Virus record (IMG/VR): IMGVR_UViG_3300044957_000763
Location: 414,841 to 478,840 of that record
Reading direction: 5' to 3' (one strand)
Origin: a virus
DNA length: 64,000 bases
The notes below the pieces were generated by a model. The model worked only from the letters and a program-made list of their open reading frames with translations, was not told where the DNA came from and did not search any database. The translations under genes were made by a program, and so were the position numbers. Of this stretch, positions 1 through 64,000 are shown in pieces; positions within the stretch are counted from its first letter, which is position 1; each line of letters opens with the position of its first letter.

Positions 1-59
1 ACATTGTTTCTGTTGGAGTTCAAAATATTAGACAAGGTACAGAACAAATTCAGGAATGA
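1..59 (+). CDS. 3' end of an upstream gene (partial)
   Basis: A reading frame is open from the left edge (codons from base 3) and ends with TGA at 57-59. That stop overlaps the next gene's ATG in an ATGA junction, with CAGGA directly before it, as expected for translationally coupled phage genes. Only the last 18 residues are visible (ending EQIQE), a polar helix-like tail. No function can be assigned. The support is the open frame and the coupling geometry only. Confidence 0.45.
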   Translation, partial: IVSVGVQNIRQGTEQIQE

Positions 60-820
60 ACAAGCACTGGCCTATTGTTATCTACCCAGAGGTCGCTGCA
101 GCGGCGCTCAAAGCCAAAGTGCACGCCGCATATGCGGTATTCATAATTGTCAAAGTTTATGACTCACACAGAGGTGGTTCAGGTCTTGTATCTATCCGCG
201 AACTTGTCGAGATAGCGCAGAAAACACTTGGCGTTAGCAAAAGCCAGGCATATCGAGTCATTTCAGGTGGTATTGGTGTGTTTTGGAGGGAACCCAGGCA
301 CAAGACCGTGGGTTTGTTTTCTCACCTCAGGGCATATTACAATCTCGGTATTGAAATGTTTTCATCCAAGCCAATTCGTCTAACTGTTGCACAAATTGGA
401 TATGATTCAGAAAATTATAGTGGGTCTTACATTAAAGACCTGATGGTGAGTTGCGTGGCTTCTTGGGACAGCGGTTGTTCGGCAATTGCTGTTGAAACCA
501 TCGCGGAACTTACAGGGATTTCAACCAGAACAATACGGAGACAAATCAAGTATATGTCATGTCGCTCTAGTGGAATTGTCCTTGATGTTTCAACATGTTA
601 CAAAGTAAAGTGCGATAATATCAATCAGACAGAGGCCAACGCACGTGTTCAGCAATTGAATTCAAGCGGGATGGTTAAATATCATTCGGCCCCAAAAGAC
701 GGCAAGTTTGTAATACTTGAAAGAACTGGCAATCTATATAGTTTGAGTGGTGTGGAGCGACTTGGGAGGAGGCGCAGACACAGGCATCTGAAACATGTGT
801 CAAACTGGAGAAAAGACTAA
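56..820 (+). CDS. Hypothetical protein with two helix-turn-helix-like segments
   Basis: This 254-residue protein is not a family I recognise. Two stretches look like helix-turn-helix units: residues ~45-70 (RELVEIAQKTLGVSKSQAYR) and ~148-170 (ETIAELTGISTRTIRRQIKY). The second is a classic small winged-helix pattern. The C-terminus is very basic (GRRRRHRHLKH), consistent with nucleic-acid binding. The start overlaps the preceding stop by ATGA, and the stop lies just before the polymerase gene, so it is cotranscribed with replication genes. A replication-initiation or transcription-regulatory role is plausible but inferred only from the HTH pattern and position. Confidence 0.7.
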   Translation: MNKHWPIVIYPEVAAAALKAKVHAAYAVFIIVKVYDSHRGGSGLVSIRELVEIAQKTLGVSKSQAYRVISGGIGVFWREPRHKTVGLFSHLRAYYNLGIEMFSSKPIRLTVAQIGYDSENYSGSYIKDLMVSCVASWDSGCSAIAVETIAELTGISTRTIRRQIKYMSCRSSGIVLDVSTCYKVKCDNINQTEANARVQQLNSSGMVKYHSAPKDGKFVILERTGNLYSLSGVERLGRRRRHRHLKHVSNWRKD

Positions 821-821
821 C

Positions 822-3800
822 ATGTGTAACAGCAAACAGAATTTCGTACATCTGCACAACCACACTTGGTATTCAGTCCAGGACGCATTACCTTCACCGA
901 CTGACCTTGCAATGACCGCAAGAAAGGAGGGTTTTCCAGCCGTTGCTATCACAGACCATGGTCGAATGGGCGGATGTATTGAGTTCTTTGAGGCATGCAA
1001 CAAACCCGTTGACGGGTTAGACCCAATTAAGCCCATTCTTGGTTGTGAAATGTACGTTGTTCCAGACCGGTTTGATAAAGACATGGTCATTGATGAATAC
1101 GGTAACAAGCGAAGGAGAAAGACATGGCACTTGACCATGTTGGCCAAGAACCAAACTGGATACCGTAATCTACTAGCACTAAGCCGTCTTGGTGCAGAGC
1201 AAGACGCTTATCACTATTTTCCTCGAATTGACTGGGACATTATTACCCAGCACAGCGAGGGCGTTATATGCATGAGTGGATGCTTGGGTTCTGAGGTCAA
1301 TCAACAGTTATCTCGAGAAGATATTGATGGTGCAAGAGAGACGATGCGCCGATACAAAGAGGTATTTGGAGATGACTATTATGGTGAATTGCAGTATCAC
1401 GGTATTGATTTACAAAAACACAACTTGCCATTATTGCTTGATTTGTGCAAGGAATTAGACATCAAGACCGCATGCTCTAATGACATACACTATCTACAAA
1501 AAGAGCAGTGGGAACTGCACGATGTCTTGATTCATATGCGCGAATCGCTTACCAAGGATAATTCAGAGGTAAAGGAAAGCGGCAAGCGTGAAGCATACGG
1601 AAGCCACGAATTCTACATGAAAACAGAAGCACAAATGCGCAAGATGTTCGGCAAGGTAGAAGAATGCGTGGACAACACACTTGAAATTGCTGATAAAGTC
1701 GAGAATTTCATGCAAGCCAACGTGCCGCACATGTTGCCCAGTGCAGAGATTCCATTCAATGACCAAATGTTCAATGATTTCAAATCAAAGCACTATCCAT
1801 ACCACAGGCCAAACGAGGCATACTTGGCTTATCTTTCCATCACTGGACTAAAAGCACTTGGTTTAGCTGACAATCCTGTTTACAAGGCACGACTGAAGTA
1901 TGAGTTGACTACGGTCTGGAATATGGGTGTAACTGACTACTTCTTGATTCAGCGCGAGCTGGCTGAATTTATGAAACAGGCGCATATTCGATTTGGTATT
2001 CGTGGTTCTGGGGTCGCGAGCTTAATCAATTACTGCCTTGGAATCAGTGACATTGACCCGGTGCGCTGGAATCTTATGTTTGAGAGATTCCTCAATCCAG
2101 GTCGCGGCACTAAATACAAACTTGAATTCCCAGAAAAGCCAACAAAAGAATGGTTTGATGAACATGGCAAGCAACCTCAAGAAGAGGCGTGTGAAAGAAT
2201 CAAGACTGTTGCTAAGCAAGCAATAGCAGAAAACGCCGAACTCCGGCCGCTACAACCACAAATCCAAAAGGAAATCTGGGCGCTGGAAGGCCAAAAACTA
2301 GCCTCATATGTCTGCGACCTGGCCGATTCTGGTTTCAAAACCGACAAAAACACCCCGAATCTTTGGAGTGCGTATTTCTTGGGTATTACGCCAGAAAAAC
2401 CCAATGGTGATATGGTGGTTGGTCAGGTTGCGACGTTACCTGACGTTGATACTGACATTGATGACCGATATCGAGATACTGCCATTGAGTGGGCAAGAAG
2501 AAGGTTCGGAGACGAACATGTTGCCATTGTTGGTAACTGGGGTACATACGCAATCAAAGCCGCTGTTACTGCTTGTTTGAAGAGCTCGAAGAAGTTCCAG
2601 CAACGATATGGTGAAAAGTCGCATATTGTAGCACAATCAATCTCAAAATCTATTCCGGTTCAACCGGCTCACACGGAAGACCCAGAAGAGCCACTGGAGT
2701 TTGCGATTAAGCAAAACCCTGACTTGAACCAATATGTTAAGCAGTTCCCAGATGAGTTTGAGTCTGCCAGAAGATTGATAGGTGTAGTTTCCAATCTTGG
2801 CGTCCACGCTTCGGCTGTTGTTATTGCAAGCCAACCCATTAACTGGCACACACCACTTGAGCGCTCAAACAAAGGCGTGGTCACAGCCTACGACATGAAT
2901 GATGTTGAAAAGATAGGGATGGTCAAATACGACTTTCTGGGTTTGGCTATGCATCAAAAGATTGAACGTGCTTTGAAGTACATCAAGGAACGACACGGCA
3001 AAGACATTGACTTGCGCAACATTCCAATGGACGACAAAAAGGTCTTAAATCTCTTTAATGAAAAGAAAACCACCACGCTCTTCCAATTTGGCAGTGATGG
3101 CATGAAGGATTCTTTGAGCAAGGTACAAGTTAGCGATGTCGAAGACTTGATTGCCGTTGTGTCTTTGTTTAGACCAGGGCCACTTCAGTTTATTCCTGAC
3201 TATGCGTCATACAAGCGCAATCCTAATACTGTGCGCTATCCGCACGAAATCATCAAGCGACATCTTGGGGTTACATATGGCATTCCTGTATATCAAGAAC
3301 AAGTCATGCTTGTTTGCCGGGATATGGCAAATTTTGACCATGACGAGGTCGATAGCATGCGCAAAGCAGTGTCAAAGAAGAATCCTGTAGCTTTTGAAAA
3401 ATGCTGTAAGTTGTTTAAGGAAAAGGCCACCAAGGCAGGCATTGACGGAAAAATTGTTGACATGACACTGGAAAGCTGGAAGGGATTTGCAGGATACGCA
3501 TTTAACCGAGCGCATGCTGCGTCATATGCCATTTTGGCTTACCGTGGTGCATATCTAAGAGCGTACTATCCTGTTGAGTGGCTCGCAGCGTGTATACAGA
3601 CAGATATTACAGGAAACAAACAAGACAGGGTTGGAGACCATATTCATGAATGTGAATCAGAGCGACCACGAATTGTAGTATCTGGGCCAGATGTTAATAT
3701 ATCTAAACTCGAGGTATCAATTACTGAAAATGATGTCATAGTTCTACCACTCACATATATTAAGGGTATTGGTGCCAATGGATGTGAGTTCATGGACGGT

Positions 3801-4121
3801 GCTCCATACGAAGATGTCAAAGATTTCATCATACGTGGCGAACCGTCAAGAACGATGCTTCGCAACCTGGTAGAATCAGGTGCGCTCAGAAGTTTTCCTG
3901 ACTACAAAGGTGGCGACATTGATAGATTTATGGAACGTGTTGAGCCATATTATGTAGAACTAGACAGTATAAAACGTGAGGCAAAGAAGGCCGAGAAGCA
4001 ACGATACACCTCAATGTCACCATTGCAAAAAACCAGCACTGTAACCGCGAGGCCACTTCGGGCCGCCGGCAAGCCATTTAGGCCTAAGTCTAAGCCATCA
4101 ATTTTAGATAGTTTTGAGTGA
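822..4121 (+). CDS. dnaE: DNA polymerase III alpha subunit (DnaE-type)
   Basis: Replicative C-family DNA polymerase of about 1,100 residues (E. coli DnaE has 1,160). An N-terminal PHP domain begins at residue ~9 with HLHNHTWYS and has a second TDHG motif. These metal-binding-type residues are kept, so PHP proofreading is possible. The polymerase palm shows PDVDTDID (acidic residues D541, D543, D545) and KYDFLGL (D704), matching the catalytic aspartates of E. coli DnaE. RGSGVASL, FRPGPLQF and FNRAHAASYA are further family motifs. About 110 residues are inserted between FERFLNP (420-426) and the catalytic loop, which are nearly adjacent in E. coli. ATG 822 is preferred over ATG 795 because GGAG lies 11 nt upstream and overlap with the preceding gene is avoided. 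It partners the clamp and clamp-loader genes further on. Confidence 0.97.
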   Translation: MCNSKQNFVHLHNHTWYSVQDALPSPTDLAMTARKEGFPAVAITDHGRMGGCIEFFEACNKPVDGLDPIKPILGCEMYVVPDRFDKDMVIDEYGNKRRRKTWHLTMLAKNQTGYRNLLALSRLGAEQDAYHYFPRIDWDIITQHSEGVICMSGCLGSEVNQQLSREDIDGARETMRRYKEVFGDDYYGELQYHGIDLQKHNLPLLLDLCKELDIKTACSNDIHYLQKEQWELHDVLIHMRESLTKDNSEVKESGKREAYGSHEFYMKTEAQMRKMFGKVEECVDNTLEIADKVENFMQANVPHMLPSAEIPFNDQMFNDFKSKHYPYHRPNEAYLAYLSITGLKALGLADNPVYKARLKYELTTVWNMGVTDYFLIQRELAEFMKQAHIRFGIRGSGVASLINYCLGISDIDPVRWNLMFERFLNPGRGTKYKLEFPEKPTKEWFDEHGKQPQEEACERIKTVAKQAIAENAELRPLQPQIQKEIWALEGQKLASYVCDLADSGFKTDKNTPNLWSAYFLGITPEKPNGDMVVGQVATLPDVDTDIDDRYRDTAIEWARRRFGDEHVAIVGNWGTYAIKAAVTACLKSSKKFQQRYGEKSHIVAQSISKSIPVQPAHTEDPEEPLEFAIKQNPDLNQYVKQFPDEFESARRLIGVVSNLGVHASAVVIASQPINWHTPLERSNKGVVTAYDMNDVEKIGMVKYDFLGLAMHQKIERALKYIKERHGKDIDLRNIPMDDKKVLNLFNEKKTTTLFQFGSDGMKDSLSKVQVSDVEDLIAVVSLFRPGPLQFIPDYASYKRNPNTVRYPHEIIKRHLGVTYGIPVYQEQVMLVCRDMANFDHDEVDSMRKAVSKKNPVAFEKCCKLFKEKATKAGIDGKIVDMTLESWKGFAGYAFNRAHAASYAILAYRGAYLRAYYPVEWLAACIQTDITGNKQDRVGDHIHECESERPRIVVSGPDVNISKLEVSITENDVIVLPLTYIKGIGANGCEFMDGAPYEDVKDFIIRGEPSRTMLRNLVESGALRSFPDYKGGDIDRFMERVEPYYVELDSIKREAKKAEKQRYTSMSPLQKTSTVTARPLRAAGKPFRPKSKPSILDSFE

Positions 4122-4125
4122 TATT

Positions 4126-4806
4126 ATGAGCGAATTAGAAACAGAACCAGTTATTGAAGTTGAAATCCCACAAGATTTCAAATCATTGATTCATGTTGAC
4201 TCAACGGCTTTAATAGCTCATATTATGAGTCTGGATGGAGTTAAAGACTTCAATGAAGAGTTCATGATGTGGCAAGAGTATTTGTCGCGTTTGGAGCCAT
4301 ATGACGACGATACAATTAGTGAAAAATTAAGAAATGTAGACTTAACCAATCTTATGCCACCAGAGCGTAGCAACAGCGTAGACAACGCGTATCAAGCGTA
4401 TTACCGACTTGTTGAAACCCAAAGATACCTTTACAGTCTTCAAAAACCGGTATGGAATAGAGCCGAAATGCTCAAGGATGCCATCAAGTCACTAAGGTCT
4501 GCCGCGAGGGGAATGTTTAAGGGCACAGACAAAGACAAAGAGGCTCACTCAGACAGAATGGTTCGTAATTTTACAGCAGAACTAAGCAGAGCAAAATGTT
4601 TGCTTGGTGCAATCAATTCATCAATTGAAACCGTTGAGTTTGCGGCCATGCAAGCCTCCAGGGTTATCAAGGAAAAAGAATTTGAACTAAAGGTCAATGG
4701 CTCGTATGCTTCTCAGGGTCAGTCAAGTATCTACAATAGACATTTGCAAGCTGAAGAAGAAGACGATGACAGTCCGGTTCCATCAAAATATCGCAGACAA
4801 ACATGA
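4126..4806 (+). CDS. Hypothetical helical protein
   Basis: This 226-residue protein is unrecognised. It is charged and mostly helical, with an acidic N-terminus (SELETEPVIEVEIP), a central segment rich in Lys and Arg (residues ~110-150) and an acidic tail (AEEEDDDSPVP) before a basic end. It starts 4 nt after the polymerase stop; ATG 4126 is preferred to the overlapping TTG at 4114, with GAGTG 5 nt before it. Immediate coupling to the polymerase gene suggests a replication accessory role. No catalytic motif is visible. Confidence 0.75.
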   Translation: MSELETEPVIEVEIPQDFKSLIHVDSTALIAHIMSLDGVKDFNEEFMMWQEYLSRLEPYDDDTISEKLRNVDLTNLMPPERSNSVDNAYQAYYRLVETQRYLYSLQKPVWNRAEMLKDAIKSLRSAARGMFKGTDKDKEAHSDRMVRNFTAELSRAKCLLGAINSSIETVEFAAMQASRVIKEKEFELKVNGSYASQGQSSIYNRHLQAEEEDDDSPVPSKYRRQT

Positions 4807-4819
4807 ATTTCCTGATGCG

Positions 4820-4835
4820 ATGTGCGATAAGTAAA
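4820..4835 (+). promoter_or_regulatory. 16-bp intergenic repeat, copy 1
   Basis: The sequence ATGTGCGATAAGTAAA occurs here and again, identically, at 11623-11638. Both copies are in leaders of probably abundant products: the SSB-like gene (start 4983) and the ribonucleotide reductase (start 11684). The core TGCGATAA also occurs at 17815-17822, upstream of the clamp gene. It is followed here by TGTAGGCGA (4837-4845), a motif found again at 9796. A promoter or operator element is inferred. Confidence 0.45.
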
Positions 4836-4893
4836 TTGTAGGCGAAAAAAGTCTACAAAGTCGGCAAGTCGAAGAGATTTCTTCAGAAAATCT

Positions 4894-4900
4894 TGTATAA
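4894..4900 (+). promoter_or_regulatory. TGTATAA box upstream of the SSB-like gene
   Basis: TGTATAA occurs in the 176-nt gap 4807-4982, with no convincing -35 hexamer. The same heptamer recurs in other gene junctions of the window (9764, 10783, 14435, 20085, 26655). If it is a -10 element, transcription would start near 4908 and give a leader of ~75 nt. Confidence 0.35.
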
Positions 4901-4982
4901 GACTAACGGCACGAAATAGACAGATTAGGAAATGCGGATGAATTCCAAAAGCCATTTCCACTGCACATAGCCAGGAGAAAAC

Positions 4983-5984
4983 ATGTCATATAGCAACACA
5001 AACCAACGCATTGCCCAGGGTCAAATGGGCGGCAACAATCGCAACAGCCTAAAAGATGGCTACGTCGACCTTAAGGTCAGCAAGGATGCAACAGAAAAGG
5101 AAGTTTGCGTCCGTCTCATTGGTCTCCCCTACGCATTTACCCAACATCAGGCTAAGGTGTACAACGAGGAGCTCAAAAAGCGAGTGGATTTTCCATTCCC
5201 AGACCACGACGAAAAGCAAAAGTTCTCAAGAAACTGGCTCAGTCCAGACGCAAAAGATGACCGTTATCCAGACGTCAACCCATGGGCTGAGGCTGGGTAT
5301 CCTGGGTCTCTTCGGTATGCACAAAACGTGCTACTCAGGAATCCTGATGGTTCATTTAGTGTTAAGATTCTTGAGAAGGGCAAGATGCTCTTCGACCAAT
5401 TCACCGACATCGAAAAAATGAACATGCGTCGCAATGAGCAACGCAAGAACAACAACTTGGTCACATGTCTTGGTGGTGAAATCACTCACGACATCTACGT
5501 GCTGGCCCAGTTCAACCCAAAGAAGCCGTTGATTCCAGACCTCAAGGTGTCTCTTGAGACTGAAACCTGCGAAATCACAGATGAAGAAATCGAGGCATTA
5601 AAGAAAATCGGATACCCAACCGAAGAAGAACTCGAAGAGATGTTTGCTCGAGAGCCGTTTCTCGAAGAACTGCCTCGTTGGTTCTGGTATGGTTACCAGC
5701 TTCATCGCATCTACAAGCCAGACCTGTTCCCAGGTTCTGAAGAGGTAACTGGTCGCGCAACTACATCTCGCGGCGAGCTTGATATGAGCAATGCCACGAA
5801 TGATGACGAAGATGAAGAGGAAGCAAAGCCAGCGGCAAGGTCTACTCGTTCATCTTCGACAGCAACCGCCGTGGCTGCAAAACCAGTCTCCAAGCCAGCA
5901 ACCGCCAAGGCACCAAAGGTTGATGAAGAATCAGAGGACGAAAGCGCCTTTGAGTCCGAAGAACCCAGCGAAGACGACTGGTAA
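4983..5984 (+). CDS. Single-stranded DNA-binding protein-like (gp32-like layout)
   Basis: A 333-residue protein placed directly before the recombinase gene. Residues 1-240 form the folded part. Residues ~255-333 are a low-complexity linker rich in Asp, Glu, Ala, Ser and Pro that ends in a very acidic tip (SEDDW). A disordered linker ending in a short acidic-aromatic tip is the hallmark of bacterial SSBs and T4 gp32, where it recruits other replication proteins. No zinc site like that of gp32 is seen. AGGAG 5 nt before the ATG is a strong ribosome site. The hairpin at 5999-6027 ends the transcript. The SSB role is inferred from architecture and location, not from a clear fold match. Confidence 0.6.
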   Translation: MSYSNTNQRIAQGQMGGNNRNSLKDGYVDLKVSKDATEKEVCVRLIGLPYAFTQHQAKVYNEELKKRVDFPFPDHDEKQKFSRNWLSPDAKDDRYPDVNPWAEAGYPGSLRYAQNVLLRNPDGSFSVKILEKGKMLFDQFTDIEKMNMRRNEQRKNNNLVTCLGGEITHDIYVLAQFNPKKPLIPDLKVSLETETCEITDEEIEALKKIGYPTEEELEEMFAREPFLEELPRWFWYGYQLHRIYKPDLFPGSEEVTGRATTSRGELDMSNATNDDEDEEEAKPAARSTRSSSTATAVAAKPVSKPATAKAPKVDEESEDESAFESEEPSEDDW

Positions 5985-5998
5985 TCTCGACACAAATC

Positions 5999-6027
5999 TA
6001 AGGGTGCTGTTTCCAACAGCACCCTTA
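5999..6027 (+). terminator. Rho-independent terminator hairpin
   Basis: An inverted repeat with a 13-bp stem (core GGGTGCTGTT / AACAGCACCC) and a 3-nt loop lies 15 nt after the SSB-like stop. The following stretch is only partly T-rich, so termination may be incomplete. Confidence 0.7.
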
Positions 6028-6050
6028 CTTGCCCAAAATGCACCAAAATT

Positions 6051-7289
6051 ATGTCAAAAAATAACGAAAAGAAAGAAAGCCAAGACTTGGCACAGCGCAT
6101 AGAGGAGCGGAGAAAGGTCGTTGAGGCTCGCCAGAAGAAATTCGGAATCCCAAAGAGTACACTGTTGGTAGGCGGAGAGCACGAGAAGTATGATTTTGTA
6201 CCACTTGGTATTTCAGAAATCGACTCTAAACTCAAAACCAAAGCCATTACCGGAGAAGAGCAATTTGGACTATTGCGTGGCACTATAGTAGAGTTTTGCG
6301 GACCATCTATGTCTGGCAAAACATACGCCGCATATCATTTGGCCAAAGAGCATCAGAAACTTGGTCTTAGGGTACTCTTTGTAGATATTGAGCGCGGTTA
6401 CTATGAACCACGGGCTGTCCAGCTTGGGGTGAATATTGAAGACCCAGACCTTTGGGAAGTCCAGAAGGTTACATTTGCTGCAGGTACAGTTGGCGACTAT
6501 GTCGTTGAATGTGTCAATAGCGGCGATTACGGACTCATTATTGTTGACTCAATTGCCACTCTTATTCCAGATGCTGACTTTGAAAAGTCACTAGAAGACA
6601 ACGCTAAGGTGGGTGCTCACGCCATGTTCATGGGGCAGTTTTTGAGAAAACTTGTCTCGAGCAAAATGGAGGAGAACTTGACCACTGTAGTACTCATCAA
6701 CCAGTTCCGAACAGGTTCTGGTGCCATGCCAAACAGCTTTACAGACAAATCGTCTGGTGGCAAGGCTGTAGAATACTGGTCTCGTATCAGACTGTGGTTT
6801 GCCAGAATTGGCGGCAAAGATGGATGGGTAATAGACGGCAAGGGCAATCGCATTGGTGGTCGGTCTAGATGCACCATTTACAAAACAAAAACCGGAGGTC
6901 AGGACGAAATCGCAGAGTTCCCTGTGTATTTTGTGCCGGCTGACAATGATTTGGTAGGAGAGTTCCTTCACAGGACAATCAACAACAAGGACTTTGAGGG
7001 CATTGTAACACACACTGCACCTCGTGGCAGCCGCGAAAAGCTGTTCCGATATGTTGATGAGACTACTGGTGAACTTATTGCCACACCAAATAAGTATGAG
7101 TTCTGTATTGCGATGATGCACGCTAGTCCTCCCGAAAAGCGGCCGCGTACTGATAAATCAGATACTATGTTTGAGTACATGTGTGCTAGGCTGAAACTTA
7201 AAGAAGACCAGGTGGAAGCACTTGTAGAGCGCATCAAAAACCCGCCTGCTGATGACAATGACTCAGGTCTTGACAGTGAATCAGACTAA
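6051..7289 (+). CDS. RecA/UvsX-type recombinase
   Basis: ATP-dependent strand-exchange protein of 412 residues. Walker A is GPSMSGKT (residues ~84-91) and Walker B-like IIVDSIATL lies at ~164-172. VVLINQFRTG and GGKAVEYWSRIRLWFA match the conserved RecA core (the VLINQ and GGxALxFxxSxR segments). The acidic C-terminal tail (PADDNDSGLDSESD) is typical of RecA and UvsX. It would form the presynaptic filament with the SSB-like protein encoded just upstream, for recombination-dependent replication and repair. No Shine-Dalgarno sequence is visible before the ATG, and it starts after a terminator hairpin, so its promoter must lie in or before 6028-6050. Confidence 0.93.
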   Translation: MSKNNEKKESQDLAQRIEERRKVVEARQKKFGIPKSTLLVGGEHEKYDFVPLGISEIDSKLKTKAITGEEQFGLLRGTIVEFCGPSMSGKTYAAYHLAKEHQKLGLRVLFVDIERGYYEPRAVQLGVNIEDPDLWEVQKVTFAAGTVGDYVVECVNSGDYGLIIVDSIATLIPDADFEKSLEDNAKVGAHAMFMGQFLRKLVSSKMEENLTTVVLINQFRTGSGAMPNSFTDKSSGGKAVEYWSRIRLWFARIGGKDGWVIDGKGNRIGGRSRCTIYKTKTGGQDEIAEFPVYFVPADNDLVGEFLHRTINNKDFEGIVTHTAPRGSREKLFRYVDETTGELIATPNKYEFCIAMMHASPPEKRPRTDKSDTMFEYMCARLKLKEDQVEALVERIKNPPADDNDSGLDSESD

Positions 7290-7305
7290 TGTCAATGGAC
7301 AGTCA

Positions 7306-8037
7306 ATGATGGCATCTTTCTGCCAGTCGCTATCCCGTTCTCAGGGCGGGATGGCATATTTGGCAGAAAGAAACATTCCTGAATCGTTGGTTGAACAAGG
7401 AATGCTCGGATACATACCGCCATATTCCAGTCACTGGTTCCCATTATTGAAGGGCAGGCTAGTTACACCGATTTGCGATGCCACAGGCAACATCAAGGCA
7501 TTGGCAGGAAGACAGTTGCCGTTTGCAAGAGATTCTGTTGCCAAAGCATATCGAGAGTACAACTCAAGCAAACACGCGCAAGAACTGATTGACAAATGGG
7601 ACCGTGCAAAATGGATAAATGAACCATATCCAAAACGCAAACTGCTTTACAACCTGCACCGAGCCAAGAGTTTTGCGCGAGAGCGCGGATATATCAATCT
7701 GGTAGAGGGGTATCTAGACGCAGGGGTTTTGTCGTGTAAGCATATGGAAAACACAGCGGCTTTATGTGGCATCTCGTTAACAGAACATCATGCTGCGATA
7801 ATATCTAGATATTGCGATACCGTTGTGTTGCTTTATGATGGTGACCAAGCTGGTGTAGACGCCGGGGCTGAATCCAGAAGAGTTGCAGAACAATATGATT
7901 TGAAATGTCATGCAGTTTTGTTGCCAACTGGGTGGGACCCTGATGATTTTGTAGTGAAAAAGGGCGGCAAAAATTTACGCCGGGCTATTGAGGGGATGAT
8001 AGAAAGAAATGAGTATGAACTCGAAATCAAAATCTAA
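7306..8037 (+). CDS. DnaG-like primase (TOPRIM), without a zinc-binding domain
   Basis: RNA primase core of about 244 residues. The N-terminal part (AERNIPESLVEQGMLGY, then GRLVTPICDATGNIKALAGR) matches the DnaG catalytic N-subdomain. The TOPRIM part shows VEGYLDA (the catalytic glutamate motif) and LLYDGDQAG (the DxD motif). The zinc-ribbon and helicase-binding domains of full-length DnaG (~580 residues) are absent, so it resembles minimal phage primases that need a partner. No replicative helicase is in the window. ATG 7306 is chosen because it leaves a 16-nt gap after the recombinase; the frame is open from ATG 7252, which would overlap by 38 nt. Its 3' end overlaps the recJ start. Confidence 0.88.
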   Translation: MMASFCQSLSRSQGGMAYLAERNIPESLVEQGMLGYIPPYSSHWFPLLKGRLVTPICDATGNIKALAGRQLPFARDSVAKAYREYNSSKHAQELIDKWDRAKWINEPYPKRKLLYNLHRAKSFARERGYINLVEGYLDAGVLSCKHMENTAALCGISLTEHHAAIISRYCDTVVLLYDGDQAGVDAGAESRRVAEQYDLKCHAVLLPTGWDPDDFVVKKGGKNLRRAIEGMIERNEYELEIKI

Positions 8038-9751
8038 AACAAAACTCCCGACCGAGTGGGTTTACAAAGATGCCGACTATGGCACCACGTTGCGACTTGC
8101 CAAAGACCTAAGAATGGTCAGGCCTGTGGCTGAAATCCTTGCTGGAAGGGGTTTTGAAGATGCGCACCAAGTGCGTGAATTCACCGAGTTTAACATTAGT
8201 CAGTTGCACAACCCGATGTTGCTACCAGACATGAAGCCTGCGCTCGATAGACTTGAGGCCGCTCTGGACGCAGAAGAAAGCATCTTTGTTTGGGGTGATT
8301 ATGATGTTGACGGAATCACATCAACTGCCATCATCATTCATGGAATCAGAATGCTAGGCGGAGAGGTTCATTATTACATACCACACCGCATTAAGGACGG
8401 CTATGACATTAAGCCAAAGGCAGTTGATATGGCATTAAGCAACAATTGTGGATTGTTGATGTCGGTTGATTGTGGGATTAAGGCATTAGAAGTTGGTGAA
8501 TATGCCAAAGAAAAAGGAATAGATTTGATTATTACTGACCACCACCACGCACGCACAGATGGGTTGATTCCTGAATGCATAGCAGTAATCAACCCAAATA
8601 GAATTGATGCAACATATCCTTTCAAGGGAATGGCTGGTTGTGGTATTGCGTTCAAGCTAATGGCTCAATTAGCCAAGAGAAGAAAGTTCAGTGTGCAAAA
8701 GATTTGCACTGAACTTTTAGAATATGTTGCACTAGGAACCATAGCAGACGTTGCTCCAATGTTAGATGAAAACCGATATATGGTTCATACAGGCTTGACG
8801 CTTATGGGTGATACGCAAAAAGCCGGCATGCGTGCTTTGTTAGATGAAGCCAATGTGAAGAACAGCGTCGACACAATGGCGGTGGGTTTCAGGCTTGGTC
8901 CGCGACTCAACGCAATGGGTCGAATTGGAGATGCCACAGATTCACTGCATTTAATTCTCGAACAAAACCCACATCATGCACGAAGACTTGCAGAACAGGC
9001 TAGTCGTCTAAACAAGAATCGCCAAAGCATGCAAGAGCAACAATTGCGCGAAGCTATTGCGCTAGTTGAAGAAGAACAGTTGGATAATGACATTATTGTT
9101 GTATCAAGCAACAATTGGCATCTTGGTGTTGTTGGTCTTATCGCGAGCCAACTAACACAAACATTTGGTCGACCGGCCATGGTTGGTGTTGATATGCCAA
9201 ATGGAGAAACGAAGGGTTCCTGTCGTTCATATAGAGATTTCCATATTCTCAATGCAATGGAGTCAGAAAATGTTCGAGGATTGTTTGTCAAGTACGGTGG
9301 CCACGCAATGGCTGCCGGATTTTCAATCAAGACTGACAAGATGCCAGAGCTTGTGGCTAATATCAATCAATATGCAAATGGTCAAGTCCCGGAAGAAAAA
9401 GCCAGAGTGATTGAAATTGACGCTGAAGTTATGTTCAATGAAGTTAACAACGCTTTGTACCTGGACTCCAAGAGGCTAGAACCATATGGCAACGGTCACT
9501 CATCTCCAATATTTGGGTGTGTTGAGGCATTGATTCACAAAATTGATACCATTGGTGAAAAACATTTGAAGTTGATATTCAAGGAACCCAATGGAAATCA
9601 AACCATTCAAGCAAGATGGTGGGGCAATGGGGCAAGAGTTAGTGAGTTTCCAGTAGGCAGTAAGGTCACAATTGCGTTCAAATTAGAGCATAGTGACTTC
9701 GGCGGTCAGGACTTTTTACAAATGACTGTTGAAGATATGAAATTGTTGTAG
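8009..9751 (+). CDS. recJ: Single-strand-specific 5'-3' exonuclease RecJ
   Basis: 580 residues, almost the length of E. coli RecJ (577). DHH-family motifs are in order: WGDYDVDG (~94-101), SVDCGI, ITDHHH, INPN and GCGIAFK. The C-terminal DHHA1 signature is GGHAMAAGF (~430), followed by an OB-like domain. RecJ degrades 5'-ended single strands with a metal ion and trims ends for recombination, which fits its place directly after the recombinase and primase genes. The ATG overlaps the primase 3' end by 29 nt; a second ATG lies at 8015. Confidence 0.96.
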   Translation: MSMNSKSKSKTKLPTEWVYKDADYGTTLRLAKDLRMVRPVAEILAGRGFEDAHQVREFTEFNISQLHNPMLLPDMKPALDRLEAALDAEESIFVWGDYDVDGITSTAIIIHGIRMLGGEVHYYIPHRIKDGYDIKPKAVDMALSNNCGLLMSVDCGIKALEVGEYAKEKGIDLIITDHHHARTDGLIPECIAVINPNRIDATYPFKGMAGCGIAFKLMAQLAKRRKFSVQKICTELLEYVALGTIADVAPMLDENRYMVHTGLTLMGDTQKAGMRALLDEANVKNSVDTMAVGFRLGPRLNAMGRIGDATDSLHLILEQNPHHARRLAEQASRLNKNRQSMQEQQLREAIALVEEEQLDNDIIVVSSNNWHLGVVGLIASQLTQTFGRPAMVGVDMPNGETKGSCRSYRDFHILNAMESENVRGLFVKYGGHAMAAGFSIKTDKMPELVANINQYANGQVPEEKARVIEIDAEVMFNEVNNALYLDSKRLEPYGNGHSSPIFGCVEALIHKIDTIGEKHLKLIFKEPNGNQTIQARWWGNGARVSEFPVGSKVTIAFKLEHSDFGGQDFLQMTVEDMKLL

Positions 9752-9763
9752 TTTTTAGGTCTC

Positions 9764-9770
9764 TGTATAA
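9764..9770 (+). promoter_or_regulatory. TGTATAA box after recJ
   Basis: TGTATAA lies in the 78-nt gap between recJ and the next gene, followed at 9796-9804 by TGTAGGCGA (also at 4837). A start near 9778 would give a ~50-nt leader carrying GGAG at 9820-9823. Confidence 0.35.
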
Positions 9771-9829
9771 ACTATCTCCACAGACACTATTAAAGTGTAG
9801 GCGACGCACTGTAGCGTTTGGAGATATCA

Positions 9830-10789
9830 GTGGCAACAAAAACAAAAAGCAACAATGAGACCGTTGCTACGGCATACTATGACCATGCTGAGCTAGAGTC
9901 TAAAATCTTAGCATACCAACAATCTCTTGTGGACAAAGACACAGTTTCACAGGAGCATTATTTCAAGAGCGTTTGTGATATTTACAAACCACATGAGTAC
10001 ATATCTAAGTGGTATGCACATTACAAGCATCTCTATGATTCACTAGAGGACTTCGAACAAGATTACATGCGTGTATTTTGTACCACGCTTGCGGCATGGA
10101 AGCCACGTCATTTACGCAAGCCGTCAAGGTATGGCGGTAAGGGTCATTTTCAGAATTTCTTCTGGGGTGCATTGTCTCACGCATACATTAACGGAGTTAA
10201 GTCAGAGGCTGCTGCTAAACGAAATCTTCAACAACAATGTCCGATATGCGGTGATTGGTGTAATCCTTTATCAACCCACTTGCTCAACAACCACATAGAC
10301 CTTCTGTGGGAGCGATTGAATGAAATGGGATATTCAATGACAGAATTAACTGGATGTCCATTTTGTCGTTCGTTCAAATTACCAAAACGCCAAGGACTTA
10401 GTGATGCAGAGTATAGAGAAAAAATTACTTCAACTCTGCGGAAACATATGGCATCAATGCACAGTTCTGTATTGTTCGAGACATTTCATGAAAAATTTCC
10501 TGAACATCTTACAGTAAGTGCAAAGGCTGTTTCTGTTTATATTCATGACTCAGATAATGAAGAGGAATCAAATGCATATGATGGATTTGAGTCTAGACCA
10601 GGCATAGACAATCTGATGTCGCTAGATTTGACACCACTGCAGATATTGATTATTGAGCGCATTCTAAATGAGGGATTGGTGAATTTACACTATGATGCGC
10701 ATTATGAATGCACAGAAGAAGAATTTCAAGATGCATTGAGCGGTCTGCAAGATGCATTAGTTATAGCCGGCATTGACACGGGTGTATAA
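9830..10789 (+). CDS. Sigma-factor-like protein interrupted by two zinc fingers
   Basis: 319 residues. Residues ~70-128 look like sigma-70 region 2: an acidic helix (EDFEQDYMRVF), then KGHFQNFFWGALSHAYING, comparable to the region 2.3 FSTYLYWWIRxA pattern. The C-terminal ~50 residues (LTPLQILIIERIL, then CTEEEFQDALSGLQDAL) look like region 4. Between them are two C2H2-type metal sites: C137, C140, H150, H155 and C176, C179, H206, H211. GTG 9830 is chosen over TTG 9818 because GGAG lies 6 nt upstream. A transcription-factor role is inferred from pattern only; a zinc-finger DNA-binding protein of another kind is the alternative. Confidence 0.55.
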   Translation: MATKTKSNNETVATAYYDHAELESKILAYQQSLVDKDTVSQEHYFKSVCDIYKPHEYISKWYAHYKHLYDSLEDFEQDYMRVFCTTLAAWKPRHLRKPSRYGGKGHFQNFFWGALSHAYINGVKSEAAAKRNLQQQCPICGDWCNPLSTHLLNNHIDLLWERLNEMGYSMTELTGCPFCRSFKLPKRQGLSDAEYREKITSTLRKHMASMHSSVLFETFHEKFPEHLTVSAKAVSVYIHDSDNEEESNAYDGFESRPGIDNLMSLDLTPLQILIIERILNEGLVNLHYDAHYECTEEEFQDALSGLQDALVIAGIDTGV

Positions 10790-10792
10790 ATA
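10783..10792 (+). promoter_or_regulatory. TGTATAAATA box (T4-late-like)
   Basis: TATAAATA at 10785-10792 equals the T4 late promoter consensus and overlaps the stop codon of the preceding gene. A start about 12 nt after its first base falls near 10797, just before the in-frame ATG 10801, which would give a nearly leaderless message. No sequence upstream of either ATG resembles a ribosome site. Confidence 0.4.
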
Positions 10793-11190
10793 TGAAAATA
10801 ATGACAAATCCTGAAAACAGCATTTCAGAAATTGAAGAGACCCCGGCAGTTGAACCAGGGCCAGGAAAAGACCCACAGGTCATAAGGGTTCGCGCAGGTG
10901 ACCCAAGAAGTGATGACCCTGACAAAAGACCAACAAATCCAGAAGGTCTATCCAGAAGTATATTGCATGTATTGAAAAAACATGACTACGTGCAAGTTTA
11001 CTCGGTAGGCCCAAAGGCACTGAATATCACCATGGCTGGATATCGTGGGGCCAAGGAGCGATTTACCAAGGTCTTAGATGGTTGGGTTTTGGTTTGTTCA
11101 CAATCAGAATATGTTGCTGAAATTGGTGGCAAAACCACGCTCGGAATCTGCACTCGAATTTATCCAATTCCAATCAAATTTGCTCAATAA
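10792..11190 (+). CDS. Hypothetical protein
   Basis: 132 residues. The first ~60 are Pro/Glu/Asp-rich and probably disordered. The C-terminal ~70 (VLKKHDYVQVYSVG... FTKVLDGWVLVCSQSEYVAE) look like a small alpha/beta fold with alternating beta strands. No family recognised. Two in-frame ATGs (10792, 10801) have no Shine-Dalgarno sequence. The first lies inside the TATAAATA box, so 10801 may be the real start for a transcript beginning there. Confidence 0.6.
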   Translation: MKIMTNPENSISEIEETPAVEPGPGKDPQVIRVRAGDPRSDDPDKRPTNPEGLSRSILHVLKKHDYVQVYSVGPKALNITMAGYRGAKERFTKVLDGWVLVCSQSEYVAEIGGKTTLGICTRIYPIPIKFAQ

Positions 11191-11337
11191 ATTGAGAGCA
11201 ATCAGAAGGATTACATTGCCAAACCGGATAAAAAGGTTGATAAGCCAATAGCCCGCTGAGAACCATTGAGTGTATGCGGTCAAAATGGTGAAAACGTATT
11301 CTTCAGCCAATGGCTGAGGGTTATCGAGAGCACAAAA

Positions 11338-11562
11338 ATGCGCCAGCTACCCAAAGAACTTCAAGCAATTGATTGCCCTGACTTGCAACGAGCAATCAAA
11401 GAGTGTGTCGAGGTAGCCGCTACTAATTGGGGCATGGATGCAAGTGAAGCATCTGATATAGTGATTGACCGCCTCAAAAGTAACTTAATGTCTCGAAAGT
11501 CCCTGGTTTCCGCACGTAGACATCTGAGAGAAATTCCAGAACAAGACTACGGAGACTATTAA
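11338..11562 (+). CDS. Small hypothetical helical protein
   Basis: 74 residues (RQLPKELQAIDCP... REIPEQDYGDY), mostly helical with two basic-hydrophobic stretches. The frame is open from a TTG at 11266, but ATG 11338 is preferred because a GAG lies ~11 nt upstream and the translated TTG extension looks non-coding. No family recognised. It precedes a terminator-like hairpin. The 11191-11337 gap holds only a small inverted repeat (CAGCCAATGGCTG, 11303-11315). Confidence 0.5.
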   Translation: MRQLPKELQAIDCPDLQRAIKECVEVAATNWGMDASEASDIVIDRLKSNLMSRKSLVSARRHLREIPEQDYGDY

Positions 11563-11565
11563 CCA

Positions 11566-11603
11566 TGGTCTGGATGCGCTAATGCGCGATTCAGGCCATT
11601 TTT
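11566..11603 (+). terminator. Bulged hairpin followed by five T
   Basis: TGGTCTG (11566-11572) pairs with CAGGCCA (11592-11598) with one G-U pair. The stem continues through GAT/ATT and GCGC/GCGC with one bulge and a TAAT loop, and TTTTT follows at 11599-11603. It sits 4 nt after the stop of the small upstream gene. Confidence 0.6.
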
Positions 11604-11622
11604 CATATATCAAAGCGGCTTT

Positions 11623-11638
11623 ATGTGCGATAAGTAAA
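11623..11638 (+). promoter_or_regulatory. 16-bp intergenic repeat, copy 2
   Basis: ATGTGCGATAAGTAAA is identical to 4820-4835. It lies just after a terminator-like hairpin and 46 nt before the ribonucleotide reductase start, where a promoter or operator would be expected. Confidence 0.45.
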
Positions 11639-11683
11639 AAGAACACAACGCAATAGCGAGCTCGCAATGGAGCAAAAAAAGAA

Positions 11684-14389
11684 GTGATAAAAACAATGCC
11701 TACAGAATCTGAATCATCAACCCAGTCATATGCGCATCACCCTGTGCCGCAATTTACTATAGCGCAAGTACTTGCAAGTAGTATTGAGTATTTTGGTGGT
11801 GACGAAATGGCCGCCACCACATTCGCCAACAAATATGCACTACAGACCAGTCTTGGTGGTGCTACGCCATATTGTGAACTTAACCCCAACGATATGCATG
11901 ACCGAATTGCTCGAGAATTACATCGTGTAGAGAGCAAATATCCTAACCCAAGAAATTACAAAGAGTTTCGAGATGCCCTTCAGGGGTTTGAGAAAATTGT
12001 ACCTCAGGGTTCTCCAATGTACGGAATTGGCAACCCATACGCTATTGTGTCTTTATCAAACTGTGTTGTTGTAGAAAGCCCAGAAGACAACATGTCGTCA
12101 ATTTTTGAGGCCGGTAAGGAGCTGGCTAATCTCTATAAGCGACGTGCTGGTGTAGGCTTGTCGCTTGATACGTTGCGGCCGGAGAATGCGCCTGTTAGCA
12201 ATGCTGCTAAGGCGTCTACCGGTGCGTGGTCGTTTGCAGATTTCTATTCTAATGTCACAAGAATGGTTGGTCAAGCAGGCCGGCGCGGTGCGTTGATGTT
12301 AACGATGAACATGTTGCACCCAGACGTGCACAAGTTTATTGGCATGAAACAAGACATCAGTAATGTGACCGGCGCTAATGTTTCAGTAATGCTTGGCGAC
12401 TCATTCATGAATGCGGCGACTACGCCTGGTGCGGAATGGATTACCAGATGGTCTCAGGATAAAAATATCCAAATGACCGATGAAGAAGTTGAAGAATTGC
12501 TTGCTCTCGGAGGAGAGTGGGTTTATGCAGGGGTGTCAGTGCCGACATTGCGCGACACTGATGAGGCGCATCCAATCTTGAACACATGGACGTGGAAGTC
12601 ATCCAGTCCTGATTTTCCAAGACTCACTTCATTTAGAAAGTTTGTAGCTTCTGAACTGTGGGAGTTTCTCAATCGTTGTGCCAGAAATACTGCAGAACCA
12701 GGATTGCTTTTCTGGGACAACTATGGCAGAGAACTCCCTGCTAACTATTACCCAGGATTCAAGAGCACGTCTACCAATCCATGTAGTGAAATCGCCCTGA
12801 GCCCATACGACTCTTGTCGATTAACTTCTTTGAACCTTAAAGGATTTGTAAAGAATCCATTTACTCCAGATGCGTACTTTGATTTTGAGGAGTTTTCAAA
12901 TTACGTGCGACTTGGCATGAGGGTCATGGACAACATTGTTGACCTTGAAATTGAGTGCCTGCAGAATATCATTAACATGATATCTGAAGAGGATGAAAAG
13001 GTTCTATGGGGCAAGTTACTTAGTGCCGCAAAGAACGGTCGAAGAACTGGCCTTGGAACGCATGCACTTGGTGACACATTGGCCTGCCTTTGCTTGAGAT
13101 ATGACAGCGATGAGGCGATTGCACAAGTTAACAGCATTTACAATTGTTTGAGAGACAACGCGTATCGAGAAAGCGTAAATCTAGCCAAAGAGCGCGGGTG
13201 CTTCCCGGTTTATGATTGGGAGACAGAAAAGAACTGTCCGTTTATTCAAAGGTTGCCAAGTGACATCAATGAAGATATGAGACAACATGGCCGTCGAAAC
13301 ATTAGCTTGTTGACCAATGCGCCAACTGGTAGCGTGTCTATTGTTTCGCGCACAAGTTCTGGTATTGAGCCGACATTCAGGCACTTCTATGTGCGACGAC
13401 AGAAAATCAATCCAAACGACGCTGATGCTCGAGTGGATTTCAAGGACGCAAGCGGTGATTCTTGGCAACACTTTGATGTGTTTGAGCGCAATATGCAAGA
13501 ATTCTTTGAATTCAATCCAGAAATAAAGGCTAAGTGGAATGAAGTTTATCAGAAGTCACCGCACAAGGATTTTGCTGACAACATGCAGTTCTGGACGGAT
13601 GAACTGAACAAAATCTTGCCAGATTACTTTGTTTATGCAGAGATGATTGACCCGCTTCAGCGAGTTAGATTACAAGGCGTGCTCCAATCATATATTGACC
13701 ACGGTGTTTCATCTACAATCAATATGAACCAAGACGTAACATCAGACTACGTTCGTGGGATTTACGAAGAAGCGTGGCGATGTGGTCTGAAGGGGGTTAC
13801 TGTCTATAGAGACAAATCACGAAGCGGCGTTCTGGTTACCAGTACAGACAGCAAAGCACCAACCGGAATTGTGGAACATGATGCTCCGAAGCGACCGGAA
13901 ATTCTACCGTGTCACATTGAGCGCGCCACAGTAGAAGGTGAAAAATGGACTATCTTTGTTGGTTTACTTGATGGCAAGCCATATGAAATTTTTGGTGGAT
14001 TGGCAGAAAACATTGAGATTCCAAAGAAGTATACTACTGGCTACATTCGCAAACGCAAGTGTGAAAAACGAGAAAACACAGACGAAAATTCTAAGCGAAA
14101 AGCATGTTATGACCTTGTCGCCGGCGACGAAGACGACCCACTGGTTATCAAAGATGTAGTTGTCAACTTCAATGATGACAAATATGGTTGGGGCACCAGG
14201 ATGCTATCGACCATGTTGCGCCACGGTGTACCACTTAAGTACATTGTTGAACAACTACGGCGCAGTTATGCCACATCGTTGCATTCGTTTAACAAGGCCA
14301 TGGCAAGGGTATTGGCAAAATACGACGATGTTGGTGGTATTGGTGAAATCGAAAGACCAGACAACTGCAGAACAGGAAACTGCGAGTAA
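11684..14389 (+). CDS. Ribonucleotide reductase, adenosylcobalamin-dependent class II type
   Basis: 901 residues. It makes deoxynucleotides by radical reduction of ribonucleotides. Landmarks: SLSNCVVV (first redox cysteine region), GVGLSLDTLRP, GRRGALML, NPCSEIAL (active-site Asn-Cys-Glu), SCRLTSLNL (second redox cysteine), NAPTGSVSIVSRTSSGIEP and CGLKGVTVYRDKSRSGVL, the last typical of B12-dependent class II enzymes. The C-terminus CRTGNCE carries the paired cysteines reduced by thioredoxin or glutaredoxin. No small-subunit (nrdB) or activase gene is nearby, which supports class II, so the enzyme would need host cobalamin. Start is GTG 11684 with GGAG 11 nt upstream; ATG 11696 is an alternative. 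A strong hairpin follows. Confidence 0.93.
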   Translation: MIKTMPTESESSTQSYAHHPVPQFTIAQVLASSIEYFGGDEMAATTFANKYALQTSLGGATPYCELNPNDMHDRIARELHRVESKYPNPRNYKEFRDALQGFEKIVPQGSPMYGIGNPYAIVSLSNCVVVESPEDNMSSIFEAGKELANLYKRRAGVGLSLDTLRPENAPVSNAAKASTGAWSFADFYSNVTRMVGQAGRRGALMLTMNMLHPDVHKFIGMKQDISNVTGANVSVMLGDSFMNAATTPGAEWITRWSQDKNIQMTDEEVEELLALGGEWVYAGVSVPTLRDTDEAHPILNTWTWKSSSPDFPRLTSFRKFVASELWEFLNRCARNTAEPGLLFWDNYGRELPANYYPGFKSTSTNPCSEIALSPYDSCRLTSLNLKGFVKNPFTPDAYFDFEEFSNYVRLGMRVMDNIVDLEIECLQNIINMISEEDEKVLWGKLLSAAKNGRRTGLGTHALGDTLACLCLRYDSDEAIAQVNSIYNCLRDNAYRESVNLAKERGCFPVYDWETEKNCPFIQRLPSDINEDMRQHGRRNISLLTNAPTGSVSIVSRTSSGIEPTFRHFYVRRQKINPNDADARVDFKDASGDSWQHFDVFERNMQEFFEFNPEIKAKWNEVYQKSPHKDFADNMQFWTDELNKILPDYFVYAEMIDPLQRVRLQGVLQSYIDHGVSSTINMNQDVTSDYVRGIYEEAWRCGLKGVTVYRDKSRSGVLVTSTDSKAPTGIVEHDAPKRPEILPCHIERATVEGEKWTIFVGLLDGKPYEIFGGLAENIEIPKKYTTGYIRKRKCEKRENTDENSKRKACYDLVAGDEDDPLVIKDVVVNFNDDKYGWGTRMLSTMLRHGVPLKYIVEQLRRSYATSLHSFNKAMARVLAKYDDVGGIGEIERPDNCRTGNCE

Positions 14390-14390
14390 T

Positions 14391-14430
14391 CAAAACAAGA
14401 GTGCCGGAGCAATCCGGCACTCTTGTTTTG
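14391..14430. terminator. Strong 18-bp stem terminator
   Basis: A perfect 18-bp inverted repeat (5' arm CAAAACAAGAGTGCCGGA) has a GCAA tetraloop. It is A-rich on the 5' side and T-rich on the 3' side, so it could terminate in both directions. It lies one base after the reductase stop. Confidence 0.9.
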
Positions 14431-14434
14431 AACT

Positions 14435-14442
14435 TGTATAAA
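14435..14442 (+). promoter_or_regulatory. TGTATAAA box giving a probable leaderless transcript
   Basis: TATAAA at 14437-14442 sits between a strong terminator and the next gene. ATG 14450 is 13 nt after the first T of TATA, where a +1 site would fall. No Shine-Dalgarno sequence is present. Confidence 0.45.
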
Positions 14443-14449
14443 ACGCATC

Positions 14450-14890
14450 ATGGCTCATAAAACAATCAAGGCAGTCATTATAGACGCTATGTTCTCTGAA
14501 GCGTATGTAGAAACACCTAGTGGCGAACAATTTTTGGGTTCTATTGAACTACAAATTAGAGACATTGCATCAGATGATATTTATATCAAGAAGCTCACAG
14601 AGGCGGATTTGTGCGAAATTTCTGGCATTGACAAGGCATTCTCGCCACTTGAAATCATCAAAGTTGCCGAGCACTTGCGAAGATTTACTCAACCTATTGA
14701 ACTAGATGTAGATGACAGGACTCATTTGATTAGCAACGCTATGATTAAGGGCGATACTGTAACAAAAGAGCCGCCTGCGACTACGGTTCGCAAAAACCGA
14801 CCAGCAACGAAGTCAAATTTTGGATTCAGTCCAGAAAAAGCGGGGGAGGCAATGGCTTCTCGCAAACGAAAACCAAAACCTCAGGCATAA
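14450..14890 (+). CDS. Hypothetical protein
   Basis: 146 residues. The N-terminal ~70 look alpha/beta (KTIKAVIIDAMFSEAYVET, LGSIELQIRDIA). The C-terminal ~50 are basic and low-complexity, ending ASRKRKPKPQA, suggesting nucleic-acid contact. No family recognised. Expression seems to come from the TGTATAAA box directly upstream; the next gene follows after 6 nt. Confidence 0.65.
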   Translation: MAHKTIKAVIIDAMFSEAYVETPSGEQFLGSIELQIRDIASDDIYIKKLTEADLCEISGIDKAFSPLEIIKVAEHLRRFTQPIELDVDDRTHLISNAMIKGDTVTKEPPATTVRKNRPATKSNFGFSPEKAGEAMASRKRKPKPQA

Positions 14891-14896
14891 TAATGT

Positions 14897-15388
14897 ATGC
14901 CCAAATCTGAAACAACATATCGAGAATCTGTTAACCTATATACACTTGCTCGTCAATTACAAGAGCGGTATTACATGCATCTTGGATATATTGACATGGA
15001 CGCGATATATTTCGCTGATAAAATTGGGGATAAGCCTCAAAAATCTTCGATAATTGATTTAAGCGGAGTTCGAAGTCAATGGGTGCGTCAAGTTCTTAGC
15101 CACACGTCAAACAATAAATTGTATTGTATTGCGGCTTGGTTTACCGAATGGAGCGAGTTGCCATACAATCAGCAAGAGTGGTTGATGTTTGACACACTGT
15201 ATTCTATTGGTGTTGAAAACGACGGCAAGATGCGTGCTAAAGATGTGTTTGAGCATGGAATTATTGCAGACTTTCTTGGCGTATATTGGCGCAAAGACAA
15301 CGAAATTCCGTCATTGCTCAACTCCAAAGAACCACTGCCAATTCCACCACCGCCTTCGCTTCATGAAGATGAAGGCAGTACTCTATAG
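14897..15388 (+). CDS. Hypothetical protein
   Basis: 163 residues. It is aromatic- and acid-rich, with hydrophobic-aromatic segments such as LQERYYMHLGYIDMDAIYF and EWLMFDTLYSIGVEND, and a proline-rich C-terminus (LPIPPPPSLHEDEG). No HExxH or other catalytic motif was found and no family is recognised. It starts 6 nt after the previous gene at ATG 14897; another ATG at 14893 is out of frame. It precedes dnaX. Confidence 0.6.
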   Translation: MPKSETTYRESVNLYTLARQLQERYYMHLGYIDMDAIYFADKIGDKPQKSSIIDLSGVRSQWVRQVLSHTSNNKLYCIAAWFTEWSELPYNQQEWLMFDTLYSIGVENDGKMRAKDVFEHGIIADFLGVYWRKDNEIPSLLNSKEPLPIPPPPSLHEDEGSTL

Positions 15389-15406
15389 TCAAGAAGGCAC
15401 AAGTCA

Positions 15407-15446
15407 CTCAAGATATCTGGTATGATACACAGACTGGTATCTTGAG
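15407..15446 (+). promoter_or_regulatory. Inverted repeat in the dnaX leader
   Basis: CTCAAGATA (15407-15415) and TATCTTGAG (15438-15446) form a perfect 9-bp stem around a 22-nt loop, ending 8 nt before the dnaX ATG. The direct repeat CTGGTAT (15417, 15434) lies at the loop edges. It could be an operator, an attenuating hairpin or a weak terminator (ATTTTAA follows). Confidence 0.45.
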
Positions 15447-15454
15447 ATTTTAAT

Positions 15455-16558
15455 ATGTCTACCACATCACTTTACAACAAATACAGACCATATCAGTTCG
15501 GTCAAGTCAAACAAAACTTCGTGTCGCGAGTACTGCGCTCACAAGTATCAGCAGACAAGTATCCGAATGCATATTTGCTTCAGGGCCCCGCCGGCACTGG
15601 AAAAACCACCCTGGCCAGGATTATGGCGGCCGCTATGCTGTGCGCCAGTCAAAATCAGGATGGTGAACCATGTGGCGAGTGTCAGTCTTGTAAATTAACG
15701 CGCAATGGGAAGAACCGTGATGTCATGGAAGAAAACTGTGCGGACAACAGTGGTATTGACGATATTCGTGCAATCATTGATGAACGATTGCGTATTGCGC
15801 CTTCGATTGGAAAGTACAGAATTTTCATCTTAGATGAAGTCCAGCGACTATCTCGAGATGCGCAGGGCGCAATGCTCAAACACTTGGAGGAACCTCCGGC
15901 ATATGTCAAGTTTTTCTTATGCACAACAGACCCTGAAAAATTGTTGCCTGCTTTGCAAACTCGTTGCCAGAGACATGTATTAAAACCGCTCTCTGAAGAC
16001 GACCTGGTTGATTTGCTCACAGATGTAAGTAACCAAGAAGGCATTGTGTATGACAACGATGGATTGCGCATGATTGCGGAATCATCTCAAGGAAGCGCAA
16101 GGCAAGCCTTGGTATATTTAGAACACGCCGCCACGATTGAGTCTGCCACAACAGATACAGTGGGGCAAGTTCTAGGCAGAGGGCCAGTTGGGTTTTGTCG
16201 AGATTTATTGAATCATGTGATTGATTGTGAAGATGTTGCTATTCTGCAAATGCTAGATGTGGTCAAGACAGAAGGGCTAGACCGGGTTGCAATTGCTTCT
16301 GAATGCCTAAGATTGCTAATGTCAGTACAGCGTGCTAAAACACTTGGTGAGTCTCTGGAAAGCAATCCAATTCTTGAACCATTAGCACAAAAATACAAAA
16401 AGGGTTCAATTAATGCGGTTGCACAATACTTAGTCGAATCTTTGACCCATATGCGTGGGGGTGGCGTTGTAGACGACGCCGTGTTGCAGATGAACTTGTT
16501 GCGTGCGTCTGAGTTTGTGCGTGTTAAACGCGCCGAAGCCGCAACGAAGAGCAAATAA
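15455..16558 (+). CDS. dnaX: DNA polymerase III gamma/tau subunit (DnaX), clamp-loader ATPase
   Basis: 367-residue AAA+ ATPase that loads the sliding clamp. Opening YNKYRPYQFGQV is the DnaX N-terminal signature. Walker A is GPAGTGKTT (~44-52). A four-cysteine zinc module (CASQNQDGEPCGECQSCK) follows. Walker B is IFILDEVQRLS, the LEEPP element is present, and sensor 1 to arginine-finger region reads TTDPEKLLPALQTRCQ, with Arg-Cys where gamma and delta prime have SRC. It is close in length to E. coli gamma (431) and lacks the long tau tail. It works with the clamp and delta genes ~2-4 kb downstream. Confidence 0.95.
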   Translation: MSTTSLYNKYRPYQFGQVKQNFVSRVLRSQVSADKYPNAYLLQGPAGTGKTTLARIMAAAMLCASQNQDGEPCGECQSCKLTRNGKNRDVMEENCADNSGIDDIRAIIDERLRIAPSIGKYRIFILDEVQRLSRDAQGAMLKHLEEPPAYVKFFLCTTDPEKLLPALQTRCQRHVLKPLSEDDLVDLLTDVSNQEGIVYDNDGLRMIAESSQGSARQALVYLEHAATIESATTDTVGQVLGRGPVGFCRDLLNHVIDCEDVAILQMLDVVKTEGLDRVAIASECLRLLMSVQRAKTLGESLESNPILEPLAQKYKKGSINAVAQYLVESLTHMRGGGVVDDAVLQMNLLRASEFVRVKRAEAATKSK

Positions 16559-16572
16559 ACCTGCAAACAGGA

Positions 16573-16615
16573 CACAAGCACTCATGGTGAGAAAAACTCA
16601 TCATGAGTGCTTGTG
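16573..16615 (+). terminator. Long hairpin between dnaX and the next gene
   Basis: CACAAGCACTCATG (16573-16586) and CATGAGTGCTTGTG (16602-16615) form a perfect 14-bp stem. The loop can extend pairing (GTGAG/CTCAT). ATTTTA follows. It probably terminates the dnaX transcript. It also contains the ATG at 16603, so any read-through message would hide that start. Confidence 0.65.
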
Positions 16616-17043
16616 ATTTTATGAACGACCTTAGTAAGTCATACAACGTTACCAAAGCATACGCACAAACGATTGTATGGATGAATTCAGTTGAGATTAA
16701 CTTTCTTTATGGTCGAGCGCCCAATGTTGTTTATATTGACAGCATTATAGCCAAGCAACCAGGTCAGAAAATGGGCACAATGGCAATCAAAGAACTTACA
16801 TACTACGCAGATAAACATAACGTAGTACTTTGGCTTGAGGTCAAACCAATTCCACACATGTATGGCAATAAGCCGGCATTGACCGAAGACAAGCTAGTTG
16901 AGATATACAAACGATTTGGCTTTAATCAAATTAGTTTCGGGAATCGCACCGAACTAGGTGGATTTATAGACATGCTTAGACATCCAAAATCCGTACAAAC
17001 CCTAACTTTTGAAGTTTTGTGTACAAGTGTTATTACGCAGTAA
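16603..17043 (+). CDS. GNAT-like acetyltransferase-fold protein (putative)
   Basis: 146 residues. VYIDSIIAKQPGQKMGTMAI followed by a helix resembles the acetyl-CoA-binding segment of GNAT acetyltransferases (strand, then Q/RxxGxG/A, then helix). A second strand VVLWLEV and the tail segment LVEIYKRFGFNQISF match the usual GNAT beta5 and alpha4 ending. Substrate unknown. The first ATG (16603) lies inside the preceding hairpin; ATG 16621, right after it, is an alternative start. Support is fold pattern only. Confidence 0.5.
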   Translation: MSACDFMNDLSKSYNVTKAYAQTIVWMNSVEINFLYGRAPNVVYIDSIIAKQPGQKMGTMAIKELTYYADKHNVVLWLEVKPIPHMYGNKPALTEDKLVEIYKRFGFNQISFGNRTELGGFIDMLRHPKSVQTLTFEVLCTSVITQ

Positions 17044-17135
17044 TGCGTATGACCCGAATAACACAGACGACGCCGCCTGCTCTGCGCAGCCGAAGATAAA
17101 TACTGAAGACACTCCGGGTCAAGAGTGGGGTTTAT

Positions 17136-17804
17136 TTGAATTACGACGAAACACGTCTGATGTTATTGGTAAATAGGGCTCGTGGTGGCGACGAAGCGGC
17201 TTTTAATGAATTAATGCGCATTTTTGAACCTGAACTGCGCATGATTGCACAGAGGCTTTATATTGCTGGGTCGGATATTAATGATGTATTGCAAGAAACA
17301 TACATAGGACTCTGGCGTGCCGTCCTTGATTATCGAGACGACGCAGGTACATCATTCCACAACTTCGCCATAAATGTTTGTTGTAAACGCAGGGTCTACA
17401 CTGCCATTAAGGCAAGTAACGGCAAAAAGTTCAAAATCCACAACACGGCTGAAAGTCTTGACAGGTCTATAGTCACAGACGATGACGACAGTGGCCAAAC
17501 CCTGGCAGATTTCATTGTTGACCATAGTCCATCGCCGTTAGATATGATTGTCAACAAGTTAGAATATACGGATAATGTTTCAGAACTGCATTCAAAGATG
17601 ACTGGCATGGAGCAAACTGTATTCGACAGTTTCACAAAAGACCACACTTACGAAGAAATTGGTAAAGAATTAGACATTAAACCCAAAGCAGCAGACAATG
17701 CACTTATGCGCATCAGAAAGAAGGCTGCAAAAATCTACACAGAGTACAATTCAGAAGAACCCAACCCTGTCAAAAAGCCGAGGCGAAAAAACAAGTCAAA
17801 ATAG
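17136..17804 (+). CDS. Sigma-70 family factor (SigH-like)
   Basis: 222 residues. Region 2: GDEAAFNELMRIFEPELRMI, then DINDVLQETYIGLWRAVLDYR and SFHNFAINVCCKRRVYTAIK, strongly like Bacillus SigH (DVVQEGMIGLYKAI... FAELCITRQIITAIK). Region 4: MEQTVFDSF, then TYEEIGKELDIKPKAADNALMRIRKK, a standard helix-turn-helix. A basic tail (KKPRRKNKSK) follows. It would redirect host RNA polymerase to phage promoters. Start is TTG 17136 with GTGGGG just upstream; ATG 17160 would remove part of region 1.2/2.1. Confidence 0.9.
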   Translation: MNYDETRLMLLVNRARGGDEAAFNELMRIFEPELRMIAQRLYIAGSDINDVLQETYIGLWRAVLDYRDDAGTSFHNFAINVCCKRRVYTAIKASNGKKFKIHNTAESLDRSIVTDDDDSGQTLADFIVDHSPSPLDMIVNKLEYTDNVSELHSKMTGMEQTVFDSFTKDHTYEEIGKELDIKPKAADNALMRIRKKAAKIYTEYNSEEPNPVKKPRRKNKSK

Positions 17805-17814
17805 CTATTCGAGA

Positions 17815-17822
17815 TGCGATAA
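17815..17822 (+). promoter_or_regulatory. TGCGATAA core motif upstream of the clamp gene
   Basis: TGCGATAA is the core of the 16-bp repeat seen at 4820 and 11623, here 45 nt before the clamp start. Only the 8-bp core is shared, so significance is modest. Confidence 0.3.
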
Positions 17823-17866
17823 TCCATATTGGATATCAGGTATATTGAATCTCGGAGAAATCATCA

Positions 17867-19018
17867 GTGAAGTTTTTCATTCAACGTAGCATCGTTTTGC
17901 CACTATTGGCGCAAGCACTGGAAACATGCAGTGCCACAAGCAAGCAACATTCTTACACCGACTTCCTTATCGAACTTGGGGAAGGAAAGCTGCGCGTAAC
18001 TAGCATCAATAACTATGCGCAACAATCCATTGTTGTTGATGTCAAAAACATGGACGGAGATGCAACTGCGTCTTTTACGGTTATCGGAAAGAATTTAGTC
18101 GACCTGCTCCGACAGACGCAAGATGAAGAACTCGAGTGCACATACAGCGAAAAGAAACACGCCCTAAAAATTGCCTCGACCACTCGTAAAATGGAGTATG
18201 TTTTCGTAACCGGAAATCCTGAAGAGTTTCAGCCAATTACATTTCAGCCTGGCAAGAAGACGTTTTCTATGCCAGGCGTTGTTTTAGCACAGGCATTTGG
18301 GTACACATATCCTTCCACCAACAAAGAAAGTTCACAGAGACCTTTCACTGCGGTAAAGCTCATTATCAGTAATGACAAACTCGTTGCCGAGTCGACAGAC
18401 CGAAACCGAATCGCTATTTATGATTGCGAAATTCAAGACACAGGTACAGATAACTTTGAGGTTCTTATTCCAAGAGAAGTCGCAGAGTCTGTTTCAAAGA
18501 TTGTTTCTGGCATCGAAAGCGTAACGGTTCGTCCGTGTAATCGACATGTGGTGTTTGAATGGGAAGACACTGAGTTTGTTACATCGCTTGAAACCGATGA
18601 ACAAAATGAATTTATTTCACTGAAAGACTTCTTTGAAAATCCTGTAGTGGCCTCATGTCATATTAGTCGTGAAGACCTGATTCGCTCAATGAAGCTGGCT
18701 GCATTGCTAGATTCAGATGCTGAAATTTATGTTTCTTGTGGTGCAGATGGCCTTGAACTCAGGACAGTTGAGAACGAAATCGGGGCTGGTATTGACACCC
18801 TGCCTGCAAAGGACGTTGAGGGAGAGTCAATGTGCTGTCTGCCACTAAAGCATCTACAGAAGGCGGTAGAGTCATGCGATGAAGCATGGATTACCGTTCA
18901 TTGGTCTCAGCTTGAGAATGGTGAAATTGGTTGTGGAATTGAAGACGGCAATGGTTCTTTGAGATTCTACGTATTTCCTGTTAGAAGCAAGGATTATGAA
19001 GAAGAAATCGAAAACTGA
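17867..19018 (+). CDS. dnaN: DNA polymerase III beta sliding clamp (DnaN-like)
   Basis: 383 residues (E. coli DnaN has 366). It encircles DNA and tethers the polymerase. Three-domain clamp features are visible: LLAQALETCSA near the start, domain 1 ending at EYVFVTGNPEEFQP (bacterial clamps have a conserved EFP here), the middle domain opening with LAQAFGYTYPSTNKESSQRPF (the conserved xxxAxSxxExRPxLxG position), TDRNRIAIYDCEI, and a third domain from residue ~262. GTG 17867 has GGAG 9 nt upstream. It overlaps the delta-like gene by 23 nt, so clamp and loader subunit are coupled. Confidence 0.9.
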   Translation: MKFFIQRSIVLPLLAQALETCSATSKQHSYTDFLIELGEGKLRVTSINNYAQQSIVVDVKNMDGDATASFTVIGKNLVDLLRQTQDEELECTYSEKKHALKIASTTRKMEYVFVTGNPEEFQPITFQPGKKTFSMPGVVLAQAFGYTYPSTNKESSQRPFTAVKLIISNDKLVAESTDRNRIAIYDCEIQDTGTDNFEVLIPREVAESVSKIVSGIESVTVRPCNRHVVFEWEDTEFVTSLETDEQNEFISLKDFFENPVVASCHISREDLIRSMKLAALLDSDAEIYVSCGADGLELRTVENEIGAGIDTLPAKDVEGESMCCLPLKHLQKAVESCDEAWITVHWSQLENGEIGCGIEDGNGSLRFYVFPVRSKDYEEEIEN

Positions 19019-20084
19019 TGTCATTGGCATATGGTCTAAAGTCTACGTTATTGAGGGCGAACCCACTGGGTGCGCCCTTGCTTTAGAAGAGCTCAAAGAC
19101 ACGCTTAACAGCAAAATAGTGCGTGTGTCTGATGCGGAAACACTCAGGGCTACATGTCAGGCATTTCAATTTGGTGGGACTGGTACTATTGTATTGGTTC
19201 AATCCCCTAAAGCCGAAATGCTTGCCTCAATGTTGGATATTTCTAATGCACCAGGAGCGCGTTGTACCGCACTGATAGCTTATTATCCTGGTGCATACGC
19301 CGACCGCAGAACGTCATTTGTTTCTGAGGCCAACAATCGAAATCGCATTTACGAATACGCTTATCACATTGTTAATGAGCCAGAAGAACTTCGCAAACAG
19401 TTAACAGACTGGGAGTCTCGGTCTGGTGTCAAGATTGCTGTAAAAGCCAAACCATGGCTTATAGAACACGCTCCAGTTAATAAAGCGAGTGTCAAAGGCC
19501 CAAAAGGCGCAAAAGAAGAACTTGTCTATGACATACCATCGCTAGAGTCAGACTTAAACAAGTTAGCGGAACTTGCAATCTCAGAAGGAAGAGATATCTT
19601 ATCTGTCGATGACTTGGAGATGGGTGTTTACACTACATCAATAGACAGTCAGTGGGATTATTGTGATGCCTTCATTATTGGAAATGAAGGCATTTTGAAC
19701 ATGGAACCACCAGAACAAAATTACGTTGGTGCCACCAGAATGCTTGCTTCACAGTGTCAGTTTGCTGCTCAAATAAAGGCGTATGGAGACAGTGCAATTA
19801 ACAACTCAGATTCGGTGGCGACGCACATTGGCGGTGCTGAAATGGCTGCCAAATATACGTTCCTTGGCGGGACTGGAGAAGGGTATAAAAAGGCACACCC
19901 ATTCAGGGTCAAAATGGCGGCTCGAAAATTCAAAAATGTTTCTTTGCAGCGCATAGTGAGTTTAATAGAATTGTGTGATGTCGCAACTAAAGATATGCTT
20001 AGTGGATACGCTCATCAAACGGTATACAATATGATGATATTGGCCTCTTTGAATCAAATGCAATACTGTAAGTTCACCAAATAA
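18996..20084 (+). CDS. Probable DNA polymerase III delta subunit (HolA-like clamp-loader wrench)
   Basis: 362 residues, near E. coli HolA (343). It opens with KVYVIEGEPTGCALALEELK, like the HolA start (VYLLxGxExxLxxEAL). A middle helix set SLESDLNKLAELAISEGRDI and DLEMGV parallels the HolA lid (LxxELEKLxLYxG... ITxEDV). The C-terminal collar segment HPFRVKMAARKFKNVS then LQRIVSLIELCDVATK is very HolA-like (HPFRxKxxxxxARxFS). Walker A is absent, as expected for delta. Overlap with the clamp gene supports the call, but identity is inferred from pattern. Confidence 0.72.
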   Translation: MKKKSKTDVIGIWSKVYVIEGEPTGCALALEELKDTLNSKIVRVSDAETLRATCQAFQFGGTGTIVLVQSPKAEMLASMLDISNAPGARCTALIAYYPGAYADRRTSFVSEANNRNRIYEYAYHIVNEPEELRKQLTDWESRSGVKIAVKAKPWLIEHAPVNKASVKGPKGAKEELVYDIPSLESDLNKLAELAISEGRDILSVDDLEMGVYTTSIDSQWDYCDAFIIGNEGILNMEPPEQNYVGATRMLASQCQFAAQIKAYGDSAINNSDSVATHIGGAEMAAKYTFLGGTGEGYKKAHPFRVKMAARKFKNVSLQRIVSLIELCDVATKDMLSGYAHQTVYNMMILASLNQMQYCKFTK

Positions 20085-20111
20085 TGTATAAGTTCACTGA
20101 GGCTTTCAGTG
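20085..20111 (+). promoter_or_regulatory. TGTATAA box and start-codon hairpin
   Basis: TGTATAA (20085-20091) overlaps the end of the delta-like gene. CACTGA (20095-20100) and TCAGTG (20106-20111) then form a 6-bp stem with a 5-nt loop that buries both GAGG (20099-20102) and the GTG start at 20109. Translation may be controlled by this small hairpin. Confidence 0.4.
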
Positions 20112-20720
20112 AGAACAAGGCACTACGAATACATAGATGAGTTAGTTGTACGCGCAAAAAATGGCGACGATAACGCCTTGTTGTTGATTATTGACTTCTA
20201 TCAACCGCTACTCAAAACATCCATAAAGTATTGTGTCTCTAGATACCCGCTCGCCGCGAGATACACTGAAGACATTGAGGCAGACCTATATCTCATAATG
20301 CGCGAATTAGTTCGGCAATATGATGCAGAACTGTCATTTTTTTCCTACTTCTTGTCAACTCGTATTGACTTCGTGCTTCAAACACATGTGCGTAAAAATT
20401 ATCTCGACAGCAGTGTTGGCGGAAGGAGGCCTAGTGAAATTTTCATCGAGGATATGCCAGAAGACTGGGAACCATTCGTAGACCAAGACCCGGTTGGCAA
20501 AATTATTGCAAGTGCTGATATTTCTTCAGCGCTTTTGAAACTTGAAGACAGGTATAGAACTGCGGTTCAGTTGTACTTTTTTGAGGGTATGAACCAGCAA
20601 CAAGCGGCTGAACACTTATCCATTACACAGTCTTCATTTTCAAAAAGGCTTAACAAGGCACTAGAGCAATTAAGAGATTTTATGACTGATTTCGAAAAAA
20701 CTCTTATCACAAAGGAATAA
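20109..20720 (+). CDS. Second sigma-70 family factor
   Basis: 203 residues. Region 2-like part: VVRAKNGDDNALLLIIDFYQ, DIEADLYLIMRELVRQYD, then SFFSYFLSTRIDFVLQTHVR, matching sigma region 2.1-2.4 order. Region 4: LEDRYRTAVQLYFFEGMNQQ then QAAEHLSITQSSFSKRLNKA, a clear helix-turn-helix. It is more divergent than the factor at 17136 and may read a different promoter class. GTG 20109 has GAGG 6 nt upstream. It precedes the packaging genes, so a late-gene role is an attractive inference. Confidence 0.83.
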   Translation: MRTRHYEYIDELVVRAKNGDDNALLLIIDFYQPLLKTSIKYCVSRYPLAARYTEDIEADLYLIMRELVRQYDAELSFFSYFLSTRIDFVLQTHVRKNYLDSSVGGRRPSEIFIEDMPEDWEPFVDQDPVGKIIASADISSALLKLEDRYRTAVQLYFFEGMNQQQAAEHLSITQSSFSKRLNKALEQLRDFMTDFEKTLITKE

Positions 20721-20835
20721 TATCAACATCTGCATAATACTATATAATTAGGCTTCTCATATGTGTCACTGTCGGCACTACTTAGTACGCGCGTGTATTA
20801 AGGTATTTTTGATGAAGCCACACGAGGACAATAAA

Positions 20836-21552
20836 GTGGCCACTCAGTCTGAAGAATTTCTTTACAATTGGAACAATCAACTAGCTTCGGGTACCCAGCG
20901 TGAGCGACAAACTCTATTGATACGCGAGGCACAATCATTACGAAAGGCAGGCTATGAGCAACGAGAAGCCCTTGATATGCTCTTGGCTGACCATCAAGAT
21001 GTTGTTGCAGTCGAAGGTGCAATTGGGTATGTCTTTGCTGACGCAAAGACAGAAAATGTGAAAGAGGTTTCCGCAGAGGCGGTCGTACCGACTTCATACA
21101 AGGATATTGCATCCATTATTGAAAGCCGATTGGCAGAAATGGGCCCAGAAAAGTTCATTAAAACATTGTGTGATGCTGCATATCCGATTGTTCGCACGTC
21201 ACAGCATGGTCGAGAGTCATTAGTTCGCCTGGCTAATTCTGCACTGAATATGCGTCATGCAATGAGCCTGCTGCATGAAACACTGGCACCGTATTTTGAA
21301 ACCGCAATGCTTGATTCTGTATTGTTGGCAAACAAGTTGGAAACCAGGGTTGCTGAAAAGCAAGCAGGTGTTTACGATTGTGAAACCAATAAAGGTTCGG
21401 TAACTGTAGACATTCGACAAGCCTCTAGTACAAGCGATAGATTCGTAGGTGGAAACTTTGCTGAATTTGGATTGGCTTGCGAATACATGGTCAAAGTAGC
21501 GGATTGTATTTCTCCGCATGAGAGGCTGAGAAAAGCTGTAAATTCAAAGTAA
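20836..21552 (+). CDS. Hypothetical helical protein
   Basis: 239 residues, mainly amphipathic helices (ERQTLLIREAQSLRKAGYEQ, SYKDIASIIESRLAEMGPEK). No family recognised. GTG 20836 is chosen because GAGGA lies 7 nt upstream; the frame is open to ATG 20812 and 20761, but those have no ribosome site. The 115-nt gap before it is AT-rich (CATAATACTATATAATTAGG around 20735-20754) and could hold a promoter. It stands just before the terminase genes. Confidence 0.7.
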   Translation: MATQSEEFLYNWNNQLASGTQRERQTLLIREAQSLRKAGYEQREALDMLLADHQDVVAVEGAIGYVFADAKTENVKEVSAEAVVPTSYKDIASIIESRLAEMGPEKFIKTLCDAAYPIVRTSQHGRESLVRLANSALNMRHAMSLLHETLAPYFETAMLDSVLLANKLETRVAEKQAGVYDCETNKGSVTVDIRQASSTSDRFVGGNFAEFGLACEYMVKVADCISPHERLRKAVNSK

Positions 21553-21578
21553 GTCGCTACCAGCTTACTTTATAAGTA
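21546..21578 (+). promoter_or_regulatory. Small hairpin and TTTATAAGTA box before the terminase genes
   Basis: AAAGTAAG and CTTACTTT (21546-21571) make an 8-bp stem overlapping the preceding stop codon. It runs straight into TATAAG (21571-21576). ATG 21583 is 12 nt after the first T of that box and lacks a Shine-Dalgarno sequence, the same layout as at 14450, 26670 and 42540. Confidence 0.4.
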
Positions 21579-21582
21579 ACGT

Positions 21583-22290
21583 ATGGCCGAAAATAAAGAT
21601 AAACAGGTCGTTAGTTCAATAGTGGTTCCCGGAATGCGAAAGGCATTTCGTGACTTGCCAGTAGAACAGCGTAAATATATTCAGGATTTGAAAGGGGACG
21701 AGCAGCCTTTTTATCCTTTGCCACCTGACCCATATGATGGTGTCACTTATGTTACTTTTCATGAGCCAAAATGTTCTATTTGCTCGTCCCCTTACAAAAC
21801 CCAACTTGAACATGTGTTTCTAGCCAATGGAGAAAGTCCTAGTGCGGTTTCTCAGTATTTCTGGTATTACTATGGCGTAATGGTCAACCCCGCTGCAATT
21901 AAGCAGCACATGAACAAACACTGCGTACTCAATGAAATAACAACATCGGGTTTGGCACAACTTCAGAAACGTGCCGAGGAGTTTGACTGGTGGCGATTGC
22001 GCAGAAGCGAACTGGTAATCACAGGGTTATTGTCGCAAATTGACCGTATTGAAGGTATACGCACAAAGGGCAACCCAGACCTTGAACTAAAGAAATCATC
22101 AGAAATGCGCGCGTTGCTTGCATCATACTCTACAGCACAAAAACAATTTGAAGAAGAAGCCAATGAGGTCATTAGCGTTCGTCATGTCTTGGCAGACATT
22201 ATGAACCTATTGACTGATGAATCTAGTAAAGAAATCATTCGCAAATACGTCAATGACCTCAGAACCAAAATTCGAGGGGATATGTCGTAA
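21583..22290 (+). CDS. Probable small terminase subunit (TerS candidate)
   Basis: 235 residues, directly before and overlapping the large terminase gene by one base. Residues ~63-108 (CSICSSPYKTQLEHVFLANG, then PSAVSQYFWYYYGVMVNPAA and KQHMNKHC) form a zinc-knuckle plus helix-turn-helix pattern seen in phage DNA-recognition proteins (ICxSPxRxEIE... HxxxH). Long helices follow (LQKRAEEFDWW, QFEEEANEVISV), suited to oligomerisation. TerS recognises the packaging site and stimulates TerL. The call relies on position and the HTH pattern. Confidence 0.6.
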   Translation: MAENKDKQVVSSIVVPGMRKAFRDLPVEQRKYIQDLKGDEQPFYPLPPDPYDGVTYVTFHEPKCSICSSPYKTQLEHVFLANGESPSAVSQYFWYYYGVMVNPAAIKQHMNKHCVLNEITTSGLAQLQKRAEEFDWWRLRRSELVITGLLSQIDRIEGIRTKGNPDLELKKSSEMRALLASYSTAQKQFEEEANEVISVRHVLADIMNLLTDESSKEIIRKYVNDLRTKIRGDMS

Positions 22291-25200
22291 TGGCAAAAGA
22301 TAAAAAACAAGACAATTTGCAACAAAAAGAAGACCTGTTGCGAGAATTGACAGAATTCAGCCAAGTTTTTAATACCGATGCTGAGATTGCAGAAGAAGAG
22401 ACATTATTTACGTTTACTTCTCAAGCACGCAGCGAGACACCAGCACCACCTGAGCCTCCGAAATCTCCCAAGAATCCATATGGATTGCATGATATTATCA
22501 CATTTTGTGAGCACCCATATTTTCTTGGTCAAACCCTCACACCAATGCAGAAAATAATCCTAAAGGCATGGTGTATGGGTTCTGAGGGCAACCAACATTT
22601 GACACTGACCAATGAAGTCACGTCAGATTGTTCTGGATGTGCATGGGATTACGTCCGAACCAAAGAAGAAGAACTGTCCAAGATTACGCTTGGAGATGGT
22701 GTTTACAAGTTGCCACCTGGCAGAGTGCCGTCTGAAAATGCGCCGTGTCTAAATTGTACTAGATTCTGCCCTGTTACAAGAGCAAAGCGATTTGAGCAAC
22801 TCAAATACGAAACCATTAATGATTTTGAATTGGAAGATGTTAAACAACGAGAAGAGGCAGAATTAGTTGACCGTTTTGAAACGGAAATGATGATGCTCGA
22901 AAGAGAAGGCATCCCGGTTAAAACCAAAGACCAAATTGTAAGAAAACTCGGTCGTGCTTTCACAGAAATGATTTTGGTAATGGGGCGTCGTAGCGGAAAG
23001 GCACTTGAACTCAATACGCCGGTGTTGACAACTAATGGATGGTCGACCATGGGCGAGTTAAAAGTCGGTGATTATGTATACGGAGAAGACGGTAGACCAA
23101 CTAAGGTTATTGCAGTCAGTCCAGTGTGGGAAAATAGGGAGTGCTTTGAAGTTGAGTTTACAACTGGCGAAGTTATTATTGCAGATGCTGCTCATGAATG
23201 GACTGTATCAGATAAAAATGCCAGAAAACACAAAGACAGATACCATGGAGTTGTTAAAACCAAAACATTAGAAACTAGAGAACTGGCTCAAAAAGTTAAA
23301 ATTGGCAAAGAATACAACTGGGCAATTGATGTGGCAAAGCCGTTAGAAAAAGAGTCTGTTGAATTACCAATTAATCCATATACTATGGGTGTTTGGCTAG
23401 GAGATGGTACTTCTCAAAACGGTTTTATCACATGCCACGAACATGAAATCATGCAACGAATTCTTGCCACTGGTGAATTTGAAAAAGTAGAACAGCATGC
23501 AAGTAATCCAAATCTATGGACATGCTTCGGTCTCAAAATAAAACTAAGAGGACTAGATGTGCTTGAGAACAAGCATATCCCAGATGTGTATTTTTGCGGG
23601 TCTTTAGAGCAAAGGTTAGAATTGCTTCGTGGGTTGGTTGATACAGATGGACATGTAGATGCGCAAGGACATGTAGAAATTGTCAGTGTGAACGAGCGGC
23701 TTGCTAGTGATATATATGCACTAGTGGCATCTGTTGGTGCAAAAGTAAAACTTTACAAAGACCGAGCAATGCTCAATGGAGTAGATTGTGGTCCTCGATA
23801 TCGCGTGTCTTTTTGTCCTCGTGGCGATATAAAAATCGCGCACCTTAAACGCAAACAAAGTAATTGTAAACCAACAGTGCACACATTGCATTCATCTCAC
23901 AGAATTCGAGATATTAGACCGTGCAACGAAAAACACAATACTGTATGTATTGAAGTGGATAATCAATCACACCTATTTCTTGTTGGTCGCTCAATGATAC
24001 CAACACACAACAGCTATCTTGTTGCAATTTTGGCACTATATGCCGTATATCGCTTGATTAAAATGGAGCATCCGCAAAAGGCATATGGTCTGATGGATTT
24101 CGATATTATTACGGTGTTGAATGTTGCTAAATCAGAAGACCAGGCAAAAGGTGCGGTTTTTGAGAAAATCTTTTCTCTGGTTCTTACGTCTCCGTTTTTT
24201 GGACCGTTCGTAGCACACTACACTCAAACCACGCTACACTTTATGACCCCAAGAGACTTGGAGGAGCACGAACGCAGAAAGCGACGTGGAATCACAGAGA
24301 AAAAAGGAACAATCAATCTGATATCCGGTCACTCCAATTCTAGCTCTCTTGTTGGTAAAACAGTTATCGTTCTCATTATTGACGAGATGGCCGAAATGGC
24401 CGGTAAAAAGGGTGACGACGGCAAAGATAAAGAGCTTTACGAAAAGCTGAAGAAATCACTTGCGACATTCGGCTCTGATGGTAAAACAATCTTGCTGTCT
24501 AACCCACTGTACGAAACGGGGGAATTTTATCGTCTGTATGAAACTTCGTTTTCTCGAGAACATGTATTGATGTTTCAGGTTCCAACTGAAATATGTAACC
24601 CAACTGTTGAAAAGTCTTATCTCGAACAAGAGCGCAAAGATAGTCCAGAATCATATTCTATGCATTTTGAGGCCCAATTCGCATCAAGTAGTAAAGACCC
24701 ATTTTTGCCACCCGATATTGTGTCCGCTGCATTTTTCAGACTTGAAAATCAAGGCCGAACAGAAATAGGAAAGCCTGGAGTCAGTTATTTTGTTCATCTT
24801 GACCCTGCATATAACTCAGATATGTACGCTCTAGCCTTAGTACATGCAGAACCAATGAAAGACAAGAAAGACAAAGATGGTCGACCATTGATGGAAGTCA
24901 TTGTCGACCATATTCATATTTGGAAGCCAAAAGACAAACACAACCCAGTCAATCCAGAAATAGTAAATCAATATGTAATTGATTTATCAAAGCGATTCAA
25001 CATAGTTCAGGTTACATATGACCACTGGAATAGCGAGTCGTCTATTTGGATTCTCAAAAGCCATGGTATCAATGCCGAGAAACGCGTGTTCTCGCCTGGA
25101 TATCAAGATATGATTTTCCAAAATATCAAAGACTTAATGATGGGAGAGCGCATACACTTTTATGGCATAGATACATGGGCACAGGATAAAAATGGAGTTG

Positions 25201-25409
25201 TGTGTGTGCGGGAAATCACTGAGGCAAAGAAGCAGTTCACATATTTAGAAAGAGTCATCAAACACAACAGACCTAAAATACAAGCACCATATGGCATCAA
25301 TGATGACGTAGTTGATGCAGTTGTGGCCGCGGCTTTTGAGTGTATCAACACTAAACAATACAAAACAACAGCAAGGCCTCGCGGTGTCAGAATGCCAAGG
25401 GCATTTTAA
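22290..25409 (+). CDS. Terminase large subunit (packaging ATPase-nuclease) with intein
   Basis: 1,039 residues as encoded; removing a 337-residue intein (residues 238-574) leaves 702. It pumps DNA into the prohead and cuts it. Walker A is GRRSGK|S, split by the intein after Lys237 and restored by splicing (GRRSGKSYL). Walker B is VIVLIIDEMAEM. The C-terminal RNase H-like nuclease has acidic residues in FVHLDPAYNSD, VTYDHWNSES and YGINDDVVDAVV. An insertion near the N-terminus holds five cysteines (C114, C117, C153, C156, C160), perhaps a zinc site. GAGGGG lies 10 nt before the ATG. Confidence 0.96.
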   Translation: MAKDKKQDNLQQKEDLLRELTEFSQVFNTDAEIAEEETLFTFTSQARSETPAPPEPPKSPKNPYGLHDIITFCEHPYFLGQTLTPMQKIILKAWCMGSEGNQHLTLTNEVTSDCSGCAWDYVRTKEEELSKITLGDGVYKLPPGRVPSENAPCLNCTRFCPVTRAKRFEQLKYETINDFELEDVKQREEAELVDRFETEMMMLEREGIPVKTKDQIVRKLGRAFTEMILVMGRRSGKALELNTPVLTTNGWSTMGELKVGDYVYGEDGRPTKVIAVSPVWENRECFEVEFTTGEVIIADAAHEWTVSDKNARKHKDRYHGVVKTKTLETRELAQKVKIGKEYNWAIDVAKPLEKESVELPINPYTMGVWLGDGTSQNGFITCHEHEIMQRILATGEFEKVEQHASNPNLWTCFGLKIKLRGLDVLENKHIPDVYFCGSLEQRLELLRGLVDTDGHVDAQGHVEIVSVNERLASDIYALVASVGAKVKLYKDRAMLNGVDCGPRYRVSFCPRGDIKIAHLKRKQSNCKPTVHTLHSSHRIRDIRPCNEKHNTVCIEVDNQSHLFLVGRSMIPTHNSYLVAILALYAVYRLIKMEHPQKAYGLMDFDIITVLNVAKSEDQAKGAVFEKIFSLVLTSPFFGPFVAHYTQTTLHFMTPRDLEEHERRKRRGITEKKGTINLISGHSNSSSLVGKTVIVLIIDEMAEMAGKKGDDGKDKELYEKLKKSLATFGSDGKTILLSNPLYETGEFYRLYETSFSREHVLMFQVPTEICNPTVEKSYLEQERKDSPESYSMHFEAQFASSSKDPFLPPDIVSAAFFRLENQGRTEIGKPGVSYFVHLDPAYNSDMYALALVHAEPMKDKKDKDGRPLMEVIVDHIHIWKPKDKHNPVNPEIVNQYVIDLSKRFNIVQVTYDHWNSESSIWILKSHGINAEKRVFSPGYQDMIFQNIKDLMMGERIHFYGIDTWAQDKNGVVCVREITEAKKQFTYLERVIKHNRPKIQAPYGINDDVVDAVVAAAFECINTKQYKTTARPRGVRMPRAF
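23001..24011 (+). mobile_element. Class 3-type intein with LAGLIDADG endonuclease in TerL
   Basis: In-frame 337-residue insertion in the terminase P-loop, between Lys237 and Ser575. It begins with Ala (ALELNTPVLTTNG), not Cys or Ser, and ends PTHN before Ser. The class 3 triad is present: Trp67 in HEWTV (block B), Cys316 in VCIEVD (block F) and Thr335 in PTHN (block G). In class 3 inteins the block F cysteine makes the first branched ester. Endonuclease motifs are MGVWLGDG and LLRGLVDTDG, so it could still home. Insertion at the ATP-binding lysine-serine bond is a site where only precise loss is tolerated. Confidence 0.93.
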
Positions 25410-25419
25410 TCGTAGGTGT
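25408..25419 (+). promoter_or_regulatory. AATCGTAGGTGT motif, copy 1
   Basis: A 12-bp sequence, AATCGTAGGTGT, overlaps the terl stop and is repeated exactly at 28367-28378. Shorter relatives (GTAGG followed by C or T) lie in the leaders at 4839, 9798 and 44993. It may mark transcript starts or processing sites. Confidence 0.35.
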
Positions 25420-25449
25420 ATCACGATGTCTTGCTTAAAATAGAGTCTG

Positions 25450-26652
25450 ATGAGTGAGTTTGCTCGATATCTGGATGCTGAGCTAAATCGCTTTTTGTCA
25501 CGAGAAGCGCAATTTGGTGGTCGAGGAGGCCATCCACAACCATGGATGACAGGTTTTGGTGTTGGCTCGCTTGGTCACGAGCGCCGCACAGGACCCGGCG
25601 GCCAGAATAATTTTGCGCCAAATATGAGTCTTGATAGTATCATGGGTCGAACTCGTCGCAATCTTGATGATGCAGATATTCCAGATATTAATATGGAAAG
25701 GTGGTTAGAAGGCTCACACAGTGACGTTGAGAGCGATAGAAGAGGATATGACCTAAGTCCAGAAGAAAGACAAATGCAGAACACTCGTGAGAAAATGCGT
25801 CGCAGAGAAATGTTCTTGGACTCAGAAAGAAATCCAGAAAAGCCAGTTGATGTTCCAAAGAAATTCAAAGACGGCAGCAATAAAGAACAGCATCAAACAC
25901 TTGAGTCTACGCTTGAGCACAGACATGAAAATGACGGCAAGGAATACAGTGACCAGGCTTCGCCACAAATACAGCCCACACGCACATTTGGTTATGCAAG
26001 CACGTATCAACGTATGCTGAGGCTTGCAACCAAGTCGATATTTGACCAAAACAAAAACTCCCGCGAAGTAAAACGCACACATACCAGTACAGAGGCTACG
26101 CCGGTTATCACATCAAACGAAGAAGCTGACCCAATGAGTGCAGAAGAAGTGTCTAAAAAGATGCCTGCGCTTGGCAAAATGACTACCACATTAAACCCAG
26201 GGGGGATTCCAACATCTAGGTCTGATTTTGAAAGGGCCATAGATGAATTAGCACTAGATGACGCTGGAAAATCAGACTTGGGTATGCATAATGAGGGCAA
26301 TACATGGGGTGAGCGAACTCTGACATTTGACTTGCCGGCGGCAGATGAAGTTGGCGACCATTCTGGTAGCAAGATTCTGCACAAAGACATGCTTGTTGAT
26401 ATGGATAGTGATTTGGATGCATTTCTTTCTAAAGAACCAGATGAATCAGCCACAACACTAGAGGAACAGCTTGAAAAAACGCGGCCGAAACGCAAGTTTA
26501 GATTGCAAGACACAGACCAGGTTGACGGTTTCAGTGAGACAGAAGCAAAGCACTTAACAGACCCCAATTTCCCACATGTTCCTTGGGGATTATCAGACTA
26601 CTACAACGGTGGTGCGTTTGCTGACCATGGCGTACCACTGCCTAAGATATAG
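25450..26652 (+). CDS. Hypothetical acidic, largely disordered protein
   Basis: 400 residues rich in Asp, Glu, Arg, Ser and Pro, with few hydrophobic stretches, so probably mostly disordered. The N-terminal ~60 are Gly-rich (GGRGGHPQPWMTGFGVGS), and the C-terminus is aromatic (PWGLSDYYNGGAFADHG). It lies between the terminase and the UDP-galactopyranose mutase gene on the same strand, so a virion or assembly role is possible. No family recognised. Confidence 0.7.
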   Translation: MSEFARYLDAELNRFLSREAQFGGRGGHPQPWMTGFGVGSLGHERRTGPGGQNNFAPNMSLDSIMGRTRRNLDDADIPDINMERWLEGSHSDVESDRRGYDLSPEERQMQNTREKMRRREMFLDSERNPEKPVDVPKKFKDGSNKEQHQTLESTLEHRHENDGKEYSDQASPQIQPTRTFGYASTYQRMLRLATKSIFDQNKNSREVKRTHTSTEATPVITSNEEADPMSAEEVSKKMPALGKMTTTLNPGGIPTSRSDFERAIDELALDDAGKSDLGMHNEGNTWGERTLTFDLPAADEVGDHSGSKILHKDMLVDMDSDLDAFLSKEPDESATTLEEQLEKTRPKRKFRLQDTDQVDGFSETEAKHLTDPNFPHVPWGLSDYYNGGAFADHGVPLPKI

Positions 26653-26654
26653 CG

Positions 26655-26662
26655 TGTATAAC
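26655..26662 (+). promoter_or_regulatory. TGTATAAC box before the glf-like gene
   Basis: TATAAC begins at 26657. ATG 26670 is 13 nt after the first T, at the predicted +1, with no Shine-Dalgarno sequence. This fits a leaderless transcript. Confidence 0.4.
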
Positions 26663-26669
26663 CCGCTAT

Positions 26670-27797
26670 ATGGGACTAAAAAAGTACGACTTTCTAATTG
26701 TTGGTGCCGGACTTTTCGGTGCAACATTTGCAAGACACGCAAAAGACAGTGGCAAAAAGGTTCTCGTTATAGACAAGCGAGAACACATTGCCGGTAATTG
26801 TTACGATGAGAAAAAAGAGGAAGTGTATGTCGGATTGTATGGTCCTCATTTTTTACATTGCCCAGATAAAGAAACCTGGGGGTTTGTCAATCGGTTTAGT
26901 GAATTCAATAATGTCCGAGCCAGACCAAAAGTGAACTATCAAGGGCAAATTTACAGTTTCCCAATCAATTTGATGACATTTAGTCAAGTATGGGGTGTCA
27001 CAACACCGGCAGAAGCCAGGGCGAAGATTGAGGAAGAGCGGATTTTAATTGAAAACCCGGCTAATTTTGAGGAGTTTGTGCTTTCTAAAGTGGGTCGGCA
27101 AATCTACGAAATGTTCTTTGAGGGATATACAACAAAGCAATGGGGCAGACATCCGTCAGAACTACCGGCGTCTATTGCGAAAAGAATCCCAATTAGATTC
27201 ACCTATGATGATAACTACTTTCCAGACAGTCATGTCTACCAGGGAATTCCAACACAAGGATATACTAATATGTTCAAAAATATGCTAGACGGAATTGAAG
27301 TTGAACTAGGTGTTGATTATATTTCTAACAGAAAATCATTAAGTAAAATAGCCAAGCAAGTACTGTATACCGGCCCGCTTGATGCTTTGTATCATTACAG
27401 ATACGGCAAACTTGCATATCGCAGTTTAAGATTTGAAACCGAAAGAGTTAACGGTGATTTTCAAGGAAATAGTGTAATCAATTACACAGACATCAATGTT
27501 CCATACACCAGAATCACCGAATGGAAGCACAAATACAATATGGATTGTGAATATTCATATATCACACGTGAGTATCCGGCTTCTTATGAAGAGACCGGTG
27601 AAGCGTACTACCCAATAAATGACAGCGCAAATAATGCACTACACAAAAAATACCAACAACTAGCCGACGCAGACTTGTTGTTGACTGGCGGAAGAAATGC
27701 TGACTATAAGTACTATGATATGAACATGGTTATTCCGGCCGCCAGCCGGCTTGCGGAAAAAGCCATTGGGGTAGGTAAGCGCAGCTTAAGTGTGTAA
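26670..27797 (+). CDS. glf: UDP-galactopyranose mutase (Glf)
   Basis: 375 residues (E. coli Glf has 367). This flavoenzyme converts UDP-galactopyranose to UDP-galactofuranose. The N-terminal FAD Rossmann motif is FLIVGAGLFGATFA followed by LVIDKREHIAGNCYD. YGPHFLHC and NRFSEFNNVRARP match the family, as do YTTKQWGRHPSELP, RIPIRFTYDDNYFPD and YQGIPTQGYTNMF. The C-terminal FAD segment is GGRNADYKYYDM. In a phage it could supply galactofuranose for virion or DNA glycosylation, or alter the host surface. No glycosyltransferase is seen next to it. Confidence 0.95.
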   Translation: MGLKKYDFLIVGAGLFGATFARHAKDSGKKVLVIDKREHIAGNCYDEKKEEVYVGLYGPHFLHCPDKETWGFVNRFSEFNNVRARPKVNYQGQIYSFPINLMTFSQVWGVTTPAEARAKIEEERILIENPANFEEFVLSKVGRQIYEMFFEGYTTKQWGRHPSELPASIAKRIPIRFTYDDNYFPDSHVYQGIPTQGYTNMFKNMLDGIEVELGVDYISNRKSLSKIAKQVLYTGPLDALYHYRYGKLAYRSLRFETERVNGDFQGNSVINYTDINVPYTRITEWKHKYNMDCEYSYITREYPASYEETGEAYYPINDSANNALHKKYQQLADADLLLTGGRNADYKYYDMNMVIPAASRLAEKAIGVGKRSLSV

Positions 27798-27800
27798 AGA

Positions 27801-28349
27801 ATGACTGTGAACGCGGAAATCCTGTCACAAATTACCAGACTAGCCAGCGCATATGATGCGCATGGTCAATTAGAGACTGCAGACATTTTAGACGCAGTTC
27901 TAATACGCGTTGCACAGGCCACCGGACCATTCAACATGAATACACCGATGGAAGGTCGTATGCAAAAATATGACCGTTATCACGAAAAAGAGCTTGATGG
28001 TGTTGAACAAGACCGTCAAAAACACCCGAGATTAAGACCCACAGATTATGTCGATGATGGCACTACAGACGAAGACATCGGCAAAGACGAGGTAGTTCCG
28101 ACTGTTCCAAAGCGCAAGAAATTCAAAAAACCTGACAGTGAAACAATTTTTAGCATGGATGATACAGACCCAAAGAAGGGCGGAAACCCGTTCAGAATGC
28201 ACGACAAGGGCACTGCTGGTTGGGGATTCATCACATATGCACCGGATAGTGCGGGTATGTCTGGATTAGACAAATTTACTTGGGAAAACAAGCGTGGAAT
28301 TTATGACAATGCATCTGACAGATATAAACTCTTGTTGCCGCAGACTTAA
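27801..28349 (+). CDS. Hypothetical virion-like protein with LD-G-EAD motif
   Basis: 182 residues. An N-terminal helical pair (RLASAYDAHGQLETADILDA) carries a motif (A-x2-hD-x2-G-x3-[ET]AD-x-hD) also present at the C-terminal ends of the products at 28953 and 29728. The rest is charged and disordered-looking, with a possible beta tail. It follows glf by 3 nt. No function is recognised; the shared motif suggests a common docking role. Confidence 0.65.
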   Translation: MTVNAEILSQITRLASAYDAHGQLETADILDAVLIRVAQATGPFNMNTPMEGRMQKYDRYHEKELDGVEQDRQKHPRLRPTDYVDDGTTDEDIGKDEVVPTVPKRKKFKKPDSETIFSMDDTDPKKGGNPFRMHDKGTAGWGFITYAPDSAGMSGLDKFTWENKRGIYDNASDRYKLLLPQT

Positions 28350-28366
28350 TGTGGAAACTTTCAAAA

Positions 28367-28414
28367 AATCGTAGGTGTTGTAAACACAAATTCCTAAAGG
28401 CATAGCAACACCTA
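28367..28414 (+). promoter_or_regulatory. AATCGTAGGTGT motif, copy 2, with leader hairpin
   Basis: AATCGTAGGTGT (28367-28378) repeats 25408-25419. TAGGTGTTG (28372-28380) and CAACACCTA (28406-28414) form a perfect 9-bp stem with a 25-nt loop. It ends just before GAGG (28417-28420) and ATG 28430. The hairpin may stabilise the message or control the downstream gene. Confidence 0.45.
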
Positions 28415-28429
28415 GCGAGGTAAAACATT

Positions 28430-28951
28430 ATGCCCACACCAATTGGTCTAGTATCACAACAATCATCTTGGGATTACTTGACTCAAGGCCACGACAACTT
28501 TAGTCTTTCTGACATTCAAAAGAACCTGCTTGAAATGAGTGGTGTTCCCATTCGAGAAGCGTCTAAAACTGACCCAAGAATTGTTGTTGCGCTTGAGATG
28601 ATTCTCAAGAATGAATCACAGGATTTGACCGCTCTGGCAGAAGCGGTTGGTAAACCGCGACACGTATATAGCGTGCCGAGCGAAATTAGCGACTATGAAT
28701 TGATTAGCCTCAAGACTGCTGGATTAGTCCAGGGTCATGGTCGCGCAGTCAGTATTACTGACAAAGGCAAAGAAGCCATTCGTATTTATTGGCTTAACTC
28801 AAGCAATAAATACAAGGATTCTAAGTCCGCTGAGTTTGTACATCCATGGAGCAAGCAAGCGTCAAATACTGACGAAAACATTAGGACTGCATCTGTGCGC
28901 CGGCGAAAATTTGCCGATAGCAATTATCGCAAATTCCAAAACGAGGAATAA
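28430..28951 (+). CDS. Hypothetical winged-helix-like protein
   Basis: 173 residues. The middle (VALEMILKNESQDLTALAEA, then YELISLKTAGLVQGHGRAVS and ITDKGKEAIRIYW) has the helix-helix-wing order of winged-helix DNA-binding domains (xxLxxxGLVxxxxRxxxLTxxG). The tail is basic. GAGG sits 9 nt before the ATG. It stands at the head of an operon of virion-like genes, so it might be regulatory or structural. Confidence 0.65.
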   Translation: MPTPIGLVSQQSSWDYLTQGHDNFSLSDIQKNLLEMSGVPIREASKTDPRIVVALEMILKNESQDLTALAEAVGKPRHVYSVPSEISDYELISLKTAGLVQGHGRAVSITDKGKEAIRIYWLNSSNKYKDSKSAEFVHPWSKQASNTDENIRTASVRRRKFADSNYRKFQNEE

Positions 28952-28952
28952 C

Positions 28953-29726
28953 ATGAAGTCTACACTCCATGCGCAAGCAAAAGAAATTGCTAAGGTAATG
29001 CATCGCATTGCTGCGTGGAGTAACGACTATCCAGAGCGCAAAAAGAAGAGTGCCAACCTTATCAAGCTGCCACCAGTGTTTCTTGGCGGAGACAGTGGTG
29101 AGCCGATTGATGGAAGAAAAAACCTTGAGGCTATGATAAAGGTTTTGGCAGATTATCAGGTTAGCGGTCTAACACTCAACGAATTGCCCCAACGATACGC
29201 GTCTTATGGTGGAACTGTTAAAGGCGAAGAAATAGGAACCAGACGAATTCATAACTGGATGCATCAAGTTGCATTCGGAATTCGCGCGGCGATGATTGAA
29301 ATGAACGATGACGAAGGCGACGAGGCCATACGGGTGGCATCAAACGTCGTTGAAGTTCTCGAGCAGTATCCGCTTGTATTTGTGGCAAGAGAGGGCAATG
29401 AATACCGGCCACTGAGATACGCTTCTAGAGATGCCAAAGAACGATGGTTATGCGAAGAAGTAGTACAACAAAGACTCGGTACAAACTACAACAGTTATGG
29501 CGCACAAATCACTGATGATGAATGGTGTCAAAACGGAGTTGGTATGCAGTACCGAGTGGCACACTCGTCACTCAAAAGTAGCATTGAAAAATTGGTGAAA
29601 CAGGCCCAAAAACTAGACCAACTTGGTCAGTATACAGAAGCTGACACCATAGATGAGGCTTTGTCTAAGATTCAACGAGGAAGCAACGTCTTAGATACAT
29701 TTAACAACACACAGGAAGCGAATTAA
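28953..29726 (+). CDS. Hypothetical protein with C-terminal LD-G-EAD motif
   Basis: 258 residues. ATG 28953 is chosen because GAGGA lies 7 nt upstream and the gap to the previous gene is one base; the frame is open further upstream inside that gene. Mixed helical domain (RIHNWMHQVAFGIRAAMIEM, YPLVFVAREGNEYRPLRYAS), then a C-terminal helical pair LVKQAQKLDQLGQYTEADTI. That motif matches the neighbouring proteins at 27801 and 29728. No family recognised. Confidence 0.75.
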   Translation: MKSTLHAQAKEIAKVMHRIAAWSNDYPERKKKSANLIKLPPVFLGGDSGEPIDGRKNLEAMIKVLADYQVSGLTLNELPQRYASYGGTVKGEEIGTRRIHNWMHQVAFGIRAAMIEMNDDEGDEAIRVASNVVEVLEQYPLVFVAREGNEYRPLRYASRDAKERWLCEEVVQQRLGTNYNSYGAQITDDEWCQNGVGMQYRVAHSSLKSSIEKLVKQAQKLDQLGQYTEADTIDEALSKIQRGSNVLDTFNNTQEAN

Positions 29727-29727
29727 C

Positions 29728-32700
29728 GTGAATATTAAGAATCTGCTTGGTAAGTTAAGCATTGGTCGTGCTGGGGTATCCACCAGCACAGGTAACATTG
29801 TGCGCACAGGTGCGCCAGAAGATGCATTTCGTTCTGGTGCTTATGAGTTTATTCGCAAAGCACAAACTGAATCCGTTGAACCCACAAAATCCAATATTGC
29901 CAAAAAGCGCATGACACATCCGGTTGTACTTGTGTCTCGATTCAAATACCCATATGTCAAAACCAAGAAAGTACCAGGCGCTGAAGAGGGCGACAAAGAT
30001 ACCAGAGTTGAAACTGGAGAAATTGGCTGGAAGACGACCGTAAACAAAGATGTTGCAGATGAAGCAGTTAATCAATTGTATGCATATGAATTGTATCTGT
30101 ATCATGACACACAAACTGGTCAAGACCTAATTATTGGACAACCAATTGAAGAATATCTTGCAAAATCACAAGCCAAGAGTCAGCAACCAGCGTTTGACTT
30201 AAATGCACCAAGTACTCCAATGGAAGAGCCTGAGTGGCGCACAGAACAAAAAGCAAAGGCAAAGGCAAAGGCAAAGCGTGCAAATAAAGCAGATATTGAT
30301 GCACTAATGCGAAGATTCTCTGCTGGAGAAGCTGCAGAAATGGATATTCCAACTGGAGATTTTTCACAAGATAGAGAAAATGAGCCAGAAAGATACCAAT
30401 TCAAAGGCAAGATTACAAGGTTTACTACACAGCCCAATGACCCAGAGGGTCAAGCTGCTAAACTGGGTGCCAAAGTCGTGCCAGCTTCTGAATTTGGTTA
30501 TCGCGCATATGAAGTAATGCCAAGTCCGGTCGCGGGCGATTTATACACAGAGCCAAACGGCGAAGATGAATCAAAAATACCAACTTGGACAAAGGGTATT
30601 CATATACCAACTGAAGAGTCTCCGTCCGCATATGGGACAAGTTTCAGATATCGGTTCTCTAATGGCGAACCGGTCCCAACACTTAACGGTGCGAAACACG
30701 TGTTGTCTGAGTTATTAAGTGTTAATGGAGAGAAGGCCGCGAAAGACCCAGGTATGAATGCAGATTTCAATATTTATGAATTCATGACTGCAAACAATCT
30801 TTGGGACCAAATGGATAATTCCGGCCGCTTGCCAGAAGGCACAAAAGCCCAAATTGATAATACCGAAGCACAAATTGAATCAATACCAGAGCTAGAACAC
30901 TTCACGCTTGGCGGCGGCTCGCTGGTAAATCTTGGTGGCAAGAAAGATTCTATTATGTCAGAAGAGAATCTTTTGGCAAGAGCACTGTGGCGATTGACGA
31001 ATCCATCTGTTTTCACTTACATCAACAATGATGGAACCGCTGCATTTAGCCCCAAGAACCCAGATGACAAAAACATTAGTCCATTGGTTGCGCTCGACAA
31101 GCAACTCCATGCTGCGCGTCAGGCGTATGTTGAACTGTTTGATTCACTTAGTCCGGCAGAAAGAAAGGTAAGTCCAGAGCTTATTGAGGCGGCAGACAAG
31201 GCCAACAAACTTGGTATCAAGTTTGTTGACACAATGGCAGCCAAATACCCGTCTAAGTTGCGCGAATTTGTACTTAAACAACCATTTGTGGGTCACGCGC
31301 CCGCTGGTCGATATGGCAAACCTGGTGAAAAAGTAGAGAGCGAATATGCGCTCAGCACTACATCACACTTATCAGACAATGGTCGAACTATTGCTACATA
31401 TGAATCAGGTGGCGGACTTCAAAAACTGAATGACGATGACAGAAAGCTGTATGCTCTTGTCAAGGCATTTGAGCGCAATGCAGACACTGCATTAAACAAT
31501 CAGGCAAGAACGCTCCATAGTCAACATCATGCCAAGTTGGAAGATTTTACATCTAAAGACGATAAATCATACAAAATTCCCACACCAAGGTCGGCTGACG
31601 GAGAGTGGTCTGAACCAGCCGGTAAGTCTATTGACTTTATTGAGCAACACTGGCTTGCAAATCACTTGTTAAGTACGGAAGACAAAAATGCAATTTCAGA
31701 ACTTCGGAAAAGCCTAGCTGCTACAGGTAAGAAATATACCTGGGGACAGGCAGCAATGGCGTATCTCAAAAATCAAGACAGATTAAAAGTAAAGAAATAC
31801 ACACAAGGTGCTGGTATGTTGGGTTCAACAGACCACTTCTTGTCGCAAGGACCTTTTACGTTTGAGATTCCTTCGTCCAATGAAGACGAAGGCGAAAATG
31901 AGCTCATAACACTAAACAGGTTTACACCACAGTCTGAAACCGCAGAAAAACTCAAGCATGAAGTGCTCAAACAGCATTTGTTTAATAAACAAGAAGTAGA
32001 ACTTGCAGAGTATTTGGCCGGTAGAGTGCCGTTTGAAAATGAAGACGATGCGCTATTTTCAATTTGGGCCAACTGGTTAATAAAGGCCAAACGCACTGAG
32101 TCAGCCAATAGGGCTGAAAAAGCTCTTGCCGCTCAAGAAGCCAAAGAAAAGTCTAAATCAGAAAATGCCAGGGGTAAACCAAGTGGCTGGCCTTATGCTT
32201 TGACATCTCAAAAATTTAGCGATGAAGAGCGCGAACAATTTGCTGGCAATCTAGAAGATTTTGTCAATACGATTAAAAACCAAGCCGGTGCGGTAATAGA
32301 CCACCATCGAAAAATGGTCTATATCAACCCAGATGGTTCTCAAGTTGAGTTGCCAAGTGCCTTGCCAGTGCAACTACCGGAAGGCGCAAGAGTTCCAATG
32401 CCAGTAAGTATGCTGAAGAGAATCAAGGACGATGATGTATTGGCACAATATGGTTTTGTGAGAATTAAAAACGCTCTATACAGTGCTGTAAACAGCCAGC
32501 CTGTAACAATGCAAGATGGCGTATTGGCTATTGGCGATGAATTGGTTCCTGTTGAATCACTGAACAATATGACGCCTAGCGACATTGTCAAAAACTACAA
32601 TATTTTCATGCGAGATGGTAAGTACTATCACGTATCTGAAAAAAATAGGGTGAGCAGTCCTGTTGTAGAGGTTATTGCACGCGGTGGTGAAAAAATTTCA

Positions 32701-35700
32701 TTGCCATCTGAGAACCTGGGTGAAAGCGGGTTGCAATTGCTTGTTAAATACGTCGAACAAACAACTCGTCAAAAGCTCGCCGGAGGACAAGTGCACGCAT
32801 TCGAATCTGATGATGACAAAATCAAGATGAATGATGTATATACTGCGATGCTTGAGAATGGAGCGTCCCCAAAAAATGCGTATCTGGAATCTAAAAAGGC
32901 TGTAATGCACGAAAAACTCAATAGTGTTGCGGTGCAGTGCTTGTCTAACGGCAAGGATGCAAGTCCACAACATATGAAAGCTGCGGAGGTTTGGATACCA
33001 AAAATAATTGAGACACTTCTCAAGGATGGTAACAAACAGTCAGTCGAAATTATCGCAGATAACTACGATGGATTGGATAATTTGATGAATGCTGCTCGGG
33101 CTGGCCGCCTAGATGTTGATGATGCTCAATATCTAGTAAATACCTACAATAATTTAACCGGAACAACCCCGCAACAAGGCGCATACATCAAACCAATAAT
33201 GCAAGCTGTTTTACTGCATGGATATCAAAAAGAATCTGTTCCTGGTTTGCCGAACAACAAATTCTGGCACATGCTAATGTCCAACGCAGGTAAGAGATTT
33301 GTAGACCGCGCGATTGATACTGAATCTGGAAATGACTTAAGTGCCCAGGCAATGTTACACTTAATGGAAAAACCGGAGTCTCCACTTGAGGGTTATGATT
33401 TGGGCAGAATTTTGCCCAAATCCACAGTATCATTGCTTGAAAAAACACTTAAGGCCGATGAGCGAAGAATGCAACGCGCAAATGGTCGATACAAGACAGG
33501 GAAAAGAACCGTTGTCGAAGAATGGCAGGCTATGCCTTTGCCAAAACTGTTGGCTAATCATATGGATTGGATTACTAATCCACAGATTTTTGGTCAAGAA
33601 ATGATTGACAATGCACACGAACTTGCTGATACAGAACTGGTTAATCAAGAACGCAAAAGACTATTCCCAGCATCATTAGAACATTTGTCTCCTGCTGATG
33701 CCAAACGATTGGAGAATATACAAAGAAATGCCACTGCAATGTATATTCTATTACAACGCCAGGCTTCTAAGCTAGAAAAGTATCCTCAACAAGACGTATG
33801 GGATATTATCATGAGCGAACCCGGCCTTGATACAAGTTCACCTGAGTGGCATGCAAAACACAAGCTAGCTCAACATGAAGCTCGTATAGAAAAAACTTCT
33901 GACTCTTTGCAAGAACAAGCCAAATTAAGAGAGCAACTATCAATCAGAAGCATGTTCGATGTTCCTGAAAATGAGCCAGTTATTAAACTTAGTAACAAAG
34001 ATGCCGAGTCTATTATTGACCAACCCATGGTTAATGCCCTGGCGTCTTCGTTAATGCATGCGCAAGATAGAGACAGGGTTAGTATTTGGGGCAGAGTTAA
34101 TCGTGCCTTTGTAGAAGAGGCAAAAAGCCAAAAGAGCAATCATGCCAAAGGGGTTGTTTATCCTAAGCATTCCGTAGCACTCACAGACACTTCGCCAATC
34201 ATGATAACAGACGACGATGGCAAAGAGCGAGATGTAACTGGATATACGCCTGAAGAGTACGAAAACATTAATAACACAGATACCAAATCGCTTTACAGTG
34301 ATGACAAGGTGTTGCCTGCTGAAATATTGGCTCGAATTAACAAAAACACACGTAGCATATTGTCTGGCAGTAGTGATGGCAATTCAAAAACTCTATTGGG
34401 CGAATTCAGACAGAAGCTAAACGAAGACCTTATGGGAGAAAACCAGGGTCAGATTACTCGTGCACAACGAGCAGAAGCCATGTACACAAAAATCTACACT
34501 ATGGTGTCCAGGCTGAGACGAAGTGTGTTAGAAGACAAAGAAACTCTGGCACACATGGATGCACGTGGTGCCAAGAAGGCATTGCTCAATAAATTGAAAT
34601 CAAATATTGAGAACGACACCAATATCTTGGCAATGGTCGAATCATATAACGTGTTTGAACACCTGGCCAAGATGATTCATTTTGGTAAGGAATTTGGCAA
34701 GAACATTGACAGGCTTACAAAATTAGACTTAGAAGAAAAATCCATTGTAGACAGACTAAAAGACATATACCCAAGTGCGCAACAATCTCCGATGGCTTCT
34801 GCAAAAATGTATGAGCCGGAAATTGCAGATAGACTTATAGAGATAGGCAAAATAAGAACTGGACTTTGCTATATGGCACAAAATAATGCAATGTCTTATG
34901 ATGAAAGTGCTAAAGAATTGTGGAACTTTGTTACTAGAACCACATACATGGACAAACGCAATATTGTGAAAGGAGAAGCCAATGATTTTGGCGTTAATAT
35001 CAGTAACGAAATCGCCAAAAATGAATCCAGGCTTTCTCAAGATGACCGAGACGAGGTTGCTAACATGGTGTTTGACAAACTTGATAAACATGCAAGATGG
35101 TTCGAAGCACCTAGTAACGAAGTGCCGGCATACGAAAGCAGTGCTATAAGGGTTAGAAACCTGAAAAACATTGAGCCACTTACCAGCGAAGACAAAGAAA
35201 TAACCAGTGATATTGATGCTGATGAATTAGCAAGATTCTTGGGTAGGCGCGGTGTGTTGTTTGCTTTAGAAATGGGCAAATTGGACGCAATTTCTGGCAG
35301 ACAAAAGACAGCCAATGTTGATTTTGGGGACGATAGCAAAGCCAGGGTTAAATACACCCAGGACTTCACGCAACCAAAAGACATGTCTTGGTTTATTCAC
35401 AACTGGCTGGAGAATGCATCGGTTTCAGATGAAGCCACTGTGCCGGGAAGAAACGGGTTAAGTGCACTTGACACTGCAATGTGCGAACTCGAAAGGAAGT
35501 TCGCCAAGCCAGGTGGTATTTATTGGACTACTAATGGAGCAGAAAACCCGCTTATTCAATACGCAAATCCGCATGCAATGGGTTACAGTTTGTTCGCAAA
35601 GTATGTTGATATGACGTCTCGTGTAACCCCTGCACCTTTAGAACAATTAATGACAGATGCGTGTAATAAGATTTCACAAGATGTTGACAGCATTCGAGCA

Positions 35701-37236
35701 AGCATTAATTACGACCAGTTGCCAGATAATTCAAAACAAAAGGTTGATGAAGCAATTTTGATTGCATCTAACGCTTACAAAAACCAAGGAATGAAATCTG
35801 CATTAATAGCAGACTACACTAAAAAGAACAATCCAACAAAGTTTGTAGGAACAGACCCACAAGTCTTTACAGATGCTAAAAATGCAGTATCTATACAAAT
35901 GGCTAATCATTATGTGATTGATGACTTAGTGCGACGGGCCTCTGAAAATCAATTGTTTGTTAACAATGGCTCCGAATGGAGGTTCTCAGAAAAGGAAACG
36001 ATAGCTTATATTGCGCACACCGTTGCATCAGAAGTTGTTTCATCAATCAAACATCTTGAGACTCCTGGCCATTGGGAATTAGCGCCGCTATCACCAGTTC
36101 AACTGTACACAGGTATTAAGCCTGGTGAAGTACTTAATACAGATGAAATTCAAGGATATATGTCGCATAGACTACTTGAATTCAAAAAAATGTTGACAGA
36201 GCAATGGAAAGTGGAAACGGTTAGTGACTTAAGCGGAACAAGTTCACATATGATAAAAATTGACCGCATTATCAATACGGCTCAAGATATACTTGATGGC
36301 TTATTGCACTCGAGCATGGGCGGAGATGGTAATGATATTGAATTACCAATGGCACAAGCCATGCAGTCGCTACATGCCAAGTCACAAACCGTTAACACTG
36401 CGTTTCAAGAAGACCTTGATGAAAAAATCAATGACCCAAGAACAAACCTAACGCAGTTCCATGATACACATGTGTTGCCGGCATTGCTTAATTCCGGGCA
36501 AGGAAATATTGAACTTGCGGCGGCAAGGGCTATGCGTCAATTGTCATCTGGTGAATCGACATGGCCAATTGTGTCAATTGGAGTCAAGTCTAAGGTCAGA
36601 CAGCGCAAGGCTGACGAGACACAAGAAGATTATGATGCGTTTCTCAATGCAGAGGCTAAGAAGGCTAAGAAAAGCGTTTCATCCTTGACTTCATACGGTC
36701 CAAAGGACATCAAGCGTATAAATTCTGATGCACTTCGAGACAATGTTATGTCTCAGAGAGTTCATGCCGTGCTTTCAAAGCAAATCTTTGATAGACTAGG
36801 GAGCTTGAAAAATGGTGGCGATTACAATTCTGCCGTTAAGAACAGTGACAGGGCGCACTTCGATAAATTGAAATCCAAAGGATATTATGGTCATTTGGAC
36901 GAGGCACCCACTGGCACTGCTGACTTCGTTCATGGAAATATTGGTGTGCTAAACCTTGATGTTTTGCATCCATTATATGAGCGACTGACTGTCGGACATC
37001 AAGTGGGAATTAGAGGTCTTACACAAGAGCAAAAAAATCAAAGAAAGCCGATAACCGAAAATGCGCCAGAGCCTTTGGCACAACCTGAAACTGTTGTAGA
37101 CGCGCAGACCCCCAGCACGCAGGCGGCAGTTATTGATAAACTAGTGCGCTATGCGACCAGGTTAGACGCAAGAGGCAGATTTGCAGAGGCCGATTTGGTT
37201 GATTCATTAATCCATAAGCTAGAGGTGGGTGTGTGA
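29728..37236 (+). CDS. Giant virion-associated protein candidate, 2,502 residues
   Basis: The largest gene in the window (7.5 kb). Start is GTG 29728 with AGGAAG 9 nt upstream. The sequence is helical and charged throughout, with no transmembrane segment, collagen repeat or polymerase, protease or lysozyme motif that I can find. Residues ~170-190 have an Ala/Lys repeat (KAKAKAKAKR). The last ~40 residues carry the LDARGRFAEADLVD motif shared with two neighbours. Giant proteins in head gene clusters of large phages are often internal or ejected proteins, which is the inference here. Confidence 0.85.
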   Translation: MNIKNLLGKLSIGRAGVSTSTGNIVRTGAPEDAFRSGAYEFIRKAQTESVEPTKSNIAKKRMTHPVVLVSRFKYPYVKTKKVPGAEEGDKDTRVETGEIGWKTTVNKDVADEAVNQLYAYELYLYHDTQTGQDLIIGQPIEEYLAKSQAKSQQPAFDLNAPSTPMEEPEWRTEQKAKAKAKAKRANKADIDALMRRFSAGEAAEMDIPTGDFSQDRENEPERYQFKGKITRFTTQPNDPEGQAAKLGAKVVPASEFGYRAYEVMPSPVAGDLYTEPNGEDESKIPTWTKGIHIPTEESPSAYGTSFRYRFSNGEPVPTLNGAKHVLSELLSVNGEKAAKDPGMNADFNIYEFMTANNLWDQMDNSGRLPEGTKAQIDNTEAQIESIPELEHFTLGGGSLVNLGGKKDSIMSEENLLARALWRLTNPSVFTYINNDGTAAFSPKNPDDKNISPLVALDKQLHAARQAYVELFDSLSPAERKVSPELIEAADKANKLGIKFVDTMAAKYPSKLREFVLKQPFVGHAPAGRYGKPGEKVESEYALSTTSHLSDNGRTIATYESGGGLQKLNDDDRKLYALVKAFERNADTALNNQARTLHSQHHAKLEDFTSKDDKSYKIPTPRSADGEWSEPAGKSIDFIEQHWLANHLLSTEDKNAISELRKSLAATGKKYTWGQAAMAYLKNQDRLKVKKYTQGAGMLGSTDHFLSQGPFTFEIPSSNEDEGENELITLNRFTPQSETAEKLKHEVLKQHLFNKQEVELAEYLAGRVPFENEDDALFSIWANWLIKAKRTESANRAEKALAAQEAKEKSKSENARGKPSGWPYALTSQKFSDEEREQFAGNLEDFVNTIKNQAGAVIDHHRKMVYINPDGSQVELPSALPVQLPEGARVPMPVSMLKRIKDDDVLAQYGFVRIKNALYSAVNSQPVTMQDGVLAIGDELVPVESLNNMTPSDIVKNYNIFMRDGKYYHVSEKNRVSSPVVEVIARGGEKISLPSENLGESGLQLLVKYVEQTTRQKLAGGQVHAFESDDDKIKMNDVYTAMLENGASPKNAYLESKKAVMHEKLNSVAVQCLSNGKDASPQHMKAAEVWIPKIIETLLKDGNKQSVEIIADNYDGLDNLMNAARAGRLDVDDAQYLVNTYNNLTGTTPQQGAYIKPIMQAVLLHGYQKESVPGLPNNKFWHMLMSNAGKRFVDRAIDTESGNDLSAQAMLHLMEKPESPLEGYDLGRILPKSTVSLLEKTLKADERRMQRANGRYKTGKRTVVEEWQAMPLPKLLANHMDWITNPQIFGQEMIDNAHELADTELVNQERKRLFPASLEHLSPADAKRLENIQRNATAMYILLQRQASKLEKYPQQDVWDIIMSEPGLDTSSPEWHAKHKLAQHEARIEKTSDSLQEQAKLREQLSIRSMFDVPENEPVIKLSNKDAESIIDQPMVNALASSLMHAQDRDRVSIWGRVNRAFVEEAKSQKSNHAKGVVYPKHSVALTDTSPIMITDDDGKERDVTGYTPEEYENINNTDTKSLYSDDKVLPAEILARINKNTRSILSGSSDGNSKTLLGEFRQKLNEDLMGENQGQITRAQRAEAMYTKIYTMVSRLRRSVLEDKETLAHMDARGAKKALLNKLKSNIENDTNILAMVESYNVFEHLAKMIHFGKEFGKNIDRLTKLDLEEKSIVDRLKDIYPSAQQSPMASAKMYEPEIADRLIEIGKIRTGLCYMAQNNAMSYDESAKELWNFVTRTTYMDKRNIVKGEANDFGVNISNEIAKNESRLSQDDRDEVANMVFDKLDKHARWFEAPSNEVPAYESSAIRVRNLKNIEPLTSEDKEITSDIDADELARFLGRRGVLFALEMGKLDAISGRQKTANVDFGDDSKARVKYTQDFTQPKDMSWFIHNWLENASVSDEATVPGRNGLSALDTAMCELERKFAKPGGIYWTTNGAENPLIQYANPHAMGYSLFAKYVDMTSRVTPAPLEQLMTDACNKISQDVDSIRASINYDQLPDNSKQKVDEAILIASNAYKNQGMKSALIADYTKKNNPTKFVGTDPQVFTDAKNAVSIQMANHYVIDDLVRRASENQLFVNNGSEWRFSEKETIAYIAHTVASEVVSSIKHLETPGHWELAPLSPVQLYTGIKPGEVLNTDEIQGYMSHRLLEFKKMLTEQWKVETVSDLSGTSSHMIKIDRIINTAQDILDGLLHSSMGGDGNDIELPMAQAMQSLHAKSQTVNTAFQEDLDEKINDPRTNLTQFHDTHVLPALLNSGQGNIELAAARAMRQLSSGESTWPIVSIGVKSKVRQRKADETQEDYDAFLNAEAKKAKKSVSSLTSYGPKDIKRINSDALRDNVMSQRVHAVLSKQIFDRLGSLKNGGDYNSAVKNSDRAHFDKLKSKGYYGHLDEAPTGTADFVHGNIGVLNLDVLHPLYERLTVGHQVGIRGLTQEQKNQRKPITENAPEPLAQPETVVDAQTPSTQAAVIDKLVRYATRLDARGRFAEADLVDSLIHKLEVGV

Positions 37237-37634
37237 GCCATAGACTAGCAGTTAGATTTGTCGCAGATTGCGATGAAACACGAACTCGAGGACTGATGTT
37301 CGCGAGTCCACTTGACCAAAACGAAATTGCTCTATTCGTGTTCCCACGAGCTGAGCGACACGCGTTTTGGAATAAGAACGTCGAGTTCCCATTGGACTTG
37401 GCGTTCCTCGATGAGAATGGCAAGGTCGTAGACTTCAAACATTTGGACGCACAGTCCGAATCAAGTGTACGGCCTGCTAGTCCGGCGCGTTTCGTAGTAG
37501 AGGCCGCCAAGGGCACATTCGACCGTTTGAACGTTGCTATGGGCGACTATCTTCTCTATGAAGGTTCAAACATGACAGTTGTGCGTACTAATCAGCAGGT
37601 GAATGCTAGGCAGGCGTATAAGATAATCAATTAA
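37233..37634 (+). CDS. DUF192 family protein
   Basis: 133 residues. RTRGLMFASPL, ALFVFPRAERHAFWNKNVEF then PLDLAFLDENGKVVDF follow the DUF192 pattern (RGLMxRxxLxxxxGMLFxF... FWMKNTxIPLDxxFLDxxGxVV). ARFVVEAAKGTFDRLNVAMG, which matches the C-terminal strand pair (xxxLExxxGxxxxxGxxxGD), completes it. DUF192 is a compact beta fold of uncertain role found widely in bacteria and archaea. GTG 37233 overlaps the giant gene's stop, so the two are coupled; the product may be a virion component. Confidence 0.85.
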   Translation: MSHRLAVRFVADCDETRTRGLMFASPLDQNEIALFVFPRAERHAFWNKNVEFPLDLAFLDENGKVVDFKHLDAQSESSVRPASPARFVVEAAKGTFDRLNVAMGDYLLYEGSNMTVVRTNQQVNARQAYKIIN

Positions 37635-37659
37635 GCATCCGTGGAGGATACATAGAAAA

Positions 37660-38907
37660 ATGGCAGACCGCATATTTATCAACAAAGACTCAGGTCAATA
37701 CAGTGAGCGAGAACTCAATCGTATTGACTGGAGCCAGGTTCGAGACGGCATGGTCAAGGCTCGAAAGGCTGCGAATGCTGGCAAAAACCTAAACCCGTTC
37801 GGTATGGTTACCGGACTACTTGACACTAGGCTGGCACAGCTTGAGGGAGGCAAAGTTTTCGAGTCTCCTGTAATGGACATGCCAGAAGAACCAGGCGATG
37901 AATCACGCATTCAAATGATTGCTGATGCAGTTGCAACTGGTCAAGACCTTGACACAGAGGACGCACAATTTGGTCTCGACAATGTTGAGTCTGTTGCAGC
38001 TAAAGCTGGCTTGGAGCCAGAAGAGGTTGCAGCTACGCTTCAAGATTATGTTGGGCTAAACATAGACGAGGTTCCTGCGGAAGAGGGTGGCATAGAGGAT
38101 TCAACTTCGGAAGATGGGTCTGCTATGGAAACCTTCGCCTCTCGCATAGCTAAGAAAAAGCTACCTGCTGCTTTGGAAAAATTCAAATTCAAGCAAAAAG
38201 GCGGCGACAACCCAGAGAAGCACAAGGGTAAAGACAAAGAAGAAAAGGACGATGACGAAGATGGAGCAGAGGCTATGCTTCGCAAGGGCAATGAACACTC
38301 TGATGAAAAAGTAAAGGTCAGCCGCAAAATCGTATTCACCAGTCCTGCTCAATTGAGCGCGGCCGCTGTTGAGGCCGCTCGCGCTGCTGGTGACGAAGAG
38401 TTGGTTCGTGCAACATTGGCTGCACGTGCAGAACGACGAGTTGCCATTGGTCAACTTGCCGCTGAAGCAACTCTTGAGCAAATCACTCGAGAGGCAAAAA
38501 GCAGACGCCGAGCCGCCACTGCGACCAAGGTGGAAAAACCAAAAGAGGTAAAAGCTAACGTGAAAACAGACAAAACAACAACCGGCGAAGACTTTGTCAA
38601 GCCCACAGAACTTAGCACAGGTCAAAAATCGGCATTTGCAAGCAAGGCTCGTGAACTCGGTTTCCCTGAGAGGTACATCACCGCATTGTTAGGCACTCGC
38701 AACGCGAACACTGTCACAGAAGACGACGTTCGCAATATTGCAGAAGGTCCTGGCAAATACCAAGAAAAGGTAGAGCGTGTGGCCGCGATGATTCGCGAAG
38801 CAAAGCTCGATGAAGCTAATCGAAACCGAATCGTCAAGTTCTGGGTTGAAGAACTCGGATACCCGGCTGACTACATCAGCAAGATGGTTGAAGATTACCA
38901 AGCGTAA
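37660..38907 (+). CDS. Hypothetical helical protein, possible head-assembly factor
   Basis: 415 residues, strongly acidic in the first half and Ala/Arg-rich in the middle (~225-275). The C-terminal third has two related helical elements, KARELGFPERYITALLG and KFWVEELGYPADYISKMVED, which look like an internal duplication. GGAGG 12 nt upstream is a strong ribosome site. A terminator follows. The charged coiled-coil character would suit a scaffold or internal head protein, but this is inference only. Confidence 0.75.
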   Translation: MADRIFINKDSGQYSERELNRIDWSQVRDGMVKARKAANAGKNLNPFGMVTGLLDTRLAQLEGGKVFESPVMDMPEEPGDESRIQMIADAVATGQDLDTEDAQFGLDNVESVAAKAGLEPEEVAATLQDYVGLNIDEVPAEEGGIEDSTSEDGSAMETFASRIAKKKLPAALEKFKFKQKGGDNPEKHKGKDKEEKDDDEDGAEAMLRKGNEHSDEKVKVSRKIVFTSPAQLSAAAVEAARAAGDEELVRATLAARAERRVAIGQLAAEATLEQITREAKSRRRAATATKVEKPKEVKANVKTDKTTTGEDFVKPTELSTGQKSAFASKARELGFPERYITALLGTRNANTVTEDDVRNIAEGPGKYQEKVERVAAMIREAKLDEANRNRIVKFWVEELGYPADYISKMVEDYQA

Positions 38908-38927
38908 CCTTTAACTCCACGATGCTA

Positions 38928-38959
38928 TCTGGGCACAGATTCTGTCAACTGTGCCCAGA
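38928..38959 (+). terminator. 11-bp stem hairpin
   Basis: TCTGGGCACAG and CTGTGCCCAGA form a perfect 11-bp stem around a 10-nt loop, 20 nt after the preceding stop. No T-run follows, so it could be an mRNA-stabilising or processing hairpin. Confidence 0.55.
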
Positions 38960-38986
38960 ACCAAACCAGACAGGCAGTAAAACAAA

Positions 38987-39202
38987 ATGTTGAAAACAAA
39001 CAGAGTACAAAGGGTTGACGCAGGCGATATGAGCGCATTGGTTGAGGCTGTCAAAAAACAGATGAGCAACCAAGGCGATGCTTTGAGCAAAGACGCCTCT
39101 AAGTTATTAGATGGGCGAAATGGCTGTAATGGCTATAGTGCCGATGGCACATCGCAACCCGCCACAATGACTGGTAACGGCATTGTAATTTCAGAATTGT
39201 AA
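38987..39202 (+). CDS. Small hypothetical protein
   Basis: 71 residues: one amphipathic helix (SALVEAVKKQMSNQGDALSK), then a Gly/Ser/Thr-rich tail. ATG with a weak AGGCAG ~11 nt upstream; 12 nt separate it from the next gene. No family recognised. Confidence 0.6.
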   Translation: MLKTNRVQRVDAGDMSALVEAVKKQMSNQGDALSKDASKLLDGRNGCNGYSADGTSQPATMTGNGIVISEL

Positions 39203-39214
39203 GAGGACAGAACA

Positions 39215-40084
39215 ATGAGAAGAGCATTCCAAAAAGTATCGGAGCAAAATCAAGCACCTGATTATGTGTTGAAGCGTTTTGCTGCCACTGAAGACAATCT
39301 TGAAGTAGACCCATATGAGGGCCTGCGACAACGTGCTGCCGAGAACCAACAAAGAATTGCACATGATGAATTGGTGTACGGTCGACCTGAAGCACCAAAG
39401 CCGGCGCGAGAGTGGGAACAGGAAAGAATTGCAGACACTTATCGACCACGACAAATGAGCCGGACTGCAGACAGTTTTGAGCCAGAAGACCTTAGTAGAC
39501 GTTCTGTGAGGCGTGTTGAAACCGCAGAATCACACAATACTGGCTATCGCCCAATGGAAAGCTATAATAGCGGCGGCAACGAACTTTACGTTACACGAAT
39601 GGACGCTGAACGAATGCTATACAATGGCGAGTCGTTCTTTGACCCACAGTTGGCAGAAATCACGTCAACAATTGCAGAACGAGACATGCGAAGGAAAGCA
39701 GAACAGGCAATGCGCGACAAGCAGTCATTGGTTGGAAGCAAATGGGAAAGCCAGGCATCTGGTCGCGCTAAACGCGAGCACAAGCGTGTACTCGACAGGT
39801 GGAGCAATTTCGACGCAGTAAATGGCGGATTTACTCGAGTGGCCAACGAACGAGAGACCGCGAGCCGATTTGGCATGACAGACCCAACTGCAGCATTACA
39901 GCGAGATATGCTTCGGCAAGAGGCTGTTCAAGAGCGAATGCAAAGAAAGGCGGCAATCAAGGGAATTGACCATGAAACACCGGCACAACGAAATTCATGG
40001 GAAGACGAAGTACAACTGATGGCAGGCACAGTGCAACAAGACCACTCAATGTCTTGGATTAGTGACTTCTTCAAAGGTAAGTAA
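39215..40084 (+). CDS. Hypothetical charged helical protein
   Basis: 289 residues, about a quarter Arg plus Glu, with long helical stretches (TIAERDMRRKAEQAMRDKQS, ALQRDMLRQEAVQERMQRKA) and little hydrophobic core. GAGGA 8 nt before the ATG. It belongs to a run of unknown virion-like genes (38987-42518) leading into the portal; a head-internal or assembly role is possible. Confidence 0.72.
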   Translation: MRRAFQKVSEQNQAPDYVLKRFAATEDNLEVDPYEGLRQRAAENQQRIAHDELVYGRPEAPKPAREWEQERIADTYRPRQMSRTADSFEPEDLSRRSVRRVETAESHNTGYRPMESYNSGGNELYVTRMDAERMLYNGESFFDPQLAEITSTIAERDMRRKAEQAMRDKQSLVGSKWESQASGRAKREHKRVLDRWSNFDAVNGGFTRVANERETASRFGMTDPTAALQRDMLRQEAVQERMQRKAAIKGIDHETPAQRNSWEDEVQLMAGTVQQDHSMSWISDFFKGK

Positions 40085-40086
40085 GA

Positions 40087-41025
40087 ATGGACGGGATGCT
40101 TTTGAATTCGCCTGGTGGTTCCGACGGGCTTGTTGATTACGACAAGCTCAAAGCCACTTTGCGCGATGTACAAAATGCGCCCAGCGAGAATGTTGCTGTT
40201 GTAATACAACAGCTTCCACAAAGTACTGGAGATGAATTCCTAGATTCTAAGATTGAGGTAGTCAAATATTTGGCGGGGCCAACCGGAAAAGTTAAGAGTG
40301 ATGGCGATGGCAACATGAGCGATGTTATCAATGAAATACAGATGTACATTGATAATAAGTCTCAAGAGTCAAAATCACAAAATGGAGTAGCTATGGCAGA
40401 TAATGCGTTTAATTGGGTTAGATATTGCCAACAGAAGAAAGAAACTGAAACAAGTCCTTCTGCTAAGAAAAAGAAGAAGACTAAAGCAAATCCGTTTCGA
40501 GTTTTAATGGGTATGGTTGGAAAATTGCTTGACCATGGTGTACCCAAGCCCACTGTTGTCCGACACGTAACAAAGAATACTAGCTTTGATGAACCAACAG
40601 TTGACCGGGCTGTGGACATTGTGCGTGAATATAACCGAAAACAACAGCGACGTGACGATGTTGAGCCAGAAATTGATATGGAACAAGGCGAAAAGCCAGA
40701 AAAGCGCGACGTTGATGCAACTTTTAACTATGTTAAGTACGTCAAAGCACAGAAAGCATCGTCTGCAGGTGAAAGCAGAGAACTATACAACGCAGAACCT
40801 CAATGGGAGAAGCGTTCTACTGCTGAGTTGTTCTCGCGTCTTGGATGGTTAAATTCGCTTATGGGCTATGACAGCGGCATGCCAATGGGAGACGGCAAAA
40901 AAGCAGCAGATAAGCAGGGCGCTAATGGGCAGATAGACAAAATTACATCAGAACTGCAACGTCGTGGGTTTAATCAAGAAGAGATTGACTCCCTGTTGCA
41001 GGTTAGGGGCGCAACCAAGGGATAG
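40087..41025 (+). CDS. Hypothetical protein with repeated FNWVRY/FNYVKY elements
   Basis: 312 residues. Two similar short elements, NAFNWVRYCQQKK and ATFNYVKYVKAQK, lie ~100 residues apart. Each is next to lysine-rich linkers (KKKKKTK), and a helical hairpin PTVVRHVTKNTSFDEPTVDR lies between. The C-terminal SELQRRGFNQEEIDSLL resembles a small helical binding unit. Starts 2 nt after the previous stop. No function recognised. Confidence 0.72.
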   Translation: MDGMLLNSPGGSDGLVDYDKLKATLRDVQNAPSENVAVVIQQLPQSTGDEFLDSKIEVVKYLAGPTGKVKSDGDGNMSDVINEIQMYIDNKSQESKSQNGVAMADNAFNWVRYCQQKKETETSPSAKKKKKTKANPFRVLMGMVGKLLDHGVPKPTVVRHVTKNTSFDEPTVDRAVDIVREYNRKQQRRDDVEPEIDMEQGEKPEKRDVDATFNYVKYVKAQKASSAGESRELYNAEPQWEKRSTAELFSRLGWLNSLMGYDSGMPMGDGKKAADKQGANGQIDKITSELQRRGFNQEEIDSLLQVRGATKG

Positions 41026-41027
41026 TC

Positions 41028-42179
41028 ATGAGCAAAGAGCATAAGAAGACTGATAAAGAAAAGGCGCCAAAGAAAACAAACATTGAAGATTTTGTTTGCG
41101 AGATGCTGGAAAGGCTTCACGGCACACTGAAGCAAATGAAAAAATCGGTTGAGCACGAACCGATAGATTTGCCCGATGCGATTGGTCCGGCTACCGATGG
41201 TGTACTCAAGGATATTGCCGATAGCGGGCCTGTGACCAGGGTGCGTAAGCTCATTATCATTCCTGGTGGCGACAAGAGCAAAGTAGAAGAACTCATGGGT
41301 AAATTGATGTCAGCGCGAGAGGCTGATATCAATAACGGATTGCGCACCGTATTTGCTCAGGTGCACAAGGCAAAAACAAGCGGAGAAGTTGCGTATCAAA
41401 TGCACGCCGTTCGCAATCTGGATACCTTGATTAGAGAAGCAAACGGCGATACAAGAGAAGCATTAACCAAAGTGCGAAGCCTGGTGTTGTCGGGAGACCA
41501 AGCACAACTTGACGCTGCTAATTTTAGATTGCGCAATGTATTCGCGTCTATAGTTAGCACAGAACCCAATACTCGACTTGCATACACATCATTGTCGACT
41601 CAATTTGGAGAAGGCTATCAACTATGTCCAAAATCTGTACACCAAATTGGGAAAGCTATTCCTATGGAGATATCTAAGTGTCGCGACAACTGTATAGATT
41701 GTCGTGTTACACGTGATGGTGCAGTAACTTGTGCATATGCAGATTGGCTTAGAAAGTCTGCTGACAATCACGAATTAGTCGAAGCTCGTTTGGAACGAGT
41801 AAAGCACAACCTAAATGGAACAACACTCAATAAAATTGGTGCTCCAGACCCAATTAAGAACTGGGAAGGGCAATTAGAAGAAATTCATGACAGGTACCCA
41901 GAGGTTAAAGAAACATCAATGGAAACTGCACTTGGTGACACAGACAAGGGCCTGTTCGGTCACCAAGGAGAGACCATCAAGCGAATACAAGAACTGCTAG
42001 AATCCAAGAAAGATTCAGGCAAGACTCGAGAAGAATCACTTGAAAATGACCGCACCAATGCAGATTATGATGATGAGACGCTTGAACAGATGCTTGATGA
42101 CGAACGAGAGCCGTTCAACGAGCAAGAGCTCGACATGATGATTGAAGAGCTGCTATCAGACTCAAGAAACAAGGAGTAA
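41028..42179 (+). CDS. Hypothetical protein with cysteine cluster
   Basis: 383 residues, helical. A cluster around residues 220-238 (KCRDNCIDCRVTRDGAVTCA) places four cysteines in C-x3-C-x2-C-x9-C spacing, a likely zinc or iron-sulfur site. The C-terminal ~70 are very acidic. ATG 2 nt after the previous gene. No family recognised; it is part of the pre-portal operon. Confidence 0.72.
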   Translation: MSKEHKKTDKEKAPKKTNIEDFVCEMLERLHGTLKQMKKSVEHEPIDLPDAIGPATDGVLKDIADSGPVTRVRKLIIIPGGDKSKVEELMGKLMSAREADINNGLRTVFAQVHKAKTSGEVAYQMHAVRNLDTLIREANGDTREALTKVRSLVLSGDQAQLDAANFRLRNVFASIVSTEPNTRLAYTSLSTQFGEGYQLCPKSVHQIGKAIPMEISKCRDNCIDCRVTRDGAVTCAYADWLRKSADNHELVEARLERVKHNLNGTTLNKIGAPDPIKNWEGQLEEIHDRYPEVKETSMETALGDTDKGLFGHQGETIKRIQELLESKKDSGKTREESLENDRTNADYDDETLEQMLDDEREPFNEQELDMMIEELLSDSRNKE

Positions 42180-42185
42180 GTAGCA

Positions 42186-42518
42186 GTGTGGTACAAATTC
42201 GCCAACCAATACGGTGAACCAACGCCATTTATTCCAGAACCAACTCGTGAATTGGGTTCTAATGAGCAAGAGGCCTTGGCTGACGACACACCTGCATTAG
42301 ATAAGCGAATCAAAGAGTTAGCAAATCCAAAGAAAGACCCATACCAGCAAACAATTGAAGGTCAGCTTACTTCTTTGCATCACGAGAATAAAAACATGCT
42401 AGACCCTAACGGAGAGGAGCCAGATGCCTTGTGGCGTGGTTGGGGGATTAAGGCGCAAAGTGATGCAACATCGCCAGATAAGAACTGGCCAGCGGCTTTG
42501 AGCAAGGTACAAGTTTAA
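42186..42518 (+). CDS. Small hypothetical protein upstream of portal
   Basis: 110 residues, polar, with an N-terminal WYKFANQYGEPTPFIPEPTR segment and a central charged helix. GTG 42186 with AGGAG 9 nt upstream. No family recognised. It ends 21 nt before the portal gene. Confidence 0.65.
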   Translation: MWYKFANQYGEPTPFIPEPTRELGSNEQEALADDTPALDKRIKELANPKKDPYQQTIEGQLTSLHHENKNMLDPNGEEPDALWRGWGIKAQSDATSPDKNWPAALSKVQV

Positions 42519-42524
42519 TCTTGC

Positions 42525-42532
42525 TGTACAAG
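42525..42532 (+). promoter_or_regulatory. TGTACAAG box before portal
   Basis: A one-base variant of the recurrent TGTATAA box. TACAAG begins at 42527 and ATG 42540 is 13 nt later, with no Shine-Dalgarno sequence, the same geometry as at 14450 and 26670. Confidence 0.35.
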
Positions 42533-42539
42533 TTGTATC

Positions 42540-44939
42540 ATGAGGAAAGACGGACAAAATGCACCGCGCCTACAGAGTGTTATTACTGAAGCTGTAGAAA
42601 GAGTCAGCAACATACAACCGAGAAACACCGTTGGTGCTCGAGAACACCCTACTATTCGCAGTGCTCGCTCATCATCAGATGTAAAGAGAGACATTCGTGC
42701 GAGATATGCATTTGTTAGTGGTAGCCAAAACACCATTACAACAGCGCCTAATTTTTACACTCCGTTCACGACACCAAGTTCTTTTCAGATTCCCACAAAC
42801 AGAATTGAAGAGTATTTGTGGGCGCAATGGTTTTTTGATAATGAACCTGCCGTTGCGGCATCTATTGAGTTTTACACAGACTTTCCGCTTTCTGGTTTCG
42901 AACTAGAATGTGGGAACTCTAAGGTTCTTGAGTTTTATCAGCAAATGGTCAAAGATTTGGATTTTGCCAGATTGCTTCCGTTGATTAGTCAAGAATACCA
43001 TCTTCGCGGCGATGTATTTGTTTATGCCTCTCTTGATTGCGAGCATTGCGGAGGAACAGGCGTCGACCAAGACACTCATGAGCCTTGCGAACACCTAGGT
43101 GCTAAATGGAAAAGCATCACGCTGCTAAACCCCACACAGGTAGAACTTAGTCCATCAATGATGGACATGCAACCAATTTACTATTACATGCCAGACGAAG
43201 GCATGAAAAAGGTTGTTCAAGAAAGAAAGCCAATTGCAACATACAAGTCAATTCCAGATGCAATTAAGGCTTATATCATGAAAAATGAGCCAATTCCGCT
43301 AGACCCAGTGTGTATCCACCACTTTAAGAGAGGTGCGGCGCCTTGGCAACCATTCGGCCGAAGTATGGTACGAAGGCTTTTTCCCACGCTTGTATACAAG
43401 GATAAGTTACGACAAGCACAGTATTTGGTTGCAGAAAGGCATATTTTACCATTCAAGATTGCCAAGTTAGGCAATGACGACCGACCAGCCAGCGAACAAG
43501 ACCTTCAAATGATTGCGGAAGAAATCGCTAATGTCGCAAACGACCCTTTGATGACAATGATTGCACCGCATACATTTGAAATTGATTATGTTGGCGCAAG
43601 TGGAAAAGTACTACAACTCACAAACGAATTCGAACTTATCAACCAAGATATTTTCGATGGATTCATGCTTAACAAAGCATTGCTCAACGGAGAAGGTCCT
43701 TCCTATGCCAATGCACAAGTTGGTCTGCTTAGTATGGGCCAGCGCCTCAATAAATTGCGCGGAGAAATCGCGCACTGGATTGAAGAAAATCTATTCAAAC
43801 CAGTTGCTGAATGGAATGGATTTGAGGTTGATAATAAGCGTGGTGGAACTAAGTTGGTTTACCCAACAGTGAAATGGGATGATTTGCAATTGCGTGATAA
43901 CACCAATCTGCTGCAAATTGCCATGCAAGCGCGACAAGCCGGAGACCTTTCCTCACAGACAATGCTCGGACTCATGGATATCAACTACGACCAAGAAATT
44001 GAAAGACTACGTATGGAAAACAGCTATGCCGTATCTACGTCTCCAATGTTGCCTGCTGGCGAAATGGGCAATGGATATCGTGGACCAATGGGTGGCGGAA
44101 TGCCGCCGATGGGTGGCGGAATGCCACCAATGGGTGGCGGAATGCCACCAATGGGTGGTGGAATGCCGCCAATGGACGGAGGAATGGGCATGCCGCCAGC
44201 ACCTGGCGGCATGCCACCGATGCCAATGGCTTCAAATAATACCCCAGAAGAAAACTATCGAGAAGCCGTGTCGTTTACCAACGCAGTACATGACAGTGTG
44301 CGCACAAGTTTCTACAATCACACACGTCAGGTTTATGCCAGCAAGTACAAATCTGAAGCACATCGGAACTTTGTTGAATCACAGTGTCCAATTGATGGAA
44401 CTGGATTCCGGGGTGTATTGGCCTCAGAAATGAGTCCATTGATTGACCCGCTAGATGATTATGGACAATATCATGGCGGAGATGAGTCTGTTCCTATGAA
44501 CCCGCTTGCAATGCAAGAACGGCAAAGTGATGTGTCAAACGGTTGGGTTCGCGAAGCAAGAAAGCCATCAAAAGATGAGGACATCAGACCAAGTCCATAT
44601 CAGAAGTTTACAAGTTGGGAAAACAAACTGTACGGAATTGTTCTGAGCATTAACCCTCCATTGCCATTCTATGCACAATACGCGGCAGGGCCTGATGACC
44701 AGTACAGGCTCGATGGTGCGTTCCCTGATATTCAACTGGGTGTTGAGGCAGATAGTGAAACCTATCATTCAACTCCAGAATATATTGAAAGAGACCGTTA
44801 CCGGGATTCACAACTAGCGGCCCAAGGATGGACTTTGTTGCGATTTACAGAAAATGAACTTAAAGAAAGACCGGACGAGGTCCAGACGTTGATTATGCGT
44901 ACAATCCAACATCTAATCAAACGCAAACTCGGGAACTAA
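42540..44939 (+). CDS. Portal protein fused to a DUF559-like nuclease domain
   Basis: 799 residues. Residues ~60-510 are portal-like: EEYLWAQWFFDNEPAVAASI, ISQEYHLRGDVFVY, HHFKRGAAPWQPFGRSMVRR and LNKALLNGEGPSYANAQVG match large-phage portal proteins that form the DNA entry ring. A CxxC...C element (CEHCGGTG, then EPC) lies in the wing. Residues ~518-565 are Gly-Met-Pro repeats. The last ~110 residues look like DUF559/Vsr-type PD-(D/E)xK nucleases: D725 in YRLDGAFPD, E736 and D738 in GVEADS, H743, then RDSQLAAQGWTLLRF. There is no stop between the parts. A terminator follows. Confidence 0.88.
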   Translation: MRKDGQNAPRLQSVITEAVERVSNIQPRNTVGAREHPTIRSARSSSDVKRDIRARYAFVSGSQNTITTAPNFYTPFTTPSSFQIPTNRIEEYLWAQWFFDNEPAVAASIEFYTDFPLSGFELECGNSKVLEFYQQMVKDLDFARLLPLISQEYHLRGDVFVYASLDCEHCGGTGVDQDTHEPCEHLGAKWKSITLLNPTQVELSPSMMDMQPIYYYMPDEGMKKVVQERKPIATYKSIPDAIKAYIMKNEPIPLDPVCIHHFKRGAAPWQPFGRSMVRRLFPTLVYKDKLRQAQYLVAERHILPFKIAKLGNDDRPASEQDLQMIAEEIANVANDPLMTMIAPHTFEIDYVGASGKVLQLTNEFELINQDIFDGFMLNKALLNGEGPSYANAQVGLLSMGQRLNKLRGEIAHWIEENLFKPVAEWNGFEVDNKRGGTKLVYPTVKWDDLQLRDNTNLLQIAMQARQAGDLSSQTMLGLMDINYDQEIERLRMENSYAVSTSPMLPAGEMGNGYRGPMGGGMPPMGGGMPPMGGGMPPMGGGMPPMDGGMGMPPAPGGMPPMPMASNNTPEENYREAVSFTNAVHDSVRTSFYNHTRQVYASKYKSEAHRNFVESQCPIDGTGFRGVLASEMSPLIDPLDDYGQYHGGDESVPMNPLAMQERQSDVSNGWVREARKPSKDEDIRPSPYQKFTSWENKLYGIVLSINPPLPFYAQYAAGPDDQYRLDGAFPDIQLGVEADSETYHSTPEYIERDRYRDSQLAAQGWTLLRFTENELKERPDEVQTLIMRTIQHLIKRKLGN
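44088..44192 (+). repeat. 21-bp tandem repeat coding Gly-Met-Pro linker
   Basis: Four 21-bp units starting at 44088, 44109, 44130 and 44151, plus a degenerate fifth, encode MGGGMPP. They link the portal core to its nuclease-like tail and could vary in number by replication slippage. Confidence 0.9.
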
Positions 44940-44940
44940 T

Positions 44941-44966
44941 AAATTGGCGACAGAAGTCGCCAATTT
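44941..44966. terminator. 11-bp stem terminator after portal
   Basis: AAATTGGCGAC and GTCGCCAATTT form a perfect 11-bp stem with an AGAA loop, starting 2 nt after the portal stop. CATTTATT follows. The symmetric A/T ends would allow termination in both directions. Confidence 0.8.
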
Positions 44967-44992
44967 CATTTATTCCAGACGATTTTTTGAAA

Positions 44993-44999
44993 ACAAGTA
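44993..44999 (+). promoter_or_regulatory. GTAGG motif in protease leader
   Basis: AAGTAGGTCT lies after a T-rich stretch, between the portal terminator and the protease gene. It is related to the GTAGG motifs at 4839, 9798, 25412 and 28371. Confidence 0.25.
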
Positions 45000-45069
45000 G
45001 GTCTAAGGGCAAACATTGCCGAACGCACATATAGACGTTAACTTTTCAAAAAGTTGTTTTGGAGCGAGC

Positions 45070-48000
45070 ATGTTACGAAAGGGTATATCAGGAAACCTAA
45101 TTGGGCGCAATCAAATAGAGTTCATTGACCCGGCCGAAGCTCGGCGGGTCATCATTGCTGCCAAAAATGGCAAACAAAGCCTATATGCAGACCCAGCAGA
45201 TGTGCTCAATCGAGACGTTGAAGGCGATTTTGATTTATTGAAAGAAATGAATGACCGCCAGGGATACAATCTCTTGTGGGTCAGATGTCGTGCTATTGAC
45301 GCTGATACGATTAATGCCAATGGTGATTATTTCTCAGCAGAAGAGCTTCTTAAAGAAGTCATTCACCATGGAAAAAAGGTTCCGGCTTATAAAACCTTTG
45401 AAGGTTGTCCAATCCACACTAATCACGATAACAAAGACATCACCAAGGCTAAAGGCGAGGTCGTATATGCAGAGTGGGATGATAAAAACCAGTGCGTGTG
45501 GTGCACGTTCTATATATCAGAAGACGCATACCCAGAAATTGCCAATGGTATTCGCATTGGTATGATGAGCGATGTCTCAATGGGATGTACTGTTGAGAGC
45601 GGCTTGTGTTCTGTTTGTGGAAAAGAGGCCGTTCGTGTTGATGACTACTGCGAACACCTTAAAAAATACAAAGGCAAGAAATTGCCTGGTGCGAACAGTA
45701 AGGTGTATGAAAAAAACAAGGGTATCAAGTTCATTGAACTGTCTCTGGTTAATGATGGTGCATTTGACAGTTGTGCAATTAGCGAACTCTATGACCAAGA
45801 CGAACTAACTCAAAAAGCACTTGAATTCAACCGAAGAGTTGCTGAGATTCGAAATCATGTTTTGACAGCGGGTCACCTTACTGCTGAAATGACGCCTTCT
45901 GTGCGCAATGCATATGAGGGCATGCTAAGAACTGTTGTGAGCACAACCACAACTGCTGTTAGAGTGGCGCAGACCCAAGTAGACAATCCACAGTTACTTG
46001 CAACTAATGGTGCAAATGCCAATTCTACCGTTGCTGGAATTTTGAAGGCACTTGGAATGGACGCAAGACAACAACTTAACGTGCTTGACTTGCTAAATGT
46101 TGCGCTTAACTTCCTTGAAGTCGCAATTATGCAGATGTTCACTCGCAAAGATAATGTTGATTTACAACACGTATCAAAGATTGCCAAAGCTATGTCTGAC
46201 CTTCAAGGAACCATGCAAGACTTAATTGACGATGGTGTTGATTCACCAGTAGGTGCCATTGCCGGTACTGGTGGTGCTGCAGGAACATTGCTAAATCCAG
46301 GCGGCGGACAAACAGGACAAACCTCTGTAGCACAGGCACCAGGCCAAGCACAAGCACCCGTACAACCATATAATCCGGCAGAAGGCGGAGTCGGACAAAT
46401 GATGTCACCTGTTCAAGTAAGTGAAAGGTCATTTACTACTGAAAAACCACTCAACCCATTATTAGGCGAAAGCAATAGACGCCAATTGGTATGGGCAAAC
46501 AAAGATAGTTCAGAGGAGCGAGAAGTATACGCATCGCGCAAATCTAGAGCCAATAACATAGAACGATTTGGTCAAAGCCTATTAGCTTTGGCTGAAAGCG
46601 TTGGGGCTGGCCCACTGGCGGCACCAATGTCTACACGTGCCGCTAATAACGAGCAACCAGTGAGAAGTACTAAAACAGTGCAAAATAACGGAGACACAAC
46701 CAAGATGAAAAACCCATTCCAGAGAATCGCAAGTAAATTGCGTGAAAGGAAGCCACTCGAGGTCTCATTCTCAGCAGAGGCTCACAGTCCTGATACAAAC
46801 CACAGAATTGTAGTTTCAACGAAAGGAGACATCGAAGGCTACTATATGAACCGGCTTGCCAATTGGCAACCGCAACTCAACGACCACCTTATTAGTGCAA
46901 TCGAGCAAGAGAACCTTGATTATGCGCTTCCTGTTTTAATGGAAGACTTTCAAAATCATGTTCGAAACGCACAGACTAAAAACATTGACATTTGGTCAGA
47001 TATTGACCTTGAACCAGAGGGTGAAAAGGATGTCAAGGAAAATGCACTTGAGGGTGAACGACACCCGGTAAAGGGCGATGGTGAAATCATTGACAGCTAT
47101 GTCAAGACAAAGCGAACAAACCCTGCTGGTGACACAACCATAGAGGACGAACTTGAAGCCAAAAGAACAGGCACGGATTCTAAGGCTAAAGAAGAGTTGC
47201 TCGAAAATGCTGGTCTGTATGCACGTCGAGATAATGGTCAGGAAGTACATGACTTCCTGGTTGACGATGCACGTTGTGGATGCCCTGACGAACATATTGA
47301 AGAGAGGCTCAAGGGTCGACACGGTCGCAATGACAAGGTGGAAACACGCAAACTTGCAAGCAATATCGCCACCGAACTCGGCCGCGCTGCTTATGCTGCT
47401 CGTGTGACACCAGAAGAGATTATCGAAGTCTCTACAAAAATTGCACAACGAGAAGACCTTGAGGAACTTATCGCTCTGGCATCTCTGGGTACAGATACCA
47501 GAGAGCGAACTGCACAAAGACACGCTTTCTTTAACAACTCATCTGTAATGTTGGGTGCTGAAAATGCTATCTATCACGGTCTTGGCAAAATCGTCAGCGA
47601 TGACATTAAAGCCGGTGACGTTGTAGACGGTCTTCGTGCTGTAATTAGCGAGCGAGAACTTGCTGGAAAATTGATTACTCGAATTGCAAAAACAATGGTT
47701 GAGAATGCACCAACAACTTATGCTGATGTTGTGGTTAAAGCATCTCGCGAAGAACAACTGCGAACTGCTTTGAATTCTCTTGCAGATGGCGAGACTGAAA
47801 CCAGTCGGGGTCATCTCAAGGCTGTGCTTTGCGCTCTAGCAGGAGCTGCAGATGAGTGCCAAGCCGCGCCTGAAGAGGTTATCAATGTAATTGCATCACG
47901 CAATTCTGGTGAAATCTTCGAAACACTCGGCATGTACAACAGCGCAAGTGCACGAGAGGCCAGAAATACTCTTAGACAAAGAGAAGAGTTCTATGGCAAG

Positions 48001-49302
48001 CGAATGGCATCTAAGAAAGATGTCGAGCACACCGTGTTCGGCTGGATGTCAGATTTTGTCCACGATGGTCAAATCGACAGCTACGCGCTTGCCGAAGCGG
48101 CAAGCCTTCTCGGAGCTCGACCTGTTGCTGCGACTAATTTACTTGGTCGACTGCTCGAACGCCAGGCGGCAATTTCGGTTACAGATGAAAAGTGCACAAC
48201 CAAGAGACTGACAGCAACTGTTAGTGACTTTGAAGACCTAGACCCCAAGTCAAATGACTTCGACCAACAGTTTAGAATGCGTGCAATGGACATCTTCCGA
48301 CAAGCTGGTTACGATGTTGACGATGGCACATTCAACCTAACTAGTTTGAGTGTTGACCAGTCTGGAAACATTCAAGCTGAAGTCTCCGCACGACTCACCA
48401 AGACATTCTGTGTCGAAGGAAGTAAAGTTGGCGCGGGCATGGATGCGGTAAACGAACTTCCAGTTGAAGCCACACTTGCAGAAAACACACCAATGGAAGA
48501 TGAATCTGGAAATCTCTACACTGTTTCGGCCATGGATGTGCTTGGAATGGAGCGAACTGCTCAAGCCGCACCAGGAATGGGTGGCGGAATGGGAATGGGA
48601 ATGCCGCCGGCTGCACCAGCGGGTGGTGGTGTTGACCCGTTGGCCGGGGCTACCGACCCAATGGGCGGAGGCTTTGCTTCAATGACAGTACCTAGTGAAT
48701 CAGGGGCGCCAGGAACTGAACCAGTTACCGACACTGTAAACGCAGACGATATGTCAGAACCGGGCACAAAACAACCATGGGGGACAGTGTGTCCTGTCTG
48801 TGGTTCAAAGGACGTTAGCATTGCTAACGGCGAAGGTGAGTGCCAGAGCTGTGGTACACAATTGAAATTCAAGCTGATGGTCGAGGCCGCTCCGAGCACC
48901 GATGATGCTGGCGGCGGAGACGAGGGTGCCGATGCTGGAGTGGATGACATGGGTGCAATGCCTGGTGGTGACATGGGCGCTGCACCAGCCATGCCTGCGG
49001 CTGGGGCACCAACAGACCCAATGATGATGCAAGCAAGTTGGACAAGTTCGCCGCTGGTATGGCAACGATTTGCTGCGGCTGGTCAAGGCGTTTCTGAAAA
49101 AGAAGCAACCAAAGCCAGACAAGCAATGAAACAATTACCAGTCGGACATGTTTGCCCTGGCTGTGGCGACCGTGAACAAATCGAGAAGATTCGAAATAAG
49201 ACTATTTGTACTGCTTGCGGTACGGTGGCTGTTTCCAAGGTTGCGGCAGTAGAAGGACAGCCTAATCTGTTGTCCAATACCATCTACTGGATACTCGAAT
49301 AA
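45070..49302 (+). CDS. Prohead protease with long scaffold-like region and two C-terminal zinc ribbons
   Basis: 1,410 residues. Residues ~1-250 form a prohead protease: ADTINANGDYFS, CPIHTNHD (His116 or His119), then GIRIGMMSDVSMGC (Ser167 or Ser170), consistent with a His-Ser catalytic pair of the herpesvirus-assemblin-like fold. CSVCGKEA and a later Cys/His may bind zinc. The middle (~300-1180) is helical and charged like a scaffold. Two zinc ribbons end the protein: C1241, C1244, C1258, C1261 and C1362, C1365, C1380, C1383. ATG 45070 is chosen (GGAG 5 nt upstream); the frame is open to TTG 45016. An internal ATG at 46705 with GGAG could start a shorter scaffold product. Confidence 0.85.
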   Translation: MLRKGISGNLIGRNQIEFIDPAEARRVIIAAKNGKQSLYADPADVLNRDVEGDFDLLKEMNDRQGYNLLWVRCRAIDADTINANGDYFSAEELLKEVIHHGKKVPAYKTFEGCPIHTNHDNKDITKAKGEVVYAEWDDKNQCVWCTFYISEDAYPEIANGIRIGMMSDVSMGCTVESGLCSVCGKEAVRVDDYCEHLKKYKGKKLPGANSKVYEKNKGIKFIELSLVNDGAFDSCAISELYDQDELTQKALEFNRRVAEIRNHVLTAGHLTAEMTPSVRNAYEGMLRTVVSTTTTAVRVAQTQVDNPQLLATNGANANSTVAGILKALGMDARQQLNVLDLLNVALNFLEVAIMQMFTRKDNVDLQHVSKIAKAMSDLQGTMQDLIDDGVDSPVGAIAGTGGAAGTLLNPGGGQTGQTSVAQAPGQAQAPVQPYNPAEGGVGQMMSPVQVSERSFTTEKPLNPLLGESNRRQLVWANKDSSEEREVYASRKSRANNIERFGQSLLALAESVGAGPLAAPMSTRAANNEQPVRSTKTVQNNGDTTKMKNPFQRIASKLRERKPLEVSFSAEAHSPDTNHRIVVSTKGDIEGYYMNRLANWQPQLNDHLISAIEQENLDYALPVLMEDFQNHVRNAQTKNIDIWSDIDLEPEGEKDVKENALEGERHPVKGDGEIIDSYVKTKRTNPAGDTTIEDELEAKRTGTDSKAKEELLENAGLYARRDNGQEVHDFLVDDARCGCPDEHIEERLKGRHGRNDKVETRKLASNIATELGRAAYAARVTPEEIIEVSTKIAQREDLEELIALASLGTDTRERTAQRHAFFNNSSVMLGAENAIYHGLGKIVSDDIKAGDVVDGLRAVISERELAGKLITRIAKTMVENAPTTYADVVVKASREEQLRTALNSLADGETETSRGHLKAVLCALAGAADECQAAPEEVINVIASRNSGEIFETLGMYNSASAREARNTLRQREEFYGKRMASKKDVEHTVFGWMSDFVHDGQIDSYALAEAASLLGARPVAATNLLGRLLERQAAISVTDEKCTTKRLTATVSDFEDLDPKSNDFDQQFRMRAMDIFRQAGYDVDDGTFNLTSLSVDQSGNIQAEVSARLTKTFCVEGSKVGAGMDAVNELPVEATLAENTPMEDESGNLYTVSAMDVLGMERTAQAAPGMGGGMGMGMPPAAPAGGGVDPLAGATDPMGGGFASMTVPSESGAPGTEPVTDTVNADDMSEPGTKQPWGTVCPVCGSKDVSIANGEGECQSCGTQLKFKLMVEAAPSTDDAGGGDEGADAGVDDMGAMPGGDMGAAPAMPAAGAPTDPMMMQASWTSSPLVWQRFAAAGQGVSEKEATKARQAMKQLPVGHVCPGCGDREQIEKIRNKTICTACGTVAVSKVAAVEGQPNLLSNTIYWILE

Positions 49303-49304
49303 GG

Positions 49305-49329
49305 TTTGCCGCGAACCCATCGCGGCAAA
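49305..49329 (+). terminator. 10-bp stem hairpin, first of two tandem terminators
   Basis: TTTGCCGCGA and TCGCGGCAAA pair over 10 bp with an ACCCA loop, 2 nt after the protease stop. A small TCCCT/AGGGA hairpin followed by CTTTTTT lies next to it (49334-49353). Confidence 0.75.
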
Positions 49330-49354
49330 TTATTCCCTCTTAAGGGACTTTTTT

Positions 49355-49397
49355 AAGAATCTCGCTCACTTTCGTAGGTGAGCGAGATTCTTTTTCA
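49355..49397 (+). terminator. 15-bp stem terminator, second of two
   Basis: AAGAATCTCGCTCAC (49355-49369) and GTGAGCGAGATTCTT (49378-49392) pair perfectly over 15 bp, and TTTTT overlaps the end of the 3' arm. Together with the preceding hairpin it insulates the capsid genes from upstream transcription. Confidence 0.9.
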
Positions 49398-49473
49398 TAA
49401 GAAGCCAGATAGACGAAGTGTTGGCAAAAGCCGATACCCCACCCAAATCATAAATTAGGGAGCAAATCTGACT

Positions 49474-51384
49474 ATGGCTACAACAAAACAAGAAGGAGGA
49501 CTGGACGCACGCACCAAAGCGGTTCGCTTGGCAATGCTACAGGAATCCGACGCGGACGATTTTCGACAATGCGTTCGTGAAGTGCAAGCCAGCACAGGAC
49601 TTTCCGCAGCGGAAGCTCGGATTGTTGCTGGAGCACTTAGAAGTGAAATGCTTCCCAAAGTTGCTGAATCTCTCGGACTAGAGGAGGATGACATTGCAGA
49701 TTTTGCAAACAAACTTCCAGACGAAGAAGATGATGTAGACGGGGAGCAACCGACCACAGATTTCGCTGACGACAAGGTTGAAGACGAAGATGACTTCGTT
49801 GAAGAACCACAAGATGATACAGCCGCCATTCGAGGGGATGCTCTCGATATGGGTGGTGAAGACGCCATCGAAGACGACATGAGCGATGAAGACGACTTGG
49901 GTACAGAACAGACCCTTGAGATTCAGGTGCCTACGGGCAAGGTAGACGAGATTCAAGAAGCGATTCGTTCGATTCTTGGAGACGATGCTTTTGGCCTTGG
50001 CGGAGATTCTGAATTCAATTTCGAAGATGACGAAGAGGGAGATTTTGGAGATGAAAATTTCGAAGATAAACCTTGGGGAGACGACGACGATTTGAATTTA
50101 GAAGATGAAAACATTGGGGAAGAAGCCCCGAACATAGGAAAACAGGTGATTAGCATGTCCAACAAGCAAAAGGCTGGCCGTGAAGTCAGGGCTGCTGATG
50201 AGCAGGTGAAACCAAAAGACCGAGGTCTTGGAAGTGACACTAGCCACGGAGGCAAACCTTTCCAATATGCGGCAGATGCCCAATATCAGGGTGAAGACAC
50301 ACGACCTGGCATGACTCTTGAGGACAGTGCCGGCAATTCACTCCGCGACCAAAACCCGACTTTCGCAGATGCGACAGTCCCCGCCAAAAACCCCGAGAGA
50401 CTTCAGTTGAAGAATTCGTACAAAACCTTCACATACGAAGGTGCCGATGGTGACATCGAGTACGACATGAGCAGCGAAGTTTTCGAAGTCCCCTCTGCTG
50501 GCGAAAAAGCCGGCGGCGAATTTGAAGTTCCGACTCAAATGACCAGTACTCTTGACCGCAAGACTACTGTGGCCACTTTGAACAGTAACGTCGAAAGAGT
50601 AGCTGGGGAAAAAGCAACCGACGACAGTGATTATGTCACTGCAAACAACGAAGAGCTTTATGTTACTTCTGACAATCGCACCGTAGGTCGCGATGAATTC
50701 GAAGAGCATGTCATTGACACCTTGGTGGCAAGTGGCATGACTGAGAAAGAAGTACTTGCAATGTCATTCGCAGAAGGGCTCGAGCTATACGGCAATATTG
50801 TCGAACAGCGCACTGCTGCAAGCAATGCAATGGGAGAAATTACCCGCGCACATGCCGAAAGGCAGGCTCGTATCAACAAACTGGCAGCCGACCTTACGGT
50901 CGAGATTACTGGTGGAACTGAAGAGCCAGATGGTACAGAAGAGACACTTGAGGAAGCCCTTAAGGAATCTCGAGAGGCCATGAGAGACACATTCATCCGC
51001 GAGGCTGAATTGTTCAAAAAGCGCGTTAAAGCCGCTTATGGCGTAACTACTCGACTCGTAATCGCTGGAATTATCAACGATAACGAGGTCGACAATCACG
51101 TAGACACTTGGCTCAAGGACAACCTGAGCGTGGGTGCCATGCTTAAGCAAGGCAACTTCATGCTGAGGGCTGCGTCCAAGACGACCGACCGAACCGTACA
51201 AAGTGGCAACAGTGGCAACACTCGAACTGCTGGAGTATCGGTAAACCCTGCCCTTGTAACACCGAATCTCGGTAGCACACAGGAGGTTAAGGACCGTCTC
51301 GCCAATCTTTTCACTGTTGGTGGTATCCCACGTAATGCATTTGATGCTTACAAAGATAACGACAACAACAGCAGGGACTTTTAA
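49474..51384 (+). CDS. Acidic scaffold-like protein
   Basis: 636 residues. Residues ~70-235 are extremely rich in Asp and Glu (EDEDDFVEEPQDD, NFEDDEEGDFGDENFED). The second half is helical with a C-terminal structured part (RDTFIREAELFKKRVKAAYG). High acidity, coiled character and position between protease and capsid genes fit an internal scaffold or core protein cleaved during maturation. Start ATG 49474 follows a tandem terminator, with GGGAG ~11 nt upstream. Confidence 0.65.
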   Translation: MATTKQEGGLDARTKAVRLAMLQESDADDFRQCVREVQASTGLSAAEARIVAGALRSEMLPKVAESLGLEEDDIADFANKLPDEEDDVDGEQPTTDFADDKVEDEDDFVEEPQDDTAAIRGDALDMGGEDAIEDDMSDEDDLGTEQTLEIQVPTGKVDEIQEAIRSILGDDAFGLGGDSEFNFEDDEEGDFGDENFEDKPWGDDDDLNLEDENIGEEAPNIGKQVISMSNKQKAGREVRAADEQVKPKDRGLGSDTSHGGKPFQYAADAQYQGEDTRPGMTLEDSAGNSLRDQNPTFADATVPAKNPERLQLKNSYKTFTYEGADGDIEYDMSSEVFEVPSAGEKAGGEFEVPTQMTSTLDRKTTVATLNSNVERVAGEKATDDSDYVTANNEELYVTSDNRTVGRDEFEEHVIDTLVASGMTEKEVLAMSFAEGLELYGNIVEQRTAASNAMGEITRAHAERQARINKLAADLTVEITGGTEEPDGTEETLEEALKESREAMRDTFIREAELFKKRVKAAYGVTTRLVIAGIINDNEVDNHVDTWLKDNLSVGAMLKQGNFMLRAASKTTDRTVQSGNSGNTRTAGVSVNPALVTPNLGSTQEVKDRLANLFTVGGIPRNAFDAYKDNDNNSRDF

Positions 51385-51403
51385 GCAAACAGGAGAAATA
51401 GCA

Positions 51404-52150
51404 ATGGCAATTTACGAGCTTCAAAGCGTAGTCCACCTTCAATATGATAGCAAAGCCGACGCAAACGTCCAGAATCTCTGGCACGCAGGTCAGGTCCTCG
51501 CTATGGAATGGGCGGCTTCCGCTAATAACACAACACAAGGCTTGGTCCGCCTCGCAAACCGTGGTGACAGTTGGACAGGAAACTCGTCCGGTGTACTTGA
51601 CAACCCCGGTACCGAGGTCCGAGCTAACATCGTAGGTCTTTCTGCCGACGACACGTCGAGAACTGGCAACACCGGCATTTATGTCGACCCAGTCGGTTCA
51701 ACATTTGTCGGCACAGGTGTGGGTTCTGCCGCAACATTTACTGACAACACCAATGGCTTCTATTCAGCAGCCAAGCGTGCTCTCGGTGACTATCAGGACG
51801 AGCGCATCACCAATGTCACAAACTTGACTGACTCGAATTCCGGTTACGCCGGACCGAGACGAGAAGTCGCCGTTTATGCAACACCGTCTGCGCAGTTCAT
51901 CGTGGATAACACAGCATTCGTGTCAGCACAAACAGCCACAACCAACGGTACGTATCTGGACCAATCTCTTGGTACAGCGTTCGCCCCTGGCGACATTCTT
52001 ACAGTTGGAGCAGGCGTGTTTGCGAGCGTAAGTAACTTCGGTTGCTTGGTTCGACGCACAGCGGCTGCCGATGGTACTGCTATCGCCCGATTGGACGAGT
52101 ACAACAGCACAAGCGGCCTGATGAAAATTACACTCTTGATGAGTCTGTAA
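51404..52150 (+). CDS. Capsid decoration/structural protein candidate
   Basis: 248 residues, beta-rich with many Gly, Thr, Ser and Asn and few Lys, the composition of outer virion proteins. ATG 51404 is chosen because AGGAG precedes it (GAGAAATAGC spacing); the frame is open further upstream inside the previous gene. It lies directly before the major capsid candidate and uses the same C-ending codon preference (GTC, CTC, GAC), suggesting very high expression. A decoration or head-fibre role is inferred from context. Confidence 0.7.
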   Translation: MAIYELQSVVHLQYDSKADANVQNLWHAGQVLAMEWAASANNTTQGLVRLANRGDSWTGNSSGVLDNPGTEVRANIVGLSADDTSRTGNTGIYVDPVGSTFVGTGVGSAATFTDNTNGFYSAAKRALGDYQDERITNVTNLTDSNSGYAGPRREVAVYATPSAQFIVDNTAFVSAQTATTNGTYLDQSLGTAFAPGDILTVGAGVFASVSNFGCLVRRTAAADGTAIARLDEYNSTSGLMKITLLMSL

Positions 52151-52174
52151 ACAGGGGTATAGGAGATAACTAAT

Positions 52175-53035
52175 ATGAGCAACATCCGAAACGTATATGG
52201 CATTGACGAGCAAAACGAAGAGTTTCTCGCAGCCGCTATGGACACCCCCGAAGGTCGCGTCGCACTTGCGCAGGCAATGGTTGAGCCCATCAAAACATCT
52301 TTGATGTACCAGGGCGTTGGCCGAAAACTGCTGATGGTTGACGAACTACCGCAGGGTGCCCTTCCTCGCTACGAGCGAGACATCGCAGTTAAGTCTTACG
52401 TAATGAGTAAGCGTGGCTCAGTTCCAACGTCTATCGTTGAAGCTGAAGAGTTGATGGTGCCGGTTCTTGAAATCGCTTGTAACCCAACCGTTAAACTCAA
52501 CGAAATCCGTGCACGACGATTCTACATTGTAGACCGAGCACAGGTTCGTGCGAAGGACTCATTGCAACGACAAGAGGATGCAGAAGTCTTCCGTGTTATT
52601 AACGCGGCTGTACCTGCGGCACACAACATCACGGTTACTGGTTCACTCCAGCCCGAGAACATCAACCTCGCTCTGTCTCTCATTGAGGAACACGAGTTGA
52701 TTGGTGCGAAGATTGTTGTGCACCCTCAGCGCTACAAGGACATCCGAACATGGGGTAAGGAATTCTATGATGAAGCGACAACTCGCGACATCTTGATGAC
52801 CGGTCTCTTCGGCCACCTGTACTCTGCAGACATCCACGTCAGCACAATCGTTCCAAAGAACGCTGTCTACGTACTGGCACCTGCCGCCTTCGTTGGCGCG
52901 ATGCCTGTTCGCCAGGACATCACCGTTCTTCCGAGCGACGACCCTCGACGACTCCGCCTCGGCTGGGTCATCTTCGAGGAACTTGGCTTCGCCGTTATCA
53001 ACGACTACGCCACCGCTCGAATCATCGTTAGCTAA
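52175..53035 (+). CDS. Major capsid protein (HK97-fold candidate)
   Basis: 286 residues, with a strong ribosome site (AGGAG, 10 nt before ATG 52175). N-terminal helix RVALAQAMVEPIKTSLMYQG, then strand-rich E-loop-like part, RRFYIVDRAQVRAKDSLQRQ spine-helix-like segment, ALSLIEEHELIGAKIVVHPQ and AVYVLAPAAFVGAMPVRQDI, an order seen in phage capsid proteins. C-ending codons dominate, unlike the rest of the window, as expected of the most abundant product. The terminator right after it supports a high-output unit. No N-terminal maturation site is obvious. Confidence 0.85.
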   Translation: MSNIRNVYGIDEQNEEFLAAAMDTPEGRVALAQAMVEPIKTSLMYQGVGRKLLMVDELPQGALPRYERDIAVKSYVMSKRGSVPTSIVEAEELMVPVLEIACNPTVKLNEIRARRFYIVDRAQVRAKDSLQRQEDAEVFRVINAAVPAAHNITVTGSLQPENINLALSLIEEHELIGAKIVVHPQRYKDIRTWGKEFYDEATTRDILMTGLFGHLYSADIHVSTIVPKNAVYVLAPAAFVGAMPVRQDITVLPSDDPRRLRLGWVIFEELGFAVINDYATARIIVS

Positions 53036-53054
53036 GGTTAACGCTGAAAGACTT

Positions 53055-53081
53055 ACAAGCCCCGCCATCGGCGGGGCTTGT
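53055..53081. terminator. Strong GC-rich terminator after capsid gene
   Basis: ACAAGCCCCGCC and GGCGGGGCTTGT form a perfect 12-bp stem with a 3-nt loop, followed by TTGTTTGT. It separates the rightward head operon from the leftward gene island. Confidence 0.93.
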
Positions 53082-53187
53082 TTGTTTGTACAAGGTCATG
53101 CAGGTATAAAGATATTCAGAAAATGGAAAGAGACTACGTCAACACAATACGAGAAAATTGCATCAATTACATGCGTAGTTATCTAGG

Positions 53188-53745
53188 TCATGACATCAAG
53201 TAATATTCAGAGACGTCTTGACCCATGGCCGCCTCACACTTGTCAACAATCTGAACGATATAATCAGCGATACTCTTGTGCGCGACCGAAGGCAATTTAG
53301 ACATTTCGCTTAACGTGTATGTCATTTCCTTAAATGACTCCATTCTGCGCTCATCCTGTGCCAATATTTGCTGACCAATTAGCACACCAAACATTTGAGG
53401 GTCTTGAACTCCAAAATCTTTACTGTGATATTTGATAGAGTGAATTGCACGGACTGCATGTAATGCATGCTCGAACTCTGTCAAACACCGAATCAAAGAA
53501 GTGTACAGGGCTGCCAATTCGCCAGTCATTTGAATTTCTCCAGACACCAATACAGGCAACAGACTGTATTGGACTGTTCTAATACACGCACTCATTTCTG
53601 CGTTTGGTTCAAATACCATATTGGATGGCATTTGGTCTGGCGACTCATTGAGTTGTTGTTGAATATTCGACGTGCTATTGTCGATTTTGCTCCGCTCAAT
53701 TTCGTTAATATCGTCTGGAATACTGGCCTTGCGGAATCGTCTCAT
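53188..53745 (-). CDS. Hypothetical protein, minus-strand island
   Basis: 185 residues, helical, with a polar N-terminus and core helices (ELAALYTSLIRCLTEFEHAL, HKSIADYIVQIVDKCEAAMG). It starts 4 nt inside the upstream gene's end, so it is the last gene of the leftward operon. No family recognised. It ends about 100 nt from the capsid terminator on the opposite strand. Confidence 0.72.
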   Translation of the reverse strand: MRRFRKASIPDDINEIERSKIDNSTSNIQQQLNESPDQMPSNMVFEPNAEMSACIRTVQYSLLPVLVSGEIQMTGELAALYTSLIRCLTEFEHALHAVRAIHSIKYHSKDFGVQDPQMFGVLIGQQILAQDERRMESFKEMTYTLSEMSKLPSVAHKSIADYIVQIVDKCEAAMGQDVSEYYLMS

Positions 53746-54098
53746 TGTAGCGTCAATAGATACTTGAGTTTATTCATTGCAGCAAGCATCTCATCCCTAA
53801 GATTTAGTAAGTCTGAATCAGACTGCTCGAATACGTTGTTGAACTCTATCAGATATTCAATGCAGTGACCTATGAATTCGATAGGTTCAACATTGACAGA
53901 AAGCGATATGTTCAATTTGTCTTCGCGGATTCTGCCTTGGGATTTGCCTAAATACACTTCAACAAACTCATCAACAAGTTCATCTAGTGCCTCATAGGTT
54001 TTTCCAAACGCTTCGTGTTGCGCGAAACTTTGGGTCTGCCAGTGGAACACGCGAATTTGTTGTTGAATCGTGATTAGATTTCCAATTAGCTGACTCAT
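53742..54098 (-). CDS. DUF5856-like (ferritin-like helical) protein
   Basis: 118 residues. IRVFHWQTQSFAQHEAFGKT then YEALDELVDEFVEVYLGKSQ resembles the phage family DUF5856 (xxxFHWxTxSYxxHxALxxxYxxLDxLxDxFxExYxG), thought to be ferritin/Dps-like four-helix bundles. His and Glu/Asp residues could bind metal. Role unknown. It lies in the leftward operon; TATACT abuts its ATG and no Shine-Dalgarno sequence is clear. Confidence 0.65.
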   Translation of the reverse strand: MSQLIGNLITIQQQIRVFHWQTQSFAQHEAFGKTYEALDELVDEFVEVYLGKSQGRIREDKLNISLSVNVEPIEFIGHCIEYLIEFNNVFEQSDSDLLNLRDEMLAAMNKLKYLLTLQ

Positions 54099-54162
54099 AG
54101 TATATTGTTAGTCATGAATTCAGCTATGTCCTTTTATTGGAGAATAAGTTCTTAATAGCTTG

Positions 54163-54432
54163 TTAGCCTTCGGTAGTGCTTGTGTGTGTGGTCTGAACAT
54201 TGGGCAAAAATATAATCTTGCCTGATTGTGGGTCAAATTCTGGCATCTCGCTTTCTTCCAATCCAAATGGGTCTACATAATATGCTTTGAAACCATCTGT
54301 CAGCTTTTTCTCAAAAAACTGTTTGGCGCGGTCTACATCATATTCATCACCGATGTTAAACTCAAATAAAGTGTCTCTACTCTCATTCAATTCGCGCATA
54401 ATCAGCCTACTGGTCACCTGTATGGATTCCAT
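54163..54432 (-). CDS. Small hypothetical protein
   Basis: 89 residues from ATG 54432. The frame is open to a TTG at 54459, which would overlap the exonuclease gene by 22 nt. A canonical extended -10 (TGCTATAAT, minus strand, 54445-54437) lies just before ATG 54432, so the message may begin near this ATG, or translation may use the ATG at 54399 (MRELNES). Acidic alpha/beta sequence (VDRAKQFFEKKLTDGFKAYY). No family recognised. Confidence 0.55.
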   Translation of the reverse strand: MESIQVTSRLIMRELNESRDTLFEFNIGDEYDVDRAKQFFEKKLTDGFKAYYVDPFGLEESEMPEFDPQSGKIIFLPNVQTTHTSTTEG

Positions 54433-54436
54433 ACAT

Positions 54437-54445
54437 ATTATAGCA
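54437..54445 (-). promoter_or_regulatory. Extended -10 promoter element (TGCTATAAT)
   Basis: TGCTATAAT read on the minus strand is a perfect bacterial extended -10 sequence and overlaps the last codons of the exonuclease gene. It would drive the three leftward genes below it independently of the exonuclease. Its host-like form contrasts with the phage TGTATAA boxes. Confidence 0.55.
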
Positions 54446-54998
54446 TAAGTTGGCGCCAATCAGATGCAAACATAGCCCCAAGTAACCCAGCGGTATTCCA
54501 CGCGTCCCAGTCTGCACTGTGCTCTTGGCCCTCCCATACTAGCCCGAAAGCCTCTACAGCGCGTCGAAGACCTATATTTTTGTAGCTATTAAACGCCAAC
54601 TTTGTTAACGTTGCAACATCAATACACTCGTCAGACAGAAACATTTCGCAGTTTGCAAATTCGCATTCCTTTTTTACACATGCCCAGTCGTCTCCGTACA
54701 CAGCAGTAGCGTACTGCTTCATACCCATATTTGTCATACGAGCAGCAGTGGTTGCAAGCGACTGGCCACGGCGGAGAAGTGCCGGTGTAATACCAGTCAG
54801 GTCTGTACAATACGCACTGATGGTAGAGTTCTCTGGCTTGACGTACAATGCATCACGACCAGAGCGCTCGCCTGTTTTTGGGTTCAAAAAACACCATCCA
54901 ATTTGAATGATTTCAGGAAACATTCCATCTGGAGATGGCCCGTCCCAGCAAGTGAGTTCTAGGTCGAATACCAGCATTTTATCGGCACGACGAATCAT
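54438..54998 (-). CDS. DnaQ-like 3'-5' exonuclease (DEDDh), possible epsilon
   Basis: 186 residues from ATG 54998 (a TTG at 55034 would add 12). ExoI LVFDLELTCWDG supplies Asp and Glu; EIIQIG follows. ExoII region CTDLTGITPALL holds the Asp; ExoIII EHSADWDAWNTAGLL supplies His and Asp. This matches the DEDDh proofreading or RNase T-like exonucleases. With phage-encoded alpha, clamp and loader, a proofreading epsilon role is attractive, although it is encoded ~50 kb away in a leftward island. No clamp-binding motif is evident. Confidence 0.85.
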   Translation of the reverse strand: MIRRADKMLVFDLELTCWDGPSPDGMFPEIIQIGWCFLNPKTGERSGRDALYVKPENSTISAYCTDLTGITPALLRRGQSLATTAARMTNMGMKQYATAVYGDDWACVKKECEFANCEMFLSDECIDVATLTKLAFNSYKNIGLRRAVEAFGLVWEGQEHSADWDAWNTAGLLGAMFASDWRQLML

Positions 54999-55056
54999 TT
55001 TATTAAGATACCAGAAGGTGCGACAACAATGCAACCCTAAATAAAAAAACAGAGCT

Positions 55057-55062
55057 TATACT
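55057..55062 (+). promoter_or_regulatory. Possible promoter of the tail gene run
   Basis: TATACT, preceded by T, lies in the short divergent gap (55035-55076) between the leftward island and the rightward tail genes, 20 nt before ATG 55077. CGAGG at 55063-55067 is the ribosome site. Support is position and motif only. Confidence 0.35.
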
Positions 55063-55076
55063 CGAGGCAATACAAC

Positions 55077-55472
55077 ATGGCAAACACTCTTTATGACAAA
55101 GGACGCGAAGCATTTCTAGCCGGCGATGCTGACTGGGATGCCAACACTATTAAGGTGAGCTTATTAAGCTCTTCTTACTCTTTTTCTCAAGCACATGACT
55201 TTTTTAACGACATTACTGGCGTTGTGGCCACGTCATCTGCACTTGCAAGCAAGACGGTAACTGACGGGGTAGCCGATGCTGCGGATATTACTTTTTCTGC
55301 TGTTAGCGGTTCTCAAGTTACTCAATTTATCATATGGGCAGATACTGGAACTCCAAGTACTAGTCGACTGCTGGTGTATTTTGATTCTGCAACCAACTTG
55401 CCGGTGACACCAAATGGTGGCGACATTACTATTCAGTGGTCAAACGGCTCAGATAAAATCTTCAAACTTTAA
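55077..55472 (+). CDS. Tail-associated protein of common phage family
   Basis: 131 residues. NTLYDKGREAFLAGDADWDA, then SSALASKTVTDGVADAADIT and LPVTPNGGDITIQWSNGSDK match a family often found in tail or fibre clusters of diverse phages (MANxLYDKGRxxFLxGxIDWDxDTIKVxLL), sometimes called structural protein. Beta-rich. CGAGG precedes the ATG. It opens the rightward tail/appendage operon. Confidence 0.85.
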   Translation: MANTLYDKGREAFLAGDADWDANTIKVSLLSSSYSFSQAHDFFNDITGVVATSSALASKTVTDGVADAADITFSAVSGSQVTQFIIWADTGTPSTSRLLVYFDSATNLPVTPNGGDITIQWSNGSDKIFKL

Positions 55473-55482
55473 GGTGAAACAT

Positions 55483-55758
55483 ATGGCAGACTATAGTAAT
55501 TGGACAATGGAGCAAATTTTAGAGCTTAAGCGCAGCAAAGAGATTGAGGCGCAGGCATTGCGTGAAGAGATTCGCGCGCTTGCTCGAGCAGAAGAAAGAA
55601 TTGTAAGATACGAGGAACTAAGGCGTCGTATGGGAGACACGGTTACACCCGAAGACCTTGAAATGCTCTCGGAAATAATCAACACTCCTTCTGGACAAAG
55701 CGTCAGCGTTGATGGTGTTGGCTCCTCTGAGTCAATTGGAGAACCAGGTAAGGATTAA
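55483..55758 (+). CDS. Small coiled-coil protein
   Basis: 91 residues. Residues 7-50 are one amphipathic helix (MEQILELKRSKEIEAQALRE, ALARAEERIVRYEELRRRMG), a likely coiled coil, followed by a Ser/Gly-rich tail. ATG 55483 is chosen over the upstream ATG 55414, which lies inside the previous gene; AAGGTGA lies ~6 nt before it. A tail chaperone-like or adaptor role is possible but unsupported. Confidence 0.65.
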   Translation: MADYSNWTMEQILELKRSKEIEAQALREEIRALARAEERIVRYEELRRRMGDTVTPEDLEMLSEIINTPSGQSVSVDGVGSSESIGEPGKD

Positions 55759-55761
55759 AGC

Positions 55762-55956
55762 ATGTTAGCTATTCATGCGGACACATTGGTAGAAACTGGT
55801 GGTGTACGGTATTACACAATCACAGGCGGTGATTACGAAGATACCGACTTAGTAGAGGTGTATCGAGAAGGCGATGAACAAAAAACATCAATTGGTGCTT
55901 TTCATGCACACTATATTGTACACGGATATCACATCGGAGAAACACCAACAGACTAA
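55762..55956 (+). CDS. Small hypothetical beta protein
   Basis: 64 residues, predicted mostly beta (GGVRYYTITGGDYEDTDLVE, FHAHYIVHGYHIGE). ATG 4 nt after the previous stop. No family recognised. Gene spacing suggests cotranslation with the appendage genes. Confidence 0.6.
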   Translation: MLAIHADTLVETGGVRYYTITGGDYEDTDLVEVYREGDEQKTSIGAFHAHYIVHGYHIGETPTD

Positions 55957-55968
55957 AGAGAGAGCAAT

Positions 55969-58407
55969 ATGGCTAGAGTTTCAGTAGAGCACAGATTTAC
56001 GGGAACCACGGGTCCAATTGATAGTTTATCTGCTCCAACAGTTAGTGTTACAAATATTGGTGTAACGGGTGCTACCACTTATGGATATAGGGTTTCTGCC
56101 ATTAATAGTGTCGGTGAAACCCTCGCTTCTAGTACAGTTACCACAACTACAGGTAACGCTGCTTTAACTGGCTCGAACTTTAACCGCATCTCTTGGACAC
56201 GTGTTCTCGGGGCAACCGGATACAAAGTTTATGGCAGAACTGCCAGTAGTGAGTTGCTGATGGCGACTCTTACTACTGCTAATCATTATGATGACACAGG
56301 CGCTGTCTCCCCTTCTGGTGCTTTACCCTCCACAAACACTACTGGTTATTCGTCAACGCGCACATCTATTGGCACTTTAATGAAACAGCAGACTGGTTCT
56401 GCTGATATTGACAAGTGGATTGGGCCGATGCCTGTTGGCATCAGCCGTCCGATGGAGGGCAGTACGGCTATTCCTGGTATTATGCCCCACGTCATTCGTT
56501 GGAGTACGGATATTGACTGGTTGTTTTTGGTTGATAATGCCGCCGCCACCACGAGCCGAAGAATTATTTTCTATGTCTATAACCGCGCAACCAATGTATT
56601 GGCATGGGAGGGGTTTATCACTGTCACTCACCCGTCTCTCACGAACGCCACGGTTCGTGGATTTAAGATGACATATGATACCTATACCACTGGTACTGCC
56701 AGTGCATCTGGTACATCAGTTACCGGAAGTGGAACAGCTTGGTCTGCCAACCGTATTGCTGTTGGTAGTCGTATAGGTTTTGGTTCGACAGACCCCAATT
56801 TTATCACTCGATGGTATGAAATTTCCGCAATTGGTAGCGACACGGGTATTACTCTTGCCGCTGCGGTGGATGCAACTGTTGCTGCAAACACCCCTTATGT
56901 AATTGAGGAGTTACGTGCTGTCATGGCACAAACAAACAGCACTGCTGCCTCTGGCGGACTTTTTGTTGCAAAAGGCTTAAGACCAGAGTTATTCATTACT
57001 TCTGGCACAACAATTGCCGCAGCAACCACTACTGACAGCCAACGCGCTTGTTATTGGCTTGCAGATGCGGCATCTGTTCTTAACCAAACTTCTCTTGGAT
57101 TAGCACTTCAAGCAAAAACATCATACACAGACCAAAATGTGTATGTGTTAGATGGGACTACTTCTTGTAGGGTTTATGTTTATAACATTCGCGCCGCGCT
57201 GTCGGGTTTGGCGTCAGGAAAATCAACATCTGCTATTAGATATTGGACAGGTACGCAGACCTTAACAGGTACTGCAAGTCAGGTGAATAATGCAAGGTTA
57301 GCAACTCTGAACCACGGACCTGGTGCTGGTGTTGAATGTTTGTATTTTAGCACAACCACACGTATTTATAGGGCTAGATTAACAGATATTGTTAACTTGT
57401 CTACTGTGTGGGTAGCCGACTGCATGGTTGAAATTCCACCTGGCAGCACGAACACGACTGCTTCTGCCAGCGTTATGAACACACCAGACTACATTGACAA
57501 TCTTGATAGATTGATTATTTCTAGTACAGGCGGTACTGCATCAAGACATTATGTAACTAGATATCAAACCAATGTAGAACAGTTCGATTTGATTTGGGGA
57601 GTTGATACTAGACAGCTTGACTCAACACTGGCCGATGTCAACGCGCCCATTTTGCCAGGTAACATCTTAGCTACCCCATTTACATTTTGGACTGAAAGTG
57701 GTTTAACATATATTGCTAGAGTGGGCGCTGCTACCACCTCAAACCATGTCTATGTGGTGCCATTCGGCGCTCACTGGGGGTTGCAAACCAACCAAAGAGT
57801 AATTACTCCAGAAATTAGCACACCAAACTGTGTATCATATCATAGAGCGTGCATGTCTTTTGTTAGAAAAGTAGGTGCTGATAAGTTTTCAGTATCACCC
57901 GAATCTATCAAAATGTATTATAGAACTAATGGTATCACTGATAATACTGGTACATGGTATGAGTTGGATGATTATGCAAGTTTATCAGGTGTAGCCCCCA
58001 GTTCAAGCATTCAGTTTATGTTTGAATTCAAAACTATTGGTACTTTTTGTTTACCAGGAAGGCTTTTGGATTGCGAGGTTATGTACGAAACGGAAGATAC
58101 TCTTCCATCTCATCTTCAATGGAATTTTGCAGATTCTAATAACTCAAATGGAACGATTGGTTTTATTCAAAAATCAACCTATGGTAGTGTTCCAAATTTG
58201 CAAATTGACTACTATCGAGCAGATAATGACATTAATCTTCTAACACAAGCCAGCACAGGTACCACAAATGGTACTTTTGAATATTGGACAGGAGCGGCAT
58301 GGGCGGCTGGTTTGGGTTCTGATGCGGTTGGACAAAGACGTAGATTCGTTCCGTCTGCCGGACTGCCAGCAAGCACAAATGTTTACGCGAAAATACAGGT
58401 GATTTAA
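55969..58407 (+). CDS. Appendage protein, paralogue 1 of 3
   Basis: 812 residues, beta-rich with many Thr, Ser, Gly and Asn. N-terminal ~100 residues look like a fibronectin type III-like module (SVTNIGVTGATTYGYRVSAI, then WTRVLGATGYKVYGRT). The middle (GSRIGFGSTDPNFITRWYEI, FVAKGLRP) and C-terminus (HLQWNFADSNNSNGTIGFIQ, NLQIDYYR, FEYWTGAAW) are shared with the next two proteins. Likely trimeric fibre, spike or baseplate protein. It ends with a one-base overlap with the next gene. Confidence 0.8.
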   Translation: MARVSVEHRFTGTTGPIDSLSAPTVSVTNIGVTGATTYGYRVSAINSVGETLASSTVTTTTGNAALTGSNFNRISWTRVLGATGYKVYGRTASSELLMATLTTANHYDDTGAVSPSGALPSTNTTGYSSTRTSIGTLMKQQTGSADIDKWIGPMPVGISRPMEGSTAIPGIMPHVIRWSTDIDWLFLVDNAAATTSRRIIFYVYNRATNVLAWEGFITVTHPSLTNATVRGFKMTYDTYTTGTASASGTSVTGSGTAWSANRIAVGSRIGFGSTDPNFITRWYEISAIGSDTGITLAAAVDATVAANTPYVIEELRAVMAQTNSTAASGGLFVAKGLRPELFITSGTTIAAATTTDSQRACYWLADAASVLNQTSLGLALQAKTSYTDQNVYVLDGTTSCRVYVYNIRAALSGLASGKSTSAIRYWTGTQTLTGTASQVNNARLATLNHGPGAGVECLYFSTTTRIYRARLTDIVNLSTVWVADCMVEIPPGSTNTTASASVMNTPDYIDNLDRLIISSTGGTASRHYVTRYQTNVEQFDLIWGVDTRQLDSTLADVNAPILPGNILATPFTFWTESGLTYIARVGAATTSNHVYVVPFGAHWGLQTNQRVITPEISTPNCVSYHRACMSFVRKVGADKFSVSPESIKMYYRTNGITDNTGTWYELDDYASLSGVAPSSSIQFMFEFKTIGTFCLPGRLLDCEVMYETEDTLPSHLQWNFADSNNSNGTIGFIQKSTYGSVPNLQIDYYRADNDINLLTQASTGTTNGTFEYWTGAAWAAGLGSDAVGQRRRFVPSAGLPASTNVYAKIQVI

Positions 58408-60860
58408 TGAGCAAGGTGGTAGTAGAATCGTTATTCAATACCGCATCTAGAGTGCCTATTAACACCATAGGCACTCCATCTGGTGTAGTTGTCACAAACG
58501 TTGGCACTACTGGTGGCACAACATATGGTTATCGTATTTCTGCGGTTAATAACGCAGGTGAAACACTCGCGTCTTCAAGCACAGCCACCGCTACTGGCAA
58601 TGCGGCTTTAACGACATCTAACTTTAATCGCATCACTTGGAATAGGGTGGTGGAGGCTTCATCTTATAAAATTTACGGACGAACCAATGGTGCCGAATTA
58701 TATATGACTTCCACCACTGGACTTCATTTTGATGACACAGGTGCTATTTCTCCGTCAGGCGCTCTTCCCGGTTCTGATACCTCAGAATACGATTCAACAA
58801 AAGTGTCTATAGGCACAGCAATGAAATATGTTGCAGACGGAGGCATTGGTCCTTGGCCTGTCGCCATATCGCGTCCAGGCGAAACAAGCACGGTAGTTCC
58901 GGTTAACATGGTGCATGCAGTGACTTGGAGTGGAGACATCGACTGGATTTTTGCGGCCGATGCTGCTTCCGCCGCTGCTACTCGCAGAGTTGTAATGTAC
59001 GAATTCAACAAACGAACTGGTATTTTAATCTGGAAAGGATTTATTACGCTTACGTATCCGCCTAACACTAACCACACCATTCGAGGAATAGCCGCAGGAT
59101 ATGATGTTTACACCACAGGTAGCGTGGCAGTTTCGGGTACTGCAGTTACTGGCACTGGTACTACGTGGTTAGCCGACAGATTAGCGGTAGGTTCTCGTAT
59201 AGGCTTTGGCTCGACAGACCCATCTCAAATCACTCGATGGTATGAAATTTCCGCAATTGGTAGTGACACAAGTATTACTCTTGCTGTGACAGTGGATGCA
59301 ACTATTTCCGCTGGCTCTGCATATTGTATCGAAGACCTACGTATTTATACCGCAACCACTAATGCCACTGCCGCAAATGGAGGGCTGTTTGTGGCAAAAG
59401 GCTTAAGAGCAGAAATTTTTTCATTTGCGGGCACAACAATCACCAACGCAGTGTCGACAGACAATATCCGAGCGGTGATGTGGCTTGCTGATGCCTCAGT
59501 CGTAACTAACACTACCGCTTGTGGTGCGGTGCTGGTGGGAAAGAGTAGTTGGACATCCCAATTTTTATATGTGTTGAATGGTGGCGGTACTACAACAGCT
59601 AGATTTTTCAAGTACAACGTTCGAGCAGCATTAACTTTGGCTAGTGGAAAAGACACGACATCATTAAACTTGCAAACTGGAAACCAAGCAGTCAGTAACA
59701 ACTTGCAACAATTAGGCAGCACTGTTATAGCTACAACATCTCACGGTCCAGGAAGTGGTGCAGAGTGTATTTATTTCACAACTACGACCAGGGTACATCG
59801 TGCAGCAACCAGTGGTATTACAGCAGCAAGTACAACATTTATAAACGACAACATGACCGAGGTGCCACCAGGTGGCACAAACACATATGCCGCTACAAAT
59901 GCGCTACAGGGCATAGACTATATTCCTGGTATTGACAGGTTCGCTATATACACCACCAACACAGGCTCCACAAGACATTATGTTACTCAATATCAAACGG
60001 GCGGCAGTAACTACGATAGCATTTTTTGCGTAGATACCAAGCAAGTTGACCAGACATTAGCGAATCCAGAAATAGCACCACCATCCATTGTGAATAATAC
60101 AACATCGGGTCTTACTGTTACATCTTTTTCGCTCTACAATACGACCTATTTGATTAGAGGAAGTGCTACTGCTAATATTTGCTGGTTGCACGCTTGTAAT
60201 TTTGGTTCAGATTACACATTCTCAAGCATTACAGGCAATGACCAGTCTATTATAACTCCAGAAATGACATGCACTGATAATGTCATGTTTTATCGCGTTT
60301 ATGTAAACTATTTGCGAACACATGGTTCGGACAGGTATAATCATTATCCAGTAGAACCATATAAAATTTGGTATCGTACATCTGGTATTTCTGACAACAG
60401 TGGTGGTTGGACCGTTGTTCCAACTGGTGGTGTTTTAACTGCGGTTACTCCCACTTCATCAATACAATTTAGAATCAGATTCAAAACTATTGGCACTCAC
60501 TCGTTGCCAACTAGAATTTATAATGTATGTGTAGTGTACGAAAATTCTATAGATATTCCGGCACATCTAAAATGGAACTTCAATGATACGAATAATTCGA
60601 GCGGAAACGTCGGTTTTATTCAATGTTGTTATTATGGAAGTGTGCCAAATTTACAAATCGACTATTATCGGTCAGATACTGATGCCAATGTGTTGTCTCA
60701 AGCAAGCACGAGCAGTACAAATGGTGTTTTTGAGTATTGGGATGGCAGTACGTGGACATCTGGTTTGGGAACTGATACAATAGATATTAGACGAAGGTTT
60801 CGACCAACTGCGTCCCTGCCATCAGGTGTTAATTTATATACGAGGCTAAAGGTAATCTAA
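58407..60860 (+). CDS. Appendage protein, paralogue 2 of 3
   Basis: 817 residues, colinear with the products at 55969 and 60860. Same N-terminal module (VTNVGTTGGTTYGYRISAVN), the same WxxxRLAVGSRIGFGSTDP segment and the same C-terminal HLKWNFNDTNN and FIQCCYYGSVPNLQIDYYRS pattern. Divergence is greatest in residues ~480-640, where receptor or partner contact may differ. AGGTGA precedes the ATG, which overlaps the previous stop by one base. Confidence 0.8.
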   Translation: MSKVVVESLFNTASRVPINTIGTPSGVVVTNVGTTGGTTYGYRISAVNNAGETLASSSTATATGNAALTTSNFNRITWNRVVEASSYKIYGRTNGAELYMTSTTGLHFDDTGAISPSGALPGSDTSEYDSTKVSIGTAMKYVADGGIGPWPVAISRPGETSTVVPVNMVHAVTWSGDIDWIFAADAASAAATRRVVMYEFNKRTGILIWKGFITLTYPPNTNHTIRGIAAGYDVYTTGSVAVSGTAVTGTGTTWLADRLAVGSRIGFGSTDPSQITRWYEISAIGSDTSITLAVTVDATISAGSAYCIEDLRIYTATTNATAANGGLFVAKGLRAEIFSFAGTTITNAVSTDNIRAVMWLADASVVTNTTACGAVLVGKSSWTSQFLYVLNGGGTTTARFFKYNVRAALTLASGKDTTSLNLQTGNQAVSNNLQQLGSTVIATTSHGPGSGAECIYFTTTTRVHRAATSGITAASTTFINDNMTEVPPGGTNTYAATNALQGIDYIPGIDRFAIYTTNTGSTRHYVTQYQTGGSNYDSIFCVDTKQVDQTLANPEIAPPSIVNNTTSGLTVTSFSLYNTTYLIRGSATANICWLHACNFGSDYTFSSITGNDQSIITPEMTCTDNVMFYRVYVNYLRTHGSDRYNHYPVEPYKIWYRTSGISDNSGGWTVVPTGGVLTAVTPTSSIQFRIRFKTIGTHSLPTRIYNVCVVYENSIDIPAHLKWNFNDTNNSSGNVGFIQCCYYGSVPNLQIDYYRSDTDANVLSQASTSSTNGVFEYWDGSTWTSGLGTDTIDIRRRFRPTASLPSGVNLYTRLKVI

Positions 60861-63274
60861 TGGCTAAAATTGCAGTTGAACACGTATTTGGAAGCGAGAC
60901 AGTGCCGCTCGTGGCATTAGAAGAACCATCAGGTGTTTCGGTGGCTAATTTTGGCACACCTGGCGCTACAACATATACGTACTATGTTTCGGCTTACAAT
61001 GCCAGAGGAGAAACCCTCACCACAACCGCAGTTACAACCACGGGTAACTCAACTCTTTCATCGACAAATTTCAATCGCATTACATGGAACAAAGTGTGGG
61101 GCGCAACTGGATACTATGTTTATAACGCAACTGGTGCATGGGCTCCAACATCCAACCTACATCTTGATGATACTGGCACAAGTAGCACAGCTAGAAGCCA
61201 ACAGATAGAAAACACTACAGGATACAATCCACTGTATACCTCTATTGGCACGCTGATGTATCAATCGGGAGGTTCCATTGGACCGATGCCAGTAAAAGTT
61301 GCGCGACCAATGCAGGAATCAACAGCGTTTCAGTGTGCGTTTCCTGCTGTTATACCGTGGAGTCCAACAGTCGATTGGATATTCTTAATCGAGGGTTCCG
61401 CCGCTGCGCCCACACGGCGTGTCATGTTATATGAGTTTAACAGAGGCACAGATGCCTTTACCTGGAAAGGCTTTATTACGGTTACATTTCCACCAAACAC
61501 CAACCATACTGTTCGTGGTTTTTCGATGGCTTACGATGTGTACACCACTGGGACAGTAAGTGTGTCAGGCACAGCAGTTACTGGTACTGGTACTACATGG
61601 ACAACAGACCGATTAGCTGCTGGAAGTAGAATAGGTTTTGGTTCAACTGACCCAAATCAAATTAGTACATGGTATGAAATTTCAGCCATTGGAAGCAACA
61701 CCAGCATCACTTTAACCGGCAGTGCTGGAACAATTAATGCAAATTCAGTATATTGTATCGAGGAATTGAGGGCAGTGGTTGCAACGACTAACGTAACAGC
61801 TACTAACGGTGGACTGTTTGTTGCCAAAGGATTGAAATATGAAAATTTTGTATCTGGTGGAACAACAATTTCTGCTGCAACAACTACAGACAATATCCGA
61901 GCCGTATATTGGCTCGCAGATGCTGGCAGTGTGACAAATACTGTCGCCTGTGGTAATGCGCTTGATGACAAAGAAAGTTGGTTGACTCAATATTGTTATG
62001 TCATAGATACAGTCGCCACCCCAAAAGTTTATAGATACAACATTCGTGCATCTTTGTCTGGATTGGCGTCAGGGAAGTCCACATCAGCATTTACATTTGT
62101 TACAGGTACTCAATCTGTAACAGGAACAACATCACAGCAAAATAACGGCGAACTTATTACAGCCAATCATGGACCCGGTAAAGATAATAAATGTTTGTAT
62201 TTTGTTACTACTACACGAATTTATAGAGCAGATTTAGCTAATGTTGTAAACGCAAGTACGGTTTGGATATCTGATTGTGCTGTTGAAATTCCACCAGGTG
62301 GAACGACTACTTTTCCAGCTACTTCTGCTATGGCTTATGTTGAGCATGCAGATTTTATAGATTCGTTTATTGTCTACACAACTGGAGCAACATCATTTAG
62401 AAGTTATTTCACGAACTACAGCACCAATGTTGCTCCTTTGAACTCTATTATTGGTTATGATTCAAAACAACTAGACCAATCAACAGCAGATGTGAACTCT
62501 GCACCACACCCTTCGATTGGTGTCTCTCAGTTGATATCTTGGAATGAGGAAGGAATGCACTATGTATTAAGACAAAATTCATCCTCAACATTAAACCAAT
62601 TATATGCAGTGCCTCTTTCTGCTTGCTACACATATGGATGGGGAAGCGGATATGAACAATACGTTGTGACACCAGCATTGCCAACTCCAAATGGAGCAAC
62701 TTTATACAGAGCGTATGTTAACAATTTACTTGCGCATGGAGGAAGTGACGCCTTTGCCATATTACCAGAGAGTATACGAACTTGGTATCGAATCGAGGGA
62801 ATCTCAGACAACACGGGCACGTGGTATTTGTTGCCAGACAACGGTAGTTTGGCCGGTGTTGAGACTGGTAAAGACATTCAATTTAGATTGGATTTTAAGG
62901 TTATTGGCGGATATCAGTTGCCATCAAAAGCATATTCAGTCTGTGTCGTTTATGAAACAGACACAGATATTCCATCGCATTTGCAGTGGAATGTTGGAGA
63001 TTCAAGTTCTTCTACTGGTATTGTTGGATTTATTCAAAAAGGCACATACGGCAGTGTTCCCAATTTGCAAATTTCTTATTATCGCACAGACACAGACGAG
63101 CTTGTTTTAACACAGGCCAGTACAGGAAGTACTTACGGCACATTTGAGTACTGGAACGGCTCTATATGGACTTCTGGTCTTGGAACTGACACTAACGGAC
63201 TACGCCGAAGGTTCAACCCAACCATAGGTGTATTGACCGGAATTAACGTATATTGTAAATTGAAAGTGGTGTAA
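60860..63274 (+). CDS. Appendage protein, paralogue 3 of 3
   Basis: 804 residues. It keeps the shared modules (GTPGATTYTYYVSAYNARGE, GSRIGFGSTDPNQISTWYEI, HLQWNVGDSSSSTGIVGFIQ), but its N-terminal module is shortened by about ten residues relative to paralogue 1 around the YGRT strand. Overlaps paralogue 2 by one base. All three have similar length and order, indicating two tandem duplications. Confidence 0.8.
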   Translation: MAKIAVEHVFGSETVPLVALEEPSGVSVANFGTPGATTYTYYVSAYNARGETLTTTAVTTTGNSTLSSTNFNRITWNKVWGATGYYVYNATGAWAPTSNLHLDDTGTSSTARSQQIENTTGYNPLYTSIGTLMYQSGGSIGPMPVKVARPMQESTAFQCAFPAVIPWSPTVDWIFLIEGSAAAPTRRVMLYEFNRGTDAFTWKGFITVTFPPNTNHTVRGFSMAYDVYTTGTVSVSGTAVTGTGTTWTTDRLAAGSRIGFGSTDPNQISTWYEISAIGSNTSITLTGSAGTINANSVYCIEELRAVVATTNVTATNGGLFVAKGLKYENFVSGGTTISAATTTDNIRAVYWLADAGSVTNTVACGNALDDKESWLTQYCYVIDTVATPKVYRYNIRASLSGLASGKSTSAFTFVTGTQSVTGTTSQQNNGELITANHGPGKDNKCLYFVTTTRIYRADLANVVNASTVWISDCAVEIPPGGTTTFPATSAMAYVEHADFIDSFIVYTTGATSFRSYFTNYSTNVAPLNSIIGYDSKQLDQSTADVNSAPHPSIGVSQLISWNEEGMHYVLRQNSSSTLNQLYAVPLSACYTYGWGSGYEQYVVTPALPTPNGATLYRAYVNNLLAHGGSDAFAILPESIRTWYRIEGISDNTGTWYLLPDNGSLAGVETGKDIQFRLDFKVIGGYQLPSKAYSVCVVYETDTDIPSHLQWNVGDSSSSTGIVGFIQKGTYGSVPNLQISYYRTDTDELVLTQASTGSTYGTFEYWNGSIWTSGLGTDTNGLRRRFNPTIGVLTGINVYCKLKVV

Positions 63275-63290
63275 TTCACTGGGAAAATAA

Positions 63291-64000
63291 ATGGCAGATG
63301 GAGTTCAGCTAGGCGGAGGACCACTGCTTCTGGCCCCATCAATCACACTTGCGTTTAACGGTACGGTCACCAGCCCCGATGGCGCAGATACTATTGTTGG
63401 AACCGGGAGTCAGTCTGGAATTTCAGGAATCGTAACGATTCCTGAAGAATCGTTTAACATTGCTGGTGGTTCTGGAACCATATCGTTTCAGCCAGTATTT
63501 AGCAGTGGTTCAATCGTTCTAACCGGCATTGGAAGTGCAAACCAAACCATCACTCACACGAGTTTGGCCTCTGCTGCGGCCTATGGTACGCACACGTTGT
63601 CAGCAACTGCGACTATCACTCATACAAGTTTGCCATCTGCTGCGGCTTACGGTACTCACACGCTGGTTGCTGGAGCAGTGACTATCACTCATACGAGTTT
63701 GGGAACAAGCGCTGCTTATGGTACGCATACGTTGGTTCGTGGAGCAGTGACTATAACTCATACGAGTTTGGGTACAAGCGCTGCTTATGGTACTCACACA
63801 CTGGTTCGTGGAGCAGTGACTATAACTCATACGAGTTTGCCATCTGCTGCTGCTTATAGTACACATACGTTGGTTGCTGGAGCAGTGACTATCACTCATA
63901 CGAGTTTGGGAACAAGCGCTGCTTATGGTACGCATACGTTGGTTCGTGGAGCAGTGACTATAACTCATACGAGTTTGGGTACAAGCGCTGCTTATGGTAC
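63291..64000 (+). CDS. Repeat-rich appendage protein (partial, runs off the right edge)
   Basis: At least 236 residues. The first ~85 are a Gly/Ser/Thr-rich lead (ADGVQLGGGPLLLAPSITL, then TIVGTGSQSGISGIV). From residue ~85 it consists of 23-residue repeats with THTLVAGAVTITHTSL or THTLVRGAVTITHTSL cores. GGGA lies 7 nt before ATG 63291. Beta-strand repeats with regular Thr and His suggest a fibrous stalk. The C-terminus is outside the window. Confidence 0.85.
   Translation, partial: MADGVQLGGGPLLLAPSITLAFNGTVTSPDGADTIVGTGSQSGISGIVTIPEESFNIAGGSGTISFQPVFSSGSIVLTGIGSANQTITHTSLASAAAYGTHTLSATATITHTSLPSAAAYGTHTLVAGAVTITHTSLGTSAAYGTHTLVRGAVTITHTSLGTSAAYGTHTLVRGAVTITHTSLPSAAAYSTHTLVAGAVTITHTSLGTSAAYGTHTLVRGAVTITHTSLGTSAAYG
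63543..64000 (+). repeat. 69-bp coding tandem repeat with 207-bp higher-order period
   Basis: Units begin near 63543, 63612, 63681, 63750, 63819, 63888 and 63957, each 69 bp. Two unit types alternate as A-B-B-A-B-B (A with LPSAAAY and VAG, B with LGTSAAY and VRG). A 207-bp block has therefore been duplicated on top of the 69-bp period. The array continues past the edge. Confidence 0.93.

Follow-up and report, generated by a model that had tools for sequence, protein, structure and literature searches.

The 64-kb window analysed here is the final part of a 478,840-base virus record (G000:C1:414841-478840) and reads as the part of a giant tailed phage genome given to head building and packaging, with genes for DNA polymerase, the terminase large subunit (TerL), the portal, a head protease and the major head protein all on the + strand (Table 1). 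Within this structural-gene region also lie genes for a UDP-galactopyranose mutase (26670-27797; GLF, 230.9 bits) and a DUF192 protein (37233-37634; 80.9 bits). The 1428-aa protein that carries the head-maturation protease domain (45016-49302) additionally contains Gly/Met/Pro-rich linkers and C-terminal zinc-ribbon-like motifs, and the P[LM]N motif that the protease has in common with the portal is a weak lead.

Table 1. Features of the portal-nuclease gene and of genes near it (window coordinates).
Feature	Position	Strand	Details and evidence
Portal-nuclease fusion gene	42540..44939	+	799 aa, ATG start; full-length AF2 model vs PDB portals, best E 3.9e-9
Portal core, residues about 60-500	42717..44039	+	phrog_16240 2e-37; Portal_Mu; Foldseek portals T4, lambda, G20c
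Zinc-finger-like insertion in portal core, C167-x2-C170 ... C183-x-H185	43038..43094	+	Alignment
Gly/Met/Pro linker of low complexity (residues about 506-566), predicted to be disordered	44055..44237	+	Low pLDDT
Middle segment (residues about 567-667), of moderate conservation and helical in part (569-594)	44238..44540	+	
DUF559/MTES_1575 nuclease domain, residues about 690-799	44607..44936	+	Pfam, profile, AF2, Foldseek, alignment
Head-maturation protease domain, N-terminus of 1428-aa protein	45016..49302	+	phrog_18299 head maturation protease 3.5e-20; phrog_2774 4e-26
Major head protein, query for finding relatives	52175..53035	+	phrog_2522 7.8e-69
Large terminase with intein at Walker A	22290..25409	+	C-terminal nuclease motifs HLDPA, NDDVVDA intact

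The 799-aa open reading frame is a phage portal joined through a Gly/Met/Pro-rich linker to a C-terminal domain of the DUF559/MTES_1575 restriction-endonuclease (REase) fold. Sequence profiles (phrog_16240; Pfam Portal_Mu, 33.6 bits against a cut-off of 23.9) and Foldseek comparison both place the core among the tailed-phage portals, with the E values given in Table 1. The closest characterised portal is gp14 of Bacillus phage G, which is 28% identical over residues 39-501 but has a Pro/Gly-rich tail end and no nuclease. The full-length AF2 model has low overall confidence (mean pLDDT 61.9) and was used only for the portal match and for linker disorder, its pLDDT staying below 50 across residues 490-566. 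Within the core, the C167-x2-C170...C183-x-H185 pattern is invariant in a 21-row alignment of fused portals and suggests a zinc-binding insertion; the portal of phage G lacks this Cys/His stretch. An earlier note on this DNA had described a portal fused to a DUF559/Vsr-like PD-(D/E)xK domain at 44550-44939, which corresponds to residues 671-799, with a Gly-Met-Pro linker in between. The fusion is fully supported by Pfam, AF2 and Foldseek, and the linker is the low-complexity stretch listed in Table 1.

Queried on its own, the C-terminal 168 aa matches PF18741 (MTES_1575) at 39.9 bits (cut-off 38.2) and PF04480 (DUF559) at 32.3 bits (cut-off 20.6); with the whole protein as query, MTES_1575 comes to 38.0, just below its cut-off, and DUF559 to 29.0, above it. 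A profile built from 28 relatives retrieves from the PDB the DUF559-like structure 3hrl (E=2.6e-9) and the homing endonuclease I-Bth0305I (3r3p; about 8e-7). The AF2 model of the nuclease domain (pLDDT 86.6) shows the alpha-beta-beta-beta-alpha-beta order that forms the core of the DUF559/MTES_1575 type of PD-(D/E)xK fold, and its top Foldseek ranks are I-Bth0305I (7.7e-5), 3hrl and the repair enzyme Vsr (1cw0). Foldseek matches to the mitochondrial ribosome are presumably REase folds that are inactive.

The active-site pattern of the DUF559/MTES_1575 enzymes, E...D...ExD...H...D..R, is present in full. D725, E736, D738 and H743, each exactly where the earlier note had placed it, are unvaried in all 86 distinct sequences, as are D752 and, within the segment RDSQLAAQGWTLLRF (residues 755-769), R755, D756, G763, W764 and R768; E694 is kept in every sequence that reaches that position (84/84). 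Position 739, the usual Gly of ExDG, is Gly in 84 of the 86 sequences and Ser in the window and one other row, and is not a catalytic residue. Two outcomes had been named beforehand as telling against the nuclease, namely a structure prediction lacking a REase-like fold and loss of the catalytic residues in homologues; the AlphaFold model has the fold, and the residues are kept in all homologues. Chance is excluded, since dozens of relatives carry the domain in the same position and its active site does not vary among them. Judged from the alignments, the nuclease active site is complete and kept, and the portal-fused domain is probably catalytically active.

Relatives were gathered in two ways. 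A scan with the major head protein yielded 41 loci; 31 of these, some identical to one another, hold part or whole of a portal frame with the nuclease. A scan with portal-core patterns, independent of the nuclease, yielded 81 loci, 80 of them viral and the other from a collection of bacterial genomes; 75 of the 81 are fused, five end with their contig before the domain would begin, and one (L122) is split by an in-frame TGA. All complete portals from the core-based scans thus carry the fusion (75/75), which answers the earlier note's call to look for it in related genomes, and the portal-core scan revealed no fusion-free allele inside the clade. The in-frame TGA lies in the linker and parts portal from nuclease (L040:927-929 and L122:6678-6680, the same contig); it may be a sequencing error, a split gene or a site of readthrough. 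The only match of a single-sequence portal scan, L002, proved false, arising through a GGMPPMG repeat. The portals of phage G, LR745208, Rctr197k and Tunturi_5 have no nuclease, and neither do those at 16 loci from a sister set resembling phage G. We also considered that these sister phages might carry the nuclease as a separate gene beside the portal, and rejected it: a profile search of the same 16 loci and four phages found none (best E 0.63).

In a maximum-likelihood tree of 75 portal cores, all 59 fused rows fall on one side of a branch with support 100/100; the root position is not fixed, and the tool flags the outgroup branches as long. The simplest history of the fusion compatible with these sequences is a single gain. 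Identities of core and nuclease correlate at r=0.96 over 1953 pairs, a value reached in none of 999 Mantel shuffles, and core and nuclease have therefore been inherited together. The fused clade extends down to 40% core identity with a single invariant domain type and no swapping. By the Nei-Gojobori method, dN/dS across 74 close pairs comes to 0.027 in the core, 0.116 in the linker (residues 501-688) and 0.023 in the nuclease; the pairs are non-independent and dS is near saturation in many, and only the ranking is used. By this ranking residues 501-688 are the fastest-evolving part of the protein, and the nuclease appears to be held as tightly as the portal core. Two unusual portals were seen along the way. 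One relative (L053 / G003:C1 around 14655-19133) has a single 1622-aa portal-nuclease frame with two large insertions in the portal core (about 436 and 380 aa), which are probably inteins. Another locus (L227:4674-7721) encodes a phage G-like portal in a 1016-aa frame whose long C-terminal extension has no Pfam match above cut-off; given this extension, portal tails may have served to carry cargo on more than one occasion.

A clue to the host comes from a 1.36-Mb contig of an Armatimonadetes metagenome-assembled genome (MAG), JAFDWS010000002.1, which contains a close relative with the same fusion and a portal 85% identical over residues 1-517. About 531 kb of this contig (L155 and G012:C5:1-531000) are largely collinear with the present genome as a circular permutation. 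Near groEL the GC content shifts from about 0.53 to 0.61, where the phage part joins Armatimonadetes-like sequence of higher GC, and the other contig end is cut within a second (phage) groEL; the junction is either a misjoin through groEL or a recombination. The contig suggests an Armatimonadota host for this phage group. In the present record, G000:C1:135787-137816 reads by eye as the phage's own GroES and GroEL.

We then asked which nuclease tasks the genome already covers. TerL is interrupted by an intein inserted in its Walker A motif, after GRRSGK and before the following S; the intein carries a LAGLIDADG homing endonuclease, and in one relative (L067) this site also holds an insertion. 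The idea that TerL lacks its nuclease and the portal supplies it was rejected, as TerL of the window and of relatives retains the HLDPA and DDxxDA motifs. Likewise rejected was the idea of a genome without a resolvase: an endonuclease VII lies at 386443-386661 (71.5 bits) of the present genome, and the phage in the MAG encodes one too, although genome searches found neither RuvC nor RusA. With TerL motifs intact and an endonuclease VII of the phage's own, the portal nuclease replaces neither. The earlier note's suggestion that the domain helps headful cutting is thus unlikely in so far as it means replacing the TerL cut, whose RNase H-type nuclease motifs are intact.

A further candidate for replacement is gp4 of T4 (PF08722, TnsA-like), a virion-associated protein with a nuclease of REase fold that is needed for morphogenesis (PMC7824862). 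It is a separate small protein of another Pfam family: the window domain does not belong to PF08722, which is not among its matches at E up to 1. PF08722 was also not found in the nine fusion-bearing genomes searched, the present one included, several of which may be fragments; the T4 positive control was found. This absence counts in favour of a packaging-linked role for the portal nuclease. Phage G and a 504-kb relative (G001) have neither the fusion nor PF08722. Because these two do without both, the portal nuclease cannot be taken as established in the place of gp4, and an absent gp4 forces no replacement, which weighs against a role on the phage's own DNA.

Published portals indicate where the nuclease would sit. 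The T4 portal has its stem, wing and crown within the capsid and its clip outside, with crown and wing touching the DNA (PMC9958956), and C-terminal GFP fusions of the T4 portal gp20 place GFP in the prohead interior (PMC10893049); a P22 study describes the C-terminal portal barrel as putatively pointing inward (PMC4992974). Because portal C-termini face inside in T4, the nuclease is expected in the head interior, by analogy on a tether of roughly 190 residues. The earlier note had it tethered at the DNA entry vertex, which needs correcting as to side, since portal C-termini lie inside the capsid (in P22 putatively) rather than on the terminase-docking side.

We favour the reading that the portal-tethered DNase works within the head on the phage's own DNA, while packaging is under way or the head is being completed, and give it a probability of roughly 45%. 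Each portal subunit would end in an active-site-complete, metal-dependent DNase of the DUF559/Vsr type (EDxHD-like), attached by a long and flexible tether. With twelve such subunits making up the portal ring, the nucleases would lie inside the head around the DNA channel. There, while packaging proceeds or shortly afterwards, the domain would clear DNA that stalls or protrudes at the portal, whether irregular or terminal, by nicking or trimming it, a duty comparable to that of T4 gp4 that would complement the terminase cut without replacing it. Confined together with the genome, such a nuclease needs either specificity or gating, and the packaged genome might be spared through substrate specificity, tether geometry or removal of the domain by the adjacent maturation protease. 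Such a housekeeping role is favoured by the fixation of the fusion, its single origin and a strength of selection equal to that on the core, and by the precedent of other nucleases linked to packaging (T4 gp4, endonuclease VII). Against it stand the facts that the obvious packaging nuclease jobs are already filled by TerL and endonuclease VII, and that, if not gated, a free DNase in a filled head would put the genome at risk. The stronger version, in which the portal DNase is obligatory across the clade and up to twelve tethered nucleases process or proofread the phage's own DNA at the portal, we put forward tentatively and with somewhat lower confidence. We know of no portal-borne DNA processing or proofreading step in any studied packaging motor.

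The main rival reading is that of an effector: the maturation protease would free the domain from the linker, and it would leave the head along with the genome to cut the host chromosome, plasmids or competing phage DNA, in the manner of T4 internal proteins or MuF-type toxins. Published portal fusions to a PBECR RNase, a 2H phosphoesterase and an InPase have been read as injected effectors (PMC5512222), and a nuclease domain occurs in over half of 191 putative MuF toxins (PMC5576092). The linker is long, predicted disordered and fast-evolving. The prohead protease processes giant phage portals, albeit N-terminally in the known cases (PMC5694885), and here a protease gene lies directly downstream; the head-maturation protease of the 1428-aa protein is a candidate enzyme for cleavage of the portal linker. 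Injected domains of the MuF and portal type are variable and exchangeable, and the present domain is neither: one type persists across the clade without swapping, it tracks the core (r=0.96), and its dN/dS of 0.023 is unlike that of polymorphic effectors. No immunity gene was recognised, though without a dedicated search. We regard ejection as rather unlikely, and the cutting of rival DNA proposed in the earlier note as less favoured, the domain bearing no arms-race signature.

The remaining alternatives have less in their favour. T4 endonuclease VII works at the portal gp20 during packaging and frees stalled Y-DNA (PMC10893049), and the fused domain might similarly be a debranching enzyme that resolves Y or Holliday junctions stalling DNA at the portal. 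The T4 enzyme is a separate protein acting on stalled branches, and its nuclease fold differs from that of the portal-fused domain. Debranching is improbable: both this genome and the phage in the MAG already encode an endonuclease VII, and DNA branches are held up outside the channel, on the other side from the expected inward position of the portal C-terminus. Slightly less probable again is a captured homing endonuclease, an EDxHD-type nuclease that entered the portal gene at its 3' end and still serves chiefly to spread itself. The catalytic domain does resemble I-Bth0305I, the closest solved fold (Foldseek 7.7e-5, profile 8.4e-7), DUF559 and homing endonucleases are common in phages, and this phage has at least one further homing nuclease, in the TerL intein; but Pfam recognises no DNA-recognition module, and the clade scan found the fusion fixed in all members, with one origin, tight co-inheritance and no alternation of present and absent alleles. 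A homing origin followed by domestication is compatible with action on the phage's own DNA. REase-fold domains without activity are known, so the domain might be a catalytically silent DNA-binding or structural module; with every catalytic residue invariant (86/86), this seems very improbable.

The nearest precedents are the portal-effector fusions of Iyer et al. 2017 (PMC5512222), which likewise place an enzymatic domain on the portal. Those domains are RNases, phosphoesterases or nucleotide-directed, whereas the present one is of DUF559/Vsr DNase type, fixed in its clade and strictly conserved. Vsr, DUF559 and EDxHD endonucleases (1cw0, 3hrl, 3r3p) have the fold and active-site pattern in common with the portal-fused domain, but occur as free-standing repair, restriction-like or homing enzymes, or under phage helicase annotations, and not on portals. 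No published portal-DUF559 or portal-DNase fusion was found in the open-access literature; portals fused to other enzymes are already known, and the DUF559/Vsr-type partner, as read from sequence, appears to be new.

Portals are usually regarded as passive or valve-like rings, and the nuclease steps of packaging are credited to terminase or to separate proteins. Here a complete predicted DNase active site lies inside the portal polypeptide itself across a diverse clade of giant phages, under constraint like that on the core. If active, it would point to an unrecognised DNA-processing step in the head, or to a simple way of loading nucleases at portal copy number for delivery to the host.
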